This document shows, piece by piece, positions 1 to 52,144 of a stretch of 52,144 bases of DNA. Within the stretch, counting starts at the first letter, position 1; each line of letters opens with the position of its first letter. Source of the DNA: a virus; IMG/VR virus record IMGVR_UViG_3300043435_000349, positions 1 through 52,144 of that record. One strand, 5' to 3'. A program made the translations under genes and the position numbers. The notes under the pieces were generated by a model, which did not search any database, was not told the origin of the DNA, and worked only from the letters and a program-made list of their open reading frames with translations.

Positions 1-1
1 C

Positions 2-670
2 ATTGCAGATAAGAAGCCAGACGTTATTGTACATATCGGCGATCACTTTGATATGCACTCTTTGTCAAGCTACGACAAGGGAACAAAAGGTTTTGAGGGT
101 CGGCGTGTCAAGGCTGATTTGGAAGCTGGTCACGAAGGGATGCGGCTGCTTGTTGATTGCTGGAAAGACATTGAGGGTTATTCACCACGAATGATCTTCT
201 GTGTTGGCAACCACGATGAAAGGCTAGATCGTTTGGTAAAATACCAACCAGAGCTTGACGGTATCTTTGGTGTCAAAGAGCTTAACCTTGAACAATATGG
301 TTGGGAAGTGATTGACTACCTAAAGCCTGTAGAGGTTGAAGGAATTTTCTTCTGCCATTTCCTTGCCAACCCGATGAGTGGTAAGCCTTATGCTGGTAGT
401 GCAATGAACATCCTCAAAACGGTTGGTAGGAGTTTTGTTGTAGGTCATCGTCAGGTTTTGGATGTTGCAATTCGACCAACCGTAGATGGCAAGCAGCAGA
501 TTGGGATTGTGAATGGTGCGGCATATAACCACTTCGAGGATTACAAAGGTTATGTTGGCAACAACCACTTTCGTGGTCTGACAATGCTACATGAGGTGAG
601 TGATGGTTTTGGTTTGCCCATGTTTGTTAGCATGAGCTATCTTGGTAAGAAATATGGAGTGTTGAAATGA
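2..670 (+). CDS. metallophosphoesterase, 5'-truncated by window edge
   Basis: The frame is open from the first bases, so the N-terminus lies outside the window and 222 residues are visible. Two calcineurin-type phosphoesterase signatures are present: HIGDHFD near the visible N-terminus (GDxxD-like metal site) and VGNHDERL about 60 residues later (GNHD/E motif). A GHRQ histidine motif near visible residue 148 could supply the later metal-binding histidine. The family hydrolyses phosphomonoesters or diesters with two metal ions. Phage members are often annotated as DNA repair or nucleotide phosphatases, but the substrate cannot be told here. The gene overlaps the next start by 4 bases (ATGA), so it is translationally coupled to the nucleotide-metabolism operon. 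Confidence 0.85.
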   Translation: MADKKPDVIVHIGDHFDMHSLSSYDKGTKGFEGRRVKADLEAGHEGMRLLVDCWKDIEGYSPRMIFCVGNHDERLDRLVKYQPELDGIFGVKELNLEQYGWEVIDYLKPVEVEGIFFCHFLANPMSGKPYAGSAMNILKTVGRSFVVGHRQVLDVAIRPTVDGKQQIGIVNGAAYNHFEDYKGYVGNNHFRGLTMLHEVSDGFGLPMFVSMSYLGKKYGVLK

Positions 671-1158
671 CAATCGATGTTAGTAAGTTGAAGAAGGGTG
701 ATCGGTATCGGACAAAAGAGGAGGGTTGGTTGGCTGTCGATCATGTGGAAGATAGCCCAACACTTACAGGTTGTTTTCGGGTTTTTGACAGTAATATGGA
801 GTGGATAGATTACTCTCGCAGTGGTGTTTCTGCCGGACATAGCGTATTCAATATTCTCGAAGTGGATACTGCCACACCAACATCAGCCCCAATCAAGTCC
901 GATGGTGGCTCTAGTTCCTACTACACCTTCCCACAAGAGTTATTCGACAAGATTGTTGAGCGTGGTCATGTGGAAACAGAGGACATTATCAAATATGGCT
1001 TTGGTAATGACTTCGACTTCGGCAACATCCTCAAAAGCTTGAAGCGTCTGTACGAGCTACAACGTGGTGGCGGTAAGGAAGGCAACACAGAGCAATACGA
1101 AGTGAATAAGATTATTTATTCATTAAATAAAATCAACGGCAACAAGGTTACAAAATAG
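667..1158 (+). CDS. DUF3310-like protein
   Basis: This is a 163-residue protein. The N-terminal half, roughly residues 1-75, looks like a small beta-rich domain of no recognised family. The C-terminal part, from about residue 85, resembles DUF3310 (often called 'nucleotide kinase' in phages): YTFPQELFDKI, then FDFGNILKSLKRLY, then a hydrophobic helix ending in IYSLNKI. This matches the family layout of a GN-x-K-x-x-x-R core followed by a helix. The function of the family is not established. Its start overlaps the phosphoesterase stop (ATGA). After the stop there is a 100-base gap holding a new promoter. Confidence 0.65.
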   Translation: MTIDVSKLKKGDRYRTKEEGWLAVDHVEDSPTLTGCFRVFDSNMEWIDYSRSGVSAGHSVFNILEVDTATPTSAPIKSDGGSSSYYTFPQELFDKIVERGHVETEDIIKYGFGNDFDFGNILKSLKRLYELQRGGGKEGNTEQYEVNKIIYSLNKINGNKVTK

Positions 1159-1209
1159 CCAATCAGACAAACAATGGTATCACAATTGTGGCAGAATGGC
1201 ATTTTTAGA

Positions 1210-1237
1210 TTGACATCTAGTGTCATTCTGTTACACT
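1210..1237 (+). promoter_or_regulatory. sigma70-like promoter for mazG-like/thyX/nrd operon
   Basis: A perfect TTGACA at 1210-1215 is followed after 16 bp by TACACT at 1232-1237. It lies in the only gap of this operon, 27 bp before the next start codon, which has an AGAGAGGA ribosome binding site. Confidence 0.7.
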
Positions 1238-1263
1238 AACTGCCAGACAGAGAGGAATCATTC

Positions 1264-1917
1264 ATGCAAGACACTCAACAAGACACCATGCCACAATCCG
1301 AATCAGGATACACACTGGAAGATTTCCAGAATGATGTGCTGTTCTTCAATACGGCATGTGGTTGGAAAGCCCCGATAACACCAGAAGAATATGTCCAACA
1401 GCTTCGTAAGCAAGCCAAGATTGTTCAAGAAGAATCGGATGAGCTTCTTCGGGCAATGATCACACAAGACCATGTTGAGACATTGGATGGTTTCATTGAT
1501 GTGATGTACACATTTGAGCATTTCAATACGATCCTCAAGAGTGGTGCTGAACAAGGCTTTGACTCTGCATTTCCATATGAGATTGGGGTGTGGATGGAGA
1601 GCTTGAGCTATGTTGACAAAGCAGAGCTTATGTTCTATCCGTCTGTAATTATTGCTGCTGCTGAACGTGTTGCCGTGAACAACAACAGCAAATTTAGCAA
1701 CTCAAAAGAGCAAGCAGAGCGATGGAAACTGGCAATACCTGAGCATACCCTGTCAGAGGTCGATGTGTATGGAATTACATATTATTGCTTGCGTGATGCG
1801 AACGGTAAGGTGAAGAAGCATTGTGATTATGTTCCTGTTGATCTTTCAGACTTGGCTCTGGAAAACCTGAAAATGATTGCTGCTGAAATTGCTGAGGTGA
1901 ATGATGGACTCCAATAA
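1264..1917 (+). CDS. MazG-like all-alpha NTP pyrophosphohydrolase
   Basis: This is a 217-residue protein. The region around residues 50-85 carries the signature of the all-alpha NTP pyrophosphatase (MazG/HisE/PRA-PH-like) superfamily: an EESDELL helix followed by ETLDGFIDVMYT, the acidic residues that bind Mg2+. Such enzymes hydrolyse (d)NTPs to monophosphates. In phages they are thought to clean up dNTP pools or lower alarmone signalling. The C-terminal 100 residues are not recognised. The position directly before thyX and nrdBA supports a nucleotide-pool role. The start has a good AGAGAGGA Shine-Dalgarno site and follows the promoter at 1210. Confidence 0.75.
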   Translation: MQDTQQDTMPQSESGYTLEDFQNDVLFFNTACGWKAPITPEEYVQQLRKQAKIVQEESDELLRAMITQDHVETLDGFIDVMYTFEHFNTILKSGAEQGFDSAFPYEIGVWMESLSYVDKAELMFYPSVIIAAAERVAVNNNSKFSNSKEQAERWKLAIPEHTLSEVDVYGITYYCLRDANGKVKKHCDYVPVDLSDLALENLKMIAAEIAEVNDGLQ

Positions 1918-2140
1918 AATCTCAGTGGGCGATTTTAATGTAGATTCCTTGAAGGAAGATGTAGTAATTGTTTTGAAGTATGGTAATACCAATACGGTAA
2001 GTTGGGGCAGCTTAAAAGATATCCAACGGTATGCCTTTGGTATGGAGATGCCAATTGAGGATGTCTTAAAGGAGCGTTTTGCTGAGTTGCTCAGTGTATT
2101 GGCAGAGGATTGTGTGGGGATTTTTGATGATCACAGTTGA
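1904..2140 (+). CDS. unknown small protein
   Basis: The protein has 78 residues from the ATG at 1904, or 79 from the adjacent ATG at 1901. A GAGGTG ribosome binding site fits the second ATG better. It is acidic and has no recognised domain. It overlaps the stop of the pyrophosphohydrolase and the start of thyX, so it is certainly within the same operon. Confidence 0.6.
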   Translation: MDSNKISVGDFNVDSLKEDVVIVLKYGNTNTVSWGSLKDIQRYAFGMEMPIEDVLKERFAELLSVLAEDCVGIFDDHS

Positions 2141-3026
2141 GGGAAAATCTGGCATTAAAGCCACTGTTTTAGCGCACAGCGTTAATGCCCACACAAGCAA
2201 AGAGCTTCTAACATTTGAGCTTGAGTACCCAAGAATCATCTTGGCTGAGCTTAACACCCACTGTATGCTGCCAAAGAACAGCATGTCTAGTAGGGCTGTT
2301 CCAAGCAAGAAGATGGTTGAGCAGGTGAGGACAAATCCTGCAATGCCTGTGAGGTTTGGTAAGAATCAAGCAGGTATGTCTGACACGGGTGTTGAGCATG
2401 TGGGCAATGGTAGAGAGCTTTGGAAGATCGCATCAGAAACAATGGCTCGGGTTTCTGAGATGTTTGCTGATCTAGGTTATCACAAACAAATTGGAAACCG
2501 AATCATTGAGCCATTCCAGATGATGAAAACGGTTGTCAGTGGTACGGAGTGGAACAATTTCTTCCATTTACGACATGACAAAGATGCTGACCCAACCTTT
2601 GAAGAACTCGCTAGAGTGATGTTTGAAGCCAAGTCTGCAAGTACACCCCGCAAGCTGTTCTCAGGGCAATGGCATGTTCCGTATTTTAAAGACGGATATT
2701 GGGATGAAACCTGTGAAGAAAGTTTGGATGTTGCATTGGCTGTTTCATCCTCTTGTTCTGCACAAGTTAGTTATCGGATGCTTGATCCGTCGCTAACCAA
2801 AGCTGCTGATGTGTGGGAGAAGTTGACGAAGGGTGACAAGGTTCATGCCAGTCCGTTCCAACATCAGGCAACACCAATTGATTATGATGAGTTTGATCAA
2901 AGCTTCTCTTGTTGTTGGCCTGATGGTATTACACACATGTCCCGCGATGGTTGTTTGTGGTCGGCACAATTCAAAGAATGGATTATGCATCGTCAGTTGA
3001 TTGATGGTCATGTGGTGGAGGGGTAG
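2127..3026 (+). CDS. thyX: flavin-dependent thymidylate synthase ThyX
   Basis: This is a 299-residue ThyX homologue, which makes dTMP from dUMP using methylene-THF, FAD and NADPH. The ThyX core motif region is seen as ELNTHCMLPKNSMSSRAVP (residues 41-59). It is equivalent to RHRxxSxNxxSxR, with the SSRA serine and arginine kept. Later blocks SCSAQVSYR and ASPFQHQATP are also typical. The start at 2127 has GGGGA upstream; longer in-frame starts would overlap the previous gene. The third motif position is Cys46 where Arg is usual (THC rather than THR or RHR). Context with nrdB/nrdA downstream indicates a dNTP synthesis operon. Confidence 0.9.
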   Translation: MITVEGKSGIKATVLAHSVNAHTSKELLTFELEYPRIILAELNTHCMLPKNSMSSRAVPSKKMVEQVRTNPAMPVRFGKNQAGMSDTGVEHVGNGRELWKIASETMARVSEMFADLGYHKQIGNRIIEPFQMMKTVVSGTEWNNFFHLRHDKDADPTFEELARVMFEAKSASTPRKLFSGQWHVPYFKDGYWDETCEESLDVALAVSSSCSAQVSYRMLDPSLTKAADVWEKLTKGDKVHASPFQHQATPIDYDEFDQSFSCCWPDGITHMSRDGCLWSAQFKEWIMHRQLIDGHVVEG

Positions 3027-3027
3027 T

Positions 3028-3213
3028 ATGAATTACAAACCGGAAGATATGGTTGTGACCATTACACTACCAGACGGAACAAAGCATGTTGTTGCTGGTT
3101 GGGCTGACCCTTACCAAAACACAATGTGGCCTGAAAAACCTTACCGAACAGAGGTGTCCGGCACTTGGAATGTTGAGTTATACAAGGAAGAAGAAGATGA
3201 GCAAGAAGGTTGA
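3028..3213 (+). CDS. unknown small protein
   Basis: This is a 61-residue protein beginning one base after the thyX stop, with a GGAGG ribosome binding site overlapping the thyX end. It has an acidic C-terminal tail (EEEDEQEG). No domain is recognised. It overlaps the next gene by 17 bases. Confidence 0.6.
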   Translation: MNYKPEDMVVTITLPDGTKHVVAGWADPYQNTMWPEKPYRTEVSGTWNVELYKEEEDEQEG

Positions 3214-3577
3214 TATGCCAGTGTATGTGAGCTTTGCTGACTTGGAGTTGGTGAAGCCACTGGTTGATACGGAGGGCGTTGAATACGTTCTTCATCATGT
3301 GTTTGGGTTTGACAATGAACGTGTCCTACCCAATGACTATTTAGATGGTCAGTTGTTGAGTGAGGGCGGGAATTTCTTCCATGTTGCTCATCAACACCAT
3401 CGTAGTCGGCAAGGAAAGATTGTAGAAGGGGATAGGTATTGGGGTTGGGAGCGTTCAGACAATGAATGGCTCAAAAGCAACATCTGTTCTGATGAGATGA
3501 AGTTGTTGTCCAAAGGTGATCAGTCTTTGGTTGATGAGGTGATGGCATTGAGTAAACGTGCGGGATGGGTGGGATGA
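3197..3577 (+). CDS. unknown protein
   Basis: The protein has 126 residues from the ATG at 3197, preceded by AAGGAAGAAGAAG. A His-rich patch (HVAHQHHRS) is visible near residue 65, but no family is recognised. Longer upstream starts in this frame would overlap the previous gene without a ribosome binding site and were not used. Confidence 0.6.
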   Translation: MSKKVDMPVYVSFADLELVKPLVDTEGVEYVLHHVFGFDNERVLPNDYLDGQLLSEGGNFFHVAHQHHRSRQGKIVEGDRYWGWERSDNEWLKSNICSDEMKLLSKGDQSLVDEVMALSKRAGWVG

Positions 3578-3771
3578 TGAGTAAAAAGAAGGTTGTTGTG
3601 AAGGTTGATGTCAAGCTACTGGGGGAGCGGATGCAATCATACCTTGATCAAAACATCAGGGGTTTCGGGTTTGAAACATTGGATCAACAAGAAGGGGTGT
3701 ACTCCGATCTGTACCGCTGTCTCGAAAGTCACATCATGAGTTATGTGGACATTGAGGTGGTTGATGATTGA
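3577..3771 (+). CDS. unknown small protein
   Basis: The protein has 64 residues from the ATG at 3577; the ATG at 3574 is equally possible, with GGGTGGG just upstream. It begins with a basic, valine-rich stretch (MSKKKVVVKVDVK). It overlaps both neighbours by a few bases. Function is unknown. Confidence 0.55.
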   Translation: MSKKKVVVKVDVKLLGERMQSYLDQNIRGFGFETLDQQEGVYSDLYRCLESHIMSYVDIEVVDD

Positions 3772-3940
3772 CGTAAGCAAGCTCCGCATCAAGGTGCGTG
3801 ATACTGAGATGGAGGCTGAGTTTGTCAAATGGTTGACAGACAATGCTCGTAATTTTGAGAGTGAGCAAGATGCGGTTGATGAAATGAATTATTGGGTTAA
3901 TAATAATGTTGGGCGGTTTATGGAAGTGGTGGTAGAGTGA
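3764..3940 (+). CDS. unknown small protein
   Basis: This is a 58-residue acidic protein whose ATG at 3764 has GAGGTGG upstream. It overlaps the preceding stop and the following nrdB GTG start. No domain is recognised. Confidence 0.55.
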   Translation: MIDVSKLRIKVRDTEMEAEFVKWLTDNARNFESEQDAVDEMNYWVNNNVGRFMEVVVE

Positions 3941-4941
3941 GTGCACGTAAGATTACAGACGACTACTTAGGATATGAATTTGCATATCCTGAAATTTTAG
4001 AGATTTCAGATAGGCAATTAAAGGACAACTTCTGGCACTCATCGGAATACGATGTGAGTTTGGATAAGCTGGAATTGCGGTATGATCTTGATGCTGGTGA
4101 ACAACACTTTGTCCTAAAAACACTCCCCCTGTTCCTTCGGTACGAAATGTTTGTTGGTTCGTTCTGGACAGATGTGTACCCAAAGCTGTTTAAAGCTCCA
4201 GAGTGTCAAGAGCTTGCTTCTGTTATCAATATGGTTGAGCGGGCAATTCATAGTCGATTCTATCGGCAAATGAGTGAAGCTCTTGAGTTGGACAATGATA
4301 CACACTTTCTTGACTTCTTGAATCACCCAGAACTCAAGAGTCGTACAGAGAAGTTGGGCAAGTGGTTGCATGGTGATGATCCTATCAACACCTGTCTTGC
4401 TTACAGTGCTGTTGAGGGTGTATTTTTGTTTGCCAATTTCTTGGGGCTTCGTAGCTTCCAGATGAATGGAAACAACAAGATTCCTGTGGTCGTGCGCGGC
4501 ACAATTCAATCCTCAATTGATGAGGATCTGCACTCTGTTGCACTGACAACCTCAATCAACATCATGTATCGAGAGCTTGGCACATCCCTGCTTGAGGATA
4601 CTGAGCGATATGCAGGTTTCTTGGAGTTGCTTGCTGATGGTTATGTGCATGAGTGCTTGATTATTGATAGCACTGTACCAGAGGGTGGCTTGAACGGAAT
4701 CACTCGTGATGAATACAAAGACTACGTTGCGCACCGGATCAATCTGCTACTTGCTCGATATGGTTGCGATAAGCTATTCCCAGAGGTAAGTAGTAGAATC
4801 GGCACTGAGTTTGAGGGTGGCATCAAAGGCTTTAAGATGGTTGATTTCTTCACTTCTGGAACTGGAAGTGAGTACCAAGACGACACAGGTGCTTTTGAGT
4901 TTGAACAAGCAATATTGAGAATGGAGAGTGTGGATGGTTAA
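3937..4941 (+). CDS. nrdB: ribonucleotide reductase class Ia-like small subunit (R2)
   Basis: This is a 334-residue R2 protein with a GTG start that overlaps the previous stop. R2 holds the di-iron/tyrosyl radical cofactor used by NrdA to reduce ribonucleotides. Seen here are the helix-B acidic residue in LRYEMF, the HSRFY block giving the His ligand and radical Tyr (spacing H+4 as in E. coli H118/Y122), the AVEGVF glutamate, and the DEDLH block (ExxH) for the second iron site. The first glutamate is four residues before its histidine (ERAIH) instead of three, an apparent one-residue insertion. The gene order nrdB-nrdA is reversed from the usual. It overlaps nrdA by 8 bases. Confidence 0.92.
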   Translation: MSARKITDDYLGYEFAYPEILEISDRQLKDNFWHSSEYDVSLDKLELRYDLDAGEQHFVLKTLPLFLRYEMFVGSFWTDVYPKLFKAPECQELASVINMVERAIHSRFYRQMSEALELDNDTHFLDFLNHPELKSRTEKLGKWLHGDDPINTCLAYSAVEGVFLFANFLGLRSFQMNGNNKIPVVVRGTIQSSIDEDLHSVALTTSINIMYRELGTSLLEDTERYAGFLELLADGYVHECLIIDSTVPEGGLNGITRDEYKDYVAHRINLLLARYGCDKLFPEVSSRIGTEFEGGIKGFKMVDFFTSGTGSEYQDDTGAFEFEQAILRMESVDG

Positions 4942-6682
4942 TGCGGTAGAGAATGCCCTGTCTGTAGAGCGTAAAGCTCTACAAGCGGCAGGTGAAGTTC
5001 CTGAGTGGTACACAACAGGTGGTTGGCAGTTATTCAAAAACAAATACAGCTATCATGGTGAGTCGGTAAAGAGTCGGTTCAAAACTATTGCCGATAGCTT
5101 GGCTGCTGATGCACCGAATGTGTATCCTTCTTGGTGGAATGTTGACCAGTTCACTGTGGGAAAGACATGGGGTGATGTATTCTTTGAGGTGTTATGGAAT
5201 GGCTGGGTTGTCCCACCAACACCATTGTATAGTAATGGCGGATTACCTGAGCGTGGACATACGGTAAGTTGCTCTCAGACATACATGGGTAACAACCTGT
5301 TTGATCGCTACAACCTAATGACCGAGCTTGCTGTCCTCACAAAACATGCCGCTGGATGTAGTGTTGATTTGTCCGAATGGCCTTGTGAGGGTCAGGCTCT
5401 GCCGCGTGGTGGTCGATCAGAAGGTATCATGCCAATTGTTCGTGACATTCTCACAACAATGAATGAGGTGGCACAGACCAACCGTCGTGGCAGCACAGCG
5501 TATAGTGTGAATGCAAGACATGGCGATTACTACAAGGTTCTTGAGGAGCTTTATCACAATCCTGAAAGCAACAATGTTGGAATCATCCACGATGATCAAG
5601 AGATCAAAGACATCTGGATTAACAAAGAGCCTAGTGCGGTAAAGCGTTTCGCTAAACTTGCAGAGGTTAAAAAAGCTCGTGGTAAAGGCTATATAACCAA
5701 GATTGACCACATCAATCGAAAACTTGCTGAACCATTCAAAAGGCTGGGTATGACAGCAAAGGCATCCAACCTCTGCCAAGAGGTTATGTTGCCAGTGGAC
5801 GCTGACCACACCTACTCATGTGTTCTTTTGAACTACAACTTACACAAGATGGATGAGTGGCCTGAGCATTTAGTATTCATTGGTCAGGTGATGTCTGATT
5901 GCAACATTACACAGTACCTTCGAGCATTGGATAATGTCAGTGAAAATGACAAGAAGGTGTTGCAGAAGATCAAACGATTCACTGAGAAGTTTCGTGCGCT
6001 AGGTAGTGGTGTTATGGGGCTTGCGAGTTGGTTTCAGAAGAAGTCAATTGTGTGGGGTAGTTTGGATAGCTTCTATGAGAATGGTCGCATCTTCAAGCAT
6101 CTAAACAAGCAATCCCTTGAAGCATCCAAATGGCTTGCTGAGGTGTTGGGCGAGCCAGAGGGATGCAAAGGTTTTGGTATCCGCAATGCAACCCGCCTGT
6201 CACTACCACCTACGAAATCCACTGCTGAGCTTTGTTACGGTGTGAGTGAGGGGATCAACCCTGATGCTGCGCTTGTGTTCACCAAGATGTCCTCCGGTGG
6301 TGAGGTGTTCAGGATTGTACCTGAATTGCTCAAATTGATGAAAGAGCGGAATGTCTATAATGACGATGTTCTGCAATCAATCAATGAACACAAGGGTAGT
6401 GTGCAGCATGTTGACTGGCTAGATGAACATGAGAAGAAAGTTTTTAGAACGGCTTTTGAGATTGATCAACACGCAATTGTGAGGTTGGCAAGTCAGCGAC
6501 AGAAAGAGGTTGATCAAGGGCAGTCCTTAAACTTCTATTTTGCTGGTAATGCAACACCAGAATACCAGTTGTCTGTTTACCGCGAAGCAATGCTTGATGA
6601 TGAGATTTTAACAGTCTATTACAGCTACAGCACTCGTGGTGGCGACTTCAAACAACCTGAACCATGTGAGGTCTGCACCTAA
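4934..6682 (+). CDS. nrdA: ribonucleotide reductase class Ia-like large subunit (R1)
   Basis: This is a 582-residue R1. Catalytic features are all present: Cys113 (HTVSCSQ), the NLCQE block with N279, C281 and E283 for thiyl radical chemistry, Cys296 (YSCVLLN) as redox partner, the radical-transfer Tyr pair 562-563 (TVYYSYS), and a C-terminal CEVC pair for thioredoxin/glutaredoxin re-reduction. At 582 residues it is much shorter than cellular NrdA (about 760). The N-terminal ATP-cone that gives dATP shut-off is missing, so the phage enzyme probably escapes dATP inhibition. The ATG at 4934 has GGAGAG five bases upstream; a GTG at 4928 is the alternative. Confidence 0.95.
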   Translation: MVNAVENALSVERKALQAAGEVPEWYTTGGWQLFKNKYSYHGESVKSRFKTIADSLAADAPNVYPSWWNVDQFTVGKTWGDVFFEVLWNGWVVPPTPLYSNGGLPERGHTVSCSQTYMGNNLFDRYNLMTELAVLTKHAAGCSVDLSEWPCEGQALPRGGRSEGIMPIVRDILTTMNEVAQTNRRGSTAYSVNARHGDYYKVLEELYHNPESNNVGIIHDDQEIKDIWINKEPSAVKRFAKLAEVKKARGKGYITKIDHINRKLAEPFKRLGMTAKASNLCQEVMLPVDADHTYSCVLLNYNLHKMDEWPEHLVFIGQVMSDCNITQYLRALDNVSENDKKVLQKIKRFTEKFRALGSGVMGLASWFQKKSIVWGSLDSFYENGRIFKHLNKQSLEASKWLAEVLGEPEGCKGFGIRNATRLSLPPTKSTAELCYGVSEGINPDAALVFTKMSSGGEVFRIVPELLKLMKERNVYNDDVLQSINEHKGSVQHVDWLDEHEKKVFRTAFEIDQHAIVRLASQRQKEVDQGQSLNFYFAGNATPEYQLSVYREAMLDDEILTVYYSYSTRGGDFKQPEPCEVCT

Positions 6683-6713
6683 TCTGGTGTGGCGCAACCA
6701 AAGGAGCAACACA

Positions 6714-6938
6714 ATGGAAAACCAACACCGCAAGATCACAGGCTACCGTGAGCTTTCCCAAGAGGAAATCAACACAATGAATGCAATCAAAAGCCAAGGA
6801 CAAGCTCTTGATGCTCTTGTGACAATGATTTCTGGAATTGAGAATGTTGACGGACGATGGCTTGACATCGGAACAACACAGCTACAACAAGGCTTAATGG
6901 CTCTGACAAGGGCTGTTGCACAACCTACGACATTCTAA
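6714..6938 (+). CDS. acb2: Acb2/Tad1-hairpin family anti-CBASS protein
   Basis: This 74-residue protein closely follows the Acb2 (T4 Vs.4-like) pattern: HRKITGYRELSQEEINTMN at the N-terminus, an IKSQGQAL helix, DGRWLDIGTTQLQQGLMAL, and the typical end RAVAQP. Acb2 proteins form hexamers of helical hairpins that sequester cyclic di- and trinucleotides and so block CBASS (and some other cyclic-nucleotide) defences. The assignment is from memory of the family consensus. The start has AAGGAGC seven bases upstream. It is the last gene of the nrd operon, just before a strong terminator, and is expected to be made early. Confidence 0.85.
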   Translation: MENQHRKITGYRELSQEEINTMNAIKSQGQALDALVTMISGIENVDGRWLDIGTTQLQQGLMALTRAVAQPTTF

Positions 6939-6943
6939 ACTAA

Positions 6944-6970
6944 AGGCTGCCTTCGGGTGGCCTTTTTATT
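6944..6970 (+). terminator. rho-independent terminator
   Basis: An 8-bp stem AGGCTGCC / GGTGGCCT (two G-U pairs) with a TTCG loop is followed by TTTTTATTT. It ends the mazG-thyX-nrdBA-acb2 unit. Confidence 0.85.
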
Positions 6971-7005
6971 TGCCTAAAATAATGCAAAATTTATCAGAAG
7001 GTGTA

Positions 7006-7034
7006 TTGACACCAACCTCTATTTTCGTAATAAT
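7006..7034 (+). promoter_or_regulatory. sigma70-like promoter
   Basis: TTGACA at 7006-7011, a 16-17 bp spacer, then TAATAAT at 7028-7034. It sits between the acb2 terminator and the next gene. The sequence after the -10 (ATGACCTCAAAC) resembles the initiation region of the promoters at 20154 and 29991. Confidence 0.75.
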
Positions 7035-7061
7035 GACCTCAAACCAAACAGGAGATGTGCC

Positions 7062-7799
7062 ATGAGTTTTCAAGTAAACAAACCGGTGAATGCCACGGTG
7101 TTTAACCCGCTAGGCTTACCAAACTTTCGTCAGGGGGTTGAGGTTTCCGTGTGGCGTGGGGCTACATCTGTAAATAAATTACTTTGCAAAAGTAATGGTA
7201 TGACAGCAGAGATCCCAACATGGAAGATTCTGCCACAGATGTCTGGGTTGCGCTCAAGATACTTGGTTAGTAGTGATGTACCTGCACCATTAGCCTACAA
7301 TCATATTGTAGTTACTGACTGCCGACATGAGCAGTTTGGTAAGGTCGGGAAGATTGTAAACCGATTCTCGAAGGATAGTTTTGATGTGATCATGTTTGCG
7401 GATGAGTCGCGCTACACTTTCAAGACTGGTCAATACAGTACGATCCGTGACAGAGATCGACTATTTGATTACGATGTATTCAAGAATGAAAGGTCAGACA
7501 TTTATGTTGATCTGGATGCGGATACACCGAAAGAAGATTTGGGCGAGGTTGTTCAGGAAGACCTGATTGATGAGCAGCCTGTGAGGAAGCAAGTTGAGCT
7601 GGATGAGCCTGTTACATACAAGATTCAGTATGTAACATCTGATGGGGAGTCATTTAACACCATCTTTGAGGTTAATCAGTACATTGACGAGCAGAACAAA
7701 CAGCGACTGCGCCAAAAGAAAATGGTGTTACTCAAAGCCATGGCTCAAGAGGTGGGGCTTGAGTTTGAGGTGGATGGGTCATCAATCATCCTGAAATAA
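7062..7799 (+). CDS. unknown protein
   Basis: This is a 245-residue protein with an AGGAGA ribosome binding site. It forms a single-gene transcription unit with its own promoter and terminator. The first 150 residues look beta-rich. A stretch around residues 150-190 is strongly acidic (DLDADTPKEDLGEVVQEDL). The C-terminal 50 residues are predicted helical (EVNQYIDEQNKQRLRQKK). No family is recognised. The isolated unit and promoter type suggest early expression. Confidence 0.65.
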   Translation: MSFQVNKPVNATVFNPLGLPNFRQGVEVSVWRGATSVNKLLCKSNGMTAEIPTWKILPQMSGLRSRYLVSSDVPAPLAYNHIVVTDCRHEQFGKVGKIVNRFSKDSFDVIMFADESRYTFKTGQYSTIRDRDRLFDYDVFKNERSDIYVDLDADTPKEDLGEVVQEDLIDEQPVRKQVELDEPVTYKIQYVTSDGESFNTIFEVNQYIDEQNKQRLRQKKMVLLKAMAQEVGLEFEVDGSSIILK

Positions 7800-7804
7800 G
7801 ACAG

Positions 7805-7830
7805 AGCAGCCTTCGGGCTGCTTTTCTTTT
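7805..7830 (+). terminator. rho-independent terminator
   Basis: A perfect 7-bp stem AGCAGCC / GGCTGCT with a TTCG loop, then TTTCTTTT. Confidence 0.9.
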
Positions 7831-7866
7831 ATGTGAAAATAAATATAAATAATCCTTGTTTCATTG

Positions 7867-7895
7867 TTGACAACCAATACAGCTTCCACTACTAT
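7867..7895 (+). promoter_or_regulatory. sigma70-like promoter
   Basis: TTGACA at 7867-7872, 17-bp spacer, TACTAT at 7890-7895. It would drive the unit 7933-10893. Confidence 0.75.
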
Positions 7896-7932
7896 GAGAA
7901 ACACAACGAGGTGTTGTATTTGGAGAGGTGAA

Positions 7933-8262
7933 ATGACTGACCAAGCAAATAAAGCTGTGATGGAATCGGTGATTGAGTGGTGTGATAGTGTTCTCAGTGA
8001 CATTGAGAATGTTGAGTATCGCAATGCTGGCGTATGTAAACATGTTTGGCAGATCACAGAAGGTCTTGATGATCTACCATCATATTCTGCAATCCAGCGT
8101 ATCATCAGAGCTTGGCCTGAACGTGGGACATCTAGTGTGTTTCCTGTAGAAGGTGAGGAAGTGTACATGCCAAACAAAGACAAGTGGGTGGGTGAAATTG
8201 GAGCTAAGCGTTTACGCCTAGTAAAACATATTCGTGATGCGTTGTTGGGAGAAGTGGTATGA
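7933..8262 (+). CDS. unknown protein, paralogue of the 10280-10627 gene
   Basis: This is a 109-residue protein whose ATG has GGAGAGGTG upstream. Its C-terminal half (a VEGEEV patch, then DKWVGEIGAKRLRLVKHIRDAL) is clearly related to the product at 10280-10627 (GGEIEW, then DKWRGESLRLRLDLVRHIRD). Both begin with a helix containing a WC pair. No known domain is recognised. It starts an operon of overlapping small genes. Confidence 0.65.
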   Translation: MTDQANKAVMESVIEWCDSVLSDIENVEYRNAGVCKHVWQITEGLDDLPSYSAIQRIIRAWPERGTSSVFPVEGEEVYMPNKDKWVGEIGAKRLRLVKHIRDALLGEVV

Positions 8263-8507
8263 AGATTGAGCGTGGTGTGATGGTGATGAAGGGCGGGAAG
8301 GCTTGGGGTAAAACTTGGGATGATGGGTATTCAACATCTTATGGTTGGGTGTGCGCAGAGGATGCCCCGATACACGACCCCACATCTTGCAAGAAACCGA
8401 CAGATGTCACATACAAGGGTAGCCACTACACAGCGGAGCTAAACACTGGTAAGTTGGTGATGGTTGAGCGTCGCACAGAGGTAGTTGTGTTGGAGAATCT
8501 TCAATGA
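8259..8507 (+). CDS. unknown small protein
   Basis: This is an 82-residue protein coupled to the preceding gene by an ATGA overlap and rich in Gly, Trp and Tyr in its first half. No domain is recognised. Confidence 0.55.
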   Translation: MKIERGVMVMKGGKAWGKTWDDGYSTSYGWVCAEDAPIHDPTSCKKPTDVTYKGSHYTAELNTGKLVMVERRTEVVVLENLQ

Positions 8508-8707
8508 ACTTCGATGATCTGAAAATCGGAATGCTTGTATGGCAAGGACATAACCCATGTAAGGATTATGTTGTCCACAGTCTTGACAAATTAGATGAGA
8601 TGGTGGGGTTGCGTGAAGTGGGTTGGGATGGTAAGATAGTTGAACGAATTGGGCTGAAATGGGTTAGTCCAGATCGGCTAATGAAAGCAAATGTTTTGGA
8701 TGAATAG
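8504..8707 (+). CDS. unknown small protein
   Basis: This is a 67-residue protein coupled by an ATGA overlap. The pattern FDDLKIGMLVWQG, with a later GLKWVSPDRL, looks like a small SH3-like or beta-barrel fold, but this is only an impression. Confidence 0.55.
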   Translation: MNFDDLKIGMLVWQGHNPCKDYVVHSLDKLDEMVGLREVGWDGKIVERIGLKWVSPDRLMKANVLDE

Positions 8708-8719
8708 GGGGAGAGCAGT

Positions 8720-9019
8720 ATGAAATCAATGTTGTTAGGTGTGTTGTTGGTGGTGTCAGCATGTGCAGATGCAAAATCATCCTCGTCTTCTAGTCGTAGC
8801 ACAAGTTACAAGAGCAGCAGCCATAAAAGCTCAAGCTCTACACGAACTTCTGTTCGACCAAAGACTAAGACACAGGTGGTGAGTGTTCGTCAGATAACAT
8901 CTCGTTGTTCTGGTATACAAGCCCCATTCGTTGAATATGATCGTAGTGATCGTGAGTGGGAATATGAGTGTCCAACAGGGCGTAAGATGAATCGTTTTGG
9001 TCGGTGTGAGTGCAAATGA
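8720..9019 (+). CDS. secreted Ser-rich protein, possible lipoprotein
   Basis: This is a 99-residue protein preceded by a strong GGGGGAGAG site. It has a signal peptide (MKSMLLGVLLVVSACADA). The VSAC box around Cys15 fits lipoprotein signal peptidase II, and an ADA/K site is possible for signal peptidase I. The mature part begins with a long Ser/Lys/Arg-rich low-complexity linker (residues 20-45) and ends in a compact domain with four further Cys (SRCSG, YECPTG, GRCECK). The product should reach the periplasm or outer membrane, where superinfection exclusion is one plausible role. No family is recognised. Confidence 0.65.
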   Translation: MKSMLLGVLLVVSACADAKSSSSSSRSTSYKSSSHKSSSSTRTSVRPKTKTQVVSVRQITSRCSGIQAPFVEYDRSDREWEYECPTGRKMNRFGRCECK

Positions 9020-9020
9020 A

Positions 9021-9230
9021 ATGATGCTTGATACGATTGTAACCGCGCCACTTGAGCGCAAGATCGCAACACTAGAATCTTGTGTTGTTGACCTTGAGGC
9101 TAAGCTGGAATACATGAAGGTTCTTGCTGCTGCCGATGGACAGCGTATTGCTGAACTTGAACAAGAGGTGAGTGGCTTGCGCTCAAAATGCAACGATTTT
9201 GATGGTGATGGTTTTCGGGAGTATGATTGA
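9021..9230 (+). CDS. small coiled-coil protein
   Basis: This is a 69-residue protein starting two bases after the previous stop. Residues 12-55 show a heptad pattern (LERKIATLE, VVDLEAKLEY, IAELEQEVSGL) typical of a coiled coil. The tail is acidic (DFDGDGFREYD). Two Cys residues flank the coil. Function is unknown. Confidence 0.55.
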   Translation: MMLDTIVTAPLERKIATLESCVVDLEAKLEYMKVLAAADGQRIAELEQEVSGLRSKCNDFDGDGFREYD

Positions 9231-9231
9231 A

Positions 9232-9834
9232 ATGAAGAAGGTGTTTATTGAAATCACTAACGAGGTTAGTGTCGCTGACGCGGTACTCCACCTTGAGGGT
9301 CTTGGTTATGAACAAGTGTGGCCGAAAGATTTTACACCAGAAGGCATGGCTACTACTATCACAGGCGACAGCGAGGGAGAAATTGGCTGGTGTAAAGATC
9401 GTAGCTGGGCTTCTGATCATGGCTACGAACGTATTGAACTTCCGACAACCAAACACAAGCACTACGACCTGATTGTCAAGTGGGCTGCTGATCCAAGTCA
9501 GAAGGTTTGGTACTACAATGGTAGTGGATGGTTCTTGTCAGTGATCGAACCTGTGTGGAATCCTGATTACACTTATCACATCGGTGACACACCACCAAAG
9601 AAACAAATCAAGATTGGTGGTGTCTGGATTGATGAGCCTGTGCGAGAGCCTCTGTCTCAGCGACAAGAGTATTACACCACAATTATCACTTATGATAACT
9701 TGTTCATGAAATCTCGTTGGGATGGTGGAAATGTGGATCTTGTGCGACTAAAACGTGGCCTAGTCCACTTGACAAAAGAAGCAGCAATAGCTCATGCTAA
9801 AGCTCTTATTGCATTGACGGGAGAATGTGAATGA
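9232..9834 (+). CDS. unknown protein with phage 'W...YHI' domain
   Basis: The protein has 200 residues from the ATG at 9232, with GGGAG ten bases upstream. The ATG at 9223 is too close to that site. The middle part (residues 80-125) carries the motif IVKWAADPSQKVWYYNGSGW, then VWNPDYTYHI. This resembles a small domain common in phage hypothetical proteins (aWa-G-x-vqyr, followed by YRI). The C-terminus (HLTKEAAIAHAKALIAL) is helical. No biochemical role is known. Confidence 0.6.
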   Translation: MKKVFIEITNEVSVADAVLHLEGLGYEQVWPKDFTPEGMATTITGDSEGEIGWCKDRSWASDHGYERIELPTTKHKHYDLIVKWAADPSQKVWYYNGSGWFLSVIEPVWNPDYTYHIGDTPPKKQIKIGGVWIDEPVREPLSQRQEYYTTIITYDNLFMKSRWDGGNVDLVRLKRGLVHLTKEAAIAHAKALIALTGECE

Positions 9835-10010
9835 GGGCTAGGTGGGAGATCCATTCTCTCGGTGTGATGCACTCAGGGTATGTCGATGTGGATGATGAGC
9901 TTGATGAAGATGGTATCCAATCCGTCCTGCAAGAGGCTATGGTGGACTACATTGAAGGTTGCTTGAATGGGTTTGATGAAATGGTGATGGTGATGAGGAT
10001 GATGCAATGA
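9831..10010 (+). CDS. unknown small protein
   Basis: This 59-residue protein is coupled to its neighbours by ATGA overlaps on both sides, which strongly supports its being real. It is acidic in the middle (DVDDELDED) and Met-rich at the end (EMVMVMRMMQ). No family is recognised. Confidence 0.6.
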   Translation: MRARWEIHSLGVMHSGYVDVDDELDEDGIQSVLQEAMVDYIEGCLNGFDEMVMVMRMMQ

Positions 10011-10198
10011 CAGAGACAATCTGCCGATACAAGGTGTGTGTAGGTTATCACAAAGGCAAGACAGGGTGGTGTGACGCTGACTACTCAAATGATATGGGGT
10101 ATTGGCTTCGCCTGTTCCTTGTGGATGGGAGCAGGATGTGGTGGAAATCTAGTGAGCTTAAATTGATTGGAGAGGAAGATTATGCCGATGATGCCTGA
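10007..10198 (+). CDS. unknown small protein
   Basis: This is a 63-residue protein with an ATGA overlap with the preceding gene. It contains YKVCVGYHKGKTGWC and SRMWWKSSELKLI, suggesting a small beta-barrel domain. Function is unknown. Confidence 0.55.
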   Translation: MTETICRYKVCVGYHKGKTGWCDADYSNDMGYWLRLFLVDGSRMWWKSSELKLIGEEDYADDA

Positions 10199-10286
10199 TT
10201 GGAGGGTGTGGTACATGATAGCATTGTGCCTAGCTTGTTGTTTTATTCTTTGGTGGGATGGCTTTATTGAGGTGATGTTATGGTGA
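10182..10286 (+). CDS. tiny single-span membrane peptide
   Basis: This 34-residue reading frame has an AGAGGAAG ribosome binding site and overlaps both neighbours by a few bases, as is usual in this operon. One hydrophobic helix is visible (MIALCLACCFILWW), flanked by charged residues. Role is unknown. Confidence 0.5.
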   Translation: MPMMPDWRVWYMIALCLACCFILWWDGFIEVMLW

Positions 10287-10627
10287 GGAAGTATGTTTTT
10301 GAGCGGGCGTTGGTTTGGTGCAACACTGTCTTGGAATACAAACAGGTGCGTAGCCCAGAACAAGGGATATGCAAAAACCTAGAGCGTCATCTTGCCAGAG
10401 ATCCAAATATTGATAGGGATGATGTTGTGGGGTTCATCCATAATTTTCTGTTGGTTTGTTTTCCGTCTTGGACGGGGTATTCTGGCGATGTTGCATACCC
10501 AATCGGTGGTGAGATTGAGTGGGTCACTACTACAGACAAGTGGCGTGGAGAATCATTAAGACTACGCCTTGACCTTGTAAGGCATATCCGTGATTGTGCT
10601 GTCAAAGCACTGGAGAATGGCATATGA
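10280..10627 (+). CDS. unknown protein, paralogue of the 7933-8262 gene
   Basis: This is a 115-residue protein. It is related to the 7933 product through the GGEIEW, DKWRGESLRLRLDLVRHIRD block and the N-terminal WC motif. Two divergent copies in one operon point to an old tandem duplication. Confidence 0.6.
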   Translation: MVRKYVFERALVWCNTVLEYKQVRSPEQGICKNLERHLARDPNIDRDDVVGFIHNFLLVCFPSWTGYSGDVAYPIGGEIEWVTTTDKWRGESLRLRLDLVRHIRDCAVKALENGI

Positions 10628-10893
10628 ATGATCGAAATCTAATCCCGAGAATCGGTGGTCATCATGCTGGGATTCCGTATAAGGTGGCGGAGGGCAGTGA
10701 ACAGCCACCTCTGAGATTGACATATGAGGTGTGGGAAAGTATTGTGCTATTCGGTGCTTCGGCAAAGGAGAAGCAAGTCCACCACTACACACTCAAGACC
10801 ACTGTTCGATGGGATGATCAAATTAACTTCCGTTATGAACAGGAATACGTCTATGCTGGACGCTGGCCACCAAAGAAAACAGATGTCGCATAA
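10624..10893 (+). CDS. unknown protein
   Basis: This is an 89-residue protein starting in an ATGA overlap and the last gene of the unit. It is beta-rich in appearance, with SIVLFGASAKEKQVHHYTLKT in the middle. No family is recognised. Confidence 0.55.
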   Translation: MNDRNLIPRIGGHHAGIPYKVAEGSEQPPLRLTYEVWESIVLFGASAKEKQVHHYTLKTTVRWDDQINFRYEQEYVYAGRWPPKKTDVA

Positions 10894-10899
10894 ACAGAA

Positions 10900-10921
10900 A
10901 AGCCACCCCAAGAGGTGGCTT
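10900..10921. terminator. bidirectional terminator between convergent operons
   Basis: An 8-bp stem AAGCCACC / GGTGGCTT with a 6-base loop. On the plus strand it is followed by CTTCATTTC, and on the minus strand by a better T-run (TTTCTGTTT). It serves the converging genes ending at 10893 and 10938. Confidence 0.8.
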
Positions 10922-10937
10922 CTTCATTTCTGACACA

Positions 10938-11636
10938 TCAACAACTAGGATGCCAGCTTCTCAACATCGGAGCTACCCAATCCACCTCCCACAACATAGC
11001 CTTGACAACCTTGCTAAGACCAACCACACCACGAAGGCTTTTCCTTTCAGCAACTACTAATAGAAAGCCTGTTGAAATGGCTGTCAACAAAATGGCATAG
11101 ACAATCGGTGTCAGAGCTTGACGAAGGGCAATTGAGCAGCCTGATTCAATGGCTACTGTAATGGCAACTGTCTGATGCTCAACCTCCTCTCGACTGTGGT
11201 ATAGCCAAAGATCCTTAGCTTGCCCCAAGAGCCTATCCTGTAGCTCTCGATCATGCAGCAACACATCAGCTAATGATGCTGTGAGGTGCTCTAGGATCAC
11301 TGTGATCTGTAGGTTGACTGATCGTGGCAAATGCTTGCTAGCAAGACGCAGGGGCTTCGCTATGGCCTTCTCAATCAGCTTTGGCATATTACCATCAATA
11401 CCAGAAAGTTGGCGATGTAACCTACTGTGGTTCATCTCCTGCTTGGAAAACTCATTGATCATTTCTTTGAGGTAGGGTAGGTCTTTCCTGTAGGCTTGGA
11501 CAGATCTGCAAAAGAAACTTTCGCCTTCATCGAATAATGCTCCTAAATTCTGGTAAAAGCAGGTCTCTAGGGCTGTTGTTGCGTAGTCACGGGGGATCTT
11601 GTCAAACTTGATGTTTGGTGGTGTTAGGGTCTTCAT
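10938..11636 (-). CDS. ferritin-like predicted metal-dependent hydrolase (PF10118-type), membrane-anchored
   Basis: This is a 232-residue protein. It fits the COG3687/PF10118 family of four-helix di-iron-like proteins of uncertain activity: GESFFCRSVQAY, then EFSKQEMNHSRLH, then LEHLTASLADVLL, then WLYHSREEVEHQTV. These supply repeated E and ExxxH-type metal ligands. The C-terminal 60 residues contain a hydrophobic segment (AILLTAISTGFLLVV), so the protein is probably attached to the inner membrane. It has its own promoter on the minus strand and an AGGAAA ribosome binding site. It is an unusual accessory function for a phage, and no role can be assigned. Confidence 0.7.
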   Translation of the reverse strand: MKTLTPPNIKFDKIPRDYATTALETCFYQNLGALFDEGESFFCRSVQAYRKDLPYLKEMINEFSKQEMNHSRLHRQLSGIDGNMPKLIEKAIAKPLRLASKHLPRSVNLQITVILEHLTASLADVLLHDRELQDRLLGQAKDLWLYHSREEVEHQTVAITVAIESGCSIALRQALTPIVYAILLTAISTGFLLVVAERKSLRGVVGLSKVVKAMLWEVDWVAPMLRSWHPSC

Positions 11637-11665
11637 TGAGCATTTCCTGTATTTGCATTCTGATT

Positions 11666-11693
11666 ATTGTAATACAAAAAGCCCATAACACAA
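11666..11693 (-). promoter_or_regulatory. sigma70-like promoter
   Basis: Read on the minus strand: TTGTGT (11693-11688), 16-bp spacer, TACAAT (11671-11666), upstream of the gene that starts at 11636. Confidence 0.55.
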
Positions 11694-11731
11694 GAGCATT
11701 ATGAGCCAATTTTATAGCATGATGTGACAAC

Positions 11732-11747
11732 GCAGGATTTATCCTGC
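11732..11747 (-). terminator. hairpin directly after stop codon, weak terminator
   Basis: GCAGGAT TT ATCCTGC forms a 7-bp stem immediately beyond the stop codon of the minus-strand gene at 11749. It has no clear T-run, so it may be an mRNA-end or attenuation hairpin. Confidence 0.45.
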
Positions 11748-11748
11748 C

Positions 11749-11988
11749 CTATTGAGGGGAAAGGATTGAACCATCAAGCAGCCCATCAAGGATTGCTTCT
11801 ACATGAGATTCTAGCATTACCAACTGTTGCAAGCAAGCCACATCTTCTGTCAAATGACTGTAGGCCAATATCTGTTGGAAGATGTAATTGCATTGGTCAA
11901 TTGCAATGTCATACAAGCATCCCTGAATGATCCGATCAAGGGAAGCGATGCTTTCCCCGACGCGGTTGATGATTGCCGTACTTTCCAT
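11749..11988 (-). CDS. unknown small protein
   Basis: This is a 79-residue, mostly helical protein with several Cys. Its start shares bases with the stop of the upstream gene (11988), so the two are coupled. No family is recognised. Confidence 0.55.
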   Translation of the reverse strand: MESTAIINRVGESIASLDRIIQGCLYDIAIDQCNYIFQQILAYSHLTEDVACLQQLVMLESHVEAILDGLLDGSILSPQ

Positions 11989-12425
11989 TAGTCATGTTCC
12001 TCTGTGCGGATCTTCTCTTGTTGGATTACTGTTAGGTCATCAAGAACAAAGATAAACCATGCAGGGACATATGCCCGTAGGCTAAATGGTTGGCGAAGCG
12101 TACCATCTTCCATGTACTCCCACATCTGAATGCAATTTTGTGTCAGGCAACCTTCTGCAATTGAAGCAACCCCATCAACATCATATTCAACCTGAAATTC
12201 ATAGACGAATTGTTCATCGTCATAATTTACAGCCACTGTTACGTCTGTTCCATTGCCATCAATGTAGTATTGTGGGGCAATCATTGCGCTGATTGGGCTT
12301 TTGCCCTGAGCTTTACACCGCTGATGAGCTTTCTCACACAAGCTCAATTGCTCATATGCAACGTATTCACGATCACCAAAGACATTCTGGAATGTGAAAT
12401 AATAGCAGCGTTTCTGTGTGTTCAT
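11988..12425 (-). CDS. unknown protein
   Basis: This is a 145-residue protein with a good AGGAGC site and a strong promoter upstream. The middle part is beta-rich and acidic (TDVTVAVNYDDEQFVYEFQV), and the C-terminus is hydrophobic-aromatic (YVPAWFIFVLDDL). No domain is recognised. Confidence 0.6.
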   Translation of the reverse strand: MNTQKRCYYFTFQNVFGDREYVAYEQLSLCEKAHQRCKAQGKSPISAMIAPQYYIDGNGTDVTVAVNYDDEQFVYEFQVEYDVDGVASIAEGCLTQNCIQMWEYMEDGTLRQPFSLRAYVPAWFIFVLDDLTVIQQEKIRTEEHD

Positions 12426-12467
12426 GGTGAAGCTCCTGTGTGGACAGATGTCCGTTTCGATAGAGCT

Positions 12468-12497
12468 ATCTTAGGGTGGATGGGGGTAGGGTGTCAA
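12468..12497 (-). promoter_or_regulatory. sigma70-like promoter
   Basis: On the minus strand, TTGACA (12497-12492), 18-bp spacer, TAAGAT (12473-12468), upstream of the gene starting at 12425. Confidence 0.7.
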
Positions 12498-12518
12498 CAC
12501 CTTTGATGGGTTTTTAGA

Positions 12519-12546
12519 AATAAAAAAAAACAGCCCGAAGGCTGTT
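12519..12546 (-). terminator. rho-independent terminator
   Basis: On the minus strand, AACAGCC TTCG GGCTGTT followed by nine T residues. The stem includes the stop codon of the gene ending at 12545. Confidence 0.9.
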
Positions 12547-12976
12547 AGTTGGTGTAGAGTGGAGTGGAAATGTCGTCAATAGCGTCTCGGATGGATCGGA
12601 AAGGCTTTCCTCCCAGACCTCTGGCTCTTGCCTCAGCTTCCATTGTGTCGAGGGTCTTGAGGTATTGCAGCACCACACTTGGAATCTCTTTGCCATCTTT
12701 CAGCAAGCTCCACACTCGATGGTCTGGTAGCACAGGTCGTGTGAACATGTAGTCTGGTCGGATGTAATTCATCCTAGCAAAGCGTTTGGATTGGATGAAT
12801 AGGAACACCAACTTTTCAGTGTCTAATCCAGACAGCTTTTGCTTATAGAAAACATCCGCCACATCTTTACGTTCAACACCAAGAAGTTCTGCAACAACAG
12901 ACAGGGATATGTCAAAGTTGTTCCTGATGCACCCAATCATCTTGGCTTGTGTTGCTATGCTCATTGGTTTGTTCAT
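12545..12976 (-). CDS. unknown protein with possible HTH
   Basis: This is a 143-residue protein. Residues 23-45 (DISLSVVAELLGVERKDVAD) look like a helix-turn-helix of the sigma/TetR-like kind, suggesting DNA binding, but no family is recognised. The rest is helical and basic (SKRFARMNYIRPDYMF). It ends at a strong terminator and overlaps the gene upstream (ATGA). Confidence 0.55.
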   Translation of the reverse strand: MNKPMSIATQAKMIGCIRNNFDISLSVVAELLGVERKDVADVFYKQKLSGLDTEKLVFLFIQSKRFARMNYIRPDYMFTRPVLPDHRVWSLLKDGKEIPSVVLQYLKTLDTMEAEARARGLGGKPFRSIRDAIDDISTPLYTN

Positions 12977-13179
12977 AGCTTCCTCTCCAAGATTCTAACA
13001 AACCCACGCTCACCTACTTCCCCCACCTTAATGTCACAAGCAGAAGCAATGTAGTATTTCCCACAATTAGACAAGACAGGCTCATCTTTATGTAGCTTAA
13101 CATTTCCACAAACATCCAATGTAGCCCACCCAAAACAGAGAGGGGCATTGTCAAAGATATGTCGATTGAATGTGTTCAT
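12973..13179 (-). CDS. unknown small protein
   Basis: This is a 68-residue protein with four Cys (PLCFG, DVCGN, SNCGK, SACDI) and an ATGA overlap with both neighbours. The Cys pattern could bind metal. No family is recognised. Confidence 0.5.
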   Translation of the reverse strand: MNTFNRHIFDNAPLCFGWATLDVCGNVKLHKDEPVLSNCGKYYIASACDIKVGEVGERGFVRILERKL

Positions 13180-13370
13180 TTCATATCTCCGGCGGATGTG
13201 TTTCCTTGAAGCTCTTTGATGTATTCATACAGGCAATCGATCTCATCCCAGTGTTTTTCATTACAGTGCTTGGCTGCCTCAGCGTAGTCATCAAACTCCT
13301 GTTCGTAACGACCAAACAATTCACGCACAACCCAAGTGCTTCGCTCAATCCGCTCAATGGTGTATTTCAT
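13176..13370 (-). CDS. unknown small protein
   Basis: This is a 64-residue, charged protein (YTIERIERSTWVVRELFGRY). It is coupled by ATGA overlaps to both neighbours. Function is unknown. Confidence 0.5.
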   Translation of the reverse strand: MKYTIERIERSTWVVRELFGRYEQEFDDYAEAAKHCNEKHWDEIDCLYEYIKELQGNTSAGDMK

Positions 13371-13639
13371 TCTGTAGTCCCATCCATTCTGTTAATCCAC
13401 TCAAGAAGTGTGGATTTCACGTTTGCATTTCGTTCTGTAAAATCCCTACGAGCCTGCTCAACCATTGCTTCTGAAATCTCGCTGTTTGGAATCCTGACAA
13501 TAGTTGCAACCTCAATGTAACCACACATTGGTAGCCTATCTGTCCAGAATACAGAAGCATCAACAGCATCTTTGATTGCTTCGTCCATTGTGGATCGTTC
13601 GTCTTGCATGATCCCCGTGTCCCATGCCTTGTATTTCAT
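13367..13639 (-). CDS. unknown small protein
   Basis: This is a 90-residue protein with overlapping start and stop codons on both sides. It has a helical C-terminus (SEAMVEQARRDFTERNANVK). No family is recognised. Confidence 0.5.
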   Translation of the reverse strand: MKYKAWDTGIMQDERSTMDEAIKDAVDASVFWTDRLPMCGYIEVATIVRIPNSEISEAMVEQARRDFTERNANVKSTLLEWINRMDGTTE

Positions 13640-13962
13640 TTCTCAGCCCTCAATTCTTCCAACTCTTGCTCCAGCTTTTCAACCTTACATTCAAGCTCAA
13701 AACATTTGTCCTCAAATTCTCCAGCCTTATCTTCCCAGTAATCCTTATCGGATTCCATTTCATCGAGGTCTTCCCGCAACATCTGTTGAGCGGTTGCTTC
13801 CTGTTCTAAAGCATCTTCCAATTCCTCAAATTTCTGAGCGATGCTGTCAAGCAATAGCCCAAACTCATATTGGCAATCTGGGTGGGCTGATATTGCATCC
13901 AAGAGCTTGATAGGCTCTGATGTCAGCATAGCCCAAGAAGCGATGGTTGATAGTGTGAACAT
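13636..13962 (-). CDS. coiled-coil protein with hydrophobic N-terminus
   Basis: The protein has 108 residues from the ATG at 13962, which has GGAGAAA six bases upstream. The in-frame TTG at 13974 lacks such a site. Residues 40-108 form a long acidic coiled coil (KFEELEDALEQ, CFELECKVEKLEQELEEL). The N-terminal 20 residues (MFTLSTIASWAMLTS) are mildly hydrophobic. Function is unknown; it is the first gene of a five-gene minus operon. Confidence 0.55.
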   Translation of the reverse strand: MFTLSTIASWAMLTSEPIKLLDAISAHPDCQYEFGLLLDSIAQKFEELEDALEQEATAQQMLREDLDEMESDKDYWEDKAGEFEDKCFELECKVEKLEQELEELRAEK

Positions 13963-13991
13963 GGCTTTCTCCAAAACGATTTGATAGGCGG

Positions 13992-14021
13992 ATACTAACT
14001 AATGCCGCAGTGTATTGTCAA
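13992..14021 (-). promoter_or_regulatory. sigma70-like promoter
   Basis: On the minus strand, TTGACA (14021-14016), then TTAGTA or TAGTAT (13998-13992) with a 17-18 bp spacer. It drives the operon 13962-12545. Confidence 0.7.
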
Positions 14022-14028
14022 CACCATT

Positions 14029-14565
14029 TCACCACACTTCTCTAAAATAGTTAGACTCGTACCACTCACTAAAAATACCACCAAGCCTGTAGAAGTTTCT
14101 TCCTTGTAGGTGGCGACGCTCAACCACCTCATATTTCTTACCAACAATTAGTTTGTCATACCAACCATCACCACCACCCCCATAAACCACTTTGGTGGTG
14201 ATGTTGCTTAAAGATAACACTTCTGCAAATGCAGTATTCTCAAAAGAAATGCGGTAGGGTTTTCCTTTATGGAATACAGATGCAAAGAGGATGCCTTCAA
14301 ATGGGTAGAGATCTGCGCCAACAACAATTTCTCCGTACAATGGATGTCCTTCCTTAACAACCATGATTGTGTCACCACGACCAAAGCCATTGGTGAGGGT
14401 CGGCTCTAAATCTTCGGGGTCATACCAGTTGAGTGACCTTTCTGTTCTTACGCCAACAGCAAGACTATCAACCCCGTCAATAATTGATAGGGCTGAAATG
14501 TGTCCATCTTGTTGTGTCGCGCTCACTGTCACACAAAGGCCAACAACAATCAAATCACGATTCAT
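14029..14565 (-). CDS. unknown protein, possible signal peptide
   Basis: The protein has 178 residues from the ATG at 14565, with GGAGAGAGAA upstream. The first residues (MNRDLIVVGLCVTVSATQQ) could be a short signal peptide. The rest is beta-rich with Gly-rich turns (YGGGGDGWYDKLIVGKKYEVV), like a small SH3-like C-terminal module. It has its own promoter. No family is recognised. Confidence 0.55.
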   Translation of the reverse strand: MNRDLIVVGLCVTVSATQQDGHISALSIIDGVDSLAVGVRTERSLNWYDPEDLEPTLTNGFGRGDTIMVVKEGHPLYGEIVVGADLYPFEGILFASVFHKGKPYRISFENTAFAEVLSLSNITTKVVYGGGGDGWYDKLIVGKKYEVVERRHLQGRNFYRLGGIFSEWYESNYFREVW

Positions 14566-14594
14566 TTCTCTCTCCATTAACAAGAACAGCCCCA

Positions 14595-14624
14595 ATTGTA
14601 AGGGCTGTTGTGTGGGGTTGTCAA
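14595..14624 (-). promoter_or_regulatory. sigma70-like promoter with inverted repeat over the -10
   Basis: On the minus strand, TTGACA (14624-14619), 18-bp spacer, TACAAT (14600-14595). The -10 lies in the loop of an 8-bp inverted repeat, AACAGCCC (14585-14592) / GGGCTGTT (14602-14609). This repeat may be a repressor operator or a weak terminator of the upstream gene. Confidence 0.7.
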
Positions 14625-14641
14625 GTATTAAGAACAGAAAA

Positions 14642-15292
14642 TCACGGGGTGATTTCCCAATTCATCAAAGACTCATAAACGGCTGGCCTCAAGACATCTT
14701 TGTATTGATTGGCTACAGCTTTGATGTATGCTTCCTTTGCTGTCTTGTATGCCATTGATGTTTGTTCCACACTTGGGTATTGACCAACAGTGGTAAGTTT
14801 TCCACCAACTCTGATATGCCCCTGAAATGAGTTGTCTCTCCTGTTGTAGCTTACCCCATTGGGCAGCCCATTGTGGAGGTCATCGCAGCCTACAATCAAT
14901 GAGTTGATTGCTTGCGGTACTAATGCACATGTTTCTGCGGAATATAGTTTTCTGCCACGCCCAAGAATGTCTTTGTCAAGTTCAAGACCATAAGGCTTGC
15001 CGGAATACTCAACCTCTCCGTTTATCCACTGCAAAAAGCTGGCAAATGAAAGCCAATCATCCGAACATGTAACATCCAAATATCTCGGATACTTTGCCTT
15101 GAACCCATTGTTAAAGCACCTGTGAAGCATCGACAGCCACAACACATATTGCCAACAGTTTTTTCCCTCATCGACCCATATTTTGAAGTTGACATCGTTA
15201 TAACCATGACCCTGAACTGTCGGTGGAACAACCCTACGCTCAACACTCACCAACTGATCAATCTCAGCCTGACTAAGTTTTAACTTCTTCAT
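14642..15292 (-). CDS. HNH/AP2-like homing-type protein (copy 1)
   Basis: This is a 216-residue protein. It shows the block order of a phage homing-endonuclease-like family: a WQYVLWLSMLHRCF region, SDDWLSFASFLQW, then LDKDILGRGRKLYSAETC, VPQAINSLI, and a C-terminal AP2-like DNA-binding stretch with GVSYNRRDNSFQGHIRVGGK and YKTAKEAYIKAVA. The classical H-N-H residues are not all evident, so nuclease activity is uncertain. It is a paralogue of the gene at 17768. The ATG at 15292 (GGAGGGG upstream) matches the paralogue's start. It overlaps the helicase-like gene upstream. Confidence 0.7.
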   Translation of the reverse strand: MKKLKLSQAEIDQLVSVERRVVPPTVQGHGYNDVNFKIWVDEGKNCWQYVLWLSMLHRCFNNGFKAKYPRYLDVTCSDDWLSFASFLQWINGEVEYSGKPYGLELDKDILGRGRKLYSAETCALVPQAINSLIVGCDDLHNGLPNGVSYNRRDNSFQGHIRVGGKLTTVGQYPSVEQTSMAYKTAKEAYIKAVANQYKDVLRPAVYESLMNWEITP

Positions 15293-16518
15293 AACCCCTC
15301 CAACCATTCTCTCAAGAGTTTTTCCATCCTACTACTAAAAATGCAAACGTGCATCACTTCCCCATTACGGATACACCCACGCCATAGCCACTGAATCATC
15401 TCTGACAATGCAAACACATCTGTCTTGACGGGACAATCCCAATCTTGTAGGTAGGATGCCACAGCAACATTAGTATGCCGATTATAACAATGCATCATAT
15501 GTGTAACATGTGCGTGGTCGTTTGTCGCCCTTGTTGATGCAGCAAGCCAGCAGGGAAGTCCATTAGGCTTGATTGTATAACCAACAGGCTTAATCTTCTC
15601 ACTCTTTGCGGCAGATGCACAAGACCTGTATTTAGGGAACGTGTACAACACATTTTCCGATGACACGCCCCAATTCCGGCATGCCCTCAATATGGCGTTC
15701 TTAACCACATTCAGATCACCTTTCATCGGATTCATGTACCACGAATAGGTGAGCTTGTTCCGAAGATTGAAATTCTTAGGTGGTGGGGTGACCACTAATA
15801 GCTCACGCATCTTGTCGCCACAAATCCTCTGTAGTGCCAAAGGCTCTGCAAATGGGATGCTTGTAAACCCTTTGAGCTTGAGGAAGCTGTCTAGGATGTT
15901 ACCCTCAAACAAATAGGTGAGGATGATTACACGCTTCGCACTCTCAAGCAGCTTTGATGGTAGTTGTACAGTGAGCATGGTGTCACTACGCTTGGTTGTG
16001 TACAAACACCCACTATTGCACATCTGACGCAATCGGTAGTATTTATGAGAAGGACAGGCCACCTCAACAGACTGATTCACCCATTCAACCATGCCATCAT
16101 TCTCACCGATCTTGATGAAGCCTTCTTTGATCAACCACTTTAAATCCTCAATTGAATAATCATTGAATGCTTCAATCAGACCAATTTCCTCATCCACCAC
16201 GACAATGTAATCGTGTTGTTGAATGGCTTCAAAATGCTCATCAGTCATCAGTTTGTATAGGCTGTGTGTGCATGACACATTAGCACCAGCTTTCAGAAGC
16301 TCAAGCATAGCACCACTCTTACCTTCACCACTATCTTCTGGTGAATGGAACTCAACATTTCTGACAGCCTGATGCAGTCTACCACCACTCTCAACCTCAC
16401 TCAATAATGGTGACACATAGATATACCTCTGGTGGTAGTTGGCATCAATCCACTTGATGATGCTGCTGCTCTTACCAGACCCCATGATGCTATCAACAAT
16501 CTCAACAACCTTTCCCAT
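15289..16518 (-). CDS. P-loop helicase-like protein (copy 1)
   Basis: This is a 409-residue protein. The Walker A motif is at residues 11-18 (IMGSGKSS), then YIYVSPLLSEVE, a TH block (SCTHSLYKLM), and Walker B DEE (YIVVVDEEIGLIEAF). Near the C-terminus is QWLWRGCIRNGEVM, resembling helicase motif VI, followed by SSRMEKLLREWL. The motif order is that of SF2 DEAD/DEAH-type helicase-like phage proteins that are widespread but unstudied. It has a paralogue of 492 residues at 34946-36424. Its upstream region is the hairpin-rich non-coding stretch, so a role at a replication origin is conceivable but unproven. Confidence 0.75.
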   Translation of the reverse strand: MGKVVEIVDSIMGSGKSSSIIKWIDANYHQRYIYVSPLLSEVESGGRLHQAVRNVEFHSPEDSGEGKSGAMLELLKAGANVSCTHSLYKLMTDEHFEAIQQHDYIVVVDEEIGLIEAFNDYSIEDLKWLIKEGFIKIGENDGMVEWVNQSVEVACPSHKYYRLRQMCNSGCLYTTKRSDTMLTVQLPSKLLESAKRVIILTYLFEGNILDSFLKLKGFTSIPFAEPLALQRICGDKMRELLVVTPPPKNFNLRNKLTYSWYMNPMKGDLNVVKNAILRACRNWGVSSENVLYTFPKYRSCASAAKSEKIKPVGYTIKPNGLPCWLAASTRATNDHAHVTHMMHCYNRHTNVAVASYLQDWDCPVKTDVFALSEMIQWLWRGCIRNGEVMHVCIFSSRMEKLLREWLEGL

Positions 16519-16750
16519 ACCAACCTCTCAACCTGATTTGGGGCATATCATACACAACTACAGAGCATGGTATTGTTTCTTTATGTAACCGAAATCAACC
16601 ACAGCTAACTGGTGAAATTATTACTGGAAATGTTTAGATCATTTAGGACTCTATCTATAAGCAAAAAGGTAGAAAACTTTATACATTCAATAAGTTACAC
16701 AACAGAACGTAAAGCGTTTCTTTTACCTAATACACCAATATACCATATAT

Positions 16751-17499
16751 GTCATGTTGACATGACGGACAATTACACACAAGAAGATAGTAACAATGTT
16801 GTGTTGACACAACAGAAGTAATGGCTGGGTTAAGGGGACGCAGTCGCCCTTGCTGGGCGGCCAGTGCCGATTCTGTTTAAACATTCAAAAAGAAAACTAA
16901 AATCTTTTCCTGCCCTACAGGACTACTACTATGTGTCACCACATGAGAGATAACATTGTTGTGTTCCACAACAGCATGGTCATGTTGTAGGGCATGTTGG
17001 TCATGTGTACAGGCAATGCCTGTGATTAAAAGCAAGAGCAAAAGATCTTTTTTATTATTAAACAAGCCTACTGTAATAACACAACAGGTATGTGTGGTCA
17101 TGTGCCATGACAGAGGTGTTATCACCTTAGTGTCCCACTAAGAGATGGTCTGTTGTGTTGTCCCAAACGCAAGGCATTTGGGTGTAGTGTTACTACCATG
17201 ATGTACCATCATGTGATAAAGAATTGTGTAAACACAATGTAAACGATGAAATCTTGTGTGAATCAAGACGTGTCATATACATGACACAAGAGAATGTCCT
17301 TATGTGTTTGTTTCTTCTATGATGTTCCATCATGAGTTAGGTGGTTGTTTTTGTGTGTCACAAAATTGTGTTGGTGATGTTGTTGCTCGGCAACAGAGGT
17401 GGTGTCATTCTGACAGGATGTTGTCACTGTTGTGTTCCACAACGCTGGTAGTGATTGCAGCTTCGCTGCCTTCTTGTTGCCACCTAGAAGCAAGCTTCT
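16751..17499. repeat. array of about 20 short hairpins with 2-4 base loops
   Basis: Each element is a perfect or near-perfect inverted repeat with a 5-8 bp stem. Examples are TGTTGTG-TTC-CACAACA at 16957-16973, GTCATG-TGC-CATGAC at 17097-17111, CTTAGTG-TCC-CACTAAG at 17126-17142, CATGATG-TAC-CATCATG at 17197-17213, GTGTCAT-ATAC-ATGACAC at 17270-17287, TTTTGTG-TGT-CACAAAA at 17349-17365 and GCAGC-TTC-GCTGC at 17457-17469. The stem sequences differ, so this is not a simple sequence repeat; only GTTGTGTTCCACAAC occurs twice (16959, 17429). Eight of ten three-base loops read GNA on the minus strand. No equal-length spacing exists as in CRISPR. Confidence 0.85.
17037..17062. repeat. 26-bp dispersed repeat, copy 1
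   Basis: This is identical to 36790-36815. It contains the perfect palindrome AAAAGATCTTTT followed by TTATTATTAAA. The GATCTTTTTTATT part is close to the AT-rich 13-mer of gammaproteobacterial oriC unwinding regions. Both copies lie in non-coding DNA upstream of the two helicase-like paralogues. Confidence 0.85.
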
Positions 17500-17670
17500 G
17501 TGTTTCTGTTATTGTTGTAAGCTGTTGTTCTGTGGGGAATGAGGGTAGTGGGGATGGAAATCTTGTGGGGGTGTGGGGTCTGTGGGAATGCTGTTCTTCT
17601 GTGGTAGTGCGGTTCTTTTTGGTGTGGATCTTATTTTGTTATTGTTAGTTCTGTTATTGCCATTTAGTTC

Positions 17671-17742
17671 TTGACAAATCCCATAAAGATTTACAATGGA
17701 GCATGTACAGGTGTTGACTGTTGTTGTTTGTTCTGGTAGAGT
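17671..17742 (+). promoter_or_regulatory. two tandem sigma70-like promoters
   Basis: The first has TTGACA at 17671-17676 and TACAAT at 17692-17697 (15-bp spacer). The second has TTGACT at 17714-17719 and TAGAGT at 17737-17742 (17-bp spacer). Both precede the gene at 17768, which has a GGAGAG site. Confidence 0.55.
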
Positions 17743-17767
17743 GGTGGTTTAAATCTGGAGAGTTGTT

Positions 17768-18421
17768 ATGGGTAAGTTGAAGTTGTCACAACAGGAAATT
17801 GACCAGTTGGTGCTGGTGGAGCGAGTGGAGAGGAAATCTACAGTGTGTGGCGTTGGAGTTGTTGATGTGGTATTTCAACCCTCAATTAGAGGGAAAGTTA
17901 TCTGGCAATACGAGCTATGGAAGGGTGTTTTGAGGAGATGTTGCTCGGAAAAACTTAAAGCAAATCGACCTCACTATCGGGAGGCATCTATTTGTACGGA
18001 TTGGCTGTCTTTTGCAACGTTTTTCGAATGGGTCAATCTGGAGGTTGGGTACAAAGGAAAGCCTGTTGGGATGGAATTGGATAAAGACATTCTCGTTAAG
18101 GGAAATAAGGTTTATTCACCGACTACCTGCTGTTTTGTCCCATCACGGATCAATAAGCTATTGACCGACAGAAGATCACATCGTGGTCAATATCCTATTG
18201 GTGTAACGTTCAATAAAACAGGTGGTCGCCTAGCGGCATCCTTAAATTGTAATGGTGTGGATGTATTTCTAGGTTTGCATGATACACCAGAGGCTGCTTT
18301 CTTAGCCTACAAGACAGCAAAAGAGTCTTATGTTAAGGAAGTCGCAAATGAATACCGACATGCCCTCACATCAGAAGCATACACCGCACTGATGTCTTGG
18401 GAGGTGGATATTTCTGCTTAG
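17768..18421 (+). CDS. HNH/AP2-like homing-type protein (copy 2)
   Basis: This 217-residue paralogue of the 14642-15292 product has the same block order: KLKLSQQEIDQLV start, IWQYELWKGVLRRCC, TDWLSFATFFEW, LDKDILVKGNKVYSPTTC, VPSRINKLL, an AP2-like segment, and YKTAKESYVKEVANEYR. The two copies lie in opposite orientation on either side of the helicase-like gene plus hairpin array, as if flanking a mobile segment. Nuclease activity is not certain because canonical HNH residues are not all visible. Confidence 0.7.
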   Translation: MGKLKLSQQEIDQLVLVERVERKSTVCGVGVVDVVFQPSIRGKVIWQYELWKGVLRRCCSEKLKANRPHYREASICTDWLSFATFFEWVNLEVGYKGKPVGMELDKDILVKGNKVYSPTTCCFVPSRINKLLTDRRSHRGQYPIGVTFNKTGGRLAASLNCNGVDVFLGLHDTPEAAFLAYKTAKESYVKEVANEYRHALTSEAYTALMSWEVDISA

Positions 18422-18446
18422 CCAAACAAAAGGCAAAGATAAAACA

Positions 18447-18510
18447 GGGCGGGGGTGGTTGTTGAACATGGCATCTTTTACTTGTCATCAATATTAACCA
18501 TCCACCGCCC
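18447..18510 (+). repeat. long stem-loop downstream of HNH-like gene
   Basis: The left arm 18447-18460 and right arm 18496-18510 form a 14-bp GC-rich stem with a single bulged A. They enclose a 35-base loop that itself can pair (ATGGCA with TGTCAT). No T-run follows, so it is an RNA structure or processing/stability element rather than a classical terminator. Confidence 0.6.
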
Positions 18511-18875
18511 CATTTACAAGTTGTTGCTCTGGTAGTGGTGATCTGTGTACCAATGCGCTTTGTCAAACCCGCCCACCTATATCTATGGTTGGGAAGTTAC
18601 AGTTTTCTGATGTAAACTCCCATCAAACAGAAACGCACTGTCTCGCGATGGTTTATTGTAGGAAGGCTGTAGTGTATTCTCAGAATAAGCCAGACATTGG
18701 TTGTGATTATTTATGTCAATAAAATAAAAACATCCTGTGGTCTTTGAGAATTTCTGTAAAAATTTTATACCCCGAGCAAAAAAAGTTTTCAGCCCTATAT
18801 AGGAATTCCCTAGTCTTTACAATCTAAATCCTTTTTGAGAATTGCTCTCATTTCGTTTTAAATCATATCTACCGT

Positions 18876-19100
18876 TTATCTGGTTTTTCTGCCGTTCATC
18901 ACCTGCCTATTGCTTTTGATGCTGGTTGTGGTATAATCGACCACTTTTGAGATACCACAGCTAACAACTTTTAGCAATGGCTTTCCTGACAAATTACAAA
19001 ACTTTATTTTTATTTTGTAACTCCTATTGACAAGCCATGCCGATCTGTGGTAGCAGACAAAATCATAAAGTAAAGCAACAATCATGCCAACTATAAACAT
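18876..19100 (-). CDS. possible small membrane protein, doubtful
   Basis: The frame has 74 residues from the ATG at 19100, which has AAGGAA seven bases upstream. The N-terminus is a plausible membrane span (MFIVGMIVALLYDFVCY), followed by a basic region (RSYKIKIKF) with no recognised domain. Codon use and context are unconvincing because it overlaps repeats and a plus-strand promoter, so it may not be a gene. Confidence 0.3.
   Translation of the reverse strand: MFIVGMIVALLYDFVCYHRSAWLVNRSYKIKIKFCNLSGKPLLKVVSCGISKVVDYTTTSIKSNRQVMNGRKTR
18910..18937 (+). promoter_or_regulatory. promoter with perfect TATAAT, no gene downstream
   Basis: TTGCTT at 18910-18915, 16-bp spacer, TATAAT at 18932-18937, inside a small inverted repeat (GTGGT / ACCAC). 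There is no plus-strand coding sequence for more than 1 kb downstream, so any transcript would be non-coding. Confidence 0.5.
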
Positions 19101-19210
19101 GGCATGTTCCTTGCATATCATGCAACTTCTATGCCAATCTCAATATTGGCACGTCTATTGCATGGCCTAGAATTCTGGCATGAACATTGCATATATGCAA
19201 TCAGTGTGCC
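19083..19210. repeat. cluster of TGCCA / TTGCAT palindromes
   Basis: Seen here: CATGCCA / TGGCATG around 19083-19106, TTGCAT-ATC-ATGCAA at 19111-19125, TGCCAAT / ATTGGCA at 19132-19151, and the 16-bp perfect palindrome ATTGCATATATGCAAT near 19186-19201. These may be operators or RNA hairpins. Confidence 0.55.
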
Positions 19211-19510
19211 AATGTCTAAGAATCTGGTTTGTCAACTATTTGCCGACGAAATGAGTATGATCCGATGAACGGCATAAAACAAGCTATTTTCGCCACTTGT
19301 CGGAAAATAAAGATATTGGTATTGACTTTCTAAGTTGGCATGTATTGTGCATATGTTCTATCGAGCTTGCTCGAATATCATAGTGATTGTTGTTTGTCAA
19401 TCTTTTTCTGATGAGTGGTAAATAACAGGCTCGTCCGGTGATTGTCTCCACCGAGTGCCAGTGCTGTCGCTAATATAGCTCGTCCGAGGGACGCTGTCAA
19501 CATGTTTAAG

Positions 19511-19535
19511 AAATAAAAACCGCCAATAATGGCGG
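19511..19535 (-). terminator. rho-independent terminator
   Basis: On the minus strand, CCGCCA-TTAT-TGGCGG followed by TTTTTATTT. It ends the unit of the gene at 19555. Confidence 0.85.
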
Positions 19536-19554
19536 CTAGTGTAGTCTGGTGATT

Positions 19555-19869
19555 CTAGGCTTTTTCATAATAAACAAAATTCTCTAAGTCGATACCAAAG
19601 CTGGTTACAATCACGCCGGACTCCAAGGCGCGTATATCGGTATAACCGGCAATTTTCCGACCGTCTTCTAGTGTAAAGATAAACCGGCTAGAAGGTTTTG
19701 TGTTGTCACTTGTGGCCTTTACAATCCGAACGACCTTCATTTTAACGCCTTTTTTGATTGAGCTGTTGCCAGTGAATTTTTTGGCACAGCTCCAGCCATA
19801 TGGCTTATTGCCGACAAATACAGGGGCAGACACTTCAGCTTTGCAGCAAGAACATAGGATGGTGGACAT
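19555..19869 (-). CDS. unknown small protein with N-terminal Cys cluster
   Basis: The protein has 104 residues from the ATG at 19869 (GGAG eight bases upstream). The N-terminus has a Cys group (ILCSCCKAEV, then GWSCAKKF) that may bind zinc. The C-terminal half begins with MKVVRIVKATSDN, reminiscent of the start of the gene at 20235 (TIVRIVKTS). It forms a single-gene unit with its own promoter and terminator. No family is recognised. Confidence 0.6.
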   Translation of the reverse strand: MSTILCSCCKAEVSAPVFVGNKPYGWSCAKKFTGNSSIKKGVKMKVVRIVKATSDNTKPSSRFIFTLEDGRKIAGYTDIRALESGVIVTSFGIDLENFVYYEKA

Positions 19870-19915
19870 TGCAGTCACTCCAAAAAAGATACACCGGATC
19901 TGGTGCGTTAAGGCC

Positions 19916-19944
19916 ACTATATAAGACTAATGTGCATCATGCAA
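19916..19944 (-). promoter_or_regulatory. promoter, TTGCAT-17-TATAGT type
   Basis: On the minus strand, TTGCAT (19944-19939), 17-bp spacer, TATAGT (19921-19916), then GGCC. The same hexamers and GGC initiation region occur at 21055-21086. A CCGACGAACGG repeat lies just upstream. Confidence 0.65.
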
Positions 19945-19949
19945 CTATT

Positions 19950-19964
19950 TGCCGACGAACGGCA
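19950..19964. repeat. CCGAYGAACGG motif, best copy
   Basis: TGCCGACGAACGGCA forms a TTGCCG / CGGCAA inverted repeat. Related copies are TCCGATGAACGGCA (19261), AGCCGACAAACGGCA (20781), TCCGACGAACGGTA (23283) and, reversed, TACCGTTCATCGGGA (23220). Half copies are at 18870, 18890 and 19241. Most lie close upstream of promoters, so they could be operators or protein-binding iterons. Confidence 0.65.
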
Positions 19965-20153
19965 ACCGAGGGACAAACAAAACCGGATAAATCAGGCCGG
20001 AACATAGTCCTATATGCTCCCCATTTGCCGTATACGCTTTTTAAATGCAATCGGGTAGGGTAGCCCCATGATCAGGCTAAACAGGCGTATAACGCAAAAT
20101 AGGAAGGACAATAAACAGGCTAGAAATGTTCTAAATCTTTTTGCTTAATAGTG

Positions 20154-20182
20154 TTGACAAGCATATTCAGATGGATAATAAT
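20154..20182 (+). promoter_or_regulatory. promoter sharing an 18-base block with the 29991 promoter
   Basis: TTGACA at 20154-20159, 17-bp spacer, AATAAT at 20177-20182. The 18 bases AATAATGGCTTCAACAGA (20177-20194) are identical to those at 29996-29979 on the minus strand. Confidence 0.8.
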
Positions 20183-20234
20183 GGCTTCAACAGAGGCGGA
20201 CTGTCCCGCTCAATTTTGAATCAGGAGTTACACC

Positions 20235-20576
20235 ATGGCCACTATCGTGCGTATCGTTAAAACATCTTTGTGGACTGCTTATATTGTTGCTGGTAAAGTG
20301 ACATTGGCTAAAGATGCAAAAACTGGCCGCTTCATTAAGCGTAACCTTGTACAGATGTTCATCGACACATTAGCCGCTCAAGCTGTTTTGAGTGTACGTG
20401 GTTACAATAACAGCTTTAATGCCATTGCTAAAAAAGTGCTTAACGTGCCTAGCTTCTTTAGTGACAAACTTTGTGTACTGTTGTTCACCAGCAACACTCT
20501 AACAGATAGCGAGATGCGGTCGGTAGTGCGTGACTGTCAAAACGCTGGTTACTATACGGACATGATTGCCGCATAA
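20235..20576 (+). CDS. orphan small protein, paralogue of the 23381-23692 gene
   Basis: This is a 113-residue basic protein with an AGGAG ribosome binding site, in a single-gene unit. The N-terminal 50 residues share a pattern with the 23381 product: A-x-x-GK-x-x-LAK-x-AK-[ST]-G-[RK]-[FW]-IK, then a DxLA helix. No known domain is recognised. A perfect parS-type palindrome begins at the first base after its stop codon. Confidence 0.65.
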   Translation: MATIVRIVKTSLWTAYIVAGKVTLAKDAKTGRFIKRNLVQMFIDTLAAQAVLSVRGYNNSFNAIAKKVLNVPSFFSDKLCVLLFTSNTLTDSEMRSVVRDCQNAGYYTDMIAA

Positions 20577-20592
20577 CGTTTCACGTGAAACA
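20577..20592. promoter_or_regulatory. parS-type centromere site 1
   Basis: CGTTTCACGTGAAACA matches 15 of 16 positions of the conserved bacterial parS (TGTTTCACGTGAAACA), including the whole palindromic core. It lies directly after the stop codon at 20576. parS is bound by chromosomal-type ParB (Spo0J). Binding here is inferred. Confidence 0.8.
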
Positions 20593-20644
20593 TCATAGCC
20601 TGTCACGTCTAACAGGCTAGACACAAAGATACAAATATCTTATT

Positions 20645-20676
20645 GCCTTATCATGTGAATCATGGTAGGGCTTTTT
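20645..20676 (+). terminator. rho-independent terminator
   Basis: GCCTTATCATG / CATGGTAGGGC is an 11-bp stem with two G-U pairs and a 5-base loop, followed by TTTTT. A further 7-bp hairpin TAGCCTG / CAGGCTA (20596-20619) lies between parS and this terminator. Confidence 0.75.
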
Positions 20677-21054
20677 CGTCTATTTGTCAGCCTTTCCATT
20701 AGACGTGTTTGGTGTTTGTCTCCCCAGTCATGCCGTGCTGTCCCCACTATAACTAATTTACCTATATTGTGTCAACAATAAGCCGACAAACGGCAACCGA
20801 GGGAATCAGCACCGAGACGGGTAGCCCCAGCTATAAGCCAGTAGCCCCAGAACGCTCTGGTTTGCGTTATACGCCGTTCTATTCGAGTCTGGTACAAACA
20901 TACAGGCATATAGGCTGGAAAGCCGTATACGACAATTTAGCTTTTTGAACAAATAATTGTTGACAATGTACTACCTGTATGCTACGCGCATACGCGCATA
21001 CAAATAAGACAAAACATAGCATCGAAAATAAATGCAAATAATTTAATAAAACGC
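20677..21054. other. non-coding stretch, repeats
   Basis: No gene is visible. It contains a CCGACAAACGGCA motif (20781), the string ACGGCAACCGAGGGA shared with 19959, a GGGTAGCCCCA string also at 20056, and GCGTTATACGCC (20867), which is the exact inverse of 20091-20102. A TTGACA at 20961 has no good -10. Confidence 0.6.
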
Positions 21055-21083
21055 TTGCATCATGTTTTTGTTTTGGATATAGT
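21055..21083 (+). promoter_or_regulatory. promoter, TTGCAT-17-TATAGT type
   Basis: TTGCAT at 21055-21060, 17-bp spacer, TATAGT at 21078-21083, followed by GGCTCTACCGGCTAGAG, a small hairpin at the predicted 5' end. The leader before the first gene is about 80 bases. Confidence 0.75.
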
Positions 21084-21170
21084 GGCTCTACCGGCTAGAG
21101 ACGATCTAGTGGGCAGTTAGACAAGGCAACAGACTAGCCTAAATAGTCGATTTTGAATACAGGTGCAATT

Positions 21171-21593
21171 ATGGCATTTTTAACAGTTAAACATTCAATC
21201 AGCAAGGCACAAGACACCTGCGGCTACAATCGTGTAACTCTGATTGATCAATCAACGGGCAAGCGTTATACATGTGTCGGTGGTGGATACGATATGCTAG
21301 GCACGTGCCTAGGTCAGTATTTGCAAGCTAATCACCAAGTGGAGTTGCTTGGTTTAGTTTGTCGTGCAAAGCAAGCGGTGACATTTGATGCTGAATCAAA
21401 CCGCTATCGGTTTACTGATAACCCTGTTAGTAGTGCGCTTTATGGCTTAACCTACAATGCAAAGCTTAACGCTATGCAATTGGACGGAGGCTGCGGTTTT
21501 GAATGTATGGTACGGATAGCGCGTGCAGCCGGTTTGACGGTGAATCTTCACCACGACAAGAAAGGCCGTTTGATCAATCTTTTTGTGGGGTGA
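21171..21593 (+). CDS. orphan protein
   Basis: The protein has 140 residues from the ATG at 21171, with AGGTG five bases upstream. The N-terminal half looks like a beta-rich domain (RVTLIDQSTGKRYTCVGGGY). The C-terminal half contains GGCGFECMVRIARAAGLTV. No known family is recognised. It is the first gene of a seven-gene unit of small proteins. A 16-bp perfect palindrome, CTAGGCACGTGCCTAG, lies within it at 21297-21312. Confidence 0.65.
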   Translation: MAFLTVKHSISKAQDTCGYNRVTLIDQSTGKRYTCVGGGYDMLGTCLGQYLQANHQVELLGLVCRAKQAVTFDAESNRYRFTDNPVSSALYGLTYNAKLNAMQLDGGCGFECMVRIARAAGLTVNLHHDKKGRLINLFVG

Positions 21594-21596
21594 ATC

Positions 21597-21785
21597 ATGC
21601 AGCTTGTCGGTTATGTATGCATCACAAGCAAAGGTCGATATAAGTATGATCGGCAATCAATGGAAAAAGCTTGTCGGCAATATGGCAAGTCTGGTTTATA
21701 TGAATCTGATTGTTTGTGGATTATTAAAGTCTGGAACAATCAGGGTAAGAGTGGCGGTTATTGTTACAAACCAGTCTATCGCTAG
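21597..21785 (+). CDS. orphan small protein
   Basis: This is a 62-residue basic, Tyr-rich protein starting three bases after the previous stop (GTGGGG upstream). The pattern MQLVGYVCITSKGRYKYDR, then KACRQYGKSGLYESD, is not recognised. Confidence 0.5.
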   Translation: MQLVGYVCITSKGRYKYDRQSMEKACRQYGKSGLYESDCLWIIKVWNNQGKSGGYCYKPVYR

Positions 21786-21845
21786 AATGAAACATAGGCA
21801 AGCTATCACGCCTCAAGTGATAGCATTTTTAAGGAGGGACATATA

Positions 21846-22232
21846 ATGTCCAACATGGCACAACCGAAGGTAATTGAGCTAACGCTCGACGATGTAGGGT
21901 ACAATGGCGTAACCAAGCGTGACGTGGGCAAGCTGATGCTAGTATGGCCTAATGGTTGTACAGACATTATTAGCAAGTATGAGCCGATTAATCGTAATTG
22001 GCTAGGACATGTGATTTATGAGAATGGCGGGCGTTATTCACACCACCACAAAAATGATGATGGCGATTTAGTGTTTTACTGTGACATACTACCGGATAAT
22101 GTTGCTGCATTATTCCCGCAAGCCATTGTTATAAGCCGTGGCGATTATGTCAGATCTAAGCTGGTATTTCCCAAAAATACTAGGCTCAAGACACTACGCA
22201 CAACATACAAGGGGGTAAGATTGTATGCCTAA
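21846..22232 (+). CDS. orphan protein
   Basis: This is a 128-residue protein with a strong AAGGAGGG ribosome binding site. It shows MLVWPNGCTDIISKYEPIN and a His-rich loop (GGRYSHHHKNDDGDLVFYC). The C-terminus is basic. No family is recognised. It overlaps the next gene by 8 bases. Confidence 0.6.
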   Translation: MSNMAQPKVIELTLDDVGYNGVTKRDVGKLMLVWPNGCTDIISKYEPINRNWLGHVIYENGGRYSHHHKNDDGDLVFYCDILPDNVAALFPQAIVISRGDYVRSKLVFPKNTRLKTLRTTYKGVRLYA

Positions 22233-22386
22233 GCTATGGTTATATCGCTACCCTTGCGGCAAGATTGGCTACTTTATTGGGATTCACAAGGTGGCCACAA
22301 AAGTTACTGGTAAGCTCGACAAGCGCAACAAATATGTCATGTTGAATTGTCACCGTTATCAAATAGGCGGTTGGATCAATGGGTAA
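22225..22386 (+). CDS. orphan small basic protein
   Basis: The frame has 53 residues, with AAGGGGG upstream (about 11 bases), and overlaps both neighbours. It contains YPCGKIGYFIGIHKVATK and NCHRYQIGGW. No family is recognised. The tight coupling supports expression. Confidence 0.5.
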   Translation: MPKLWLYRYPCGKIGYFIGIHKVATKVTGKLDKRNKYVMLNCHRYQIGGWING

Positions 22387-22444
22387 CCTCCTAGCCTTTT
22401 TGTTTTGGTTGTCCCTTTTTTCTTTAATGTTTTGGAGTGTTTAA
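22379..22444 (+). CDS. tiny hydrophobic membrane peptide
   Basis: A 21-residue frame in ATGGGTAA overlap with the previous stop, ending one base before the next start. It is almost entirely hydrophobic (LLAFLFWLSLFSLMFW), as expected for a single membrane span. Its shortness makes the call tentative. Confidence 0.4.
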   Translation: MGNLLAFLFWLSLFSLMFWSV

Positions 22445-22445
22445 G

Positions 22446-22673
22446 ATGGATTATCTAACGAATCAGGAGCTTGCTGCATTTAATGCAAGCCAGAAAGTAG
22501 TACAAGCCGGATCTGTTGCCTTTAATGGCTATGTATTCACAGGGTACGATGCACGAGCCTACAATGCTTATTTGTATGACTTAAGCAAAGAACGCCACAA
22601 GCCGACAAGGGATTTTCTGCTTGATCAACGTCACCGTCTTTTTTGCTTAATCATTGGCATGGTAGGAGTGTAA
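22446..22673 (+). CDS. orphan small protein
   Basis: The protein has 75 residues from the ATG at 22446 (GGAG eight bases upstream). It has an N-terminal helix (NQELAAFNASQKVVQ), a Tyr-rich middle, and a hydrophobic end (RLFCLIIGMVGV). No family is recognised. Confidence 0.55.
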   Translation: MDYLTNQELAAFNASQKVVQAGSVAFNGYVFTGYDARAYNAYLYDLSKERHKPTRDFLLDQRHRLFCLIIGMVGV

Positions 22674-22676
22674 AAC

Positions 22677-22859
22677 ATGGCTACACAATTTAGCGTAAGA
22701 CGCAATGTATACTACGCAGGCATGTTAGAATCATCGGACATTGTAGCGTCTGGTTTTGAATCGTACACAATGGCTGACTATGCATGCTACACTATTGCAA
22801 ACAACAGCCAATGTCTGTTAGAGTTTAAAGGTTGCCATATTGTTTTTAGTGTGGTGTGA
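22677..22859 (+). CDS. orphan small protein
   Basis: This is a 60-residue protein with a GGAG site seven bases before the start. It is the last clear gene of the 21171 unit. It contains FSVRRNVYYAGMLESSDIVA and CYTIANNSQCLLEFKGC, resembling a small beta domain. No family is recognised. Confidence 0.5.
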   Translation: MATQFSVRRNVYYAGMLESSDIVASGFESYTMADYACYTIANNSQCLLEFKGCHIVFSVV

Positions 22860-23040
22860 AGGCTGCACCCACCCCCACGATTCACAAGGCAAGCGTATAG
22901 CCTTTTTAATATGCGCATTTTTGGTGTGCTGGTGTTTATAGGTTTGAACGCACAAGCATGGGTAAGGTCTACCGTGTGCAAGTGGGATTCTTTGAGTTGA
23001 GACAGCACCCAATACAGGACATTTACTAACACAATCAATT

Positions 23041-23064
23041 AAGCCCCTTTACTGGGGCTTTTTT
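23041..23064 (+). terminator. rho-independent terminator
   Basis: A perfect 7-bp stem AAGCCCC / GGGGCTT with a 6-base loop is followed by TTTT. It ends the 21171-22859 unit. Confidence 0.85.
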
Positions 23065-23297
23065 ACGTCTATGCAAAAGCAATGCCAACTTTAAATGTCA
23101 AGTATTATTTGAAAAATGGCCTATGCCTCTAAATGCGCATAGAATCGCGTATACGCGCTTGTTTGCCTTTCTGGTACAAGTGGGTTAGAACATTCCCAGA
23201 GGGGCATTAGAGGCGAAATTACCGTTCATCGGGAAAACTTGACATTCTAAAAAATACATGGGTGAGAATTATGTTCTAATTGTCCGACGAACGGTAG

Positions 23298-23326
23298 TTG
23301 TGTCTAAAGCCACAATGTAGCATAAT
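23298..23326 (+). promoter_or_regulatory. promoter for 23381 unit
   Basis: TTGTGT at 23298-23303, 17-bp spacer, CATAAT at 23321-23326, followed by AGCTTCACC, which resembles the GGCTTCAAC start region at 20183. It overlaps or abuts the CCGACGAACGGTA motif (23283-23296), as expected for an operator. Confidence 0.6.
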
Positions 23327-23380
23327 AGCTTCACCAAGACGGCAAACGGTGCTTAGTCTGGTAATAGTGAGTGAGACGAA

Positions 23381-23692
23381 ATGGCAAAGTTAGCGAAGGT
23401 AGTAACCAGCAAAATGATCATTTGGGCAAACAATGGCAAGGCTATGCTTGCAAAATGCGCCAAGTCTGGTAAATGGATCAAGTTAGATGATGCACAATGG
23501 CTGCTGGACAATTTAGCACTATTGGCTTGTAAAGCCTTTAGTAAATCAGCAAGCGTGACACAATCAACACAAGCGGCTATTGAGTTTGACAAGACAGTGG
23601 CATTTTTTGGTGTGGTCGGTATTTGGTCGAATGTTCGTGGATGCAACCAGCCCACTGCATATCTAGCCAAACTAGCACTGACTAGCAATTAA
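23381..23692 (+). CDS. orphan small protein, paralogue of the 20235-20576 gene
   Basis: This is a 103-residue basic protein. The N-terminal block (VVTSKMIIWANNGKAMLAK, then KSGKWIK) matches the 20235 product in pattern. The C-terminal half differs. No known family is recognised. Like its paralogue it has an individual promoter and lies a few hundred bases before a parS-type site. Confidence 0.6.
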   Translation: MAKLAKVVTSKMIIWANNGKAMLAKCAKSGKWIKLDDAQWLLDNLALLACKAFSKSASVTQSTQAAIEFDKTVAFFGVVGIWSNVRGCNQPTAYLAKLALTSN

Positions 23693-23703
23693 TGAGATGC
23701 ACA

Positions 23704-23808
23704 ATGGACAAGACAAAAGCAGCAATCAAATACGATGTTTTAAACTTGAATTACCTTGTCAATGCATTAGATAGTGGTGCGATGGACAAACCAGAAGGAG
23801 TTGTTTAA
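23704..23808 (+). CDS. tiny orphan protein
   Basis: A 34-residue frame with only a weak GAGATG site, whose stop overlaps the next start (TAATG). Helical pattern (AIKYDVLNLNYLVNALDS). Real but low-expressed, or a leader for the next gene. Confidence 0.4.
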   Translation: MDKTKAAIKYDVLNLNYLVNALDSGAMDKPEGVV

Positions 23809-23948
23809 TGGAAAGCCAAGCTGTTGAGATGTTAAAACTGCTAATGCTAGCCCTTGATCGCGGTCATGGTGAAGTATGGCAAGTGAGATGTACAGAGGAA
23901 TACCAGAGGGTTGAACAGTGGATGCTAGACAATATAGAAGATGACTAA
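23808..23948 (+). CDS. tiny orphan helical protein
   Basis: A 46-residue frame with a strong AGAAGGAG ribosome binding site, ending just before a parS-like palindrome and a terminator. It is helical and acidic (VEMLKLLMLALDRGHGEVW). No family is recognised. Confidence 0.5.
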   Translation: MESQAVEMLKLLMLALDRGHGEVWQVRCTEEYQRVEQWMLDNIEDD

Positions 23949-23950
23949 CA

Positions 23951-23966
23951 AGTTCCACGCGGAACA
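23951..23966. promoter_or_regulatory. degenerate parS-like palindrome
   Basis: AGTTCCACGCGGAACA keeps the GTTCCACG / GGAAC arms of parS but has CGCG in the centre, lacking the CACGTG core. It lies 60 bp before the intact site at 24011. Confidence 0.5.
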
Positions 23967-23969
23967 ATT

Positions 23970-23995
23970 GCCGCCGATCATGGCGGCTTTTGTTT
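23970..23995 (+). terminator. rho-independent terminator
   Basis: A 6-bp GCCGCC / GGCGGC stem with a 6-base loop, followed by TTTTGTTT. It ends the 23381 unit. Confidence 0.85.
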
Positions 23996-24010
23996 GCCCG
24001 CTGTTTACTA

Positions 24011-24026
24011 TGTTCCACGTGAAACA
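24011..24026. promoter_or_regulatory. parS-type centromere site 2
   Basis: TGTTCCACGTGAAACA is an exact match to a well-known natural bacterial parS variant and 15 of 16 to the consensus. With the site at 20577 it brackets the accessory small-gene region. No parB gene is recognised in this window. Confidence 0.8.
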
Positions 24027-24080
24027 ATGGCGGCATAGGGTCAGGCGGCTAGGCGGGCTATTGTCCGACAATAATGCCGG

Positions 24081-24299
24081 TTAATCGACCAGCTCGACCC
24101 AATGCCGTAGAATCGCACAGAATCGCTTGTATGGCGTTTCATGGTCAAGGCATCGAATCAGGCTAGTGGCGGCTATGGGGCGGTATAGCGTGCATCCTAC
24201 GATATTACATAATGTGGTTTGAAGGGGTGCGTCAGGGGTGCGCCGTGATAAACAGTAGAATAGATAGATTTCAAAAACTACATAAAGTGACAGCCCCAT
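24081..24299 (-). CDS. doubtful small protein
   Basis: A 72-residue frame with a hydrophobic start (GLSLYVVFEIYLFYCL) and a basic, Cys-containing remainder. There is no ribosome binding site, so this may be non-coding. The remainder of 24027-24308 shows nothing else except an ATTGT-CCG-ACAAT hairpin at 24060. Confidence 0.25.
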   Translation of the reverse strand: MGLSLYVVFEIYLFYCLSRRTPDAPLQTTLCNIVGCTLYRPIAATSLIRCLDHETPYKRFCAILRHWVELVD

Positions 24300-24308
24300 A
24301 GACAGGTA

Positions 24309-24590
24309 CTACGTCAGCACCTCAACACACCCAACACACCCCTCAGGACGCCGCTTCTTCATGTAGCTCTTGAGAGCCTTAATGCCATCTTCTGACAACT
24401 TTTCTTTTATCTCCCAACCACAGCCATTACGCACAACAACAGAGTTGCCATCATTGTGGCAAATGAATAAAGCCCCATCTTTCCACACAACACTATTCAC
24501 AATCACCCTCGATATTTTCCTCAAATGAAATAGCCCCTCAAATGAAAAGAGGGGTATTCCAAAAATAATTTTTACCAAATTTGATAACAT
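24309..24590 (-). CDS. unknown small protein
   Basis: The protein has 93 residues from the ATG at 24590, which has no good ribosome binding site. A GTG around residue 30 with GAGG upstream is a possible alternative start. The C-terminal part (SEDGIKALKSYMKKRRPEG) is basic. It is the last gene of the long minus-strand series. No family is recognised. Confidence 0.45.
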   Translation of the reverse strand: MLSNLVKIIFGIPLFSFEGLFHLRKISRVIVNSVVWKDGALFICHNDGNSVVVRNGCGWEIKEKLSEDGIKALKSYMKKRRPEGCVGCVEVLT

Positions 24591-24611
24591 GGAAACATTT
24601 AATTGTTTAAA

Positions 24612-24869
24612 TTAAATATCACCAATAGCATCCAAATCCTCATTCACATTGTTGACGCTTGCTGTCAGCAGATTCAACAACACAGGGTCAATCATCATTG
24701 CACCCCAATCAACTTTCAACCCATACCTACCGCCACATTTAATGGTTGAGAAAGATTTGGGTGACGTACTGGACGCAATAGGCAAGCCAAATTTGTTCTC
24801 AGAAATCTTGTCAAAACCAAGCTCATTCAACTGTCGGACATACCGAGAGGATAATATTGAATTATTCAT
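24612..24869 (-). CDS. unknown small protein
   Basis: This is an 85-residue protein with GAGAGGG before the start and an ATGA overlap with the gene upstream. N-terminal helix (SRYVRQLNELGFDKI). No family is recognised. Confidence 0.5.
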   Translation of the reverse strand: MNNSILSSRYVRQLNELGFDKISENKFGLPIASSTSPKSFSTIKCGGRYGLKVDWGAMMIDPVLLNLLTASVNNVNEDLDAIGDI

Positions 24870-25135
24870 ACATCCCTCTCCATCTCATACTGCCTGTTAA
24901 GCTCATCCACTGTAGAGCAGATAAGACGTAGTTGGTCGTAGCAGAATCTGGTTGAGCTAGTCTGTGGGTTGGCACACCACTCACCCCATTCTGGGTCAAA
25001 ACAGAATTCCGCCACCCTCAATGCTGATACGTCTGTCTTTTGTTGTAAACACCAACCACTACCCCTTTCCTCAATCCACATGTCATACTTCTTAAACTCT
25101 TTGTTGAGCCACTTCTTTGCGTGAAACACTTTCAT
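24866..25135 (-). CDS. unknown small protein
   Basis: The protein has 89 residues from the ATG at 25135 (GGTGG seven bases upstream). A longer frame exists only with a TTG start. It is rich in Trp and Cys (ERGSGWCLQQ, PEWGEWCANP). Coupled by overlap to both neighbours. No family is recognised. Confidence 0.5.
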   Translation of the reverse strand: MKVFHAKKWLNKEFKKYDMWIEERGSGWCLQQKTDVSALRVAEFCFDPEWGEWCANPQTSSTRFCYDQLRLICSTVDELNRQYEMERDV

Positions 25136-25281
25136 CGAAATTCCACCCCGTTCAACATGCTGATAATCAAGATTGCCGCCATTAACAATGCGATACAAGA
25201 AGCTGTCTGCAACCTACCAAAATGGTAGCATGTCACAGATGCCCCTGCAAGCATATAGATAACATTCGTAATAAATTCCAT
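25132..25281 (-). CDS. small membrane protein
   Basis: This 49-residue frame fills the otherwise empty gap between its neighbours. The start shares a base with the upstream stop (TGATG), with GGAG eight bases before. The stop overlaps the downstream start (ATGA). One membrane span is evident (ASCIALLMAAILIISML) and a weaker one at the start. Function is unknown. Confidence 0.5.
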   Translation of the reverse strand: MEFITNVIYMLAGASVTCYHFGRLQTASCIALLMAAILIISMLNGVEFR

Positions 25282-25556
25282 CACAATTCTCCGTAACACC
25301 TGTTGGATCTTTCAATAATAGCTTTCTTGCGAGTGGCCAACTCAGTGCGCTTCCTGTCACTGTACGAATCAACCACGTCGCATACCTTCTGAACATCCAC
25401 TTGCGTAAGACCAGACAAGTGATGCTGGATTATCACCTCTTTGCAACCAAGCAATATTGTCATATTGCTAATACAGTCGTATGTCAACATCTCACACCCA
25501 AGAATGTACCACTTATCTTCAGTAAGCACCTCCATTAAACCCTCTAGCTTTTTCAC
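25281..25556 (-). CDS. unknown small protein
   Basis: This is a 91-residue protein with an ATGA overlap with the gene upstream. It has a basic helical end (DRKRTELATRKKAIIERSNR). No family is recognised. Confidence 0.5.
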   Translation of the reverse strand: MKKLEGLMEVLTEDKWYILGCEMLTYDCISNMTILLGCKEVIIQHHLSGLTQVDVQKVCDVVDSYSDRKRTELATRKKAIIERSNRCYGEL

Positions 25557-25843
25557 CCAACGCTTTCCTTCTGTTCAAAATCTGGTTGATGTAGAGCGTA
25601 GTCAATGAAGCATTTCAGCACAGCTTCTACGGGACAATTGCTCAACCCCATGTACACTTTTTGGCAATCTGCCATCCAACGCTTCTCAAACAGGTTGTTG
25701 ACACTAATCTTGTAGTCAAACACCAGATCAAACACCATCTCGTGATGTCCACGTCGCCACACAGGATATTTGTTTCCAGTGATACGCTCATATTCACTAC
25801 ACGCTTTGTTCAAGAGCTTTTCAAACTGCAATGAATCAGACAT
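25553..25843 (-). CDS. unknown small protein
   Basis: This is a 96-residue, mostly helical protein (FEKLLNKACSEYERITGN; VEAVLKCFIDYAL). It overlaps both neighbours. No family is recognised. Confidence 0.5.
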   Translation of the reverse strand: MSDSLQFEKLLNKACSEYERITGNKYPVWRRGHHEMVFDLVFDYKISVNNLFEKRWMADCQKVYMGLSNCPVEAVLKCFIDYALHQPDFEQKESVG

Positions 25844-26093
25844 GTTGATAGCTCCTAGAAAGATAGTTGAGTGTGTCGGCGTAGAGGGAAAGCACAGATG
25901 GAATCATAAAATACCTATCAGCACCTTCATCTGCTGCAATCCAAACATCGCCACACCTCGCAAATGAGAAAACACAGGTCATACTGTCAATCTCAAATAC
26001 ACCAACACTATCCTCGCTCATCTCAATCAATCTTAGAGCATGCTCTTTATAACGTAGCAACATCTCACCACTAAACTTAAAATAATTGTACAT
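25836..26093 (-). CDS. unknown small protein
   Basis: The protein has 85 residues from the ATG at 26093 with a GGGGGG site. Mixed alpha/beta appearance (VFSFARCGDVWIAADEGADR). No family is recognised. Confidence 0.5.
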   Translation of the reverse strand: MYNYFKFSGEMLLRYKEHALRLIEMSEDSVGVFEIDSMTCVFSFARCGDVWIAADEGADRYFMIPSVLSLYADTLNYLSRSYQHV

Positions 26094-26317
26094 CACAAAC
26101 CCCCCGCATCAACAGATGTCCACCTGCGCCACTTTCCACCAAAATAGGAAGCACCATTCTCTAAATCCTCCACCCACACGTCAACGTGGTTAGCACCCCC
26201 GCCAAATATCTCCCAGAGTCCATCCTCTATTTGCTCTGATGTGCCCGTCTCAATCCATTGGTATTCCTCACCATCTCGCACCACCTCAAACAGCCAAGTC
26301 TTATGATCATCAGACAT
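26093..26317 (-). CDS. unknown small protein
   Basis: The protein has 74 residues from the ATG at 26317 with GGAG eight bases upstream. A longer in-frame start would overlap most of the gene upstream. Acidic and Trp-rich (VVRDGEEYQWIETGTSEQ; GGKWRRWTSVD). No family is recognised. Confidence 0.5.
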   Translation of the reverse strand: MSDDHKTWLFEVVRDGEEYQWIETGTSEQIEDGLWEIFGGGANHVDVWVEDLENGASYFGGKWRRWTSVDAGGL

Positions 26318-26600
26318 CAGCATTCTCCATTTCAACAGCATCCACCTGAAGGCTATACCACTCACGAAAAGAGCTATGATCACTCTCATCATAGTAAGCG
26401 TTCTTGGCGTAGAATGTCCCACCTGTGTAAGCAGCCAAAACAATGCCTGTTGTCTTGGGGTGACAGAGCTTGCGAAGAAGCTCTAGCTTTTGTTTGAATG
26501 TTGGCTTGTCTTTCGTCACTAGCACAGGGCGGGAATGTGTATGACATTCCCATGTGTCCCCTGATGTTGCCACAAATGATGTTACATAAACAGAAGGCAT
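26310..26600 (-). CDS. unknown small protein
   Basis: The protein has 96 residues from the ATG at 26600 (TTGGAGAATAAC upstream). The middle contains KQKLELLRKLCHPKTTGIV. No family is recognised. Confidence 0.5.
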   Translation of the reverse strand: MPSVYVTSFVATSGDTWECHTHSRPVLVTKDKPTFKQKLELLRKLCHPKTTGIVLAAYTGGTFYAKNAYYDESDHSSFREWYSLQVDAVEMENADV

Positions 26601-26601
26601 G

Positions 26602-26841
26602 TTATTCTCCAATACACACAAGCTCAAAATGAACATCAGCCCATTTCTGACCCCTGCTCACTTCCCAAGACATATCTCTAACAAACCGCACAGCCACAAA
26701 CCCCTGACCATCAAGACACAGTGACACATCAAACAAGACATCTTCAATGCTTGGTTTCGTGTCGTAAGTTTGCCATGCAAATTTGTCACTTCTTGGGACT
26801 AAGACCCCCTTCCCCCACACACGAAGCTCGTGCTTTGTCAT
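26602..26841 (-). CDS. unknown small protein
   Basis: The protein has 79 residues from the ATG at 26841 (GAGGGG five bases upstream) rather than the GTG at 26847. Beta-rich pattern (ELRVWGKGVLVPRSDKFAW; DVHFELVCIGE). No family is recognised. Confidence 0.5.
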   Translation of the reverse strand: MTKHELRVWGKGVLVPRSDKFAWQTYDTKPSIEDVLFDVSLCLDGQGFVAVRFVRDMSWEVSRGQKWADVHFELVCIGE

Positions 26842-26843
26842 AA

Positions 26844-27098
26844 TCACCCCTCACGCTTAGTTAGCTCATCCCAACCCACCACTACACCAAACACAGCTTC
26901 TGTCAGAGTGGATGTCTCAAAAGAGAAACCCCTGTATTTCGCAACCCATAAATCAGGCTCACTGAAATAACTAACACCAACCTTCAGTGAGTTAATCATA
27001 TGCGCCGCAAGATGCAATGGCTGTAGCTCATCAGTGTATGGCAACACAACAGGAGCTAGACGCTTGTAAGTCTGTAGAGCCATCTTGTGGTTTTTCAT
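26844..27098 (-). CDS. unknown small protein
   Basis: This is an 84-residue protein with a strong GGAGGG site. The pattern LHLAAHMINSLKVGVSYFS, then SFETSTLTEAVFGVVVGWD, resembles a small phage regulatory fold, but no family is recognised. Confidence 0.5.
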   Translation of the reverse strand: MKNHKMALQTYKRLAPVVLPYTDELQPLHLAAHMINSLKVGVSYFSEPDLWVAKYRGFSFETSTLTEAVFGVVVGWDELTKREG

Positions 27099-27175
27099 AC
27101 TGCCCTCCTCCTGAACCCAACTACCCCAAAGCTTACCGTAATAAGCTCTGTTGCACTAATCACTACTGTTGACAT
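27095..27175 (-). CDS. possible tiny membrane peptide
   Basis: A 26-residue frame with GGAG upstream; its stop overlaps the next start (ATGA). Hydrophobic (VVISATELITVSFGVVGF), ending in RRRAV, as in a single-span peptide with a positive inside end. Short length makes it tentative. Confidence 0.35.
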   Translation of the reverse strand: MSTVVISATELITVSFGVVGFRRRAV

Positions 27176-27176
27176 C

Positions 27177-27458
27177 TTAATCTCCAAGCCTCTGTTGAAT
27201 CACTTGTAACAACATACGCAACCCTGTGTCATCAAGGTGAATGTCTGCGCTGTTCTCGCCACTTCCGTAATCCTGAGAAACCCTTAGATTCCAACCAATG
27301 TCATCTTTTACAATACTCACCCAACCCTCAAGCCCAACACCATGAGAATAAATCCCGTATTCTGTCTTTCGGGTCTCGCACTCAGGTGGATGGGTCACTG
27401 TAGCAAGTTTTGCAGCATACAGCCACTTCTGAACATCTTGCTCACTCCACTTTTCCAT
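27177..27458 (-). CDS. unknown small protein
   Basis: This is a 93-residue protein (start MEKWSEQDVQKWLYAAKLA). The end is helical (LRMLLQVIQQRLGD). No family is recognised. Confidence 0.5.
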   Translation of the reverse strand: MEKWSEQDVQKWLYAAKLATVTHPPECETRKTEYGIYSHGVGLEGWVSIVKDDIGWNLRVSQDYGSGENSADIHLDDTGLRMLLQVIQQRLGD

Positions 27459-27460
27459 GA

Positions 27461-27706
27461 TCAGACCCTACTATCCCGTACTAGATACTTGCCCTTCCCC
27501 AACAACTGGTCACACGTCTGCTGGGCATAACTACGATCATGTGTAGACATCCAAAGATCATGTCCTGCCGCACTACGGACATAATAGCGAGCATTACGCT
27601 TGTTGTCATTCAGGTTGATGAAGATGTTGTTGAATGTGATTTCGCCTTTGCCTTCGATCAATGCACGATTGATGTCTTGCTCGTTGGTTGTTGCCAATGC
27701 TTTCAT
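27461..27706 (-). CDS. unknown small protein
   Basis: This is an 81-residue protein with AGGAAACAGC before the start, coupled to the gene upstream by ATGA. It contains NNIFINLNDNKRNARYYVRS. No family is recognised. Confidence 0.5.
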   Translation of the reverse strand: MKALATTNEQDINRALIEGKGEITFNNIFINLNDNKRNARYYVRSAAGHDLWMSTHDRSYAQQTCDQLLGKGKYLVRDSRV

Positions 27707-27984
27707 GCTGTTTCCTCTGTAGATTCGATTACCGTCTGTTGCATTGTATTCAATGCTTCAAGACATGGCTTAATGTACTTGATGCTTGCCTCTGTGTCAA
27801 CATTTAAATACGCTTGATCATACTGAAATCCATATGAGCCATCTTGTTGACCAATGAAGCGTCCAATTACGGGCTGGTGTGGTTGTGAGCCGTCTGTAAG
27901 ACATAGCTTTTCTGTGTCCAGTCCAATTGCTGTTCCACGAACAGCTTTCAGGATAGCTGCGTGAGCTTTTGGGCTAATTTCCAT
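27703..27984 (-). CDS. unknown small protein
   Basis: The protein has 93 residues from the ATG at 27984 (GAGGTG four bases upstream); the ATG at 27987 is adjacent. N-terminal helix (SPKAHAAILKAVRGTAIGLD). No family is recognised. Confidence 0.5.
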   Translation of the reverse strand: MEISPKAHAAILKAVRGTAIGLDTEKLCLTDGSQPHQPVIGRFIGQQDGSYGFQYDQAYLNVDTEASIKYIKPCLEALNTMQQTVIESTEETA

Positions 27985-28309
27985 CATTCACCTCAATAAA
28001 TTTTGCCTTTTCTAAATCTTCGCAAACAACAGCATTCATTGCGTTCAGAAGACGGCAGATGTCAATCAGGTCACTGTAGCGGTAATCACTATCACTACAT
28101 ACTGGCTTGGCATGAAACTCGCCACAATAAATTCCGATTTCCCAACATGCTCGATTATAGCCATTCTCAGGAAAGTGAATCTCCAAGAACATCTTATCTC
28201 TGTCGAAATCAACTTCCCAACCACTTACGCAACGCTCAATCGTTTCAGCAGACAGCCTATCATAAACAGACCGAATGTAGCTGACTCCGCTGCTAGTTTC
28301 AATTTCCAT
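27974..28309 (-). CDS. unknown protein
   Basis: The protein has 111 residues from the ATG at 28309; the ATG at 28324 is also possible. It shares a composition style with the 28299-28577 product (both have a W-D-x-DK core, a W-E/G-I/V region and a C-terminal RLLN or KLLN helix), suggesting distant paralogues. Confidence 0.5.
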   Translation of the reverse strand: MEIETSSGVSYIRSVYDRLSAETIERCVSGWEVDFDRDKMFLEIHFPENGYNRACWEIGIYCGEFHAKPVCSDSDYRYSDLIDICRLLNAMNAVVCEDLEKAKFIEVNDGN

Positions 28310-28577
28310 AAACACTGTCCCCATTCAGTAGTTTCAATGTGCGATACACAAGCCCGAAGTAATGCTGGTGTTGAAAACCACCATTACCAGCCCTGTCCCA
28401 TACACCCCATTCGTACCCATCGTGCAAGATCTCAATGGAGCAACTTCCGCCATAATTCAAACCAATGACGATCTGCTGTTTATCCCAATCAAATTTGTGG
28501 CTTACGTTCCACCACTCAGACCAAATGGATTCTATTTGCTGCTCCAGCTCTAGCTTTGTCATTGTGATATCAGTCAC
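28299..28577 (-). CDS. unknown protein, possible paralogue of 27974 gene
   Basis: The protein has 92 residues from a GTG at 28577, which has GGAGG six bases upstream. The later ATG at 28562 has no suitable site. It contains KFDWDKQQIVIGLNYGG, then YRTLKLLNG at the end. It is coupled to the methyltransferase upstream. Confidence 0.5.
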   Translation of the reverse strand: MTDITMTKLELEQQIESIWSEWWNVSHKFDWDKQQIVIGLNYGGSCSIEILHDGYEWGVWDRAGNGGFQHQHYFGLVYRTLKLLNGDSVYGN

Positions 28578-28579
28578 TG

Positions 28580-29272
28580 TCAACCTCCGATCATACCATT
28601 CAAGACAAGCCATGCGCTTGCAGCCACAAGAGGTACTTGTCCGTTTCCAAGAGCTTTAAGTCTGTCCACCCTGAAGGCCACCCCATCAGATACTCGAAGT
28701 TGTTCGGGGTAGGTTTCCCAAACGCCGTTACGAAGTTCCTGCAACTCTTGTGTTTCTGCATACTCGGTGCTGCGAAGTTTGCAATAGTCGTCGGTGTATG
28801 CAAGAAGCCAAAATCTGTCCCGTTCATGGTCTGCACCAACGTCTTTCGCTGAAAGTTTTGTATGCAGACACCTGTAACCCTCTTGCTCAAGGTCTTTCTT
28901 TGCCAATAGTATGGCTTTCTCGGATACGTTTTCAGCAAAGACTGCTCTAGGGCATACCTCTCGGACAACCCTGTACATTTCTGCCCAAAGGTCTTTTGAA
29001 GCAATGTTTCTACCTCTTGCCGCAGCAGAGAATGCTTGACAGGGGAATCCTCCAGAAACCAAGTCCACAGTTCCTTTCCAAGCCCTTCCATCAAACGTAC
29101 AGATGTCGTCCCATATCGGGAAACTTCCAATTGAGCTTCGTTCGTTTTGCCGTTGAATGAGAACTTCGATGCAGTATTGATCTCGTTCCACAGCGCAAAC
29201 AATGTTGTGTCCGAGGATATTACTTGCAAGTATTCCTCCACCACAACCCGCGAAAAGTGCCAACTCATTCAT
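28580..29272 (-). CDS. DNA (cytosine-5) methyltransferase
   Basis: This is a 230-residue C5-MTase. Conserved motifs: I (LFAGCGGG, residues 6-13, AdoMet binding), IV with the catalytic Cys78 (SGGFPCQAFS), VI (AENV, 113-116), VIII (ERDRFWLLA), and X (LGNGQVP near 213-219). It is shorter than most bacterial enzymes (over 300), with a compact target recognition region between motifs VIII and X. Phage C5-methylases protect DNA from host restriction. No cognate endonuclease is nearby, so this is an orphan methylase. Target sequence cannot be read from the sequence. Confidence 0.93.
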   Translation of the reverse strand: MNELALFAGCGGGILASNILGHNIVCAVERDQYCIEVLIQRQNERSSIGSFPIWDDICTFDGRAWKGTVDLVSGGFPCQAFSAAARGRNIASKDLWAEMYRVVREVCPRAVFAENVSEKAILLAKKDLEQEGYRCLHTKLSAKDVGADHERDRFWLLAYTDDYCKLRSTEYAETQELQELRNGVWETYPEQLRVSDGVAFRVDRLKALGNGQVPLVAASAWLVLNGMIGG

Positions 29273-29478
29273 ACATCCTCCAAAACAATACTACCGCCCG
29301 CATACTCATTATAGCCTAGCGAGTTGACAATTATAGTGTGACGACCCTTTCCTACCACAAAAGCCGTCAAACCGTTAATTACGCTTGCCGTCTTTCCAAG
29401 CATTGAGTAACCACCCTTCAACCTTGACTCAACAACACATCTTTGCTCATTACTGATAAAAACCAAACCCTCAAGCAT
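29269..29478 (-). CDS. unknown small protein
   Basis: The protein has 69 residues from the ATG at 29478 (GGGGG upstream), overlapping the HD-domain gene stop and the methylase start. Beta-rich (TAFVVGKGRHTIIVNSLGYN). No family is recognised. Confidence 0.5.
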   Translation of the reverse strand: MLEGLVFISNEQRCVVESRLKGGYSMLGKTASVINGLTAFVVGKGRHTIIVNSLGYNEYAGGSIVLEDV

Positions 29479-29962
29479 CACTACCCCCAATCCATTCAAC
29501 AAACCCAAGATCATAAAGCTGTTTCTCTGTTGCAAGCTGCAAAATCACCTTCCTGTAACGCTCTGCATTGTCCAACCACTTCCCACCCTCACGGATAGAC
29601 TCTCGGTAGTTGAATGTTACATCTGCAATCTTAACAACCCTTGCTCGTTGGCTGCCGTATCTGTCAATGATATCAATATATTCCTGATAGCGAGCTTTAC
29701 CAAGATCATTAGTGAGCATCAGTATGTCGTCAGCAATATCCCACTTGAATAGGCCACAGAGGGTCTTGTAGGTCATGTTGGTGTCCTCGCAATTATCATG
29801 ACACAATGCCACAATGTGCGTACCTTCCTCCTGAACACCAAGCTCATGTTGCAAGATCCCCAAAACACCAAGAATATGGTGATGGAAATAGTCCTTGTCA
29901 CCATATTTCTGACCAGCGTGTAGACGCTTTGAAAGCTCATACGCAAATGTTGCATCGTTCAT
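29471..29962 (-). CDS. HD-domain hydrolase of the SpoT/MESH1 type
   Basis: The protein has 163 residues from the ATG at 29962 (GGAGG eight bases upstream). The RelA/SpoT hydrolase HD signatures are clear: LHAGQKYGDKDYFHHH (residues 14-29), the HD pair with following ED (CHDNCEDT, 54-61), and KIADVTFNYRE, matching the K-[LI]-AD-x-x-x-N-x-R motif. Length is like small alarmone hydrolases (about 180 residues), with no synthetase domain. Probable role: hydrolysis of (p)ppGpp or a related nucleotide, which would blunt the host stringent response or an alarmone-type toxin. It is the first gene of a minus-strand unit under a strong promoter. Confidence 0.8.
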   Translation of the reverse strand: MNDATFAYELSKRLHAGQKYGDKDYFHHHILGVLGILQHELGVQEEGTHIVALCHDNCEDTNMTYKTLCGLFKWDIADDILMLTNDLGKARYQEYIDIIDRYGSQRARVVKIADVTFNYRESIREGGKWLDNAERYRKVILQLATEKQLYDLGFVEWIGGSDA

Positions 29963-29978
29963 AAAGCATTCCTCCGTT

Positions 29979-30019
29979 TCTGTTGAAGCCATTATTGACC
30001 AAACAAAACAGCATGTCAA
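29979..30019 (-). promoter_or_regulatory. promoter sharing an 18-base block with the 20154 promoter
   Basis: On the minus strand, TTGACA (30019-30014), 17-bp spacer, AATAAT (29996-29991), with GGCTTCAACAGA following (to 29979). This transcribed start region is identical to 20183-20194. Confidence 0.85.
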
Positions 30020-30040
30020 CATATTTCTTTTATTCAGACA

Positions 30041-30074
30041 AATAAAAAGGGAAGCTGCAATTAAGCGGCTTCCC
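30041..30074 (-). terminator. rho-independent terminator
   Basis: On the minus strand, GGGAAGC / GCTTCCC (7 bp, extended by a GC pair past a mismatch), then TTTTTATTT. It ends the PhoH/ClpP-like unit. Confidence 0.85.
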
Positions 30075-30080
30075 TTCTTC

Positions 30081-30740
30081 TTAGCTCAACAACTTTGGTG
30101 GAACAACATCAGAGTCGTCCTGTGCTGCACGTTTCTCAAGACGCTCAATAACCTCGCTACCAAGCATCCAAAACTCCTTCCCACAGAAGAATTGCTCAAG
30201 CTCTTTGTCTGACAAGAAGCCAGAATAGATGTCTGTCATCAATTTCTTGTGTGCGTGAGTTTCGAACTCTACATAAGCAGCTAGGTCAGATGCCTTGCCA
30301 CCAACACCCCAAGAGCTTTGTTCATGAATCATGAAGCGAGCATTCTCACACACTGTATGGCTATGACAACTCAAGAACAATGCACTACCACCAGACATAG
30401 CTGTAGACATCAATGTCCCATGCACATGAGCTTCTGTCATCGCCATCGCATTCAGGATAGCAATAGTTGTGTCTACGCTACCACCATTGGTTGCAAACAC
30501 AATCTCAATGAAATCCCCTTGCCCAGCATCAGCCAAGAAATCAAGAAGCTCTCGATACTCACTGACATCGCCAATGTCCCCATCCAAGCGGTAGCGAGCC
30601 TGCACCTTTGAATGCTCTGTCATTGTTAGAGCAGAGGCTTTCTCTGGCACATTTCCTTCCATCAGGAAGTCTAGGTCGAGGGCATTGCGCTTTGGCAATG
30701 CTTCACGCTTAGGTGATAGTTTACGCTTCATTTGCTTCAT
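30081..30740 (-). CDS. ClpP-like serine protease
   Basis: The protein has 219 residues from the ATG at 30740 (GGGGGCGGA upstream). The ClpP/crotonase fold is indicated by the oxyanion-strand block FATNGGSVDTTIAIL (82-96), the nucleophile region STAMSGGSALFL (112-123; Ser116 is the likely nucleophile), and MIHEQSS with His139. The N-terminal 35 residues are basic and probably disordered. It is separate from the prohead protease of the late region, so it is likely an early protein acting on host or phage regulators. Chaperone partner and substrate are unknown. Confidence 0.8.
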   Translation of the reverse strand: MKQMKRKLSPKREALPKRNALDLDFLMEGNVPEKASALTMTEHSKVQARYRLDGDIGDVSEYRELLDFLADAGQGDFIEIVFATNGGSVDTTIAILNAMAMTEAHVHGTLMSTAMSGGSALFLSCHSHTVCENARFMIHEQSSWGVGGKASDLAAYVEFETHAHKKLMTDIYSGFLSDKELEQFFCGKEFWMLGSEVIERLEKRAAQDDSDVVPPKLLS

Positions 30741-31006
30741 TCCGCCCCCACAACACGACCTTCTGAATTGATCGTGATATTGAAATAGTTTTGAATGCCA
30801 CCTTCCCACTTTTGGAAATCGGCAGCATCCACACCACATCTACCAGAACCCCGCTCTAACAGGGCGTTATTCAACACATTGCCGATAACAACACCAGCTT
30901 CAATTTTGCCAAGTTTGTCGCAAACAAAAGCATAACTGTCTGGTGAGTGGTCAATAAGCACACGCTTCATATATTTGCAGGATGTACAATTTAGCACTAC
31001 TGCCAC
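30737..31006 (-). CDS. unknown small protein with Cys pair
   Basis: This is an 89-residue protein. N-terminal CTSCKYMKR and later Cys residues (FVCDKLG, GRCGVD) could form a zinc site; together this resembles a small treble-clef or rubredoxin-like layout. It overlaps phoH and the ClpP-like gene. Confidence 0.5.
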   Translation of the reverse strand: MAVVLNCTSCKYMKRVLIDHSPDSYAFVCDKLGKIEAGVVIGNVLNNALLERGSGRCGVDAADFQKWEGGIQNYFNITINSEGRVVGAE

Positions 31007-31752
31007 CCCTCTTTGTTGTATGCAATCACAAAGTCTTTGGTAATGCCACTACGGACAATATCCTCTTCACCAAACTCAACAACTCCAGCATCACGAATCT
31101 CGTGCTTCTGTAAGATGTCGCACAAGAAGGTGAGTCCATCCTTACCATTCTTCACGTCATTCTGTTTTGCATCACCCATACAAACCAATGTGCAGTTTTC
31201 ACCAATGCGTGTTGTGATAGCCTGAATCTCGGTAATCTCACAACTTTGGCATTCATCAACCAAGACAACAGCATTCTTGAATGATCGACCACGAATAACC
31301 TCTAGTGGAACAATCTCAATCCTACCATCCTCAAGCATGATGTCCACTGTAGCGGATGACAACGCTTCCCGAAGATAACCTAACATTGGCAGAAGGAATG
31401 GTGTGATCTTCTCAACCAAGTTACCACTGTTAAACCCCATAGTCTTGATTGAAGCATATGGGCGTGTCAGCACCAACTTCTCAATCTTACCTGCCAACAG
31501 TAGACGAGCAGCCCACTGACATGCAACGTAGCTCTTGCCAGTTCCGGCAGATCCAGATGCCACAACAACACTAAGCTGTTCGAGCATGTGCAGGTAGAGC
31601 TTCTGATTATTGGTCTTTGGCTTGATAGGCTCAACAGCCTTCTGTTGCCGCTCTTGCTCCCATTTATTCTTGGGAACATGTGGAGATGTGCCTTCTAGTT
31701 TACGAGCTTTGATGCTGCTATTCCTTTCGTAACGCCGAGCCTGATTACTCAT
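30997..31752 (-). CDS. phoH: PhoH-like ATPase
   Basis: This is a 251-residue PhoH-family protein. The N-terminal 45 residues are basic. A Q-motif-like NNQKLYLHML precedes Walker A (GSAGTGKSY, around residues 67-75), then LTRPYASI, and Walker B VVLVDECQ (around 166-173) with the typical TRIGENCTLVCMGD sensor block. PhoH proteins are RNA-binding ATPases/helicases of the SF1 type and are common in phages, where their role is unresolved. AGGAAGG precedes the start. Confidence 0.92.
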   Translation of the reverse strand: MSNQARRYERNSSIKARKLEGTSPHVPKNKWEQERQQKAVEPIKPKTNNQKLYLHMLEQLSVVVASGSAGTGKSYVACQWAARLLLAGKIEKLVLTRPYASIKTMGFNSGNLVEKITPFLLPMLGYLREALSSATVDIMLEDGRIEIVPLEVIRGRSFKNAVVLVDECQSCEITEIQAITTRIGENCTLVCMGDAKQNDVKNGKDGLTFLCDILQKHEIRDAGVVEFGEEDIVRSGITKDFVIAYNKEGWQ

Positions 31753-32042
31753 GTTGAAGCCCTTCCTGTACTGCTATCGACAAGGACAAATTTAGGGAAA
31801 GGGCATTCAAGCCCCGTCCCGTATATTTCAAACCAACCGTGCATGTTGAATGTCTGTTTGGCTAAGTCACGCTCAACCACCTTCCAGTCATCATCAACAC
31901 GGCACAGGACAAACCCAATGACATAAGCCCTTCCATTGCGAATAGGGAATGCTTCAACGATGTGGTCATTCCATGATAAGCCTTCCATTTCATGTGCAAA
32001 TTGCTTGTCACATTCCACACCATACATAAGCATAGCTGCCAT
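31749..32042 (-). CDS. unknown small protein
   Basis: This is a 97-residue protein coupled to phoH by an ATGA overlap. It contains HIVEAFPIRNGRAYVIGFVL and KFVLVDSSTGRAST. No family is recognised. Confidence 0.5.
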   Translation of the reverse strand: MAAMLMYGVECDKQFAHEMEGLSWNDHIVEAFPIRNGRAYVIGFVLCRVDDDWKVVERDLAKQTFNMHGWFEIYGTGLECPFPKFVLVDSSTGRAST

Positions 32043-32093
32043 CTCATTTGTCCTGTTGTGTTATTTGCTGCTAGACGAATCCAAGCCCCTCGT

Positions 32094-32456
32094 TCATTCT
32101 GAGTCTACCTGAGCTTTGGTTCGACGTTTTGGGGCTGGTTTTTCCTGCTGTTCACCTACCGTGATGCCTGCCGTTACATCATCATGTTTTGGTAGTTCAT
32201 CCTGAGCAAGCTGTCCAACGCCCACACCAACAACGGCATCAAGCTCAGGTTCTTGCTCAGAATCGGGCTTCGACACTTTGGTCATCGTAGCAAAGAACAT
32301 ACCAGCCACTTGCTTCGGGTAGGTCTTGATGTCATTCAAGAGGATGCTGTAGCCTTCGCCAATGTGATCCTCAATCTGCTCAAGAAACTTGGCAAGGCTA
32401 TGGTGCTTGATGATCTTTGATTCAATGACAAATGGCATTGCTTTAGGGTCGGTCAT
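32094..32456 (-). CDS. unknown protein with acidic/proline tail
   Basis: This is a 120-residue protein. N-terminal alpha/beta part (FVIESKIIKHHSLAKFLEQI), then a low-complexity acidic region and a basic end (EKPAPKRRTKAQ). It has its own promoter. No family is recognised. Confidence 0.55.
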   Translation of the reverse strand: MTDPKAMPFVIESKIIKHHSLAKFLEQIEDHIGEGYSILLNDIKTYPKQVAGMFFATMTKVSKPDSEQEPELDAVVGVGVGQLAQDELPKHDDVTAGITVGEQQEKPAPKRRTKAQVDSE

Positions 32457-32484
32457 GTGTGTTGCTCCTATGTTTGATTGCCTA

Positions 32485-32512
32485 ATGTTACATTACAATC
32501 CTGTGTTGTCAA
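32485..32512 (-). promoter_or_regulatory. sigma70-like promoter
   Basis: On the minus strand, TTGACA (32512-32507), 16-bp spacer, TAACAT (32490-32485), upstream of the gene starting at 32456 and phoH. Confidence 0.7.
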
Positions 32513-32548
32513 ACAGAATGTTGTGTTGGTTGTGTAATGGCAGACCCA

Positions 32549-32875
32549 CTAAAGTCTACTCATCCCCATTTTAAGCCCAACAACCTTCTTGTCAAACATG
32601 CGATGTAGGTCATGCCAGATGTCAAACAGCTCATCAATACGACTGCTGCTAAAATCATTCACATTGCAATCACACCAACCAAGATGCCCAATGTAATCTA
32701 GTGGCAAAATGACAAGCATCTCATCGTAGTCTGCACCATCATAAGGAATAATCGCCCTCACTTTCTCATGGAAATGCACATGATCCCAAATGTCATCATA
32801 ATCAACATCCATGATCTTGCAGAAATCTTCCACTGTACAACCAACACCAACCACAGCTTCATAACTATAGCTCAT
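32549..32875 (-). CDS. unknown protein
   Basis: The protein has 108 residues from the ATG at 32875 (GGGGAAG upstream). Acidic and Asp/Tyr-rich (MDVDYDDIWDHVHFHEK; PYDGADYDEML). No family is recognised. Confidence 0.5.
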   Translation of the reverse strand: MSYSYEAVVGVGCTVEDFCKIMDVDYDDIWDHVHFHEKVRAIIPYDGADYDEMLVILPLDYIGHLGWCDCNVNDFSSSRIDELFDIWHDLHRMFDKKVVGLKMGMSRL

Positions 32876-33105
32876 GACAACTTCCCCGCTTTGATCCAAA
32901 AGACACGCCCTTCTTCAATCATCTGCTTGTGCCAACCAGCACCACGACCCCACTTGTTAAAGTCATCCACACCAAGAGCAACCAAAGCAGCTACAGAATC
33001 TTCTTTCGTAGGCTCTCGGTCAAGATAGACTGTATGATACTCGGTGTAGAAGTCGTCATTAGAGTGACCACCCCATTTCTGCTCGCAAAACACCCAGATC
33101 GTCAT
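32872..33105 (-). CDS. unknown small protein
   Basis: This is a 77-residue protein with overlapping codons on both sides. It contains TVYLDREPTKEDSVAALVAL and NKWGRGAGWHKQM. No family is recognised. Confidence 0.5.
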   Translation of the reverse strand: MTIWVFCEQKWGGHSNDDFYTEYHTVYLDREPTKEDSVAALVALGVDDFNKWGRGAGWHKQMIEEGRVFWIKAGKLS

Positions 33106-33416
33106 GACGTAAGCTCCTGCTTATATGTTGTCAAACTCAGAACAGCCTTATCCCCAGTGTAGTGGGTGTAGACGTGATCTTCCCCGTTGATCAGTTTGGT
33201 CGCATATTCCAAACGATCTTCACCCAATGACATAAGCCCAAGCGGATTGTATTTAAACCACTGCTCAATAACATCAAGCTCTTTAATACGGCTCAAAGGC
33301 TCTTTAGTCACACAGACAATATCCACTTGTCGGTCTAACATCACATAAGGACGCTCGTATGCTTCCTCATCAAACACAGTCATCTCAATGACGTGTACAT
33401 ACACACGGTCTGTCAT
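33102..33416 (-). CDS. unknown protein
   Basis: This is a 104-residue protein with an ATGA overlap downstream. Beta-rich start (DRVYVHVIEMTVFDEEAY). No family is recognised. Confidence 0.5.
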   Translation of the reverse strand: MTDRVYVHVIEMTVFDEEAYERPYVMLDRQVDIVCVTKEPLSRIKELDVIEQWFKYNPLGLMSLGEDRLEYATKLINGEDHVYTHYTGDKAVLSLTTYKQELTS

Positions 33417-33419
33417 TTC

Positions 33420-33647
33420 TCAACCCTCAAGCTCATAAACAAAATCAATTACATCCTCCCAATTGCCAACAAGCTCTAGGTAGCCCCCGACATAAACACT
33501 GTGATCACCACTTTGACAAAGACCCACCTCAATACAACGCTCACCGAACATTGCCCGATATGACCTGTAATAACCAGACATATCGTATGTTTGCTCAAAA
33601 CCCACCCCTTTCAGGAAACTCTCAAGCTCTTGCAGATGGTCATTCAT
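33420..33647 (-). CDS. unknown small protein
   Basis: The protein has 75 residues from the ATG at 33647 (GGGGAA upstream). LESFLKGVGFEQTYD and GYLELVGNWEDVIDFVYEL suggest a small alpha/beta fold. No family is recognised. Confidence 0.5.
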   Translation of the reverse strand: MNDHLQELESFLKGVGFEQTYDMSGYYRSYRAMFGERCIEVGLCQSGDHSVYVGGYLELVGNWEDVIDFVYELEG

Positions 33648-33864
33648 CACATTCCCCGTCAAACAGATCACTTAGTCCAGCTTTATCCAACACAGCCCGA
33701 CACCACTTGGCAGAAATAAGACATTGCTCGTCCGCATCTGGACTTTTAACCTTTTGAAATACTTCATACATCTTATCCAGCAAATAGTTGGTTGTAATGA
33801 TAGCCGCTTCACGATCACCCAACCTACTCATGAACCTCTCTTTAACAACTTCATAGCTCATCAT
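33640..33864 (-). CDS. unknown small protein
   Basis: This is a 74-residue protein with GGAGGG four bases upstream of the first ATG and an ATGA overlap. Helical (REAAIITTNYLLDKMYEVF). No family is recognised. Confidence 0.5.
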   Translation of the reverse strand: MMSYEVVKERFMSRLGDREAAIITTNYLLDKMYEVFQKVKSPDADEQCLISAKWCRAVLDKAGLSDLFDGECDE

Positions 33865-34457
33865 TTACCCTCCTTAAACAGATCACGCAAACCAAGCAAA
33901 ACACTATACACACGATCCTTCATCTCAAGCACCTGCTCTTTTGCTGGCTTCTTGTACAAACCATCTGTCTTGAATGGAACACCTAACACAATTGTTTCCA
34001 AACTTCCAGTGTAGGAGGTCTCCTCAATTGCCCATATCGCACCAGCCTTACAACTGATGGTGCGTATATCGTCCGCCCGAATGTACATCTCAGATGAGAC
34101 AGGAAGGTTTTCACTACGGATTTCGACACTTGGCTGGGCATACACCTTCCTGAAAGACCCGTCAGAGCTTTTGTATTTCCACCCCGACATAACAACACGA
34201 CCACCCTCAACAAAAGAATGGTGGGTGAAGTTTCCAGCCAGCACAGACAACCAGATGTTGTACTTATGACTGTGTGGTGCAACATCCCCAAATTCAATAT
34301 CTTTTGTTGCAATAAAGAATCTTGTTAAACAGCCATCATCTGCTTTCTTCACCACCAAGCTAAACACGCCATCAACATGGCAGTCCATCAAAGACATGTT
34401 CAGAGCTTCGTCTGTAGCCCCTTCAACAGCGTCAATCAGCAGGTTTAGGTTTAACAT
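33861..34457 (-). CDS. unknown protein, possible cupin-like fold
   Basis: The protein has 198 residues from the ATG at 34457; a GTG one codon earlier is possible. The segment APHSHKYNIWLSVLAGNFTHHSF (residues 60-82) and IRTISCKAGAIWAIEE (132-147) have the spacing and H-x-H character of a cupin double-stranded beta-helix. This is a weak resemblance only. Confidence 0.5.
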   Translation of the reverse strand: MLNLNLLIDAVEGATDEALNMSLMDCHVDGVFSLVVKKADDGCLTRFFIATKDIEFGDVAPHSHKYNIWLSVLAGNFTHHSFVEGGRVVMSGWKYKSSDGSFRKVYAQPSVEIRSENLPVSSEMYIRADDIRTISCKAGAIWAIEETSYTGSLETIVLGVPFKTDGLYKKPAKEQVLEMKDRVYSVLLGLRDLFKEGK

Positions 34458-34843
34458 CACACACCACTCGTAACATAGAAATCGTTTTTAGACAGGGTGC
34501 GCCCAATCCGACCGTCATTGAAATAGAAGATCGCACCACCACCCCAATTATACAAACCAGCTTTGTCACTAAATGCACAATCGCCGTAGTGGGTGGGCAG
34601 CGAGCTTGATTCATCATCCCACTCAACAGACCAACGCTCGCCACAACATTCGCACCACTCAGAGTTTTCAATGATTGCATCTTCGACCATGCTGACAGCT
34701 TCTTTATGGGTCTTGGCCTGTACAAACACAAAATCATCCACTTGGTTGTTACGGATAAAATAACCACCACTGTTGTTCTGGTGAAAACACCACCATTGCA
34801 AACCATCAGACTTGGTTAGTTCTTTAAACTCTAAAGCATTCAT
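34457..34843 (-). CDS. unknown protein with CxCC zinc-like motif
   Basis: The protein has 128 residues. After YFIRNNQVDDFVFVQAKTHKEA (an alpha/beta domain) comes CECCGERW near residue 65 and a Cys at 90 (YGDCAFS). This architecture is familiar from several phage hypothetical proteins (a DUF with CxCCGxRW). GGAGAG precedes the start. Confidence 0.55.
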   Translation of the reverse strand: MNALEFKELTKSDGLQWWCFHQNNSGGYFIRNNQVDDFVFVQAKTHKEAVSMVEDAIIENSEWCECCGERWSVEWDDESSSLPTHYGDCAFSDKAGLYNWGGGAIFYFNDGRIGRTLSKNDFYVTSGV

Positions 34844-34941
34844 CATCTCTCTCCGTTAAAAGCAATCTTGCTTGGTAAAGCCATATTCCCACACATCAGA
34901 CAGAATGTAAAGCATTTCTTTCATGTTTTTACAAAGAGAAT

Positions 34942-34957
34942 GGCTTCAAAAGAAGCC
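34942..34957 (-). terminator. hairpin at gene end
   Basis: GGCTTC-TTTT-GAAGCC spans the stop codon of the helicase-like gene. No T-run follows, so termination is weak at best. Confidence 0.4.
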
Positions 34958-36424
34958 TTCCCAACTGATGACAGGCATTTCATTGTCCACACACTCAGAA
35001 ACGTATTCTGAGGGCAATTGCTTGTCAAAAACACAAGGGGCTTCAATAGTCCCGTCATCTTGTTCCCATCCATCCCAACATGTTGTCGGCATGTTCTTGT
35101 CAGCAGAAGGCTCTTTCACAGGGACATCCGCAACAGGGCTGTCAACAAACACAATGCCAAGATTTTCTGATGCCATTCTGTATGACAATGGGTTGCTAAC
35201 AACAAATTCGTCATTAAGCCAACGTTCAAACAGCTTGCGCATTCTTGGGGCTAAGATAGCCACAGTCATTGGTTCACCCTTACGGATACACCCACGCCAC
35301 AACCACTGCACTAGCTGAGATAGCGCATAATGATCACGATCAACCGACACCCCCATGTCCGTCAAATAAGCATCCACAGCACTGTTGGGGTGGACATCTA
35401 AAGCATAGACCATCACTTTCTTGTGGGCATACTCATTGGTAGCCCGACACTTCGGATAAATCCATGTTTCCCGACCCTCCTTATGCACCTTTCCGTTTGG
35501 CTTAATCAACCTGTTTTTCAATTCACCACGCCTAATTACAAATTCTTTTGGTAGTGAGAACCCACAATCCGCAGCATCATATGGTCGAAATATGTTTGAC
35601 AAAGTTCGCTCAACAGCCTGTATATCAGGCGACTTCATGTTTTTCCAAGATGTCTGTGTCAAGGACAACTTGTCATATGGTTTGTAGTAGGATTTTGACA
35701 CAGGCTCAATCAGGTGAGCCACACTACTAGGCAACACATCAGGAACGTCAACACCTGTAAACTCTATCCACTCAACACCATGTAAAGACAAGAACTGCTC
35801 AAGCAAACTACCCTTAAACATGTAGCTCATAATGATGACACGTCTAGCACACATCAAAACATCAACAGGCAGACAAGACACCACAAAGCCATTATATCGC
35901 TTGGAACTATACAACAAACCTTTCCCACACATCTCCTTGACCTCCGTGTACATGACCTTCTGTACAGTGGAAGCATCATGAAATGTCAACCTGCCATTTG
36001 TGTCATCACGCGACAAGTGACCATTGTCAAACAACCAAAGCATATCTCTAGGTGGGACATCTCGGAAGGCTTCAATCAAACTCACTTCTTCATCCAACAC
36101 GATGGTATAGCCGAGTTGCTGAATCAACTTCCAATGACGTTCATCACAAGTTTTCAACAGAGCATGTGTTGTAGCAATGTTTTCCCTTCCAGACAACAAT
36201 AACAACATGTCCTCTGCCTTAGAGGATCGCCATTTATCACCATCTTTAAACACCAACCGCTCTGGACACTTAACAGCAAGGTCTGGCCTTACAGCATTGA
36301 TCCTTTCTTCTGCTTCACTGAGCAATGGGGTGACAAAGATAAATCGCATCTCTGGTTTTAGCCACTGTAAAATGGCATTAGTCTTACCAGCACCCATCAT
36401 CCTGTCTAACACTTCAACTTTCAC
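34946..36424 (-). CDS. P-loop helicase-like protein (copy 2)
   Basis: This is a 492-residue protein paralogous to the 15289-16518 product along its first 400 residues: Walker A RMMGAGKT (8-15), FIFVTPLLSEAEERI, ATTHALLKTC, Walker B TIVLDEEVSLIEAF, SKRYNGFVVSCLP, CRATNEYAHK, and QLVQWLWRGCIRKGE (motif VI-like). It carries an extra C-terminal region of about 80 acidic residues with PTTCWDGW and PVISWEGFF, absent from copy 1. The two may be partners or act at two sites. Its upstream non-coding DNA contains the same 26-bp repeat as copy 1. Confidence 0.75.
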   Translation of the reverse strand: MKVEVLDRMMGAGKTNAILQWLKPEMRFIFVTPLLSEAEERINAVRPDLAVKCPERLVFKDGDKWRSSKAEDMLLLLSGRENIATTHALLKTCDERHWKLIQQLGYTIVLDEEVSLIEAFRDVPPRDMLWLFDNGHLSRDDTNGRLTFHDASTVQKVMYTEVKEMCGKGLLYSSKRYNGFVVSCLPVDVLMCARRVIIMSYMFKGSLLEQFLSLHGVEWIEFTGVDVPDVLPSSVAHLIEPVSKSYYKPYDKLSLTQTSWKNMKSPDIQAVERTLSNIFRPYDAADCGFSLPKEFVIRRGELKNRLIKPNGKVHKEGRETWIYPKCRATNEYAHKKVMVYALDVHPNSAVDAYLTDMGVSVDRDHYALSQLVQWLWRGCIRKGEPMTVAILAPRMRKLFERWLNDEFVVSNPLSYRMASENLGIVFVDSPVADVPVKEPSADKNMPTTCWDGWEQDDGTIEAPCVFDKQLPSEYVSECVDNEMPVISWEGFF

Positions 36425-36974
36425 ACAACAGCCCTCGACCTAAATGGACAACAAATGTACTATTGAAGCTCTGTTTTGTCAAGCTCAGTTTTGTATGAAA
36501 AATGAGGTGTTGTCAAAAACCAACACTTTGTCCTGTAAGTTATTGATCCGGTACAAGATTTCTGGCTAAGCCTATAAGAGTCAAACCAATATAATATGAT
36601 AGATAAGATGAATATGATCACCCACTACAGTCTGCTCTATGCCTGCTTCGCAAACGTACATAATCTGCTACAGTCAACTGATTTAGACAAATATTTAGTC
36701 CAACTGAAATAACGCTTTTGTCTTTTGCTCTTAATCTTTTTACATGACCACTGTTGGATAAATCCAACCATGCACACCATAAGGTTAAAAGCAAAAGATC
36801 TTTTTTATTATTAAAAAAACACCCTCTACAGCTTACGTCAACAGAACCAGCTTATAAATCCGATTTCTGTTGACATTGGCTTTTGTTGTGTTTGTTTTTG
36901 CAACTTGTTGCCATGTGACCCAATTGATCTCACGGAACACAGAGCCGCTATTAGCAATTATTTATTTCATTTAA
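36425..36974. other. non-coding stretch, counterpart of 16.5-17.7 kb
   Basis: 550 bases without a gene. Hairpins: GTGTTG / CAACAC (36507-36526) and GTTGGAT-AA-ATCCAAC (36753-36768). The 26-bp repeat copy lies at 36790-36815. The string TTTTGTCTTTTGCTCTTAATC around 36716 and T-rich runs make it AT-rich. Confidence 0.7.
36790..36815. repeat. 26-bp dispersed repeat, copy 2
   Basis: Identical over 26 bases to 17037-17062. Outside that, TTAAAAGCA precedes both, with a 6-base difference (AGAGCA present only in copy 1). Confidence 0.85.
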
Positions 36975-37181
36975 TTACTTGTGTTGGTTTAGGTGTTTCA
37001 ACCACATGTTAATTGCTGCTAGAGCATCAAGACTGAGTAGGTGTGTACCACAATCTACATACCTCCAACTATCCTCAGACACCAACCGACCTAAGTAGTG
37101 GTTCAACTCTACATCCCACACCCTACCAAGACTATCGACACAACATCTACCGGTCGGCTTACACTTCCTGAAATCACTCAT
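36975..37181 (-). CDS. unknown small protein
   Basis: The protein has 68 residues from the ATG at 37181 (GAGGAGAAA upstream), overlapping the gene upstream. It contains CKPTGRCCVDSLGRVWDVE, a possible metal site, and LSLDALAAINMWLKHL. No family is recognised. Confidence 0.5.
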   Translation of the reverse strand: MSDFRKCKPTGRCCVDSLGRVWDVELNHYLGRLVSEDSWRYVDCGTHLLSLDALAAINMWLKHLNQHK

Positions 37182-37623
37182 CACATTTCTCCTCAACACA
37201 CTCAGTCATAAAATACCAAACACATGTTGCTTCACCCCATTGATTACCAACCGAGTGAGGTTTGGTGTGGTCAAACACATGTACATCACCACTTCTCAAA
37301 TACCAACTCTGTGCTTCTTCTTTAGGGAATCCTGTTGCTGCAAATGTCAAACCTTTTGCAACCTTTGGAAACCACACTAAAGATAAGAACACATTACCAC
37401 CCCATACAGGGTCTGTGTGCTGCATCACATAACGATTCATCCTCCCACCTATTGCTGGGGCTTGTCCGCCATCATGCCAACGATAACCAAGCTGATCTAC
37501 CAATCTGTTTATTTCGTCAGGCCAACCAACAGACAAATCGTACATTTGAAAGATGTCGTTGTTCTGTGTTTCAGCCAACCTTGTCAGCACACCTCTTTTT
37601 GGTAGGACATTTCCGATCAACAT
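37174..37623 (-). CDS. possible 2OG-Fe(II) oxygenase-like protein
   Basis: This is a 149-residue protein. A jelly-roll dioxygenase pattern is suggested by H69-x-D71 (QHTDPVWGG), a hydrophobic strand (VFLSLVWFP), and GDVHVFDHTKPHSV with H123, as in HxD...H iron triads. A C-terminal Arg for 2-oxoglutarate is not obvious. Such proteins hydroxylate proteins or nucleic acids. It is the first gene of the minus-strand block, under the promoter at 37655. Confidence 0.5.
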   Translation of the reverse strand: MLIGNVLPKRGVLTRLAETQNNDIFQMYDLSVGWPDEINRLVDQLGYRWHDGGQAPAIGGRMNRYVMQHTDPVWGGNVFLSLVWFPKVAKGLTFAATGFPKEEAQSWYLRSGDVHVFDHTKPHSVGNQWGEATCVWYFMTECVEEKCDE

Positions 37624-37654
37624 TTAAACACTCCACAAATCATTTCGATGCCCC

Positions 37655-37682
37655 ATCCTACCACAACCCCACCTTGTGTCAA
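37655..37682 (-). promoter_or_regulatory. sigma70-like promoter
   Basis: On the minus strand, TTGACA (37682-37677), 16-bp spacer, TAGGAT (37660-37655). It is divergent from the plus-strand promoter at 37747. Confidence 0.7.
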
Positions 37683-37746
37683 TTGTTTATTTAAAACAAT
37701 TCATAAGACCCTCTGATAAGAATTGTTGTTTGTATGTACAGTATGG

Positions 37747-37774
37747 TTGACAAATCAACTTTAGCATGTACTAT
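37747..37774 (+). promoter_or_regulatory. sigma70-like promoter of the late-side operon
   Basis: TTGACA at 37747-37752, 16-bp spacer, TACTAT at 37769-37774, 43 bases before the first gene's start at 37818. Confidence 0.7.
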
Positions 37775-37817
37775 CTGTTGCATCAACACACTTAGCACAC
37801 CACCTCAAGGAAAGTCA

Positions 37818-38693
37818 ATGCCGGTAGCCCTATCCACCCAATCATATTCACACACATTTGAAGCTCAGCTAGAGAGCATCTTGTCTCAGTATAATGAGAT
37901 TATGGAATCGGATGTATCACCATTCACTCTGTCCAATCACAGCTACAACTTCATGTACCTTGCCGATAAGGTGTATGTGGCAATTAGCCAAGATCTTGTA
38001 TCTAAATCATACAACCCATTACAGCCAATTGAGCTGTACGAGCTGACCAATGGTGAAGCATTCCTTTTGTCTGTGATTGTCCGTAACATCAACCTGTCTC
38101 TTGCAGCAGGTGGTAATTCTGGGTCAATTACGTTGAGGTTTATTCCAAATGGGGCTGTTGAGTCTGTTGATGGTGAACTTCAACGTTTTGTCTACAATGG
38201 CACAAATGTCGAAACAGTTGAGGTTGGAGGCAACTTAGTCAACGTCCCAGTCTGGCAAGCAGACATTCCACAAACCTTCCGCCAAGGCGACTATTTGTTG
38301 CGTTTCAAGATGCCGACACTATCCTCTGGGGCAAGCGTTAACATCTATTTCACAGACAGTCTTGTCCCAAGCGTGGTCTCACCCCCAGCAGGTATCAGCT
38401 ATGTTTTGATTGAGCTGCGCCAGACGGGTGGCAATTCTATTGTAATTGAGGACTTCGTAGTCCCAGAGAACAGTATAAGTGCTGCCCTCCCAGATTATGT
38501 GGATAATGAATTGGTTGTGGTGACATTGAGTCCATCTTCCATTCTTGTAGATGGTGGTAACAGTAATGTATCACAAAACATTACACGCAGCTTATTCACA
38601 CAACCCGTGAATGTTCTTCTGCACGCCATTGCAGAAACCGCAATTACAGTTCCTGCAATTAGCGCACAGATCAGCTACCTCTCAGTGGGATGA
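37818..38693 (+). CDS. beta-rich protein, probable virion component
   Basis: The protein has 291 residues from the ATG at 37818 with AAGGAAAG upstream. In-frame ATGs further upstream would place the promoter inside the gene. The sequence is rich in Ser, Val, Asn and Gly, with repeated beta-strand patterns (SGSITLRFIPNGAVESVDG; VLIELRQTGGNSIVIED), as is common for tail or base-plate proteins. No family is recognised. It heads the rightward late region. Confidence 0.6.
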   Translation: MPVALSTQSYSHTFEAQLESILSQYNEIMESDVSPFTLSNHSYNFMYLADKVYVAISQDLVSKSYNPLQPIELYELTNGEAFLLSVIVRNINLSLAAGGNSGSITLRFIPNGAVESVDGELQRFVYNGTNVETVEVGGNLVNVPVWQADIPQTFRQGDYLLRFKMPTLSSGASVNIYFTDSLVPSVVSPPAGISYVLIELRQTGGNSIVIEDFVVPENSISAALPDYVDNELVVVTLSPSSILVDGGNSNVSQNITRSLFTQPVNVLLHAIAETAITVPAISAQISYLSVG

Positions 38694-38878
38694 GGTGTAT
38701 AGCTTGCAACTCTCGACTATCTGAGACAGAGATGCGGCGCAAAAACTTTGATGACTTGTGTGGTCGTTGTATAACGGCTTCTCAGGACAACCACACAACA
38801 TTCAAAGATGCGCAGCTCGCTGTCATCACCACCTATTACTATAGTGATGGGCTAACAAGACCAACCCGTAGCGAATAG
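38690..38878 (+). CDS. small zinc-ribbon-like protein
   Basis: This is a 62-residue protein with an ATGA overlap. C3-x2-C6 (RCIACN) and C24-x2-C27 (DLCGRC) flank an LSETEMRRKNF linker, a pattern seen in small phage zinc-finger proteins encoded near packaging genes. Probable DNA- or protein-binding zinc ribbon. Confidence 0.65.
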   Translation: MRCIACNSRLSETEMRRKNFDDLCGRCITASQDNHTTFKDAQLAVITTYYYSDGLTRPTRSE

Positions 38879-38894
38879 CACCTTTGTGCTATTC
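38873..38894 (+). terminator. hairpin at operon end
   Basis: A perfect 9-bp stem GAATAGCAC / GTGCTATTC with a CTTT loop spans the stop codon of the zinc-ribbon gene. The following CTTACAC is a weak T-tract, so it is a probable but weak terminator. Confidence 0.55.
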
Positions 38895-38920
38895 CTTACA
38901 CAAAGACAACATATTGTTAA

Positions 38921-38948
38921 TTGACAGACAAAGGTTGTCGTGTATTCT
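38921..38948 (+). promoter_or_regulatory. sigma70-like promoter for the tRNA/lysin region
   Basis: TTGACA at 38921-38926, 16-bp spacer, TATTCT at 38943-38948. The predicted start near 38955 is about 370 bases before the tRNA. Confidence 0.65.
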
Positions 38949-39324
38949 ATCCTGCAACAACACATGCAACGCCTAGTGAAGATATGTGAGCTTTGGCTTC
39001 TCCTTTGTGCGTACCAGTGCATGTTTATGAGAGACTTGGAGAAGGGCTTTGCCCAAGACACAAGCTGCTGGCAACTGCATAGTGTTGCAATATGATGAAT
39101 GCGTAGGTTGATACGCTGGGTGTGGTAATTCCGAGAGCCGCTGCACAGAAATGTGTTTACCACTCCAGACCAGTCGCGGGTAAACGATGGTCAAAGCCTG
39201 AGATCAACACAGGCCATCATATTATTCTTATGTGCCATGTGTACAACAAGAAACGCTGTCGTTCTGCGGCAGTAGCAATTCCCCACCAAGCCTCTTAACA
39301 ATGCTCAAATCGCGTGGGCTTTAT
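38949..39324 (+). ncRNA. untranslated leader or possible structured RNA
   Basis: About 370 transcribed bases with no credible gene lie between a promoter and the tRNA. Visible pairing includes CTTCTCC (around 38997-39003) with GGAGAAG (39039-39045) and GGGC-TTT-GCCC (39046-39056). No known RNA family is recognised. Confidence 0.35.
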
Positions 39325-39400
39325 TGCGGGGTAGCTCAGTTAGTAGAGCCTCGGACTCATAATCCGACTGTCGCTGGTGCGAATCCAGCCCCCGCATCCA
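39325..39400 (+). tRNA. tRNA-Met (anticodon CAT)
   Basis: A complete 76-base cloverleaf: acceptor TGCGGGG / CCCCGCA, T8-A9, D-stem GCTC / GAGC, anticodon stem TCGGA / TCCGA with loop CTCATAA (anticodon CAT), T-stem GCTGG / CCAGC, discriminator T and encoded CCA (39398-39400). The acceptor stem resembles initiator tRNA (CGCGGGG / CCCCGCA), but base 1 pairs with base 72 and the three G-C pairs of an initiator anticodon stem are absent, so an elongator Met tRNA is more likely. A lysidine-type Ile tRNA cannot be excluded. Confidence 0.92.
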
Positions 39401-39457
39401 TATGCGCCAACAACCTCTGCTTCGGTAAGTTGTTGCTCTATTCCAAAAGGACAAAGC

Positions 39458-39808
39458 ATGGGATCTGCCCTACTTTGCCTTTCTCTTGCTATCTACCATG
39501 AAGCTCGTGGTGAATCTACCAAAGGTATGTTCGCTGTAGCAGAAGTGGTAATCAATCGAACAGAAGAAATGGAAAAATCCATTTGTGATGTTGTATATCA
39601 ACCCCATCAGTTTAGCTGGACTAGACGGCACGGACGCAATGTCCCACCTGACAGCGAAGCATGGCGTAAGAGCAAAGAAATTGCCAGCCAATCCCTCAAA
39701 ACCAAGACCAATTACACAAGCGGCAGCTTGTTCTTCAACACAAGATCAATTGGTGTTCGTTTTGGGAGAAGCAAGAAAGCAGAGATAGGCAACCACATAT
39801 TCTTTTAA
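39458..39808 (+). CDS. SleB-type cell wall hydrolase (endolysin)
   Basis: The protein has 116 residues from the ATG at 39458 (AAAAGGA upstream). Hydrolase_2/SleB signature: LAIYHEARGES (9-19; the Glu is catalytic), FAVAEVVINRTEE, CDVVYQPHQFSW, and YTSGSLFFNT with HIFF at the end. It cleaves peptidoglycan glycan strands. There is no signal peptide or membrane anchor, so a holin elsewhere is expected. It lies directly behind the tRNA. Confidence 0.9.
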   Translation: MGSALLCLSLAIYHEARGESTKGMFAVAEVVINRTEEMEKSICDVVYQPHQFSWTRRHGRNVPPDSEAWRKSKEIASQSLKTKTNYTSGSLFFNTRSIGVRFGRSKKAEIGNHIFF

Positions 39809-39825
39809 TTTATTAAGGAAATTAA

Positions 39826-40191
39826 ATGAACGAGATCAAGGAAATCACACTTCCCCGTATCATCACCACACGCACATTGCAGAAAGAAAGCAATAAGAGC
39901 GTGATTCAAGCAATGGAGTTCTTCAAGACTGTTCTTGAGAATCCAGCGAATGACATCAAACATCGCCTAACAGCAGCCAAAGCAATCGTAGACACCAACC
40001 TCAAGATTCAAGCACAGCTTATCAAAGAGGAAGCTCACGATCTGAACAAGCGTCTGACTGTGTTGAAAATCAATGCTGTCACAGAAGATCTGGACAAAGC
40101 TGATGGTAAGAAACCAGCTTATGTCCCAGCTAACAAAGTCAGCACTGAGATTGACCCAATGTGGGCAGACTACACAGGAACTCAACAGTGA
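39826..40191 (+). CDS. putative terminase small subunit
   Basis: This is a 121-residue, mostly helical protein with an AAGGAAA site, placed directly before terL. The helix-rich core (NDIKHRLTAAKAIVDTNLKIQ) is compatible with small terminase proteins, but there is no decisive motif. Assignment is mainly by position. Confidence 0.55.
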   Translation: MNEIKEITLPRIITTRTLQKESNKSVIQAMEFFKTVLENPANDIKHRLTAAKAIVDTNLKIQAQLIKEEAHDLNKRLTVLKINAVTEDLDKADGKKPAYVPANKVSTEIDPMWADYTGTQQ

Positions 40192-40202
40192 GAGATCAAT
40201 AG

Positions 40203-41663
40203 GTGACAATTTCATTTGCACCTGCTTCTCGTAAACAACAAATGATGCTAACGTCCAATGCTGACGTTACAATTGTGGGTGGAGCAGCAGGAAGCGGCAA
40301 ATCGTACATCAGCATTCTTCGCCACCTTCGCTTCATTGATGACCCCTACTATCGTGGCAACATCATCCGTAAGGATGCAACCATTTTGTCAAGGCAAGGT
40401 GGTATGTTCGATGAATGCTTGATTGTGTTTAAAGCGTTTGAACCTCGTGTTAAATACACGAAGCAACCAATGGTGTTTACATTCCCATCCGGTGCAACGG
40501 TGAGCTTGACACACTACAACGATGATAAAGCATCTGAGCAATATCGTGGTTTGCAGCTACAAGGCATCTGTTATGACGAATTGACAGAAGCCAAAGAAAA
40601 CCACATCTTCACCCTTATTTCTCGTATGCGAGCTGTGAGGTCGAAGTACAAAGAGTGGTTTCTTGGGACATGTAACCCACACGTTGACAGTTGGCTCAAA
40701 GATTGGGTGTTGTGGTATCTCTATCCAGAGGGTCATGAACTTGCTGGTAGGCCAGACCCAAACAAAGATGGCATCATTCGCTACATCAACAATCTTGGTG
40801 GCAAGACAGTATTCACTAACACAAAAGATGAGATGAAGGCTCTTGTGAAAGATTTCACAGGTAGAGAGCCACAGGATCACGAAATCCTATCATTCACTTT
40901 TGTTAGCGCAAACATTTACGACAACCCACCCCTTCTCAAGAATGCCCCACAGTATTTGTCAAAGCTACTAGCTCAGCCCCGTGTTGAGCAGGAACGATTG
41001 CTACACGGCAATTGGTTTGCACGACAAGAAGCAAGTGGTCGGTTTAAGCGAGAGTGGCTAGGTGAACCCTTACCAGAAGCCAAACGTACAGACATTAAAT
41101 CCCGTGTTCGTTGTTGGGACTTGGCTGGCAGCCTTCCCGATGAAGTGAACCCCAATCCCGACTGGACAGTTGGTGTGTTGATGTCGAAAGACAAGCATGG
41201 TGTATTTTACATCGAAGATGTTGTTCGGTTCAGAGAACGTGTTGGGCAAGTGATTGAGCGCATTGCTCAGGTAGCCCTTGCAGACCAAGAAGAATTTGGC
41301 AATGTTCAAGTGTACCTTCCTCAAGAACCAGCACAAGCAGGTATATCTGCCCTCAAGTACAATGTCAGCGTTTTGGCATCCTACGGTATTGGTGCTAGAG
41401 GGATCAAGGTTGGTTCAAAGAGCAAGACAACTCGTTTTGAACCTTTCTGTGCATCAGCAGAGGTCGGCAACATTCGCATTGTAAAAGGTGAGTGGAATGA
41501 CGTGTTCTTTGAGGAACTAGAGTCATTCGACGGCAGCAGGAACAGAAAAGACGATATTGTCGATTCGACAGCCGATTCATTCTCTAGATTAGCAGAACGC
41601 AAAGAGCTTCCCAAGTTTAGTCTTGACAACTCACATTTTAGCAATCCCCTTCTATCAAGGTAA
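40203..41663 (+). CDS. terL: terminase large subunit
   Basis: This is a 486-residue TerL with a GTG start. The ATPase domain has Walker A GGAAGSGKS (26-34), Walker B GICYDE (121-126) and the coupling-type FLGTCNPH. The C-terminal RNase-H-like nuclease has RCWDLAGS (Asp306) and DDIVDSTADSF near residue 450. It packages genomic DNA into proheads. The following portal and protease genes confirm the context. Confidence 0.95.
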   Translation: MTISFAPASRKQQMMLTSNADVTIVGGAAGSGKSYISILRHLRFIDDPYYRGNIIRKDATILSRQGGMFDECLIVFKAFEPRVKYTKQPMVFTFPSGATVSLTHYNDDKASEQYRGLQLQGICYDELTEAKENHIFTLISRMRAVRSKYKEWFLGTCNPHVDSWLKDWVLWYLYPEGHELAGRPDPNKDGIIRYINNLGGKTVFTNTKDEMKALVKDFTGREPQDHEILSFTFVSANIYDNPPLLKNAPQYLSKLLAQPRVEQERLLHGNWFARQEASGRFKREWLGEPLPEAKRTDIKSRVRCWDLAGSLPDEVNPNPDWTVGVLMSKDKHGVFYIEDVVRFRERVGQVIERIAQVALADQEEFGNVQVYLPQEPAQAGISALKYNVSVLASYGIGARGIKVGSKSKTTRFEPFCASAEVGNIRIVKGEWNDVFFEELESFDGSRNRKDDIVDSTADSFSRLAERKELPKFSLDNSHFSNPLLSR

Positions 41664-41674
41664 ACGGAAAAGAT

Positions 41675-43123
41675 ATGGCAGATCAGCCCAAACCAATGCC
41701 TACACCAACGCTTCCTAGTGAGCTTGGTTACACAGGCTTGCGGCTAACAGCAGGGCAGATTTACGAAGAATCGCGCCGTGATTTAGTGTTTCCGCAATCG
41801 CTGTACACATATGACAAGATGAGCCAGAACGTTGCTATTGCAGCGGCATTCAATGCAGTTCATGTGATTGCATCACGCACACCATTCTTCGTAGAGCCAT
41901 ACAGCAGCCAAGATGTCCATGTTAAACGTGCAGAGTTCGTTGAACAATGTATGCACGACATGGAACACAGTTGGTATGACTTCATCCGTGAGGTGATGAG
42001 CTTTAACAAATACGGCTTCTCACTACATGAGAAAGTTTTTCGTTATCGCAGGAAAGAACGTGGTAGCAAATATGATGATGGGAAGGTGGGGCTAAGGAAA
42101 CTACCTATCCGATCACAAGCATCCATTACAGAGTTTGTTCCAGACCCAAGCGGCAGGGACATTGTTGCAGTTAAGCAGCAAGTGAATGTTTTGTCAAGCA
42201 GCATTGCTTCAAACAAGACAATCGAACTCCCGATGTCACGTTGTTTACTGTTCCGTGTTGATCCATACAAGGGTAATCCTCAAGGTGTTAGCCCGCTCAA
42301 CTCATGCTATCAGGCATGGCGCATGTTGCAGAAGTTGCTTGATGCTGAATTGATTGCAACTAGCAAGAACCTGAATGGTCTGATCAAAGGCATTATTCCA
42401 GCACAGTTCCTTTCTGATGACGCAAGTCCAGAGGATAAAGCTGTAGCCAAAGCATTCACCACTGGTGTTGTAAATACGCACACAGGTGAACAACAAGGGT
42501 TTGTCATCCCATCTGATCGTGATGGGGAAGGTAATCGCCTGTTTGATGTTGAGATCATCAACTCAAGCTCAAGTAACATTACAGCATTATCGGACATCAT
42601 TCAACGCTACACCAACGAAATTTATCAATGCTTGTTTGCAGACGTATTGCAAATGGGCAGCCAGAAATCTGGGAATTACAACGTAATCGCCACAAAGGAA
42701 ACAATGCTTGAGCTTCTTGTAGAAGCCAGATTGAAAGAAATTACCGATGTGTTGAATTACAACTTGATTCCCGATCTATTCGCCAAAAACGGCTGGGACA
42801 CAACTAAATGTCCTAAAGTTTGTTTTGGCTCATTGTCACGTCCTGACTTGTCTACTTGGGCTAAAGCCTTCCAGCAAGTTAAAGCAACCAAAGGTATTGC
42901 CCTCACCTCAGCGAATGTCAACTACATTCATGAGATGTTTGGATTCCCTGATCGCGTCCCTGACGACACAACCCAAGAAGAACTGGACAAGTTGCTTGGT
43001 GTTGAAAAGATGGAGGACAGCAAGAGTGGTGCTGGTTATGCTAGTGACACGGGTGGCCTGAATGGTACAGCGGATGAAGTCAGTGAAGATGACAACACTG
43101 CCAGCAATAAGGAAGCAAAATAA
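41675..43123 (+). CDS. portal protein (DUF935/Mu gp29-like)
   Basis: This is a 482-residue portal. Family features: N-terminal region YDKMSQNVAIAAAFNAVHVI, then EVMSFNKYGFSLHEKVFRYR (typical DUF935 'GFS-x-x-E' block), RSQASITEFVPD, GNPQGVSPLNSCYQAW, and a C-terminal region with SGNYNVIATKETMLELLVEA. It forms the dodecameric ring at the packaging vertex. It begins 11 bases after terL and its stop overlaps the protease start. Confidence 0.9.
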   Translation: MADQPKPMPTPTLPSELGYTGLRLTAGQIYEESRRDLVFPQSLYTYDKMSQNVAIAAAFNAVHVIASRTPFFVEPYSSQDVHVKRAEFVEQCMHDMEHSWYDFIREVMSFNKYGFSLHEKVFRYRRKERGSKYDDGKVGLRKLPIRSQASITEFVPDPSGRDIVAVKQQVNVLSSSIASNKTIELPMSRCLLFRVDPYKGNPQGVSPLNSCYQAWRMLQKLLDAELIATSKNLNGLIKGIIPAQFLSDDASPEDKAVAKAFTTGVVNTHTGEQQGFVIPSDRDGEGNRLFDVEIINSSSSNITALSDIIQRYTNEIYQCLFADVLQMGSQKSGNYNVIATKETMLELLVEARLKEITDVLNYNLIPDLFAKNGWDTTKCPKVCFGSLSRPDLSTWAKAFQQVKATKGIALTSANVNYIHEMFGFPDRVPDDTTQEELDKLLGVEKMEDSKSGAGYASDTGGLNGTADEVSEDDNTASNKEAK

Positions 43124-43950
43124 TGGCACATGAGCTAATGCGTCTTACGCAAAGGTTATGCAATAAGCCACAACTCATTAGCCAAGCTGCCTTAGCAAGC
43201 GTTGTTCATATTCTTGAACAGCGCAATGCTGGCAACTATGACATGAGAGTTACGGATAAGAAAGTAGAGCCACGCTACCCAGCTTACAACAAAGAGAAGA
43301 AAGTTGGCCTACTGCAAATTGAAGGTGCGCTCACAAACATTGCCTACGAAGGTATCTGTGGTGAGACAGGTTGCAGCTACGAATCTCTTGTAGCAGACAC
43401 CAAATACCTGATCGAAGAAGGCGCAAAGACAATTGTGCTAGACATTGACAGTGGTGGTGGTGAGGCCTACGGATGCTTTGAAGCAGCAAACACTGTGCGC
43501 CAAATGGCAGACAACAATGGTGTGAAGATTATCACTTACGTTGACGGAATGGCAGCATCAGCAGCATATGCTTGGGCTATCATTGCAGATGAAGTGGTGG
43601 CCAATCCAATGGCGGAAGTTGGTAGCATTGGTGTTGTCATGCAGTTGCTAGACACATCGAAGTACCACGAGAATCTAGGCTTGAAGCGTGTGTTTGTGTA
43701 CGCTGGTGATAGTAAGATTCCTTTTGCCCCAGATGGCAGCTTCACAGAATCATTCCTAGCCGACCTACAAGATGGTGTTGACTTCTTTTATAACGAGTTT
43801 ATAGAACATGTAGCATTCCATCGCAACATCTCAAAAGAACAAATCATGGGAACACAAGCAAAGGTGTTTCTGCCAAGCAAAGCCGCAGAGCTAGGCTTGA
43901 TTGATAAAACCATGCTCAAAGAGGAATTTTTAGATTATGTCTTTGCTTGA
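43123..43950 (+). CDS. S49-type prohead maturation protease
   Basis: This is a 275-residue SppA-like protein (ClpP fold). SGGGEAYGCFEAANTV (oxyanion block), YVDGMAASAAYAWA with the nucleophile Ser, and EVGSIGVVMQLLD are classic S49 features. It cleaves scaffold and capsid proteins during head maturation. The start is in a TAATG overlap with the portal. Confidence 0.92.
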   Translation: MAHELMRLTQRLCNKPQLISQAALASVVHILEQRNAGNYDMRVTDKKVEPRYPAYNKEKKVGLLQIEGALTNIAYEGICGETGCSYESLVADTKYLIEEGAKTIVLDIDSGGGEAYGCFEAANTVRQMADNNGVKIITYVDGMAASAAYAWAIIADEVVANPMAEVGSIGVVMQLLDTSKYHENLGLKRVFVYAGDSKIPFAPDGSFTESFLADLQDGVDFFYNEFIEHVAFHRNISKEQIMGTQAKVFLPSKAAELGLIDKTMLKEEFLDYVFA

Positions 43951-44470
43951 TAGGTTCAACCTGAAATCAAAAAAGATGGCGTTGGATGTGACAGAAGTAG
44001 TCAATAGCATTCCAGCAGAATTGTTTACAACCACAGAGGATGCAGAAATGCAAACTGACGAAGCTCAAGCCCAGCTTGTAGCAGACCTCGCAGTTGCCAA
44101 TGACACTATCGCAGAACTTACTTCTGCTGTAGCTAATCATGAAGCAGCAGCAACCAAAGCTCTGGCAGAACGCGATGAAGCTCTCAAGGCATTATCTGTT
44201 TTCCAAGCGGAAGCAAAGCAAACATCACGCAAGGCAGCCCTGACCAAAGTGTTGGCAGAAGATGCAGTTGGTGATATGTACGCAGCAACGGAAGCTCTTG
44301 ATGATTCAGCATTCTCGCTGATTGTCAGCAATCTTGCAACCAAGCAACAAGTGATTGAACAGTCATTTGAAGAACTGGGTGCGCCAGAAGCAAATGCTCA
44401 ACCATCCAATTACGAAGATCAACTCAAAGCTGGTGTGCAAGCCCGCTTAGCAAAAAGGAAAACAAAATAA
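43937..44470 (+). CDS. probable scaffolding protein
   Basis: This is a 177-residue acidic, Ala-rich protein with a long coiled coil (residues 45-95: LVADLAVANDTIAELTSAV). The C-terminus is basic (QARLAKRKTK), as typical for capsid-binding ends of scaffolds. It overlaps the protease gene by 14 bases and sits before the decoration and capsid genes. The ATG at 43976 is an alternative start. Confidence 0.75.
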   Translation: MSLLDRFNLKSKKMALDVTEVVNSIPAELFTTTEDAEMQTDEAQAQLVADLAVANDTIAELTSAVANHEAAATKALAERDEALKALSVFQAEAKQTSRKAALTKVLAEDAVGDMYAATEALDDSAFSLIVSNLATKQQVIEQSFEELGAPEANAQPSNYEDQLKAGVQARLAKRKTK

Positions 44471-44910
44471 TGGCAGTAATCGCAACTCGCGGTGGTGTAC
44501 GCCTCGGCAACATCCTGCAATGGGAACAAGCCCCACACATTGGCTATAGCCGCAAGACTGTTGTCATTCGTGAAGCAGCCGCAGCAGACTATTTCTTGGG
44601 TGACATCCTTGGTCAAGTTACCACTGGTGGCAAGTACAAGAAACTGACTGTTGGTGCAACTGACGGCAGCCAAAACTTCGCTGGTATCTTCATTGGTAGC
44701 GACAGCAGCGTCTTTGATCAAGACAAACTAGCTGTTCCAGCCAACACTGACAAAACTGGTGTTGTTCTGTTCCGTGATGCAGCAGTGGGCAAAGCCTATC
44801 TGAACTTCCCATCAGGCACTACCGAGCTACAGAAAGCTGCTGTGTATGCCCAAATGGAAGCCGCTGGCATCAAGCTGATCGACCAAGTTAAAGAACAGGA
44901 AACCGTATAA
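44470..44910 (+). CDS. head decoration protein
   Basis: This is a 146-residue beta-rich protein immediately before the capsid gene, in a TAATG overlap. GDILGQVTTGGKYKKL and NFAGIFIGSD match the lambda gpD/HDPD-type family of trimeric capsid-stabilising proteins. Confidence 0.85.
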   Translation: MAVIATRGGVRLGNILQWEQAPHIGYSRKTVVIREAAAADYFLGDILGQVTTGGKYKKLTVGATDGSQNFAGIFIGSDSSVFDQDKLAVPANTDKTGVVLFRDAAVGKAYLNFPSGTTELQKAAVYAQMEAAGIKLIDQVKEQETV

Positions 44911-45975
44911 ATGATTACACGTCAAATTGATAACGTCAACCGTCTAATCGACTGGTCTGATGCAGTTGCCAACATCGACCCAACCTACGGCTGGGCAGCG
45001 GGCAGCGGCCTGTTCAACGTCAAGACCACAAGTCAAGACGCAATCATGTTTGAAAAGACTGATTTCAAAACCATTCTTCTGAACCCAACCTCACGCCGTG
45101 AGCGCAACACTCAGAAGATGAATGCCCGCTCAAGCAAGATGTATGCGCTACCAATGCCATACTTCAATGTGCAAGAGCATGTCACCCGTGCAGACTTGCA
45201 AGGTCACATCCAGAAAGGCACTGAGTCAACCCCAGAAACCGAGCAATCAGCAATCGCTGAGAAGCTGGAAATCATGCGCAATGCGTATGACATGACCCGT
45301 GAATACATGTCGCTGTCTGCCATCAAAGGTTTGACTGTTGCACCAAACGGTGATGTTCTGGCTGACATGTTTGCAGAGTTCAACCTGACCCAAGAAGTCA
45401 TTGAGTGGCCTTTGCTGACCGATCCAGACTTCGACGTTCGCAAAGCCTGTCGTGAACTGAAATCGAAACTGCAACGTGACCTTCGCACAGGTGGTCGTAT
45501 TCGTGCTGTTGAGGTTGTTGTTGGTGAAGCATTCTTCGATGCTCTGATCAACCACCCACAGGTTGTTGCTGCTCACTATGCTTACGCCATGCCTGATCGC
45601 GCCTACTACATGGATGGTGGTTTGACCTTCCAAACCTTCGGTGTTCAGAACGTATTTGAGTTCCAAGGTATTCGCTTCCTGACCTATGATGCCTCGTTCA
45701 ATCTTCCAAACGAAGATGGCACTTTCACCAACGTGGAAGGTATTGAAGCAGAAGTTGGTCACACCGTTATTCGTGGTGATGGTCTGCAAGATCTGTATCG
45801 CGTCTACTACGGTACTAACAACAAACTGTCAGGTGCTAACAGCACTGGTCAAGAGTTGTTCTCGTGGTCTTACCGCGATGACCGCGACACCAGCATTGAC
45901 CTTGAGTTGGAATTTAGCCACCTCTACTTCTGCACCCAACCACAAGTACAAAAGAAATTGGTTCTGGAAATCTAA
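44911..45975 (+). CDS. major capsid protein (lambda E-like)
   Basis: This is a 354-residue protein. Family features: NRLIDWSDAVANIDP-like start, LNPTSRRERNTQK, MPYFNVQEHVTRADLQG, ALINHPQVVAAH, and VFEFQGIRFLTYD. GC content is higher than in the neighbours, with strong codon bias, as expected for the most expressed gene. A strong terminator follows. Confidence 0.95.
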   Translation: MITRQIDNVNRLIDWSDAVANIDPTYGWAAGSGLFNVKTTSQDAIMFEKTDFKTILLNPTSRRERNTQKMNARSSKMYALPMPYFNVQEHVTRADLQGHIQKGTESTPETEQSAIAEKLEIMRNAYDMTREYMSLSAIKGLTVAPNGDVLADMFAEFNLTQEVIEWPLLTDPDFDVRKACRELKSKLQRDLRTGGRIRAVEVVVGEAFFDALINHPQVVAAHYAYAMPDRAYYMDGGLTFQTFGVQNVFEFQGIRFLTYDASFNLPNEDGTFTNVEGIEAEVGHTVIRGDGLQDLYRVYYGTNNKLSGANSTGQELFSWSYRDDRDTSIDLELEFSHLYFCTQPQVQKKLVLEI

Positions 45976-45988
45976 GCAACACATCATT

Positions 45989-46015
45989 GAGGGGCAACAC
46001 GCCCCTCTTTGTTTT
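45989..46015 (+). terminator. rho-independent terminator
   Basis: A perfect 7-bp stem GAGGGGC / GCCCCTC with a 5-base loop, then TTTGTTTT. It lies after the capsid gene and probably limits readthrough into the tail genes. Confidence 0.9.
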
Positions 46016-46057
46016 CACAAGCATCACATTTGTTTGTTAAAGCAAAGAGGATATATC

Positions 46058-46576
46058 ATGTACACAGGCGATCCAATCAACAATCCAGTTGATGCAATTA
46101 GACTAGAGGTTGGTGACACTGACGCAGATGATGTCTGGCTCACCGATAACGATTACCTCTATTACATTCAGAAATACCCAAACAACACTCGCGCCATTGT
46201 GAATGCAGCAGCGCAAGGCATCTTGTTTAAGTTGACACGTTACACTCGCGAAAGAGCAGGACAGATTGACGTTTATGGCGCGGAAGCCTACAAAAACTAC
46301 AAGGATGCTTTATTGTTAAAGCTGAAAGACTTTTCTTTCAATGGTGTCAGGCCAATCAGCTTCTTTGGTGGTATCAACCGTCAAGAGTCTGCTGACAACT
46401 TCCTTGATCCGTCCCTTGTTGATCAGCCTTTCTATCGTGGTCAACAGAATGAGAGTCCTGAGTGGTGGGATAAGCGCAACGTGGATGGTAATGGTCAAAC
46501 AGTTGAACCACTAGACTATCCAGCATCCAACACAGCAAATTATGATTGGGATGTGATCAATGGGGCGTCGCCATAA
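46058..46576 (+). CDS. head-tail connector-type protein
   Basis: The protein has 172 residues from the ATG at 46058 (AAAGAGG upstream). The N-terminal helical part resembles gp6/HK97-type adaptors: VDAIRLEVGDTDADDVWLTD, then YIQKYPNNTRAIVNAAAQGI. Position after the capsid supports a neck role. Confidence 0.7.
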   Translation: MYTGDPINNPVDAIRLEVGDTDADDVWLTDNDYLYYIQKYPNNTRAIVNAAAQGILFKLTRYTRERAGQIDVYGAEAYKNYKDALLLKLKDFSFNGVRPISFFGGINRQESADNFLDPSLVDQPFYRGQQNESPEWWDKRNVDGNGQTVEPLDYPASNTANYDWDVINGASP

Positions 46577-47099
46577 GTTAGGTGGTCATGAAGGACAAGA
46601 AGTAACACTCGATCTGTCTGGACTCAAGAGCATTCAATTGCAATGCAAGAAACTTGAGCGAAGAACGATTCAATGGGGCTACATTCGCAACCTTAAATAC
46701 CCACAGAGTGATCTGTACGGAAGGGGTGGATGGAATGTGGCACAAGTTGCTGCAATTCATGAGTTTGGTATTGGTGTAAACAAAAGGCCATTCTTTAGCC
46801 AATCCCTTGTTGATGCTCGACAATTCCTGAACAGTGGCTGGATTGAGAAGGTGTTCTTGTCTGCATTGGAGAACACAGAATTTGATGGCATGTTAGATTT
46901 TATTGGGCAGGAGCTTTCCAAGACAATCAAGATCGCTATCCTACGACAGAATTTCTACCCTATCAGCCCAGCAACAATCGCCCTGAAAGCATCAAACAAC
47001 CACAACACTGAAATCCTCCAAGCGACACAGAAGTTGTCTGATTCACCATCACACAAAGTCTTACATCGCAAACTACAATCGGGTGAGAGCAAAGAATGA
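46560..47099 (+). CDS. neck/tail-completion protein (virion morphogenesis type)
   Basis: This is a 179-residue protein. VAAIHEFGIGVNKRPFFSQSL (residues 62-82) is the hallmark of the Mu gpG/HK97 gp10-type completion proteins. It overlaps both neighbours. Confidence 0.75.
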   Translation: MGRRHKLGGHEGQEVTLDLSGLKSIQLQCKKLERRTIQWGYIRNLKYPQSDLYGRGGWNVAQVAAIHEFGIGVNKRPFFSQSLVDARQFLNSGWIEKVFLSALENTEFDGMLDFIGQELSKTIKIAILRQNFYPISPATIALKASNNHNTEILQATQKLSDSPSHKVLHRKLQSGESKE

Positions 47100-47467
47100 C
47101 AGTCGCACCACTAAAAAGAGTTGGTCGTACAACCATTACGGTAGAGCGTGACTCAGGTGGTCAGACTTTAGTGGATGGTTTTGTACAAGATAGCCCAAAG
47201 ACAATCCTGACAATGATTGCTAACGTACAGCCAGCATTGCAAATGAATCGTATGATCCTGTTACCAGAAGGTGATAGATCAAAGCAAGCAATCTTTGTGA
47301 TTACGCGCCAAGAACTATTCATGGCAGATGAAGGGTTGACACAGCCAAAGAAGGCAGACGTTATTGTCTGGAAGGGTAAGCGATGGGAAGTCAAGATGGC
47401 TTTTCATTATGAGATGGGTGTTAGGGATCACTGCGAAGTGATTGCTGTCAGGGAAGATGACGTATGA
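47096..47467 (+). CDS. head-closure/neck protein
   Basis: This is a 123-residue beta-rich protein, with ADVIVWKGKRWEVKM as in head-closure (stopper) proteins. Coupled by ATGA overlaps. Assigned by pattern and position. Confidence 0.6.
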   Translation: MTVAPLKRVGRTTITVERDSGGQTLVDGFVQDSPKTILTMIANVQPALQMNRMILLPEGDRSKQAIFVITRQELFMADEGLTQPKKADVIVWKGKRWEVKMAFHYEMGVRDHCEVIAVREDDV

Positions 47468-47970
47468 TTGAAGCATCTTTGATTGCAGCCCTACAAGAGC
47501 TAATTAGTCCATACAAATACATCTTTGATTGGCAAGACAGTGTGGAGCAAAAGAGCGTCTATTGTCGTGTAACAATCATTAGCCAATCAGACGTTGGTCA
47601 TCGTGAAACACCCCTAAGCCTTGCGCCAAGCGAGAATATGATTACACAGCAAAGCGAAACAGCTTTGGTGAGATTACAGTTCTTTGGTGATGTCAAGTCT
47701 ACAGCCTTCAATGATGCCAAGAAGATGAAAGCATTACTTGGTACACACGAAGGCAACTCATCGTTCTACCGCAACGGAATGGCAATTCAGTCCGTGAACG
47801 GAATCATGCGCGTAGGTATTGAGCGAGACACAAAGTGGTATGTCAGCAATGCAATTGACATCACATTGGCCTACAAGTCTACGATTGAAACAACAGGCGT
47901 TACGATTGATAAAGTGGAGCTTGAATCATTGCTACCACCAACAAACAAAGAATTTGAGGTAGAGTGGTAA
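47464..47970 (+). CDS. tail terminator-like protein (LIC_12616 type)
   Basis: This is a 168-residue protein. FDWQDSVEQKSVYCRVTII and ETALVRLQFFGD, followed by DAKKMKALL, match neck/tail terminator proteins. Position after the completion and closure genes fits. Confidence 0.65.
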   Translation: MIEASLIAALQELISPYKYIFDWQDSVEQKSVYCRVTIISQSDVGHRETPLSLAPSENMITQQSETALVRLQFFGDVKSTAFNDAKKMKALLGTHEGNSSFYRNGMAIQSVNGIMRVGIERDTKWYVSNAIDITLAYKSTIETTGVTIDKVELESLLPPTNKEFEVEW

Positions 47971-49052
47971 TGGCAGAGATCAAAGTAACAGAGCTTCCTA
48001 TTGCGGCTAATGCCGATCTTGGCACAACAGACTTCTTCCTCATCATTGATGATGGTGTAACAAAGCGCATCCCTCGTGATGCTGTTTATGCTAACATTCA
48101 GCCTTTGGTTAAAGGTGACAAGGGTGATGCTGGTGCTACTGGCGCAACAGGTGCGCAAGGGTTGCGTGGCCTACAAGGTATTCAGGGTATCAAAGGTGAT
48201 ACAGGTGCTACGGGTGCAACAGGGTCTGCTGGTGCAACAGGCGCACAAGGTCAGAAAGGTTGGAGTCCAATTCTAGCAACAGCTAGTGATGGTAATCGTC
48301 GTGTGCTGCAAGTGGCAGACTGGACTGGTGGACAAGGGACAAAACCAGCAACAGGGTCTTACATTGGGTCAACTGGGTTTGTTGCCAACATCGCAGATGG
48401 TGTAGACATTCGTGGTATTCAGGGTGTTAAAGGCGACACTGGTGATACCGGAGCAGCAGGAACAAATGGTGCGGACGGATCTGATGGAAGTGATGCAAGA
48501 CAGATTGCTGCAATCACACATGAGTCAAACAACGCCATTCGCACAACATTCACAGACACAACATCTGTCGTAAGTGATTCACCAAAGCGTCTGCTTGGTT
48601 GGGCAAGTTATCAGGATCAAGTTTATACAAGTCTTGCACCTTTTGCACTTGTTGATGGCATCAAGGCTACCCTACCAAACAACGCAGCAATCACACTAAA
48701 CACAAGCATACCAACTGGTGTAACAACTCTGTACAATCCACTAACCAGCAAAATCACACCAGCAGCGGTTGGTGATGGAATGCACTTAGTTGTTCGATTT
48801 ACAGCAGTGCCAAGCGCAGTCAACACCTACCTTTCATTTGGTGTAGATATTGGTGGTGGCTCAGAGATCTTCCAAGACACAATCGTATTACCAAGAGGTG
48901 CTGGTACGCCAAACCCCGTAAACATTGGTGTGCAGGGATATGCTTTGAGTACATTCCTAGCCAATGGTGGGTTGATTAAGCTGACAGCAATTGGTGGCAA
49001 TGTCCAAGTTTATGGGATTGAGTTTCAAGTTCACCGAACTAGCGTTGCATAG
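47970..49052 (+). CDS. collagen-like fibre protein
   Basis: The protein has 360 residues from the ATG at 47970 (TAATG overlap). A conserved N-terminal module (IKVTELPIAANADLGTTDFF) is typical of particle-attachment domains. Two runs of Gly-X-Y follow, about 16 triplets (residues 52-100) and about 9 triplets (around 153-179), then a beta-rich C-terminal jelly-roll-like domain of about 150 residues. It forms a trimeric fibre, probably for receptor or surface binding. Confidence 0.85.
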   Translation: MAEIKVTELPIAANADLGTTDFFLIIDDGVTKRIPRDAVYANIQPLVKGDKGDAGATGATGAQGLRGLQGIQGIKGDTGATGATGSAGATGAQGQKGWSPILATASDGNRRVLQVADWTGGQGTKPATGSYIGSTGFVANIADGVDIRGIQGVKGDTGDTGAAGTNGADGSDGSDARQIAAITHESNNAIRTTFTDTTSVVSDSPKRLLGWASYQDQVYTSLAPFALVDGIKATLPNNAAITLNTSIPTGVTTLYNPLTSKITPAAVGDGMHLVVRFTAVPSAVNTYLSFGVDIGGGSEIFQDTIVLPRGAGTPNPVNIGVQGYALSTFLANGGLIKLTAIGGNVQVYGIEFQVHRTSVA

Positions 49053-49054
49053 TC

Positions 49055-49552
49055 ATGAGAATCTATCGTGACCAAGGGTTTGCTGTAATTGAGAACATTG
49101 CAGCCTACAACCTCAATCAATTGCATGTTGAGCTTCTGGGTAATACGATTCGCATTACACAACTGGGAAGCAATCGTGGTGAGATAAGGGTTCACTTCAC
49201 CACAATCAAAGACGGATTTGGCAACTCAATTGGTGAGACAGCACAGGATGTGTTTGAGTATGTGGAAGATGTTGTGTATGAGGCTGGTGGGAACACTTCC
49301 CCGCAAAGCAAGACAACAACCCTCACCCTGACACCACCAGCCTCAAACCAATATACAATTGCCTTGATTGATGATGATGCTATTGCTGGATCTACTTACG
49401 ATTTCACGCCCCTACCGAACAACGGTGAGCTTGAGTGGAATTGCTTGGTTGTCTATGGTTACAGCCACATTGATGGTTTGATTGATGTCTATGTCCATGC
49501 CCCCACAGGCTTGATTGTTGGTGATTACGAATTTAAATATAGGGTGGTTTGA
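49055..49552 (+). CDS. structural protein of unknown family
   Basis: This is a 165-residue beta-rich protein starting two bases after the fibre stop. NNGELEWNCLVVYGYSHIDG suggests a small virion domain. It is coupled to the next gene. Confidence 0.55.
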   Translation: MRIYRDQGFAVIENIAAYNLNQLHVELLGNTIRITQLGSNRGEIRVHFTTIKDGFGNSIGETAQDVFEYVEDVVYEAGGNTSPQSKTTTLTLTPPASNQYTIALIDDDAIAGSTYDFTPLPNNGELEWNCLVVYGYSHIDGLIDVYVHAPTGLIVGDYEFKYRVV

Positions 49553-50535
49553 TGCCAGTATTAAATGACACAACAGGCGCACCCATTGGTGTAGCCAACA
49601 ACCCACTTATCGTAAGTGGTGATTTACAGCTTGATTCTGCTGTAGAGATTACAAATGATGTTGGCAACCCAATCCCCGTGAGTGGCAGTGTTAGCATTAC
49701 CAACCCGTTATTGCAAGGACTGACCAACACAGAGCTTCGCGCTTTTGCTGTTGATGTCACTGTTGGTAACTTTCCAGCTTCCCAGACTGTAGCAGGAACG
49801 GTAAGCATTGGCAATTTCCCAAGCACTCAACAGGTGAATGGCACAGTTGAACTAGGTGCTACATCTCTTGCAGCTTTGGAAAACACCTCTGTTACAGTGG
49901 GAAATTTTCCAGCCACACAACCCGTGTCTGGAACAGTCAGCATTGCCAACTTCCCAACAACACAAACCGTAAGTGGGTCGGTGAGTGCAACGCAAAGTGG
50001 CAGTTGGACAGTAAATCAGTCTGGTGTATGGAACGTCAGTGCATCACAAAGCGGTAGCTGGTCTATTGGCATCAATAACTTCCCAGCCACACAGCAAGTA
50101 AGTGGCACTGGCACATTCAACACAACACTGTCCAGTGGTGTTGGCACAGCAGAAGCTACACCATTGTACATCCTACCAAAGCCACTAACTAATGCCATTA
50201 GTCAAGTGGGGGCTGCGGCAGCCGCGGTTACAGTGACACTACCAGCAGCAGGTGCGGGTTTATTTCACCACATTGATGCAATCGAGATCACGCTATTTAA
50301 TAGTGCAGCAAGGACGGGTAGTGCAACACCAGTTACAGTGACAAGCACCAACATGCCAACCTCAATTGCTTGGACATTCCCGTCAGCGGGTGCAATTGGC
50401 ACAGTTGATAGATATCTCAAGTCATCAGATAGACCGATCAAATCAGCCACAGCAAACACAGCAACAACCATTGTCTGCCCAGCAACCACAGGCGTTATTT
50501 GGCGAGTCAATGTGCTTTATAGCGTAGGTGCATGA
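49552..50535 (+). CDS. repeat-containing fibre protein
   Basis: The protein has 327 residues from the ATG at 49552 (a TTG lies one codon upstream). Residues 40-190 contain at least five copies of a 15-20 residue beta repeat of the form V-x-VGNFPATQ-x-VSGTVSI. SGSWTVNQSGVW and SGSWSIGINNFPATQ are related repeats. The C-terminal 130 residues form a non-repetitive domain. Repeats of this kind build thin beta-fibres in tail spikes and virion decorations. Confidence 0.75.
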   Translation: MPVLNDTTGAPIGVANNPLIVSGDLQLDSAVEITNDVGNPIPVSGSVSITNPLLQGLTNTELRAFAVDVTVGNFPASQTVAGTVSIGNFPSTQQVNGTVELGATSLAALENTSVTVGNFPATQPVSGTVSIANFPTTQTVSGSVSATQSGSWTVNQSGVWNVSASQSGSWSIGINNFPATQQVSGTGTFNTTLSSGVGTAEATPLYILPKPLTNAISQVGAAAAAVTVTLPAAGAGLFHHIDAIEITLFNSAARTGSATPVTVTSTNMPTSIAWTFPSAGAIGTVDRYLKSSDRPIKSATANTATTIVCPATTGVIWRVNVLYSVGA

Positions 50536-50891
50536 TGAGTAGTTACAGTGGACTCACGTTAGTCACCAACCCATCTTCAATGCTAATTAGCTTAGGTGGT
50601 GTTGAACTGAATGACAGCCGCAGGTATATAGATCTTGTTGGTATTGAGCGGGCGAGGGTTCAATTTAAGGCATCTGCTGGCATGACCCTCAGGGTTGACT
50701 ACAGCAACAATGACGGATCTAGTTGGAACACGCTAATCCCCGAAACATCTTATTTTGGTGGCAACCCATTCATTTGTGATTGGTTGGTAATTCCAGAAGA
50801 AGCAAAGCAGAACAATCTATTGATTCGTGCTGTCGGCATTGGTGTCGGACTATTAACCACTATCTCGTATGTTGAGATGAGTTTTGAGTAG
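50535..50891 (+). CDS. structural protein of unknown family
   Basis: The protein has 118 residues; the ATG at 50532 is a second possible start. Beta-rich (RVQFKASAGMTLRVDYSNND), like a small carbohydrate-binding or jelly-roll domain. It lies in the fibre cluster. Confidence 0.55.
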   Translation: MSSYSGLTLVTNPSSMLISLGGVELNDSRRYIDLVGIERARVQFKASAGMTLRVDYSNNDGSSWNTLIPETSYFGGNPFICDWLVIPEEAKQNNLLIRAVGIGVGLLTTISYVEMSFE

Positions 50892-50900
50892 AGATCAAAG

Positions 50901-51413
50901 ATGAACCCAATACCAACTCAGATGCCAATCTCTGTAACTGTACAGCGAAGCACAAGCAACATGCCAACTGTAGACATACAACATGTGTGCTGCTTTCTAT
51001 TTACTGGAAATGGCAGTGACGTGGTTTGCAACAGCCTATCTGATGTGGTCAACGCAGGATTTACATCTGGCAGGGTATATGATTTCTGCCAGATGTTTTT
51101 TACAGACAACCGGAACAACACTCTAATTTTAAGACCATGCAGCGATGACTTTTCTGCCTGTGTTGATCGGGATGACTCATTTGGTTTTATCTGTGTAGAC
51201 AGTAACCAACTTTCAGAAGTAAAGGCTCTGGCAGAAAAGGTAGAGGGTATGCCAAAACTTTTAGTCCTGAATCTTGTTGACTCACCACAAGAAATAAAAA
51301 CACAGATCGGTCAACTAGAAAACACTGTGGTCAGCACGATCTTCATTCAGTTGTTGTCTTCTGGACTAGAACAACTTCTTGCAACAGAAATACCAGAGGC
51401 ATTTGAGATATGA
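50901..51413 (+). CDS. unknown protein with sheath-like N-terminal pattern
   Basis: This is a 170-residue protein. ISVTVQRSTSNMPTVDIQH, then NSLSDVVNAGFTSGRVYDF and CQMFFTDNRNNTLILRP, resemble the N-terminal part of tail-sheath-like proteins, but it is far too short. It could be a cut-down relative. No firm family. Confidence 0.45.
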   Translation: MNPIPTQMPISVTVQRSTSNMPTVDIQHVCCFLFTGNGSDVVCNSLSDVVNAGFTSGRVYDFCQMFFTDNRNNTLILRPCSDDFSACVDRDDSFGFICVDSNQLSEVKALAEKVEGMPKLLVLNLVDSPQEIKTQIGQLENTVVSTIFIQLLSSGLEQLLATEIPEAFEI

Positions 51414-52144
51414 CAATCCAGTACATAACACCAAAAGACCTGCAAGATAGTGGCAGGGTCGCCACCACAATTCAGGGTGATGAGATCATCCCTATTTACC
51501 AAGATGGCAGTGTTGTTGCTGCAACAGTAAACAATCTCACCCAAAACCTCGAAGACACAATCAACGGTTTGGTCAATGGTGTAGCAGCGGCCTATCTTAC
51601 CTATGCGGAGCTGGATGCGGCAAAAACATCCCTGCCAACCAACAGTTTTGCCCATGTAACCAATGACCCAGATCCAGATAAGAACTGGCTCTACCAATGG
51701 AATGGCGTAGTTCTGACAAAGTCAACACGAGATGATGTTGCTCTGGCAAAGTCGTATGTTGATGCGAATAGGCTGTTTAAACCTTTTGTTTTGACAGCAG
51801 CAACCAACTTCAATACTCAGATCTCTGAAGGTCGCACAGTATTCCCAACAGATGCAATCGCAAACGGCTCAACAAACAAACCAAGCTCAAGTGCTGGTGT
51901 GTTGGATGTCACACTGATAGACACTGGGGTTTTCCAAGAGTACCGAGTTTTCCAGTTTGACCTAGCCTACGAACGTCAAAGACTAACTAATGGCACATGG
52001 ACAGCTTGGGTACAGTCTGCATCAAAAGATATGGTTGACACATCAGCCCTGAACACATTGCAATCCGCAAGGAATTATGCTGATGCAAACCCTCTGTTTA
52101 AGCCAATAATTGTTGCAGCAGGGCAATTCCCAACCATTGATTCT
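51410..52144 (+). CDS. tail fibre protein, 3' part outside window
   Basis: The frame opens at 51410 (ATGA overlap) and stays open to the window edge (245 codons). The N-terminal domain (ITPKDLQDSGRVATTIQGDE) is followed by NWLYQWNGVVLTKST and two copies of a module of about 90 residues: ALAKSYVDANRLFKPFVLTA and SARNYADANPLFKPIIVAA. This is a repeated tail-fibre shaft as seen in other phage fibres. The receptor-binding tip must lie further right. Confidence 0.8.
   Translation, partial: MTIQYITPKDLQDSGRVATTIQGDEIIPIYQDGSVVAATVNNLTQNLEDTINGLVNGVAAAYLTYAELDAAKTSLPTNSFAHVTNDPDPDKNWLYQWNGVVLTKSTRDDVALAKSYVDANRLFKPFVLTAATNFNTQISEGRTVFPTDAIANGSTNKPSSSAGVLDVTLIDTGVFQEYRVFQFDLAYERQRLTNGTWTAWVQSASKDMVDTSALNTLQSARNYADANPLFKPIIVAAGQFPTIDS

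Follow-up and report, generated by a model that had tools for sequence, protein, structure and literature searches.

The injection stop signal of bacteriophage T5 is made up of repeats, inverted repeats, palindromes and DnaA boxes that are thought to form secondary structures, and the mechanism by which DNA entry pauses after the first step is poorly understood (PMC13250531). In the T5 record it is annotated at 9140-10149, at the inner edge of a terminal repeat that spans 1-10219. Small DNA hairpins also serve as the promoters of the N4 virion RNA polymerase (vRNAP), which need a C-G pair to close the loop (PMC4496689), and in herpesviruses the HSV OBP is an SF2 helicase whose C-terminal DNA-binding domain binds a hairpin whose loop is three nucleotides long (PMC12543377).

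Here we analyse an array of mini-hairpins in the window, by which we mean the whole 52,144-nucleotide stretch of tailed-phage DNA under study (IMG/VR record IMGVR_UViG_3300043435_000349). Like the N4 promoters, it consists of DNA hairpins of 5-7 bp with 3-nt GNA loops on one strand, but N4 has three single sites and the window an array. Like the herpesvirus OriS/UL9 system, it brings together an SF2 helicase and noncoding DNA that can form hairpins with 3-nt loops, although OriS contains one 12-bp hairpin with defined boxes and the window array about 18 different stems. The array is real: it is structured DNA, and elements of its kind recur at or near the ends of phage genomes and next to SF2 helicases.

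Organisation of the array

The array lies in a 1.25-kb stretch without convincing genes, with a minus-strand gene on one side and a plus-strand HNH gene on the other, and its placement between divergent genes (15289-16518, minus; 17768-18421, plus) in the initial annotation holds. The features of the region are as follows.

15289..16518, minus: SF2 helicase-like protein of phrog_2467, related to SPbeta YonV
16749..17499, unstranded: array of about 18 perfect mini-hairpins that do not overlap (stems of 5-7 bp, loops of 3-5 nt)
16751..16766, minus: hairpin GTCATG/CATGAC, 4-nt loop (alternative 16749-16763, 3-nt loop)
16797..16814, minus: hairpin TGTTGTG/CACAACA, 4-nt loop
16931..16944, minus: hairpin, minus-strand loop GTGA
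16957..16973, minus: hairpin TGTTGTG/CACAACA, minus-strand loop GAA
17009..17023, unstranded: hairpin ACAGGC/GCCTGT, loop AAT/ATT
17023..17066, plus: AT-rich element GATTAAAAGCAAGAGCAAAAGATCTTTTTTATTATTAAAC, 32 bp of which recur (94%) at 36787-36818
17097..17111, minus: hairpin GTCATG/CATGAC, minus-strand loop GCA
17126..17142, minus: hairpin CTTAGTG/CACTAAG, minus-strand loop GGA
17197..17213, minus: hairpin CATGATG/CATCATG, minus-strand loop GTA
17223..17238, unstranded: hairpin ATTGTG/CACAAT, 4-nt loop
17270..17287, unstranded: hairpin GTGTCAT/ATGACAC, 4-nt loop
17319..17333, minus: hairpin ATGATG/CATCAT, minus-strand loop GAA
17349..17365, unstranded: hairpin TTTTGTG/CACAAAA, loop TGT/ACA
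17381..17395, minus: hairpin TGTTGC/GCAACA, minus-strand loop CGA
17403..17415, minus: hairpin TGTCA/TGACA, minus-strand loop GAA
17429..17443, minus: hairpin GTTGTG/CACAAC, minus-strand loop GAA
17457..17469, minus: hairpin GCAGC/GCTGC, minus-strand loop GAA, the sole C-GNA-G (N4-type) closing pair
17486..17499, unstranded: hairpin AGAAG/CTTCT, loop CAAG
17531..17620, plus: G-rich tract, 6 runs of at least 3 G in 120 bp
17768..18421, plus: HNH endonuclease of phrog_953, the nearest plus-strand gene on the right of the array
34946..36424, minus: second YonV-like paralogue; its noncoding upstream region has the shared 32-bp element and no array

An inverted repeat is present at all 20 positions listed in the initial annotation, most of them perfect with a stem of 5-7 bp and a loop of 3-5 nt; the weak members are 17162 (6 bp, 9-nt loop), 17252 (5 bp, 7-nt loop) and 17114, whose repeat overlaps the one at 17126. 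The near-identical 32-bp element (17034-17066 and 36787-36818) lies in the noncoding regions beside both YonV paralogues, and the core of the AT-rich element, TTAAAAGCAAAAG, recurs with 0-1 mismatch in the arrays of phages BS46 and Phab24.

Hairpin excess and strand bias of the loops

The number of hairpins was compared with that in 1000 dinucleotide shuffles of 16700-17520. With stems of at least 6 bp and loops of 3-4 nt, counted without overlap, 13 hairpins were observed against 0.7 ± 0.8 expected and a maximum of 4 in any shuffle, a density far above that of dinucleotide-matched sequence. Relaxing the stem to at least 5 bp gave 18 against 2.4 ± 1.5 (shuffle maximum 8), restricting the loop to 3 nt with stems of at least 6 bp gave 10 against 0.35 ± 0.58 (maximum 3), and stems of at least 7 bp numbered 6 against 0.2 (maximum 3). 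The array is by far the densest hairpin site of the 52 kb, with 13 per 800 bp, the next-densest 800 bp holding 3 (loops of 3-4 nt) or 5 (loops of 3-5 nt). The hairpin array in the window is confirmed as real.

Among the triloops on stems of at least 5 bp, 14 including two overlapping alternatives, the GNA sequence occurs in 8 on the minus strand and in none on the plus strand; the earlier figure of eight out of ten was thus slightly generous, while the strand bias itself and the rest of the earlier description of the hairpins were right. When all loops that begin with G and end with A are counted, the minus strand has 9 of 20 (1.1 expected, p = 6e-7) and the plus strand 0 of 20, a definition that was widened post hoc and whose fair test is replication in other phages. 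The proposal that a structure matters here, and in one strand, is supported.

The adjacent helicase gene and arrays in other phages

The protein encoded at 15289-16518 carries the motifs MGxxK[ST] (Walker A), DEE, RATN and QxxWRxxIR, and its AlphaFold2 model (pLDDT 89.7) matches XPD, RecQ and DinG with TM-scores of at most 0.54. The motifs, the model and these matches show an SF2 helicase fold for the predicted structure, with the Walker A motif, the DEAD/DEE box and motif VI of the superfamily. Its relatives in phrog_2467 occur in phages of Acinetobacter and of other hosts; among them is YonV of the SPbeta group, a member of the same protein family whose function the papers found do not describe. 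Unlike the window, phi3T has no dense array that we could see upstream of YonV. A single-sequence query of viral contigs returned no close relatives of the window protein, and the search for close DNA relatives of the array region in phages gave one short, marginal match.

We scanned the regions upstream of 33 YonV-like genes for mini-hairpins, and BS46 was added afterwards. Clear enrichment was seen in 4 of the 33, namely the window, contig G001 (L022; 18 hairpins in 1.5 kb against 1.7 expected), contig G002 (L034; 7 against 1.7) and phage B9 (9 against 1.8), and in each of these the genome-wide peak of hairpins is the region upstream of the YonV-like gene. BS46 has 8 hairpins at the same place against 1.5 expected, and in vB_AciJM_313 an array lies near the terminal repeat. 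Hairpin peaks in contigs G008 (20951) and G019 (45251) were left out of the count as coding- or intron-like sequence; at about 20951-21750 the G008 contig has hairpin-rich insertions in its terminase region that look like self-splicing introns. The arrays associated with YonV are mutually unrelated in sequence, and the YonV-like proteins beside separate arrays are 25-30% identical. An array is missing from most YonV phages, and even G005, with a YonV 74% identical to the BS46 protein, has none; the pairing thus recurs without being obligatory. A pattern search for further homologues of the AciJM_313/G007 (L018) array, and a search for those of the neighbouring protein, found none.

The BS46 array recurs in Phab24, where it is followed by an unrelated SF2 protein (DEAH, TATP, QxxGRxR) with a Walker A that lacks the usual lysine (TGCGAT); YonV was not found in Phab24 (absent from all 15 Acinetobacter matches). 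The C-terminal domain of the Phab24 protein shows 48-52% identity with a part of the gene that follows yonV in B9, Ab5, Ab7 and phiAB441, in which, by eye, this accessory domain is joined to a GIY-YIG-like domain. Since one array is accompanied by two different SF2 proteins with a common accessory domain, the data suggest that array and helicase are functionally paired. The Phab24-type protein is also present, without the array, in ET-ABTNL-9 and G009. The uncharacterised SF2-like family comprises L146:5896-7761 (Phab24), L147:2504-4324, L078:13846-15657 and L121:3780-5585 (minus), and a GIY-YIG-like domain with the accessory domain is encoded by L003:6874-7620 (AB9_155), with related genes after yonV in G001, W03 and W04.

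Conservation of the stems and the nature of the folded strand

Compensatory changes were sought in the arrays of the relatives. The BS46 and Phab24 arrays are 88% identical, with 0 of 126 aligned bases changed in stems and 40 of 532 outside them (Fisher 2.5e-4), and the sole loop change, GTTTA to GATTA, preserves the terminal G and A. G007 and AciJM_313 have five collinear orthologous hairpins in common; four changes in them are two-sided and compensatory, and none affects one side alone. Stems within one array differ from each other and keep their complementarity; a plain array of operators was ruled out because the outer stem positions vary and yet remain complementary.

In six arrays taken together we counted 53 perfect stems where 7.3 were expected, 13 stems with a single internal G-T pair (11 expected) and 17 with a single A-C pair (10 expected). 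About one in ten pairs in RNA helices is G-U, and many more wobble stems would therefore be expected if the arrays acted as RNA. Both strands of the window array are exceptional in their folding as ssDNA (z = -5.4 for the minus and -7.0 for the plus strand); the RNA fold stands out less (z = -2.5). Loops with a terminal G and A on the strand of the helicase sense make up 9 of 20 in the window, 5 of 10 in G002, 6 of 11 in BS46 and 3 of 10 in B9, against about 0.05 expected per hairpin, and the G001 and AciJM_313 arrays have no such bias. The Watson-Crick stems, the folding scores, the strand bias of the loops and the conservation favour DNA over RNA as the functional form, so that of the earlier alternative of ssDNA or RNA the DNA half stands and the RNA half is disfavoured.

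Position at genome ends and comparison with T5

The terminal repeat of B9 is 4,915 bp long and its edge (88727 in the GenBank record) falls inside the array region, within the 14-mer TAAGGTGATTAACA. With at most 1 mismatch, this 14-mer occurs once in the sequence searched of each of B9, Ab5, TaPaz, phiAB441, BS46 and Phab24, always in the corresponding noncoding region. In AciJM_313 the main array lies about 1.2 kb beyond the 6,437-bp terminal repeat, and more copies of one array element are found upstream of its yonV. The window array lies at the place that corresponds to the B9 array, because the gene orders agree: ribonucleotide reductase, minus-strand YonV-like gene, plus-strand genes, minus-strand PhoH and ClpP, terminase and portal. 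The window's own genome end would thus presumably be at the array.

The T5 stop signal resembles the arrays in being about 1 kb of noncoding DNA with mini-hairpins, iterons and a G-rich tract. We counted 6 mini-hairpins in T5 9140-10219 against 1.1 expected, and the same interval holds the largest G-run cluster of the genome (9995). The iteron ATGAGAATCATT is common to the T5 signal and the arrays of G001 and G007, and the motif ATGAGAAT is concentrated in these places, with 4 of its 14 occurrences in the 111.5 kb of T5 searched (p = 8e-6), 4 of 9 in G001 (p = 4e-6) and 7 of 17 in G007 (p = 2e-5). The arrays thereby link the T5 signal to unrelated phages through common iterons and layout. The window array shows the excess of inverted repeats and palindromes that marks the T5 type. 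Unlike the T5 signal it has no ATGAGAAT iterons, and a search of the window array for DnaA boxes (TTWTNCACA) found none; for lack of both it is not assigned to the T5 type as a member and is regarded as working most like one. The genes that flank the T5 signal are convergent and those of the window array divergent, and T5 has no match to YonV. The maxima of G-runs lie next to the arrays in G001, G007 and AciJM_313, and in T5 the hairpin maximum is loosely adjoined by one; elsewhere, including in the window, the G-run maximum of the genome is not beside the hairpin maximum, and the G-rich clusters of AM24, VH-8 and G005 come without arrays. Because the two maxima seldom adjoin, we treat the G-rich tract as the weaker feature, in the window too.

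Proposed role and alternatives

Our preferred reading, a tentative one to which we give somewhat less than an even chance, is that the array may be a genome-end control region of the T5 injection-stop type, in which hairpins stage DNA entry or replication together with the helicase. We infer both the staging role and the formation of hairpins in vivo. The array would be a noncoding control element between the SF2 helicase gene and the block of plus-strand genes, a block that probably corresponds to the early genes of the relatives' terminal repeats. If the region became single-stranded, through resection or unwinding, or negatively supercoiled, one strand would fold into a row of mini-hairpins with loops that can close by a G.A pair, next to the G-rich tract. 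Such folded DNA would most likely form a roadblock, and also a landing platform, where the terminal repeat has its inner edge, much as the T5 stop signal does, and the roadblock would stage entry or first processing of the remaining genome, with the adjoining SF2 helicase as the probable enzyme acting on it. Against this stand the clear enrichment of no more than 4 of the 33 YonV upstream regions and the lack of a G...A bias in G001 and AciJM_313.

Staging of entry is preferred with an origin of the OriS/UL9 kind a close second, and sequence alone does not separate them. Single-strand initiation of replication, one of the roles in the initial annotation, is a possibility in view of the SF2 helicase gene beside the window array and of the different SF2 helicase beside the Phab24 array. 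That the array is a replication origin, its hairpins and repeats being landing sites for the adjacent SF2 helicase or a primase, is possible but unlikely: the helicase gene adjoins, Phab24 couples the same array to a non-orthologous SF2 helicase with the common extra domain (added at the C-terminus, as in UL9), every array is noncoding with locally repeated 8-mers, and HSV OBP sets the precedent of an SF2 helicase that binds a hairpin with a 3-nt loop (PMC12543377), but the GC skew of whole genomes shows no turn at the arrays, no replication gene is evident nearby, many YonV phages lack the array, and in sequence neither of the two helicase profiles matches an origin-binding protein of solved structure or any other solved chain, with no sequence relationship to the UL9 system found. 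A site of packaging or terminal-repeat formation, with hairpins on either side of the terminase cut that protect or prime the ends, would suit the B9 array, which straddles the repeat edge at the conserved 14-mer, and BS46, where the strand of the G...A loops switches across the 14-mer so that both sides run 5' to 3' towards it, a pattern noticed after the fact and contradicted by one B9 hairpin; the distance of about 1.2 kb between array and repeat edge in AciJM_313, and the repeat edge of D'Alembert, which has no array, make it improbable.

Action of the hairpins in a transcript, as a leader or sponge RNA, is decidedly improbable. It would account for the GT-rich, nontemplate-like skew of the plus strand over 17200-17900, for promoter-like repeats directed, by eye, into the AciJM_313 and G007 arrays and for the RNA fold (z = -2.5), but the DNA folds are more exceptional and an Rfam search gave no match. 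The protein-sponge RNA of the initial annotation is disfavoured by the lack of any excess of stems with internal G-U pairs, which number 13 where chance gives 11; perfect stems number 53 where chance gives 7. We consider it very unlikely that the array is a mutational by-product without function, left by template switching that perfects quasi-palindromes where DNA is often single-stranded; perfect but mutually different stems in noncoding DNA are what this would leave, yet it does not predict the strand bias of the G...A loops, the two-sided compensation or the unchanged stems. Least probable of all are hairpin promoters for an N4-type virion RNA polymerase, another of the roles suggested earlier. 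Stem length and GNA triloops resemble those of N4 (PMC4496689), but the loop-closing pair is mostly G-C, reversed from the C-G of N4, which is found at 17457 alone, and the roughly 18 differing stems share no start-site motif. Searches that detected the N4 control found no relative of the vRNAP core in the window's 52 kb, in B9 and AciJM_313, both complete, or in the contigs G001, G002 and G007, and PF00940 and vRNAP searches of the array phages returned nothing but a sub-cutoff stretch of AciJM_313 that is riddled with stops. For the complete relatives B9 and AciJM_313, N4-type promoters are effectively excluded, and the suggestion is unsupported for the window.

A broader form of the preferred reading is possible though doubtful. 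In it, strand-specific arrays of hairpins with G...A loops, diverse stems and conserved pairing would be a recurring class of genome-end elements where a neighbouring SF2 helicase stages entry or starts replication, one element being able to pair with different helicases and the T5 stop signal being one instance. The arrays beside helicase genes in the cultured phages BS46, Phab24, B9 and AciJM_313 offer testable DNA structures together with a candidate enzyme.

Other repeated elements at the phage ends

A promoter-like repeat of 90-110 bp (by eye, TTGTAA, 17 bp, TATAAT-like) lies upstream of yonV and at the array edge, at 8129-8325, 84552-84676 and 84831-84943 of the AciJM_313 record and at 1519-1613 and 22698-23084 of the G007 contig. 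Clusters of a Fur-box-like motif (AAATGAGAATCATT) were observed in noncoding phage ends at 2700-3090 of L057 (G007), 9588-9710 of L148 (T5) and 3515-3800 of L022. A host regulator might bind these clusters or be decoyed by them, and a role for a host protein is possible because the ATGAGAAT iteron motif resembles a Fur box.

What the first reader, a model, noticed from the sequence alone, without database searches (positions are those of the whole stretch)
20577..24026. Chromosomal-type parS centromere sites in a phage accessory region
Two 16-mers match the highly conserved bacterial parS: CGTTTCACGTGAAACA at 20577 and TGTTCCACGTGAAACA at 24011. A degenerate third lies at 23951. A 16-base site with at most one mismatch is not expected by chance in 52 kb, and two are less so. 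They sit at gene ends beside terminators, 3.4 kb apart, and bracket two of the tiny-gene units. No ParB is recognised in the window. This suggests the phage captures host ParB, for segregation as an extrachromosomal element, for genome positioning or condensation, or as a decoy. Alternatively, a phage ParB lies elsewhere in the genome.
Basis: partly seen in the sequence, partly recalled or inferred. Interest (0 to 1): 0.88.

Follow-up and report, generated by a model that had tools for sequence, protein, structure and literature searches.

The report
Host centromere sites in phage DNA
This phage genome carries short DNA sites of the kind bacteria use to pull their own chromosomes apart, but no gene for the protein that reads them was found, so the phage probably borrows the host's protein; the same sites turn up in many unrelated phages.

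Summary
Observation confirmed. Two perfect chromosomal-type parS sites (20577, 24011) and one with a single mismatch (23951) lie within 3.5 kb; a Markov model of the window expects 0.001 perfect sites. No ParB or ParA-type domain was found in the window. Carriers include phi29, whose use of host ParB (Spo0J) to enter spores is published, and Pseudomonas, Acinetobacter, Gordonia, Lactobacillus and Listeria phages; 60 of 65 carriers checked lack a ParB_N domain. In three colinear relatives (AciJM_313, UAVern, phiPsa374) parS lies at the same place in the gene order as window 24011, the operon junction at the genome ends, inside the terminal repeat in two. The trait is patchy: 2 of 64 records chosen by terminase alone carry it. 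Best reading: host-type parS lets host ParB load on phage DNA at entry and ties it to host ParA/SMC. Binding and benefit remain inferred. Known in principle (phi29); new in this phage group, its terminal-repeat setting and its breadth.

The parts
20577..20592 (.). parS-type site CGTTTCACGTGAAACA, immediately after the stop codon of the gene 20235-20576
24011..24026 (.). parS-type site TGTTCCACGTGAAACA (exact match to TGTTNCACGTGAAACA) between convergent genes
23951..23966 (.). degenerate parS-type site AGTTCCACGCGGAACA, one mismatch to NGTTYCACGTGRAACN, 60 bp from the perfect site
23970..23991 (+). terminator-like hairpin GCCGCC-gatcat-GGCGGC followed by TTTT, between the two right-hand sites
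   Evidence: sequence; fold
20235..20576 (+). small protein (113 aa) ending next to the first site; paralogue of the 103-aa protein at 23381
   Evidence: no PHROG family up to E 0.1
23381..23692 (+). small protein (103 aa), paralogue of the 113-aa protein
   Evidence: best PHROG E 0.033
23808..23948 (+). 46-aa reading frame, last + strand frame before the convergent junction
   Evidence: sequence; no PHROG family up to E 0.1
24309..24590 (-). last gene of the leftward operon, stop codon facing the junction

Best explanation
The sites are host-type parS sequences placed in cis on a phage genome that shows no ParB of its own. After injection, host ParB-CTP loads at the sites and slides onto neighbouring phage DNA. 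The phage DNA then carries the mark the cell uses for its own origin region, so that ParA (and perhaps SMC) holds it with the nucleoid and it is kept, positioned or inherited while lytic development waits or is slow, as published for phi29 and Spo0J during sporulation. Shown here: the sites, their excess over chance, their recurrence in unrelated phages, their mostly intergenic position, their place at the operon junction and genome ends in colinear relatives, and the lack of ParB domains in most carriers. Inferred: that host ParB binds them, and that positioning or persistence is the benefit. My estimate is about 0.8 that host ParB binds, and about 0.5 that segregation or persistence is the main benefit.
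For: (1) Excess: 0.00096 perfect sites expected, 2 seen. IMG/VR: at least 120 stretches for TGTTCCACGTGAAACA against 4 and 9 for two permuted 16-mers. GenBank phages: 286, 147 and 58 records for three parS variants against none for two permuted controls. (2) Clustering: the 120 loci hold 26 sites beyond one each; other rearranged palindromes average 0.025 in the same DNA. Some single records hold many: 24 in G009, 12 in G019, 7 in G028; G009 has phage terminase, DNA polymerase and helicase. (3) No ParB: ParB_N in 1 of 15 GenBank carrier phages (which searched 23 records) and in 4 of 50 IMG/VR carriers; HTH_ParB over its cut-off in 0 of 22 records, two below it. (4) Host match: a bacterial contig with dnaA-dnaN-recF-gyrB, filed under Acinetobacter phage MD-2021a, has four parS, one of exactly the 24011 form on the + strand and one on the - strand; the terminase of the window is closest to Acinetobacter phages. 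(5) Gene order: phiPsa374, AciJM_313 and UAVern are colinear with the window by protein matches and have parS at the same junction, inside the terminal repeat in phiPsa374 and AciJM_313 (repeats verified identical). (6) Position: 19 of 24 sites with annotated surroundings are intergenic (with 36, 39-41, 49-56, 58, 59, 63). (7) Precedent: phi29 has four sites; its spore entrapment by Spo0J is described in PMC9437464 (passages). (8) Escherichia and Salmonella phages are absent from the 58 records and not among the ten names shown; Enterobacteriaceae lack chromosomal par genes (PMC7022226, passages).
Against: No binding or infection data. The trait is patchy: of 64 records chosen by terminase alone, 2 have a perfect site (1 of 14, 1 of 50); A. 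baumannii phages B9, Bestia, BS46 and TaPaz have none even with one mismatch, although their hosts should have ParB (recall). Many of the 50 are short fragments. Ten Klebsiella records carry TGTTCCACGTGGAACA although Enterobacteriaceae lack ParB, so single sites can be accidental. Five of 65 carriers do have ParB_N. Four of 21 carriers tested have a tyrosine recombinase, so not all carriers need be strictly lytic. The one phi29 site whose surroundings I saw is coding. The 20577 form is not among the four sites of the origin contig. The terminal-repeat position in the window is inferred from gene order; no reads were available. Why a fast lytic phage should need segregation is unexplained.
Confidence: 0.55

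Rival explanations
1. Host ParB is recruited as a transcriptional silencer or insulator: clamps spreading from parS damp early phage genes or separate convergent transcription units, delaying or timing the lytic programme.
For: Sites lie near terminators and a convergent junction and by small-gene operons. In P. aeruginosa ParB represses genes next to intergenic parS3/parS4 (PMC5521831, passages). In L052 (part of G009) sites lie in short gaps before genes, judged by eye. A Bo-Finn site overlaps a predicted promoter, and UAVern 6934 lies just upstream of a gene start.
Against: At the window junction and in AciJM_313 both flanking genes end there, so no promoter is next to the conserved site. 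In the other phages the gaps vary and no common link to promoters was apparent to me.
Confidence: 0.2
2. Decoy: the sites titrate host ParB away from the chromosome and disturb host segregation, favouring takeover.
For: Phage copy number rises during replication (general knowledge), and some records carry many sites (24 in G009).
Against: 14 of the 15 GenBank carrier phages have only 1-4 sites (Atuin has 6); placement in terminal repeats suggests an early cis role rather than mere titration.
Confidence: 0.1
3. A phage ParB-like or other DNA-binding protein, encoded in the missing part of this genome, reads the sites.
For: The window is probably a fragment; some carriers do encode ParB_N (RobsFeet; 4 of 50 IMG/VR records).
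Against: The complete colinear carriers have no ParB_N and no HTH_ParB. The motif is the bacterial consensus with its usual variants, not a phage-specific one.
Confidence: 0.12
4. Chance or non-functional: accidental palindromes, or RNA hairpins at gene ends.
For: The trait is patchy; Klebsiella records suggest that isolated accidental copies exist.
Against: Expectation 0.00096 against 2 seen; permuted palindromes essentially absent; abutting head-to-tail 16-mers in L015 and mixed half-sites fit a DNA-binding site better than an RNA stem.
Confidence: 0.05

Closest known systems
phi29-like Bacillus phages and Spo0J (ParB) spore entrapment
   Same: Virulent phage without ParB_N carrying four perfect chromosomal-type sites, all of the mixed form; host ParB used for phage genome fate (Meijer et al. 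2005, known to me by recall and as cited in PMC9437464, passages).
   Different: phi29 is a 19-kb phage of a spore former and the site I saw in context (10446) is coding; here a probably ~90-105-kb phage, likely of a non-spore-forming gammaproteobacterium, with intergenic sites at a convergent junction that corresponds to the genome ends of relatives.
Chromosomal ParABS of bacteria (parS clusters near oriC)
   Same: Same 16-mer and variants, as in the origin contig filed under an Acinetobacter phage name.
   Different: No parA or parB found in cis; on a phage.
parABS of extrachromosomal prophages (RedRock and other cluster A mycobacteriophages)
   Same: Partition sites on a phage genome.
   Different: RedRock encodes its own ParA/ParB and its parS loci are eight direct repeats of an 8-bp motif (PMC7157519, passages), not chromosomal parS.
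CtrA sites in alphaproteobacterial phages ('lytic deferment')
   Same: Phages carrying sites for a host regulator (PMC9437464, passages).
   Different: Transcription factor sites in promoters, not centromere sites.

Membership tests
Chromosomal-type parS | 16-bp site matching TGTTNCACGTGAAACA or its palindromic variants | tested here: met
   (24011 exact; 20577 departs from the consensus only in its outermost base)
Chromosomal-type parS | Bound by host ParB, nucleating CTP-dependent spreading | not testable with these tools
   needs gel shift, bio-layer interferometry or ChIP-seq
Complete phage parABS partition system | parA and parB genes with the sites | tested here: not met
   no ParB_N, HTH_ParB or AAA_31 in the window; fragment caveat; complete colinear carriers also lack ParB_N
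phi29-type use of host ParB | perfect parS on a phage without ParB | tested here: met
   (window: only the part held)
phi29-type use of host ParB | host-ParB-dependent phage genome fate | not testable with these tools
   needs infection of a parB deletion strain
Junction/terminal-repeat parS of Otagovirus-like and Acinetobacter phages | parS at the operon junction on the side of the leftward operon away from the terminase | tested here: met
   window 24011; phiPsa374, AciJM_313, UAVern; in UAVern one leftward gene (uav_176) lies between the convergent gap and the sites
Junction/terminal-repeat parS of Otagovirus-like and Acinetobacter phages | site lies inside a direct terminal repeat | tested here: inconclusive
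   true for phiPsa374 and AciJM_313; the UAVern record has no exact end repeat of 21-5000 bases; in the window only inferred from gene order

The most novel reading that the evidence does not exclude
Capture of host ParB by host-type parS is a general strategy that arose many times in ParB-less phages, from 5-kb microviruses to ~200-kb tailed phages, confined to hosts with chromosomal ParABS and often placed in the terminal repeats or ends of the genome; it gives supposedly lytic phages a host-driven segregation or persistence phase.
Probability: 0.35. Interest if true: 0.88.

Novelty: new variant of a known kind. Interest (0 to 1): 0.72.

Why it matters
Lytic phage genomes are found in many bacterial assemblies, read as carrier-like states (PMC12768965, passages), but how such a genome would be kept in dividing cells is unclear. 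If virulent phages borrow the host centromere protein, that gives a simple mechanism testable with one 16-bp site and one host gene, and links phage biology to ParB-CTP clamps and SMC loading. Ready test systems exist: phages listed with P. putida KT2440 as a host carry these sites.

Tried and rejected
Nucleotide relatives in GenBank phages: none for 19500-26000 (distant mode) or 30000-52000 (near mode). Relatives of the 113-aa protein: none in IMG/VR, only E of 0.2 or worse in GenBank phages. The 3-mismatch shuffle test is too loose to decide. Chromosome contamination of the IMG/VR loci was considered: none of nine oriC-region proteins matches any of the 120 loci at E 1e-8, but one record filed as an Acinetobacter phage is a chromosome piece and was used only as a host control; other GenBank hits, such as unannotated Listeria records, were not checked one by one. 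An RNA or terminator role was rejected as the main reading because sites occur abutting head to tail and as mixed half-sites. The end-proximity figure (10 of 24 lineages within 5% of a record end) is exploratory: I chose the lineages by hand from the listings, left out circular records, microviruses, fragments and near-duplicates, and some records start at arbitrary points.

Paper searches for a report of host-type parS in phages, judged from listings, starts of abstracts and passages of ten papers, showed none beyond statements about phi29. The library lacks most subscription papers and all bioRxiv preprints, and Meijer 2005 and Livny 2007 were not held, so novelty in print is uncertain.
Full report
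Observation. The window is a 52,144-base virus record. It contains CGTTTCACGTGAAACA at 20577-20592 and TGTTCCACGTGAAACA at 24011-24026, plus AGTTCCACGCGGAACA at 23951-23966. A first-order Markov model expects 0.00096 perfect NGTTYCACGTGRAACN and 0.038 sites with at most one mismatch; 2 and 3 are seen. Of 1,260 rearranged palindromes, parS and two patterns that read the same 20577 site occur. The looser 3-mismatch shuffle test is not significant by itself. The published consensus is TGTTNCACGTGAAACA (PMC7022226, passages), so 24011 is an exact match.

The phage. The window carries a terminase closest, among GenBank phages, to Acinetobacter phages (45% identity over 97% with vB_AbaM_B9), ribonucleotide reductase, PhoH, ClpP, a cell wall hydrolase and a C5 methylase; no tyrosine recombinase, ParB or ParA-type domain was found. 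The 30 listed relatives are 88-106 kb long, so the window is probably about half of such a genome. No nucleotide relative was found in GenBank phages for the two stretches searched. Six small genes from the region of the sites were compared with PHROGs; the best match has E 0.033. The proteins at 20235 and 23381 are paralogues.

Gene order. Acinetobacter johnsonii phage vB_AciJM_313, which I picked for its terminase and not for parS, matches the window in terminase, portal, hydrolase, ClpP, the PhoH-type protein and the first large gene of the leftward operon, in the same order. It has four parS matches. Two are copies of one site in a 6,437-bp terminal repeat, about 85 bp from the left end (repeat verified identical). 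The right-hand copy lies between convergent genes ending at 99296 and 99698, as window 24011 lies between 23948 and 24309. phiPsa374 is colinear in the window's own orientation: the reductase block (74-80 kb), then rightward genes to 97322, the 526-bp terminal repeat with its only site, the leftward operon (ClpP and PhoH at 22-23 kb), then the terminase at 33 kb; the window has reductase at 4-6.7 kb, rightward genes to 23948, parS, the leftward operon to 36.4 kb and the terminase at 40.2 kb. UAVern has the same order from terminase to operon and two sites, 271 and 1020, at its left end, next to the genes that face the operon; one leftward gene (uav_176) stands between them and the strict convergent gap, the record has no exact end repeat, and two more sites lie elsewhere. 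I infer that the contig runs across the place where the ends of the packaged genome lie, so the sites at about 24 kb, and perhaps 20577, are in a merged terminal repeat; this was not tested.

Patchiness. Most terminase relatives examined lack the site. Of 14 records fetched by terminase alone, only AciJM_313 has one; B9, Bestia, BS46, TaPaz, Intesti, Boevelstad, Edwardsiella ET-ABTNL-9 and six IMG/VR records have none. Of these 13, all but one short IMG/VR record (L003) were retested with one mismatch and again had none. Of 50 IMG/VR relatives, mostly the longer contigs of the 80, 1 has a site. UAVern was on the terminase list too (row 12) but was fetched through its parS, so it is not counted here. 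The trait seems to be gained and lost by lineage.

Breadth. The 120 loci (1.06 Mb; L038 and L118 are from one contig) hold 146 sites, 26 more than one each, 13 loci with two or more; other rearranged palindromes average 0.025. Whole-record searches of 50 of the 120 (all 13 multi-site loci and 37 others) found 24, 12 and 7 sites in three large contigs. G009, with 24 sites, encodes phage terminase, helicase and DNA polymerase. ParB_N was found in 4 of the 50. In GenBank phages 286 records carry TGTTTCACGTGAAACA, 147 TGTTCCACGTGAAACA and 58 TGTTCCACGTGGAACA; two permuted palindromes had no match. These searches ran at the edge of BLAST sensitivity (E = 8 for a 16-base match), counts are records and not lineages (87 of the 286 bear a Listeria name), and at least one hit is a mislabelled chromosome piece. 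Of the 15 carrier phages among 23 GenBank records searched for ParB_N, only RobsFeet has it. Of 21 carriers, 4 have a tyrosine recombinase.

Host link. The mislabelled record holds dnaA, dnaN, recF, gyrB and rpmH and four parS: GTTCCACGTGAAAC, GTTTCACGTGGAAC and twice GTTCCACGTGGAAC. The 24011 form is thus among them; the 20577 form is not. That the contig is Acinetobacter rests on its label. None of nine oriC-region proteins is found in the 120 IMG/VR loci. Enterobacteriaceae and Pasteurellaceae lack chromosomal par genes (PMC7022226, passages); all 58 records are listed and none is named an Escherichia or Salmonella phage, and neither name is among the ten shown, so at most 6 of 286 and 3 of 147 could be Escherichia. 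Against this, ten of the 58 are Klebsiella records; eight are about 350 kb (RaK2, K64-1 and others, with the site under baseplate or hypothetical genes where annotated), probably one accident inherited by a clade.

Position. Of 24 sites whose surroundings I saw annotated, 19 are intergenic, 4 coding (AciJM_313 88152, phi29 10446, RobsFeet 43821, Atuin 135898) and 1 straddles a gene boundary (P100plus); positions, genes. Repeat copies were counted once. Left out: Lpa804 69955 (no genes listed near), the chromosomal record, and sites outside the stretches shown. Sites lie in terminal repeats in phiPsa374, AciJM_313 and Vibrio phage phi 3, and by position perhaps in Atuin (two pairs 176,888 bp apart; repeat not checked).

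Mechanism. Established for ParABS: ParB loads on parS, closes as a CTP clamp, spreads, stimulates ParA and recruits SMC (PMC12704722; PMC7333895; passages). For phi29, entrapment of the phage chromosome in the spore by Spo0J is stated in PMC9437464 (passages; the original paper was not held). I therefore read the window sites as a handle for host ParB that acts early after entry. Binding is inferred, as is the benefit; segregation or persistence is favoured over silencing, SMC loading or titration because of the phi29 precedent and because the conserved site lies at gene ends rather than promoters. Silencing remains a serious rival (PMC5521831, passages).

Novelty. Ten paper searches showed no survey of host-type parS in phages; the library is partial and most hits were seen only as listings. 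The principle is known from phi29, so I rate this a new variant of a known kind, with a bolder general reading kept open.

Noticed in passing
L052 (G009, 116,662 bases): A high-GC phage contig with 24 parS (whole record); the 12 in L052 are nearly all the same mixed form in one orientation, in short gaps next to ribosome-binding-site-like sequence (by eye); a possible separate regulatory use.
   Followed up: partly
L015 6863-6894: Two parS 16-mers abut head to tail, with a third 226 bp away, in a 77-kb viral contig.
   Followed up: no
L038 884 and 1565: parS forms the core of a longer imperfect palindrome (gggcgatgc...tcaccgccc) resembling a terminator hairpin.
   Followed up: no
GenBank Microviridae records: Several 4-7 kb microviruses, mostly from faecal or gut samples, carry perfect parS sites.
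   Followed up: no
CAKLQF020000029.1 (L261): A record filed as Acinetobacter phage MD-2021a is a bacterial origin region (dnaA, dnaN, recF, gyrB).
   Followed up: yes
window 15289-16518 and 34946-36424: Two paralogues of PHROG 2467 (unknown function), both matching one AciJM_313 gene annotated as an RNA helicase.
   Followed up: partly
window 20235-20576 and 23381-23692: Two small paralogous proteins (32% over 60 residues) flank the small-gene region between the sites.
   Followed up: partly
window 17768-18421: HNH endonuclease (PHROG 953) left of the accessory region.
   Followed up: no
window 28580-29272: C5-cytosine DNA methylase; the parS core CACGTG contains a CpG, so methylation could affect ParB binding.
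   Followed up: no
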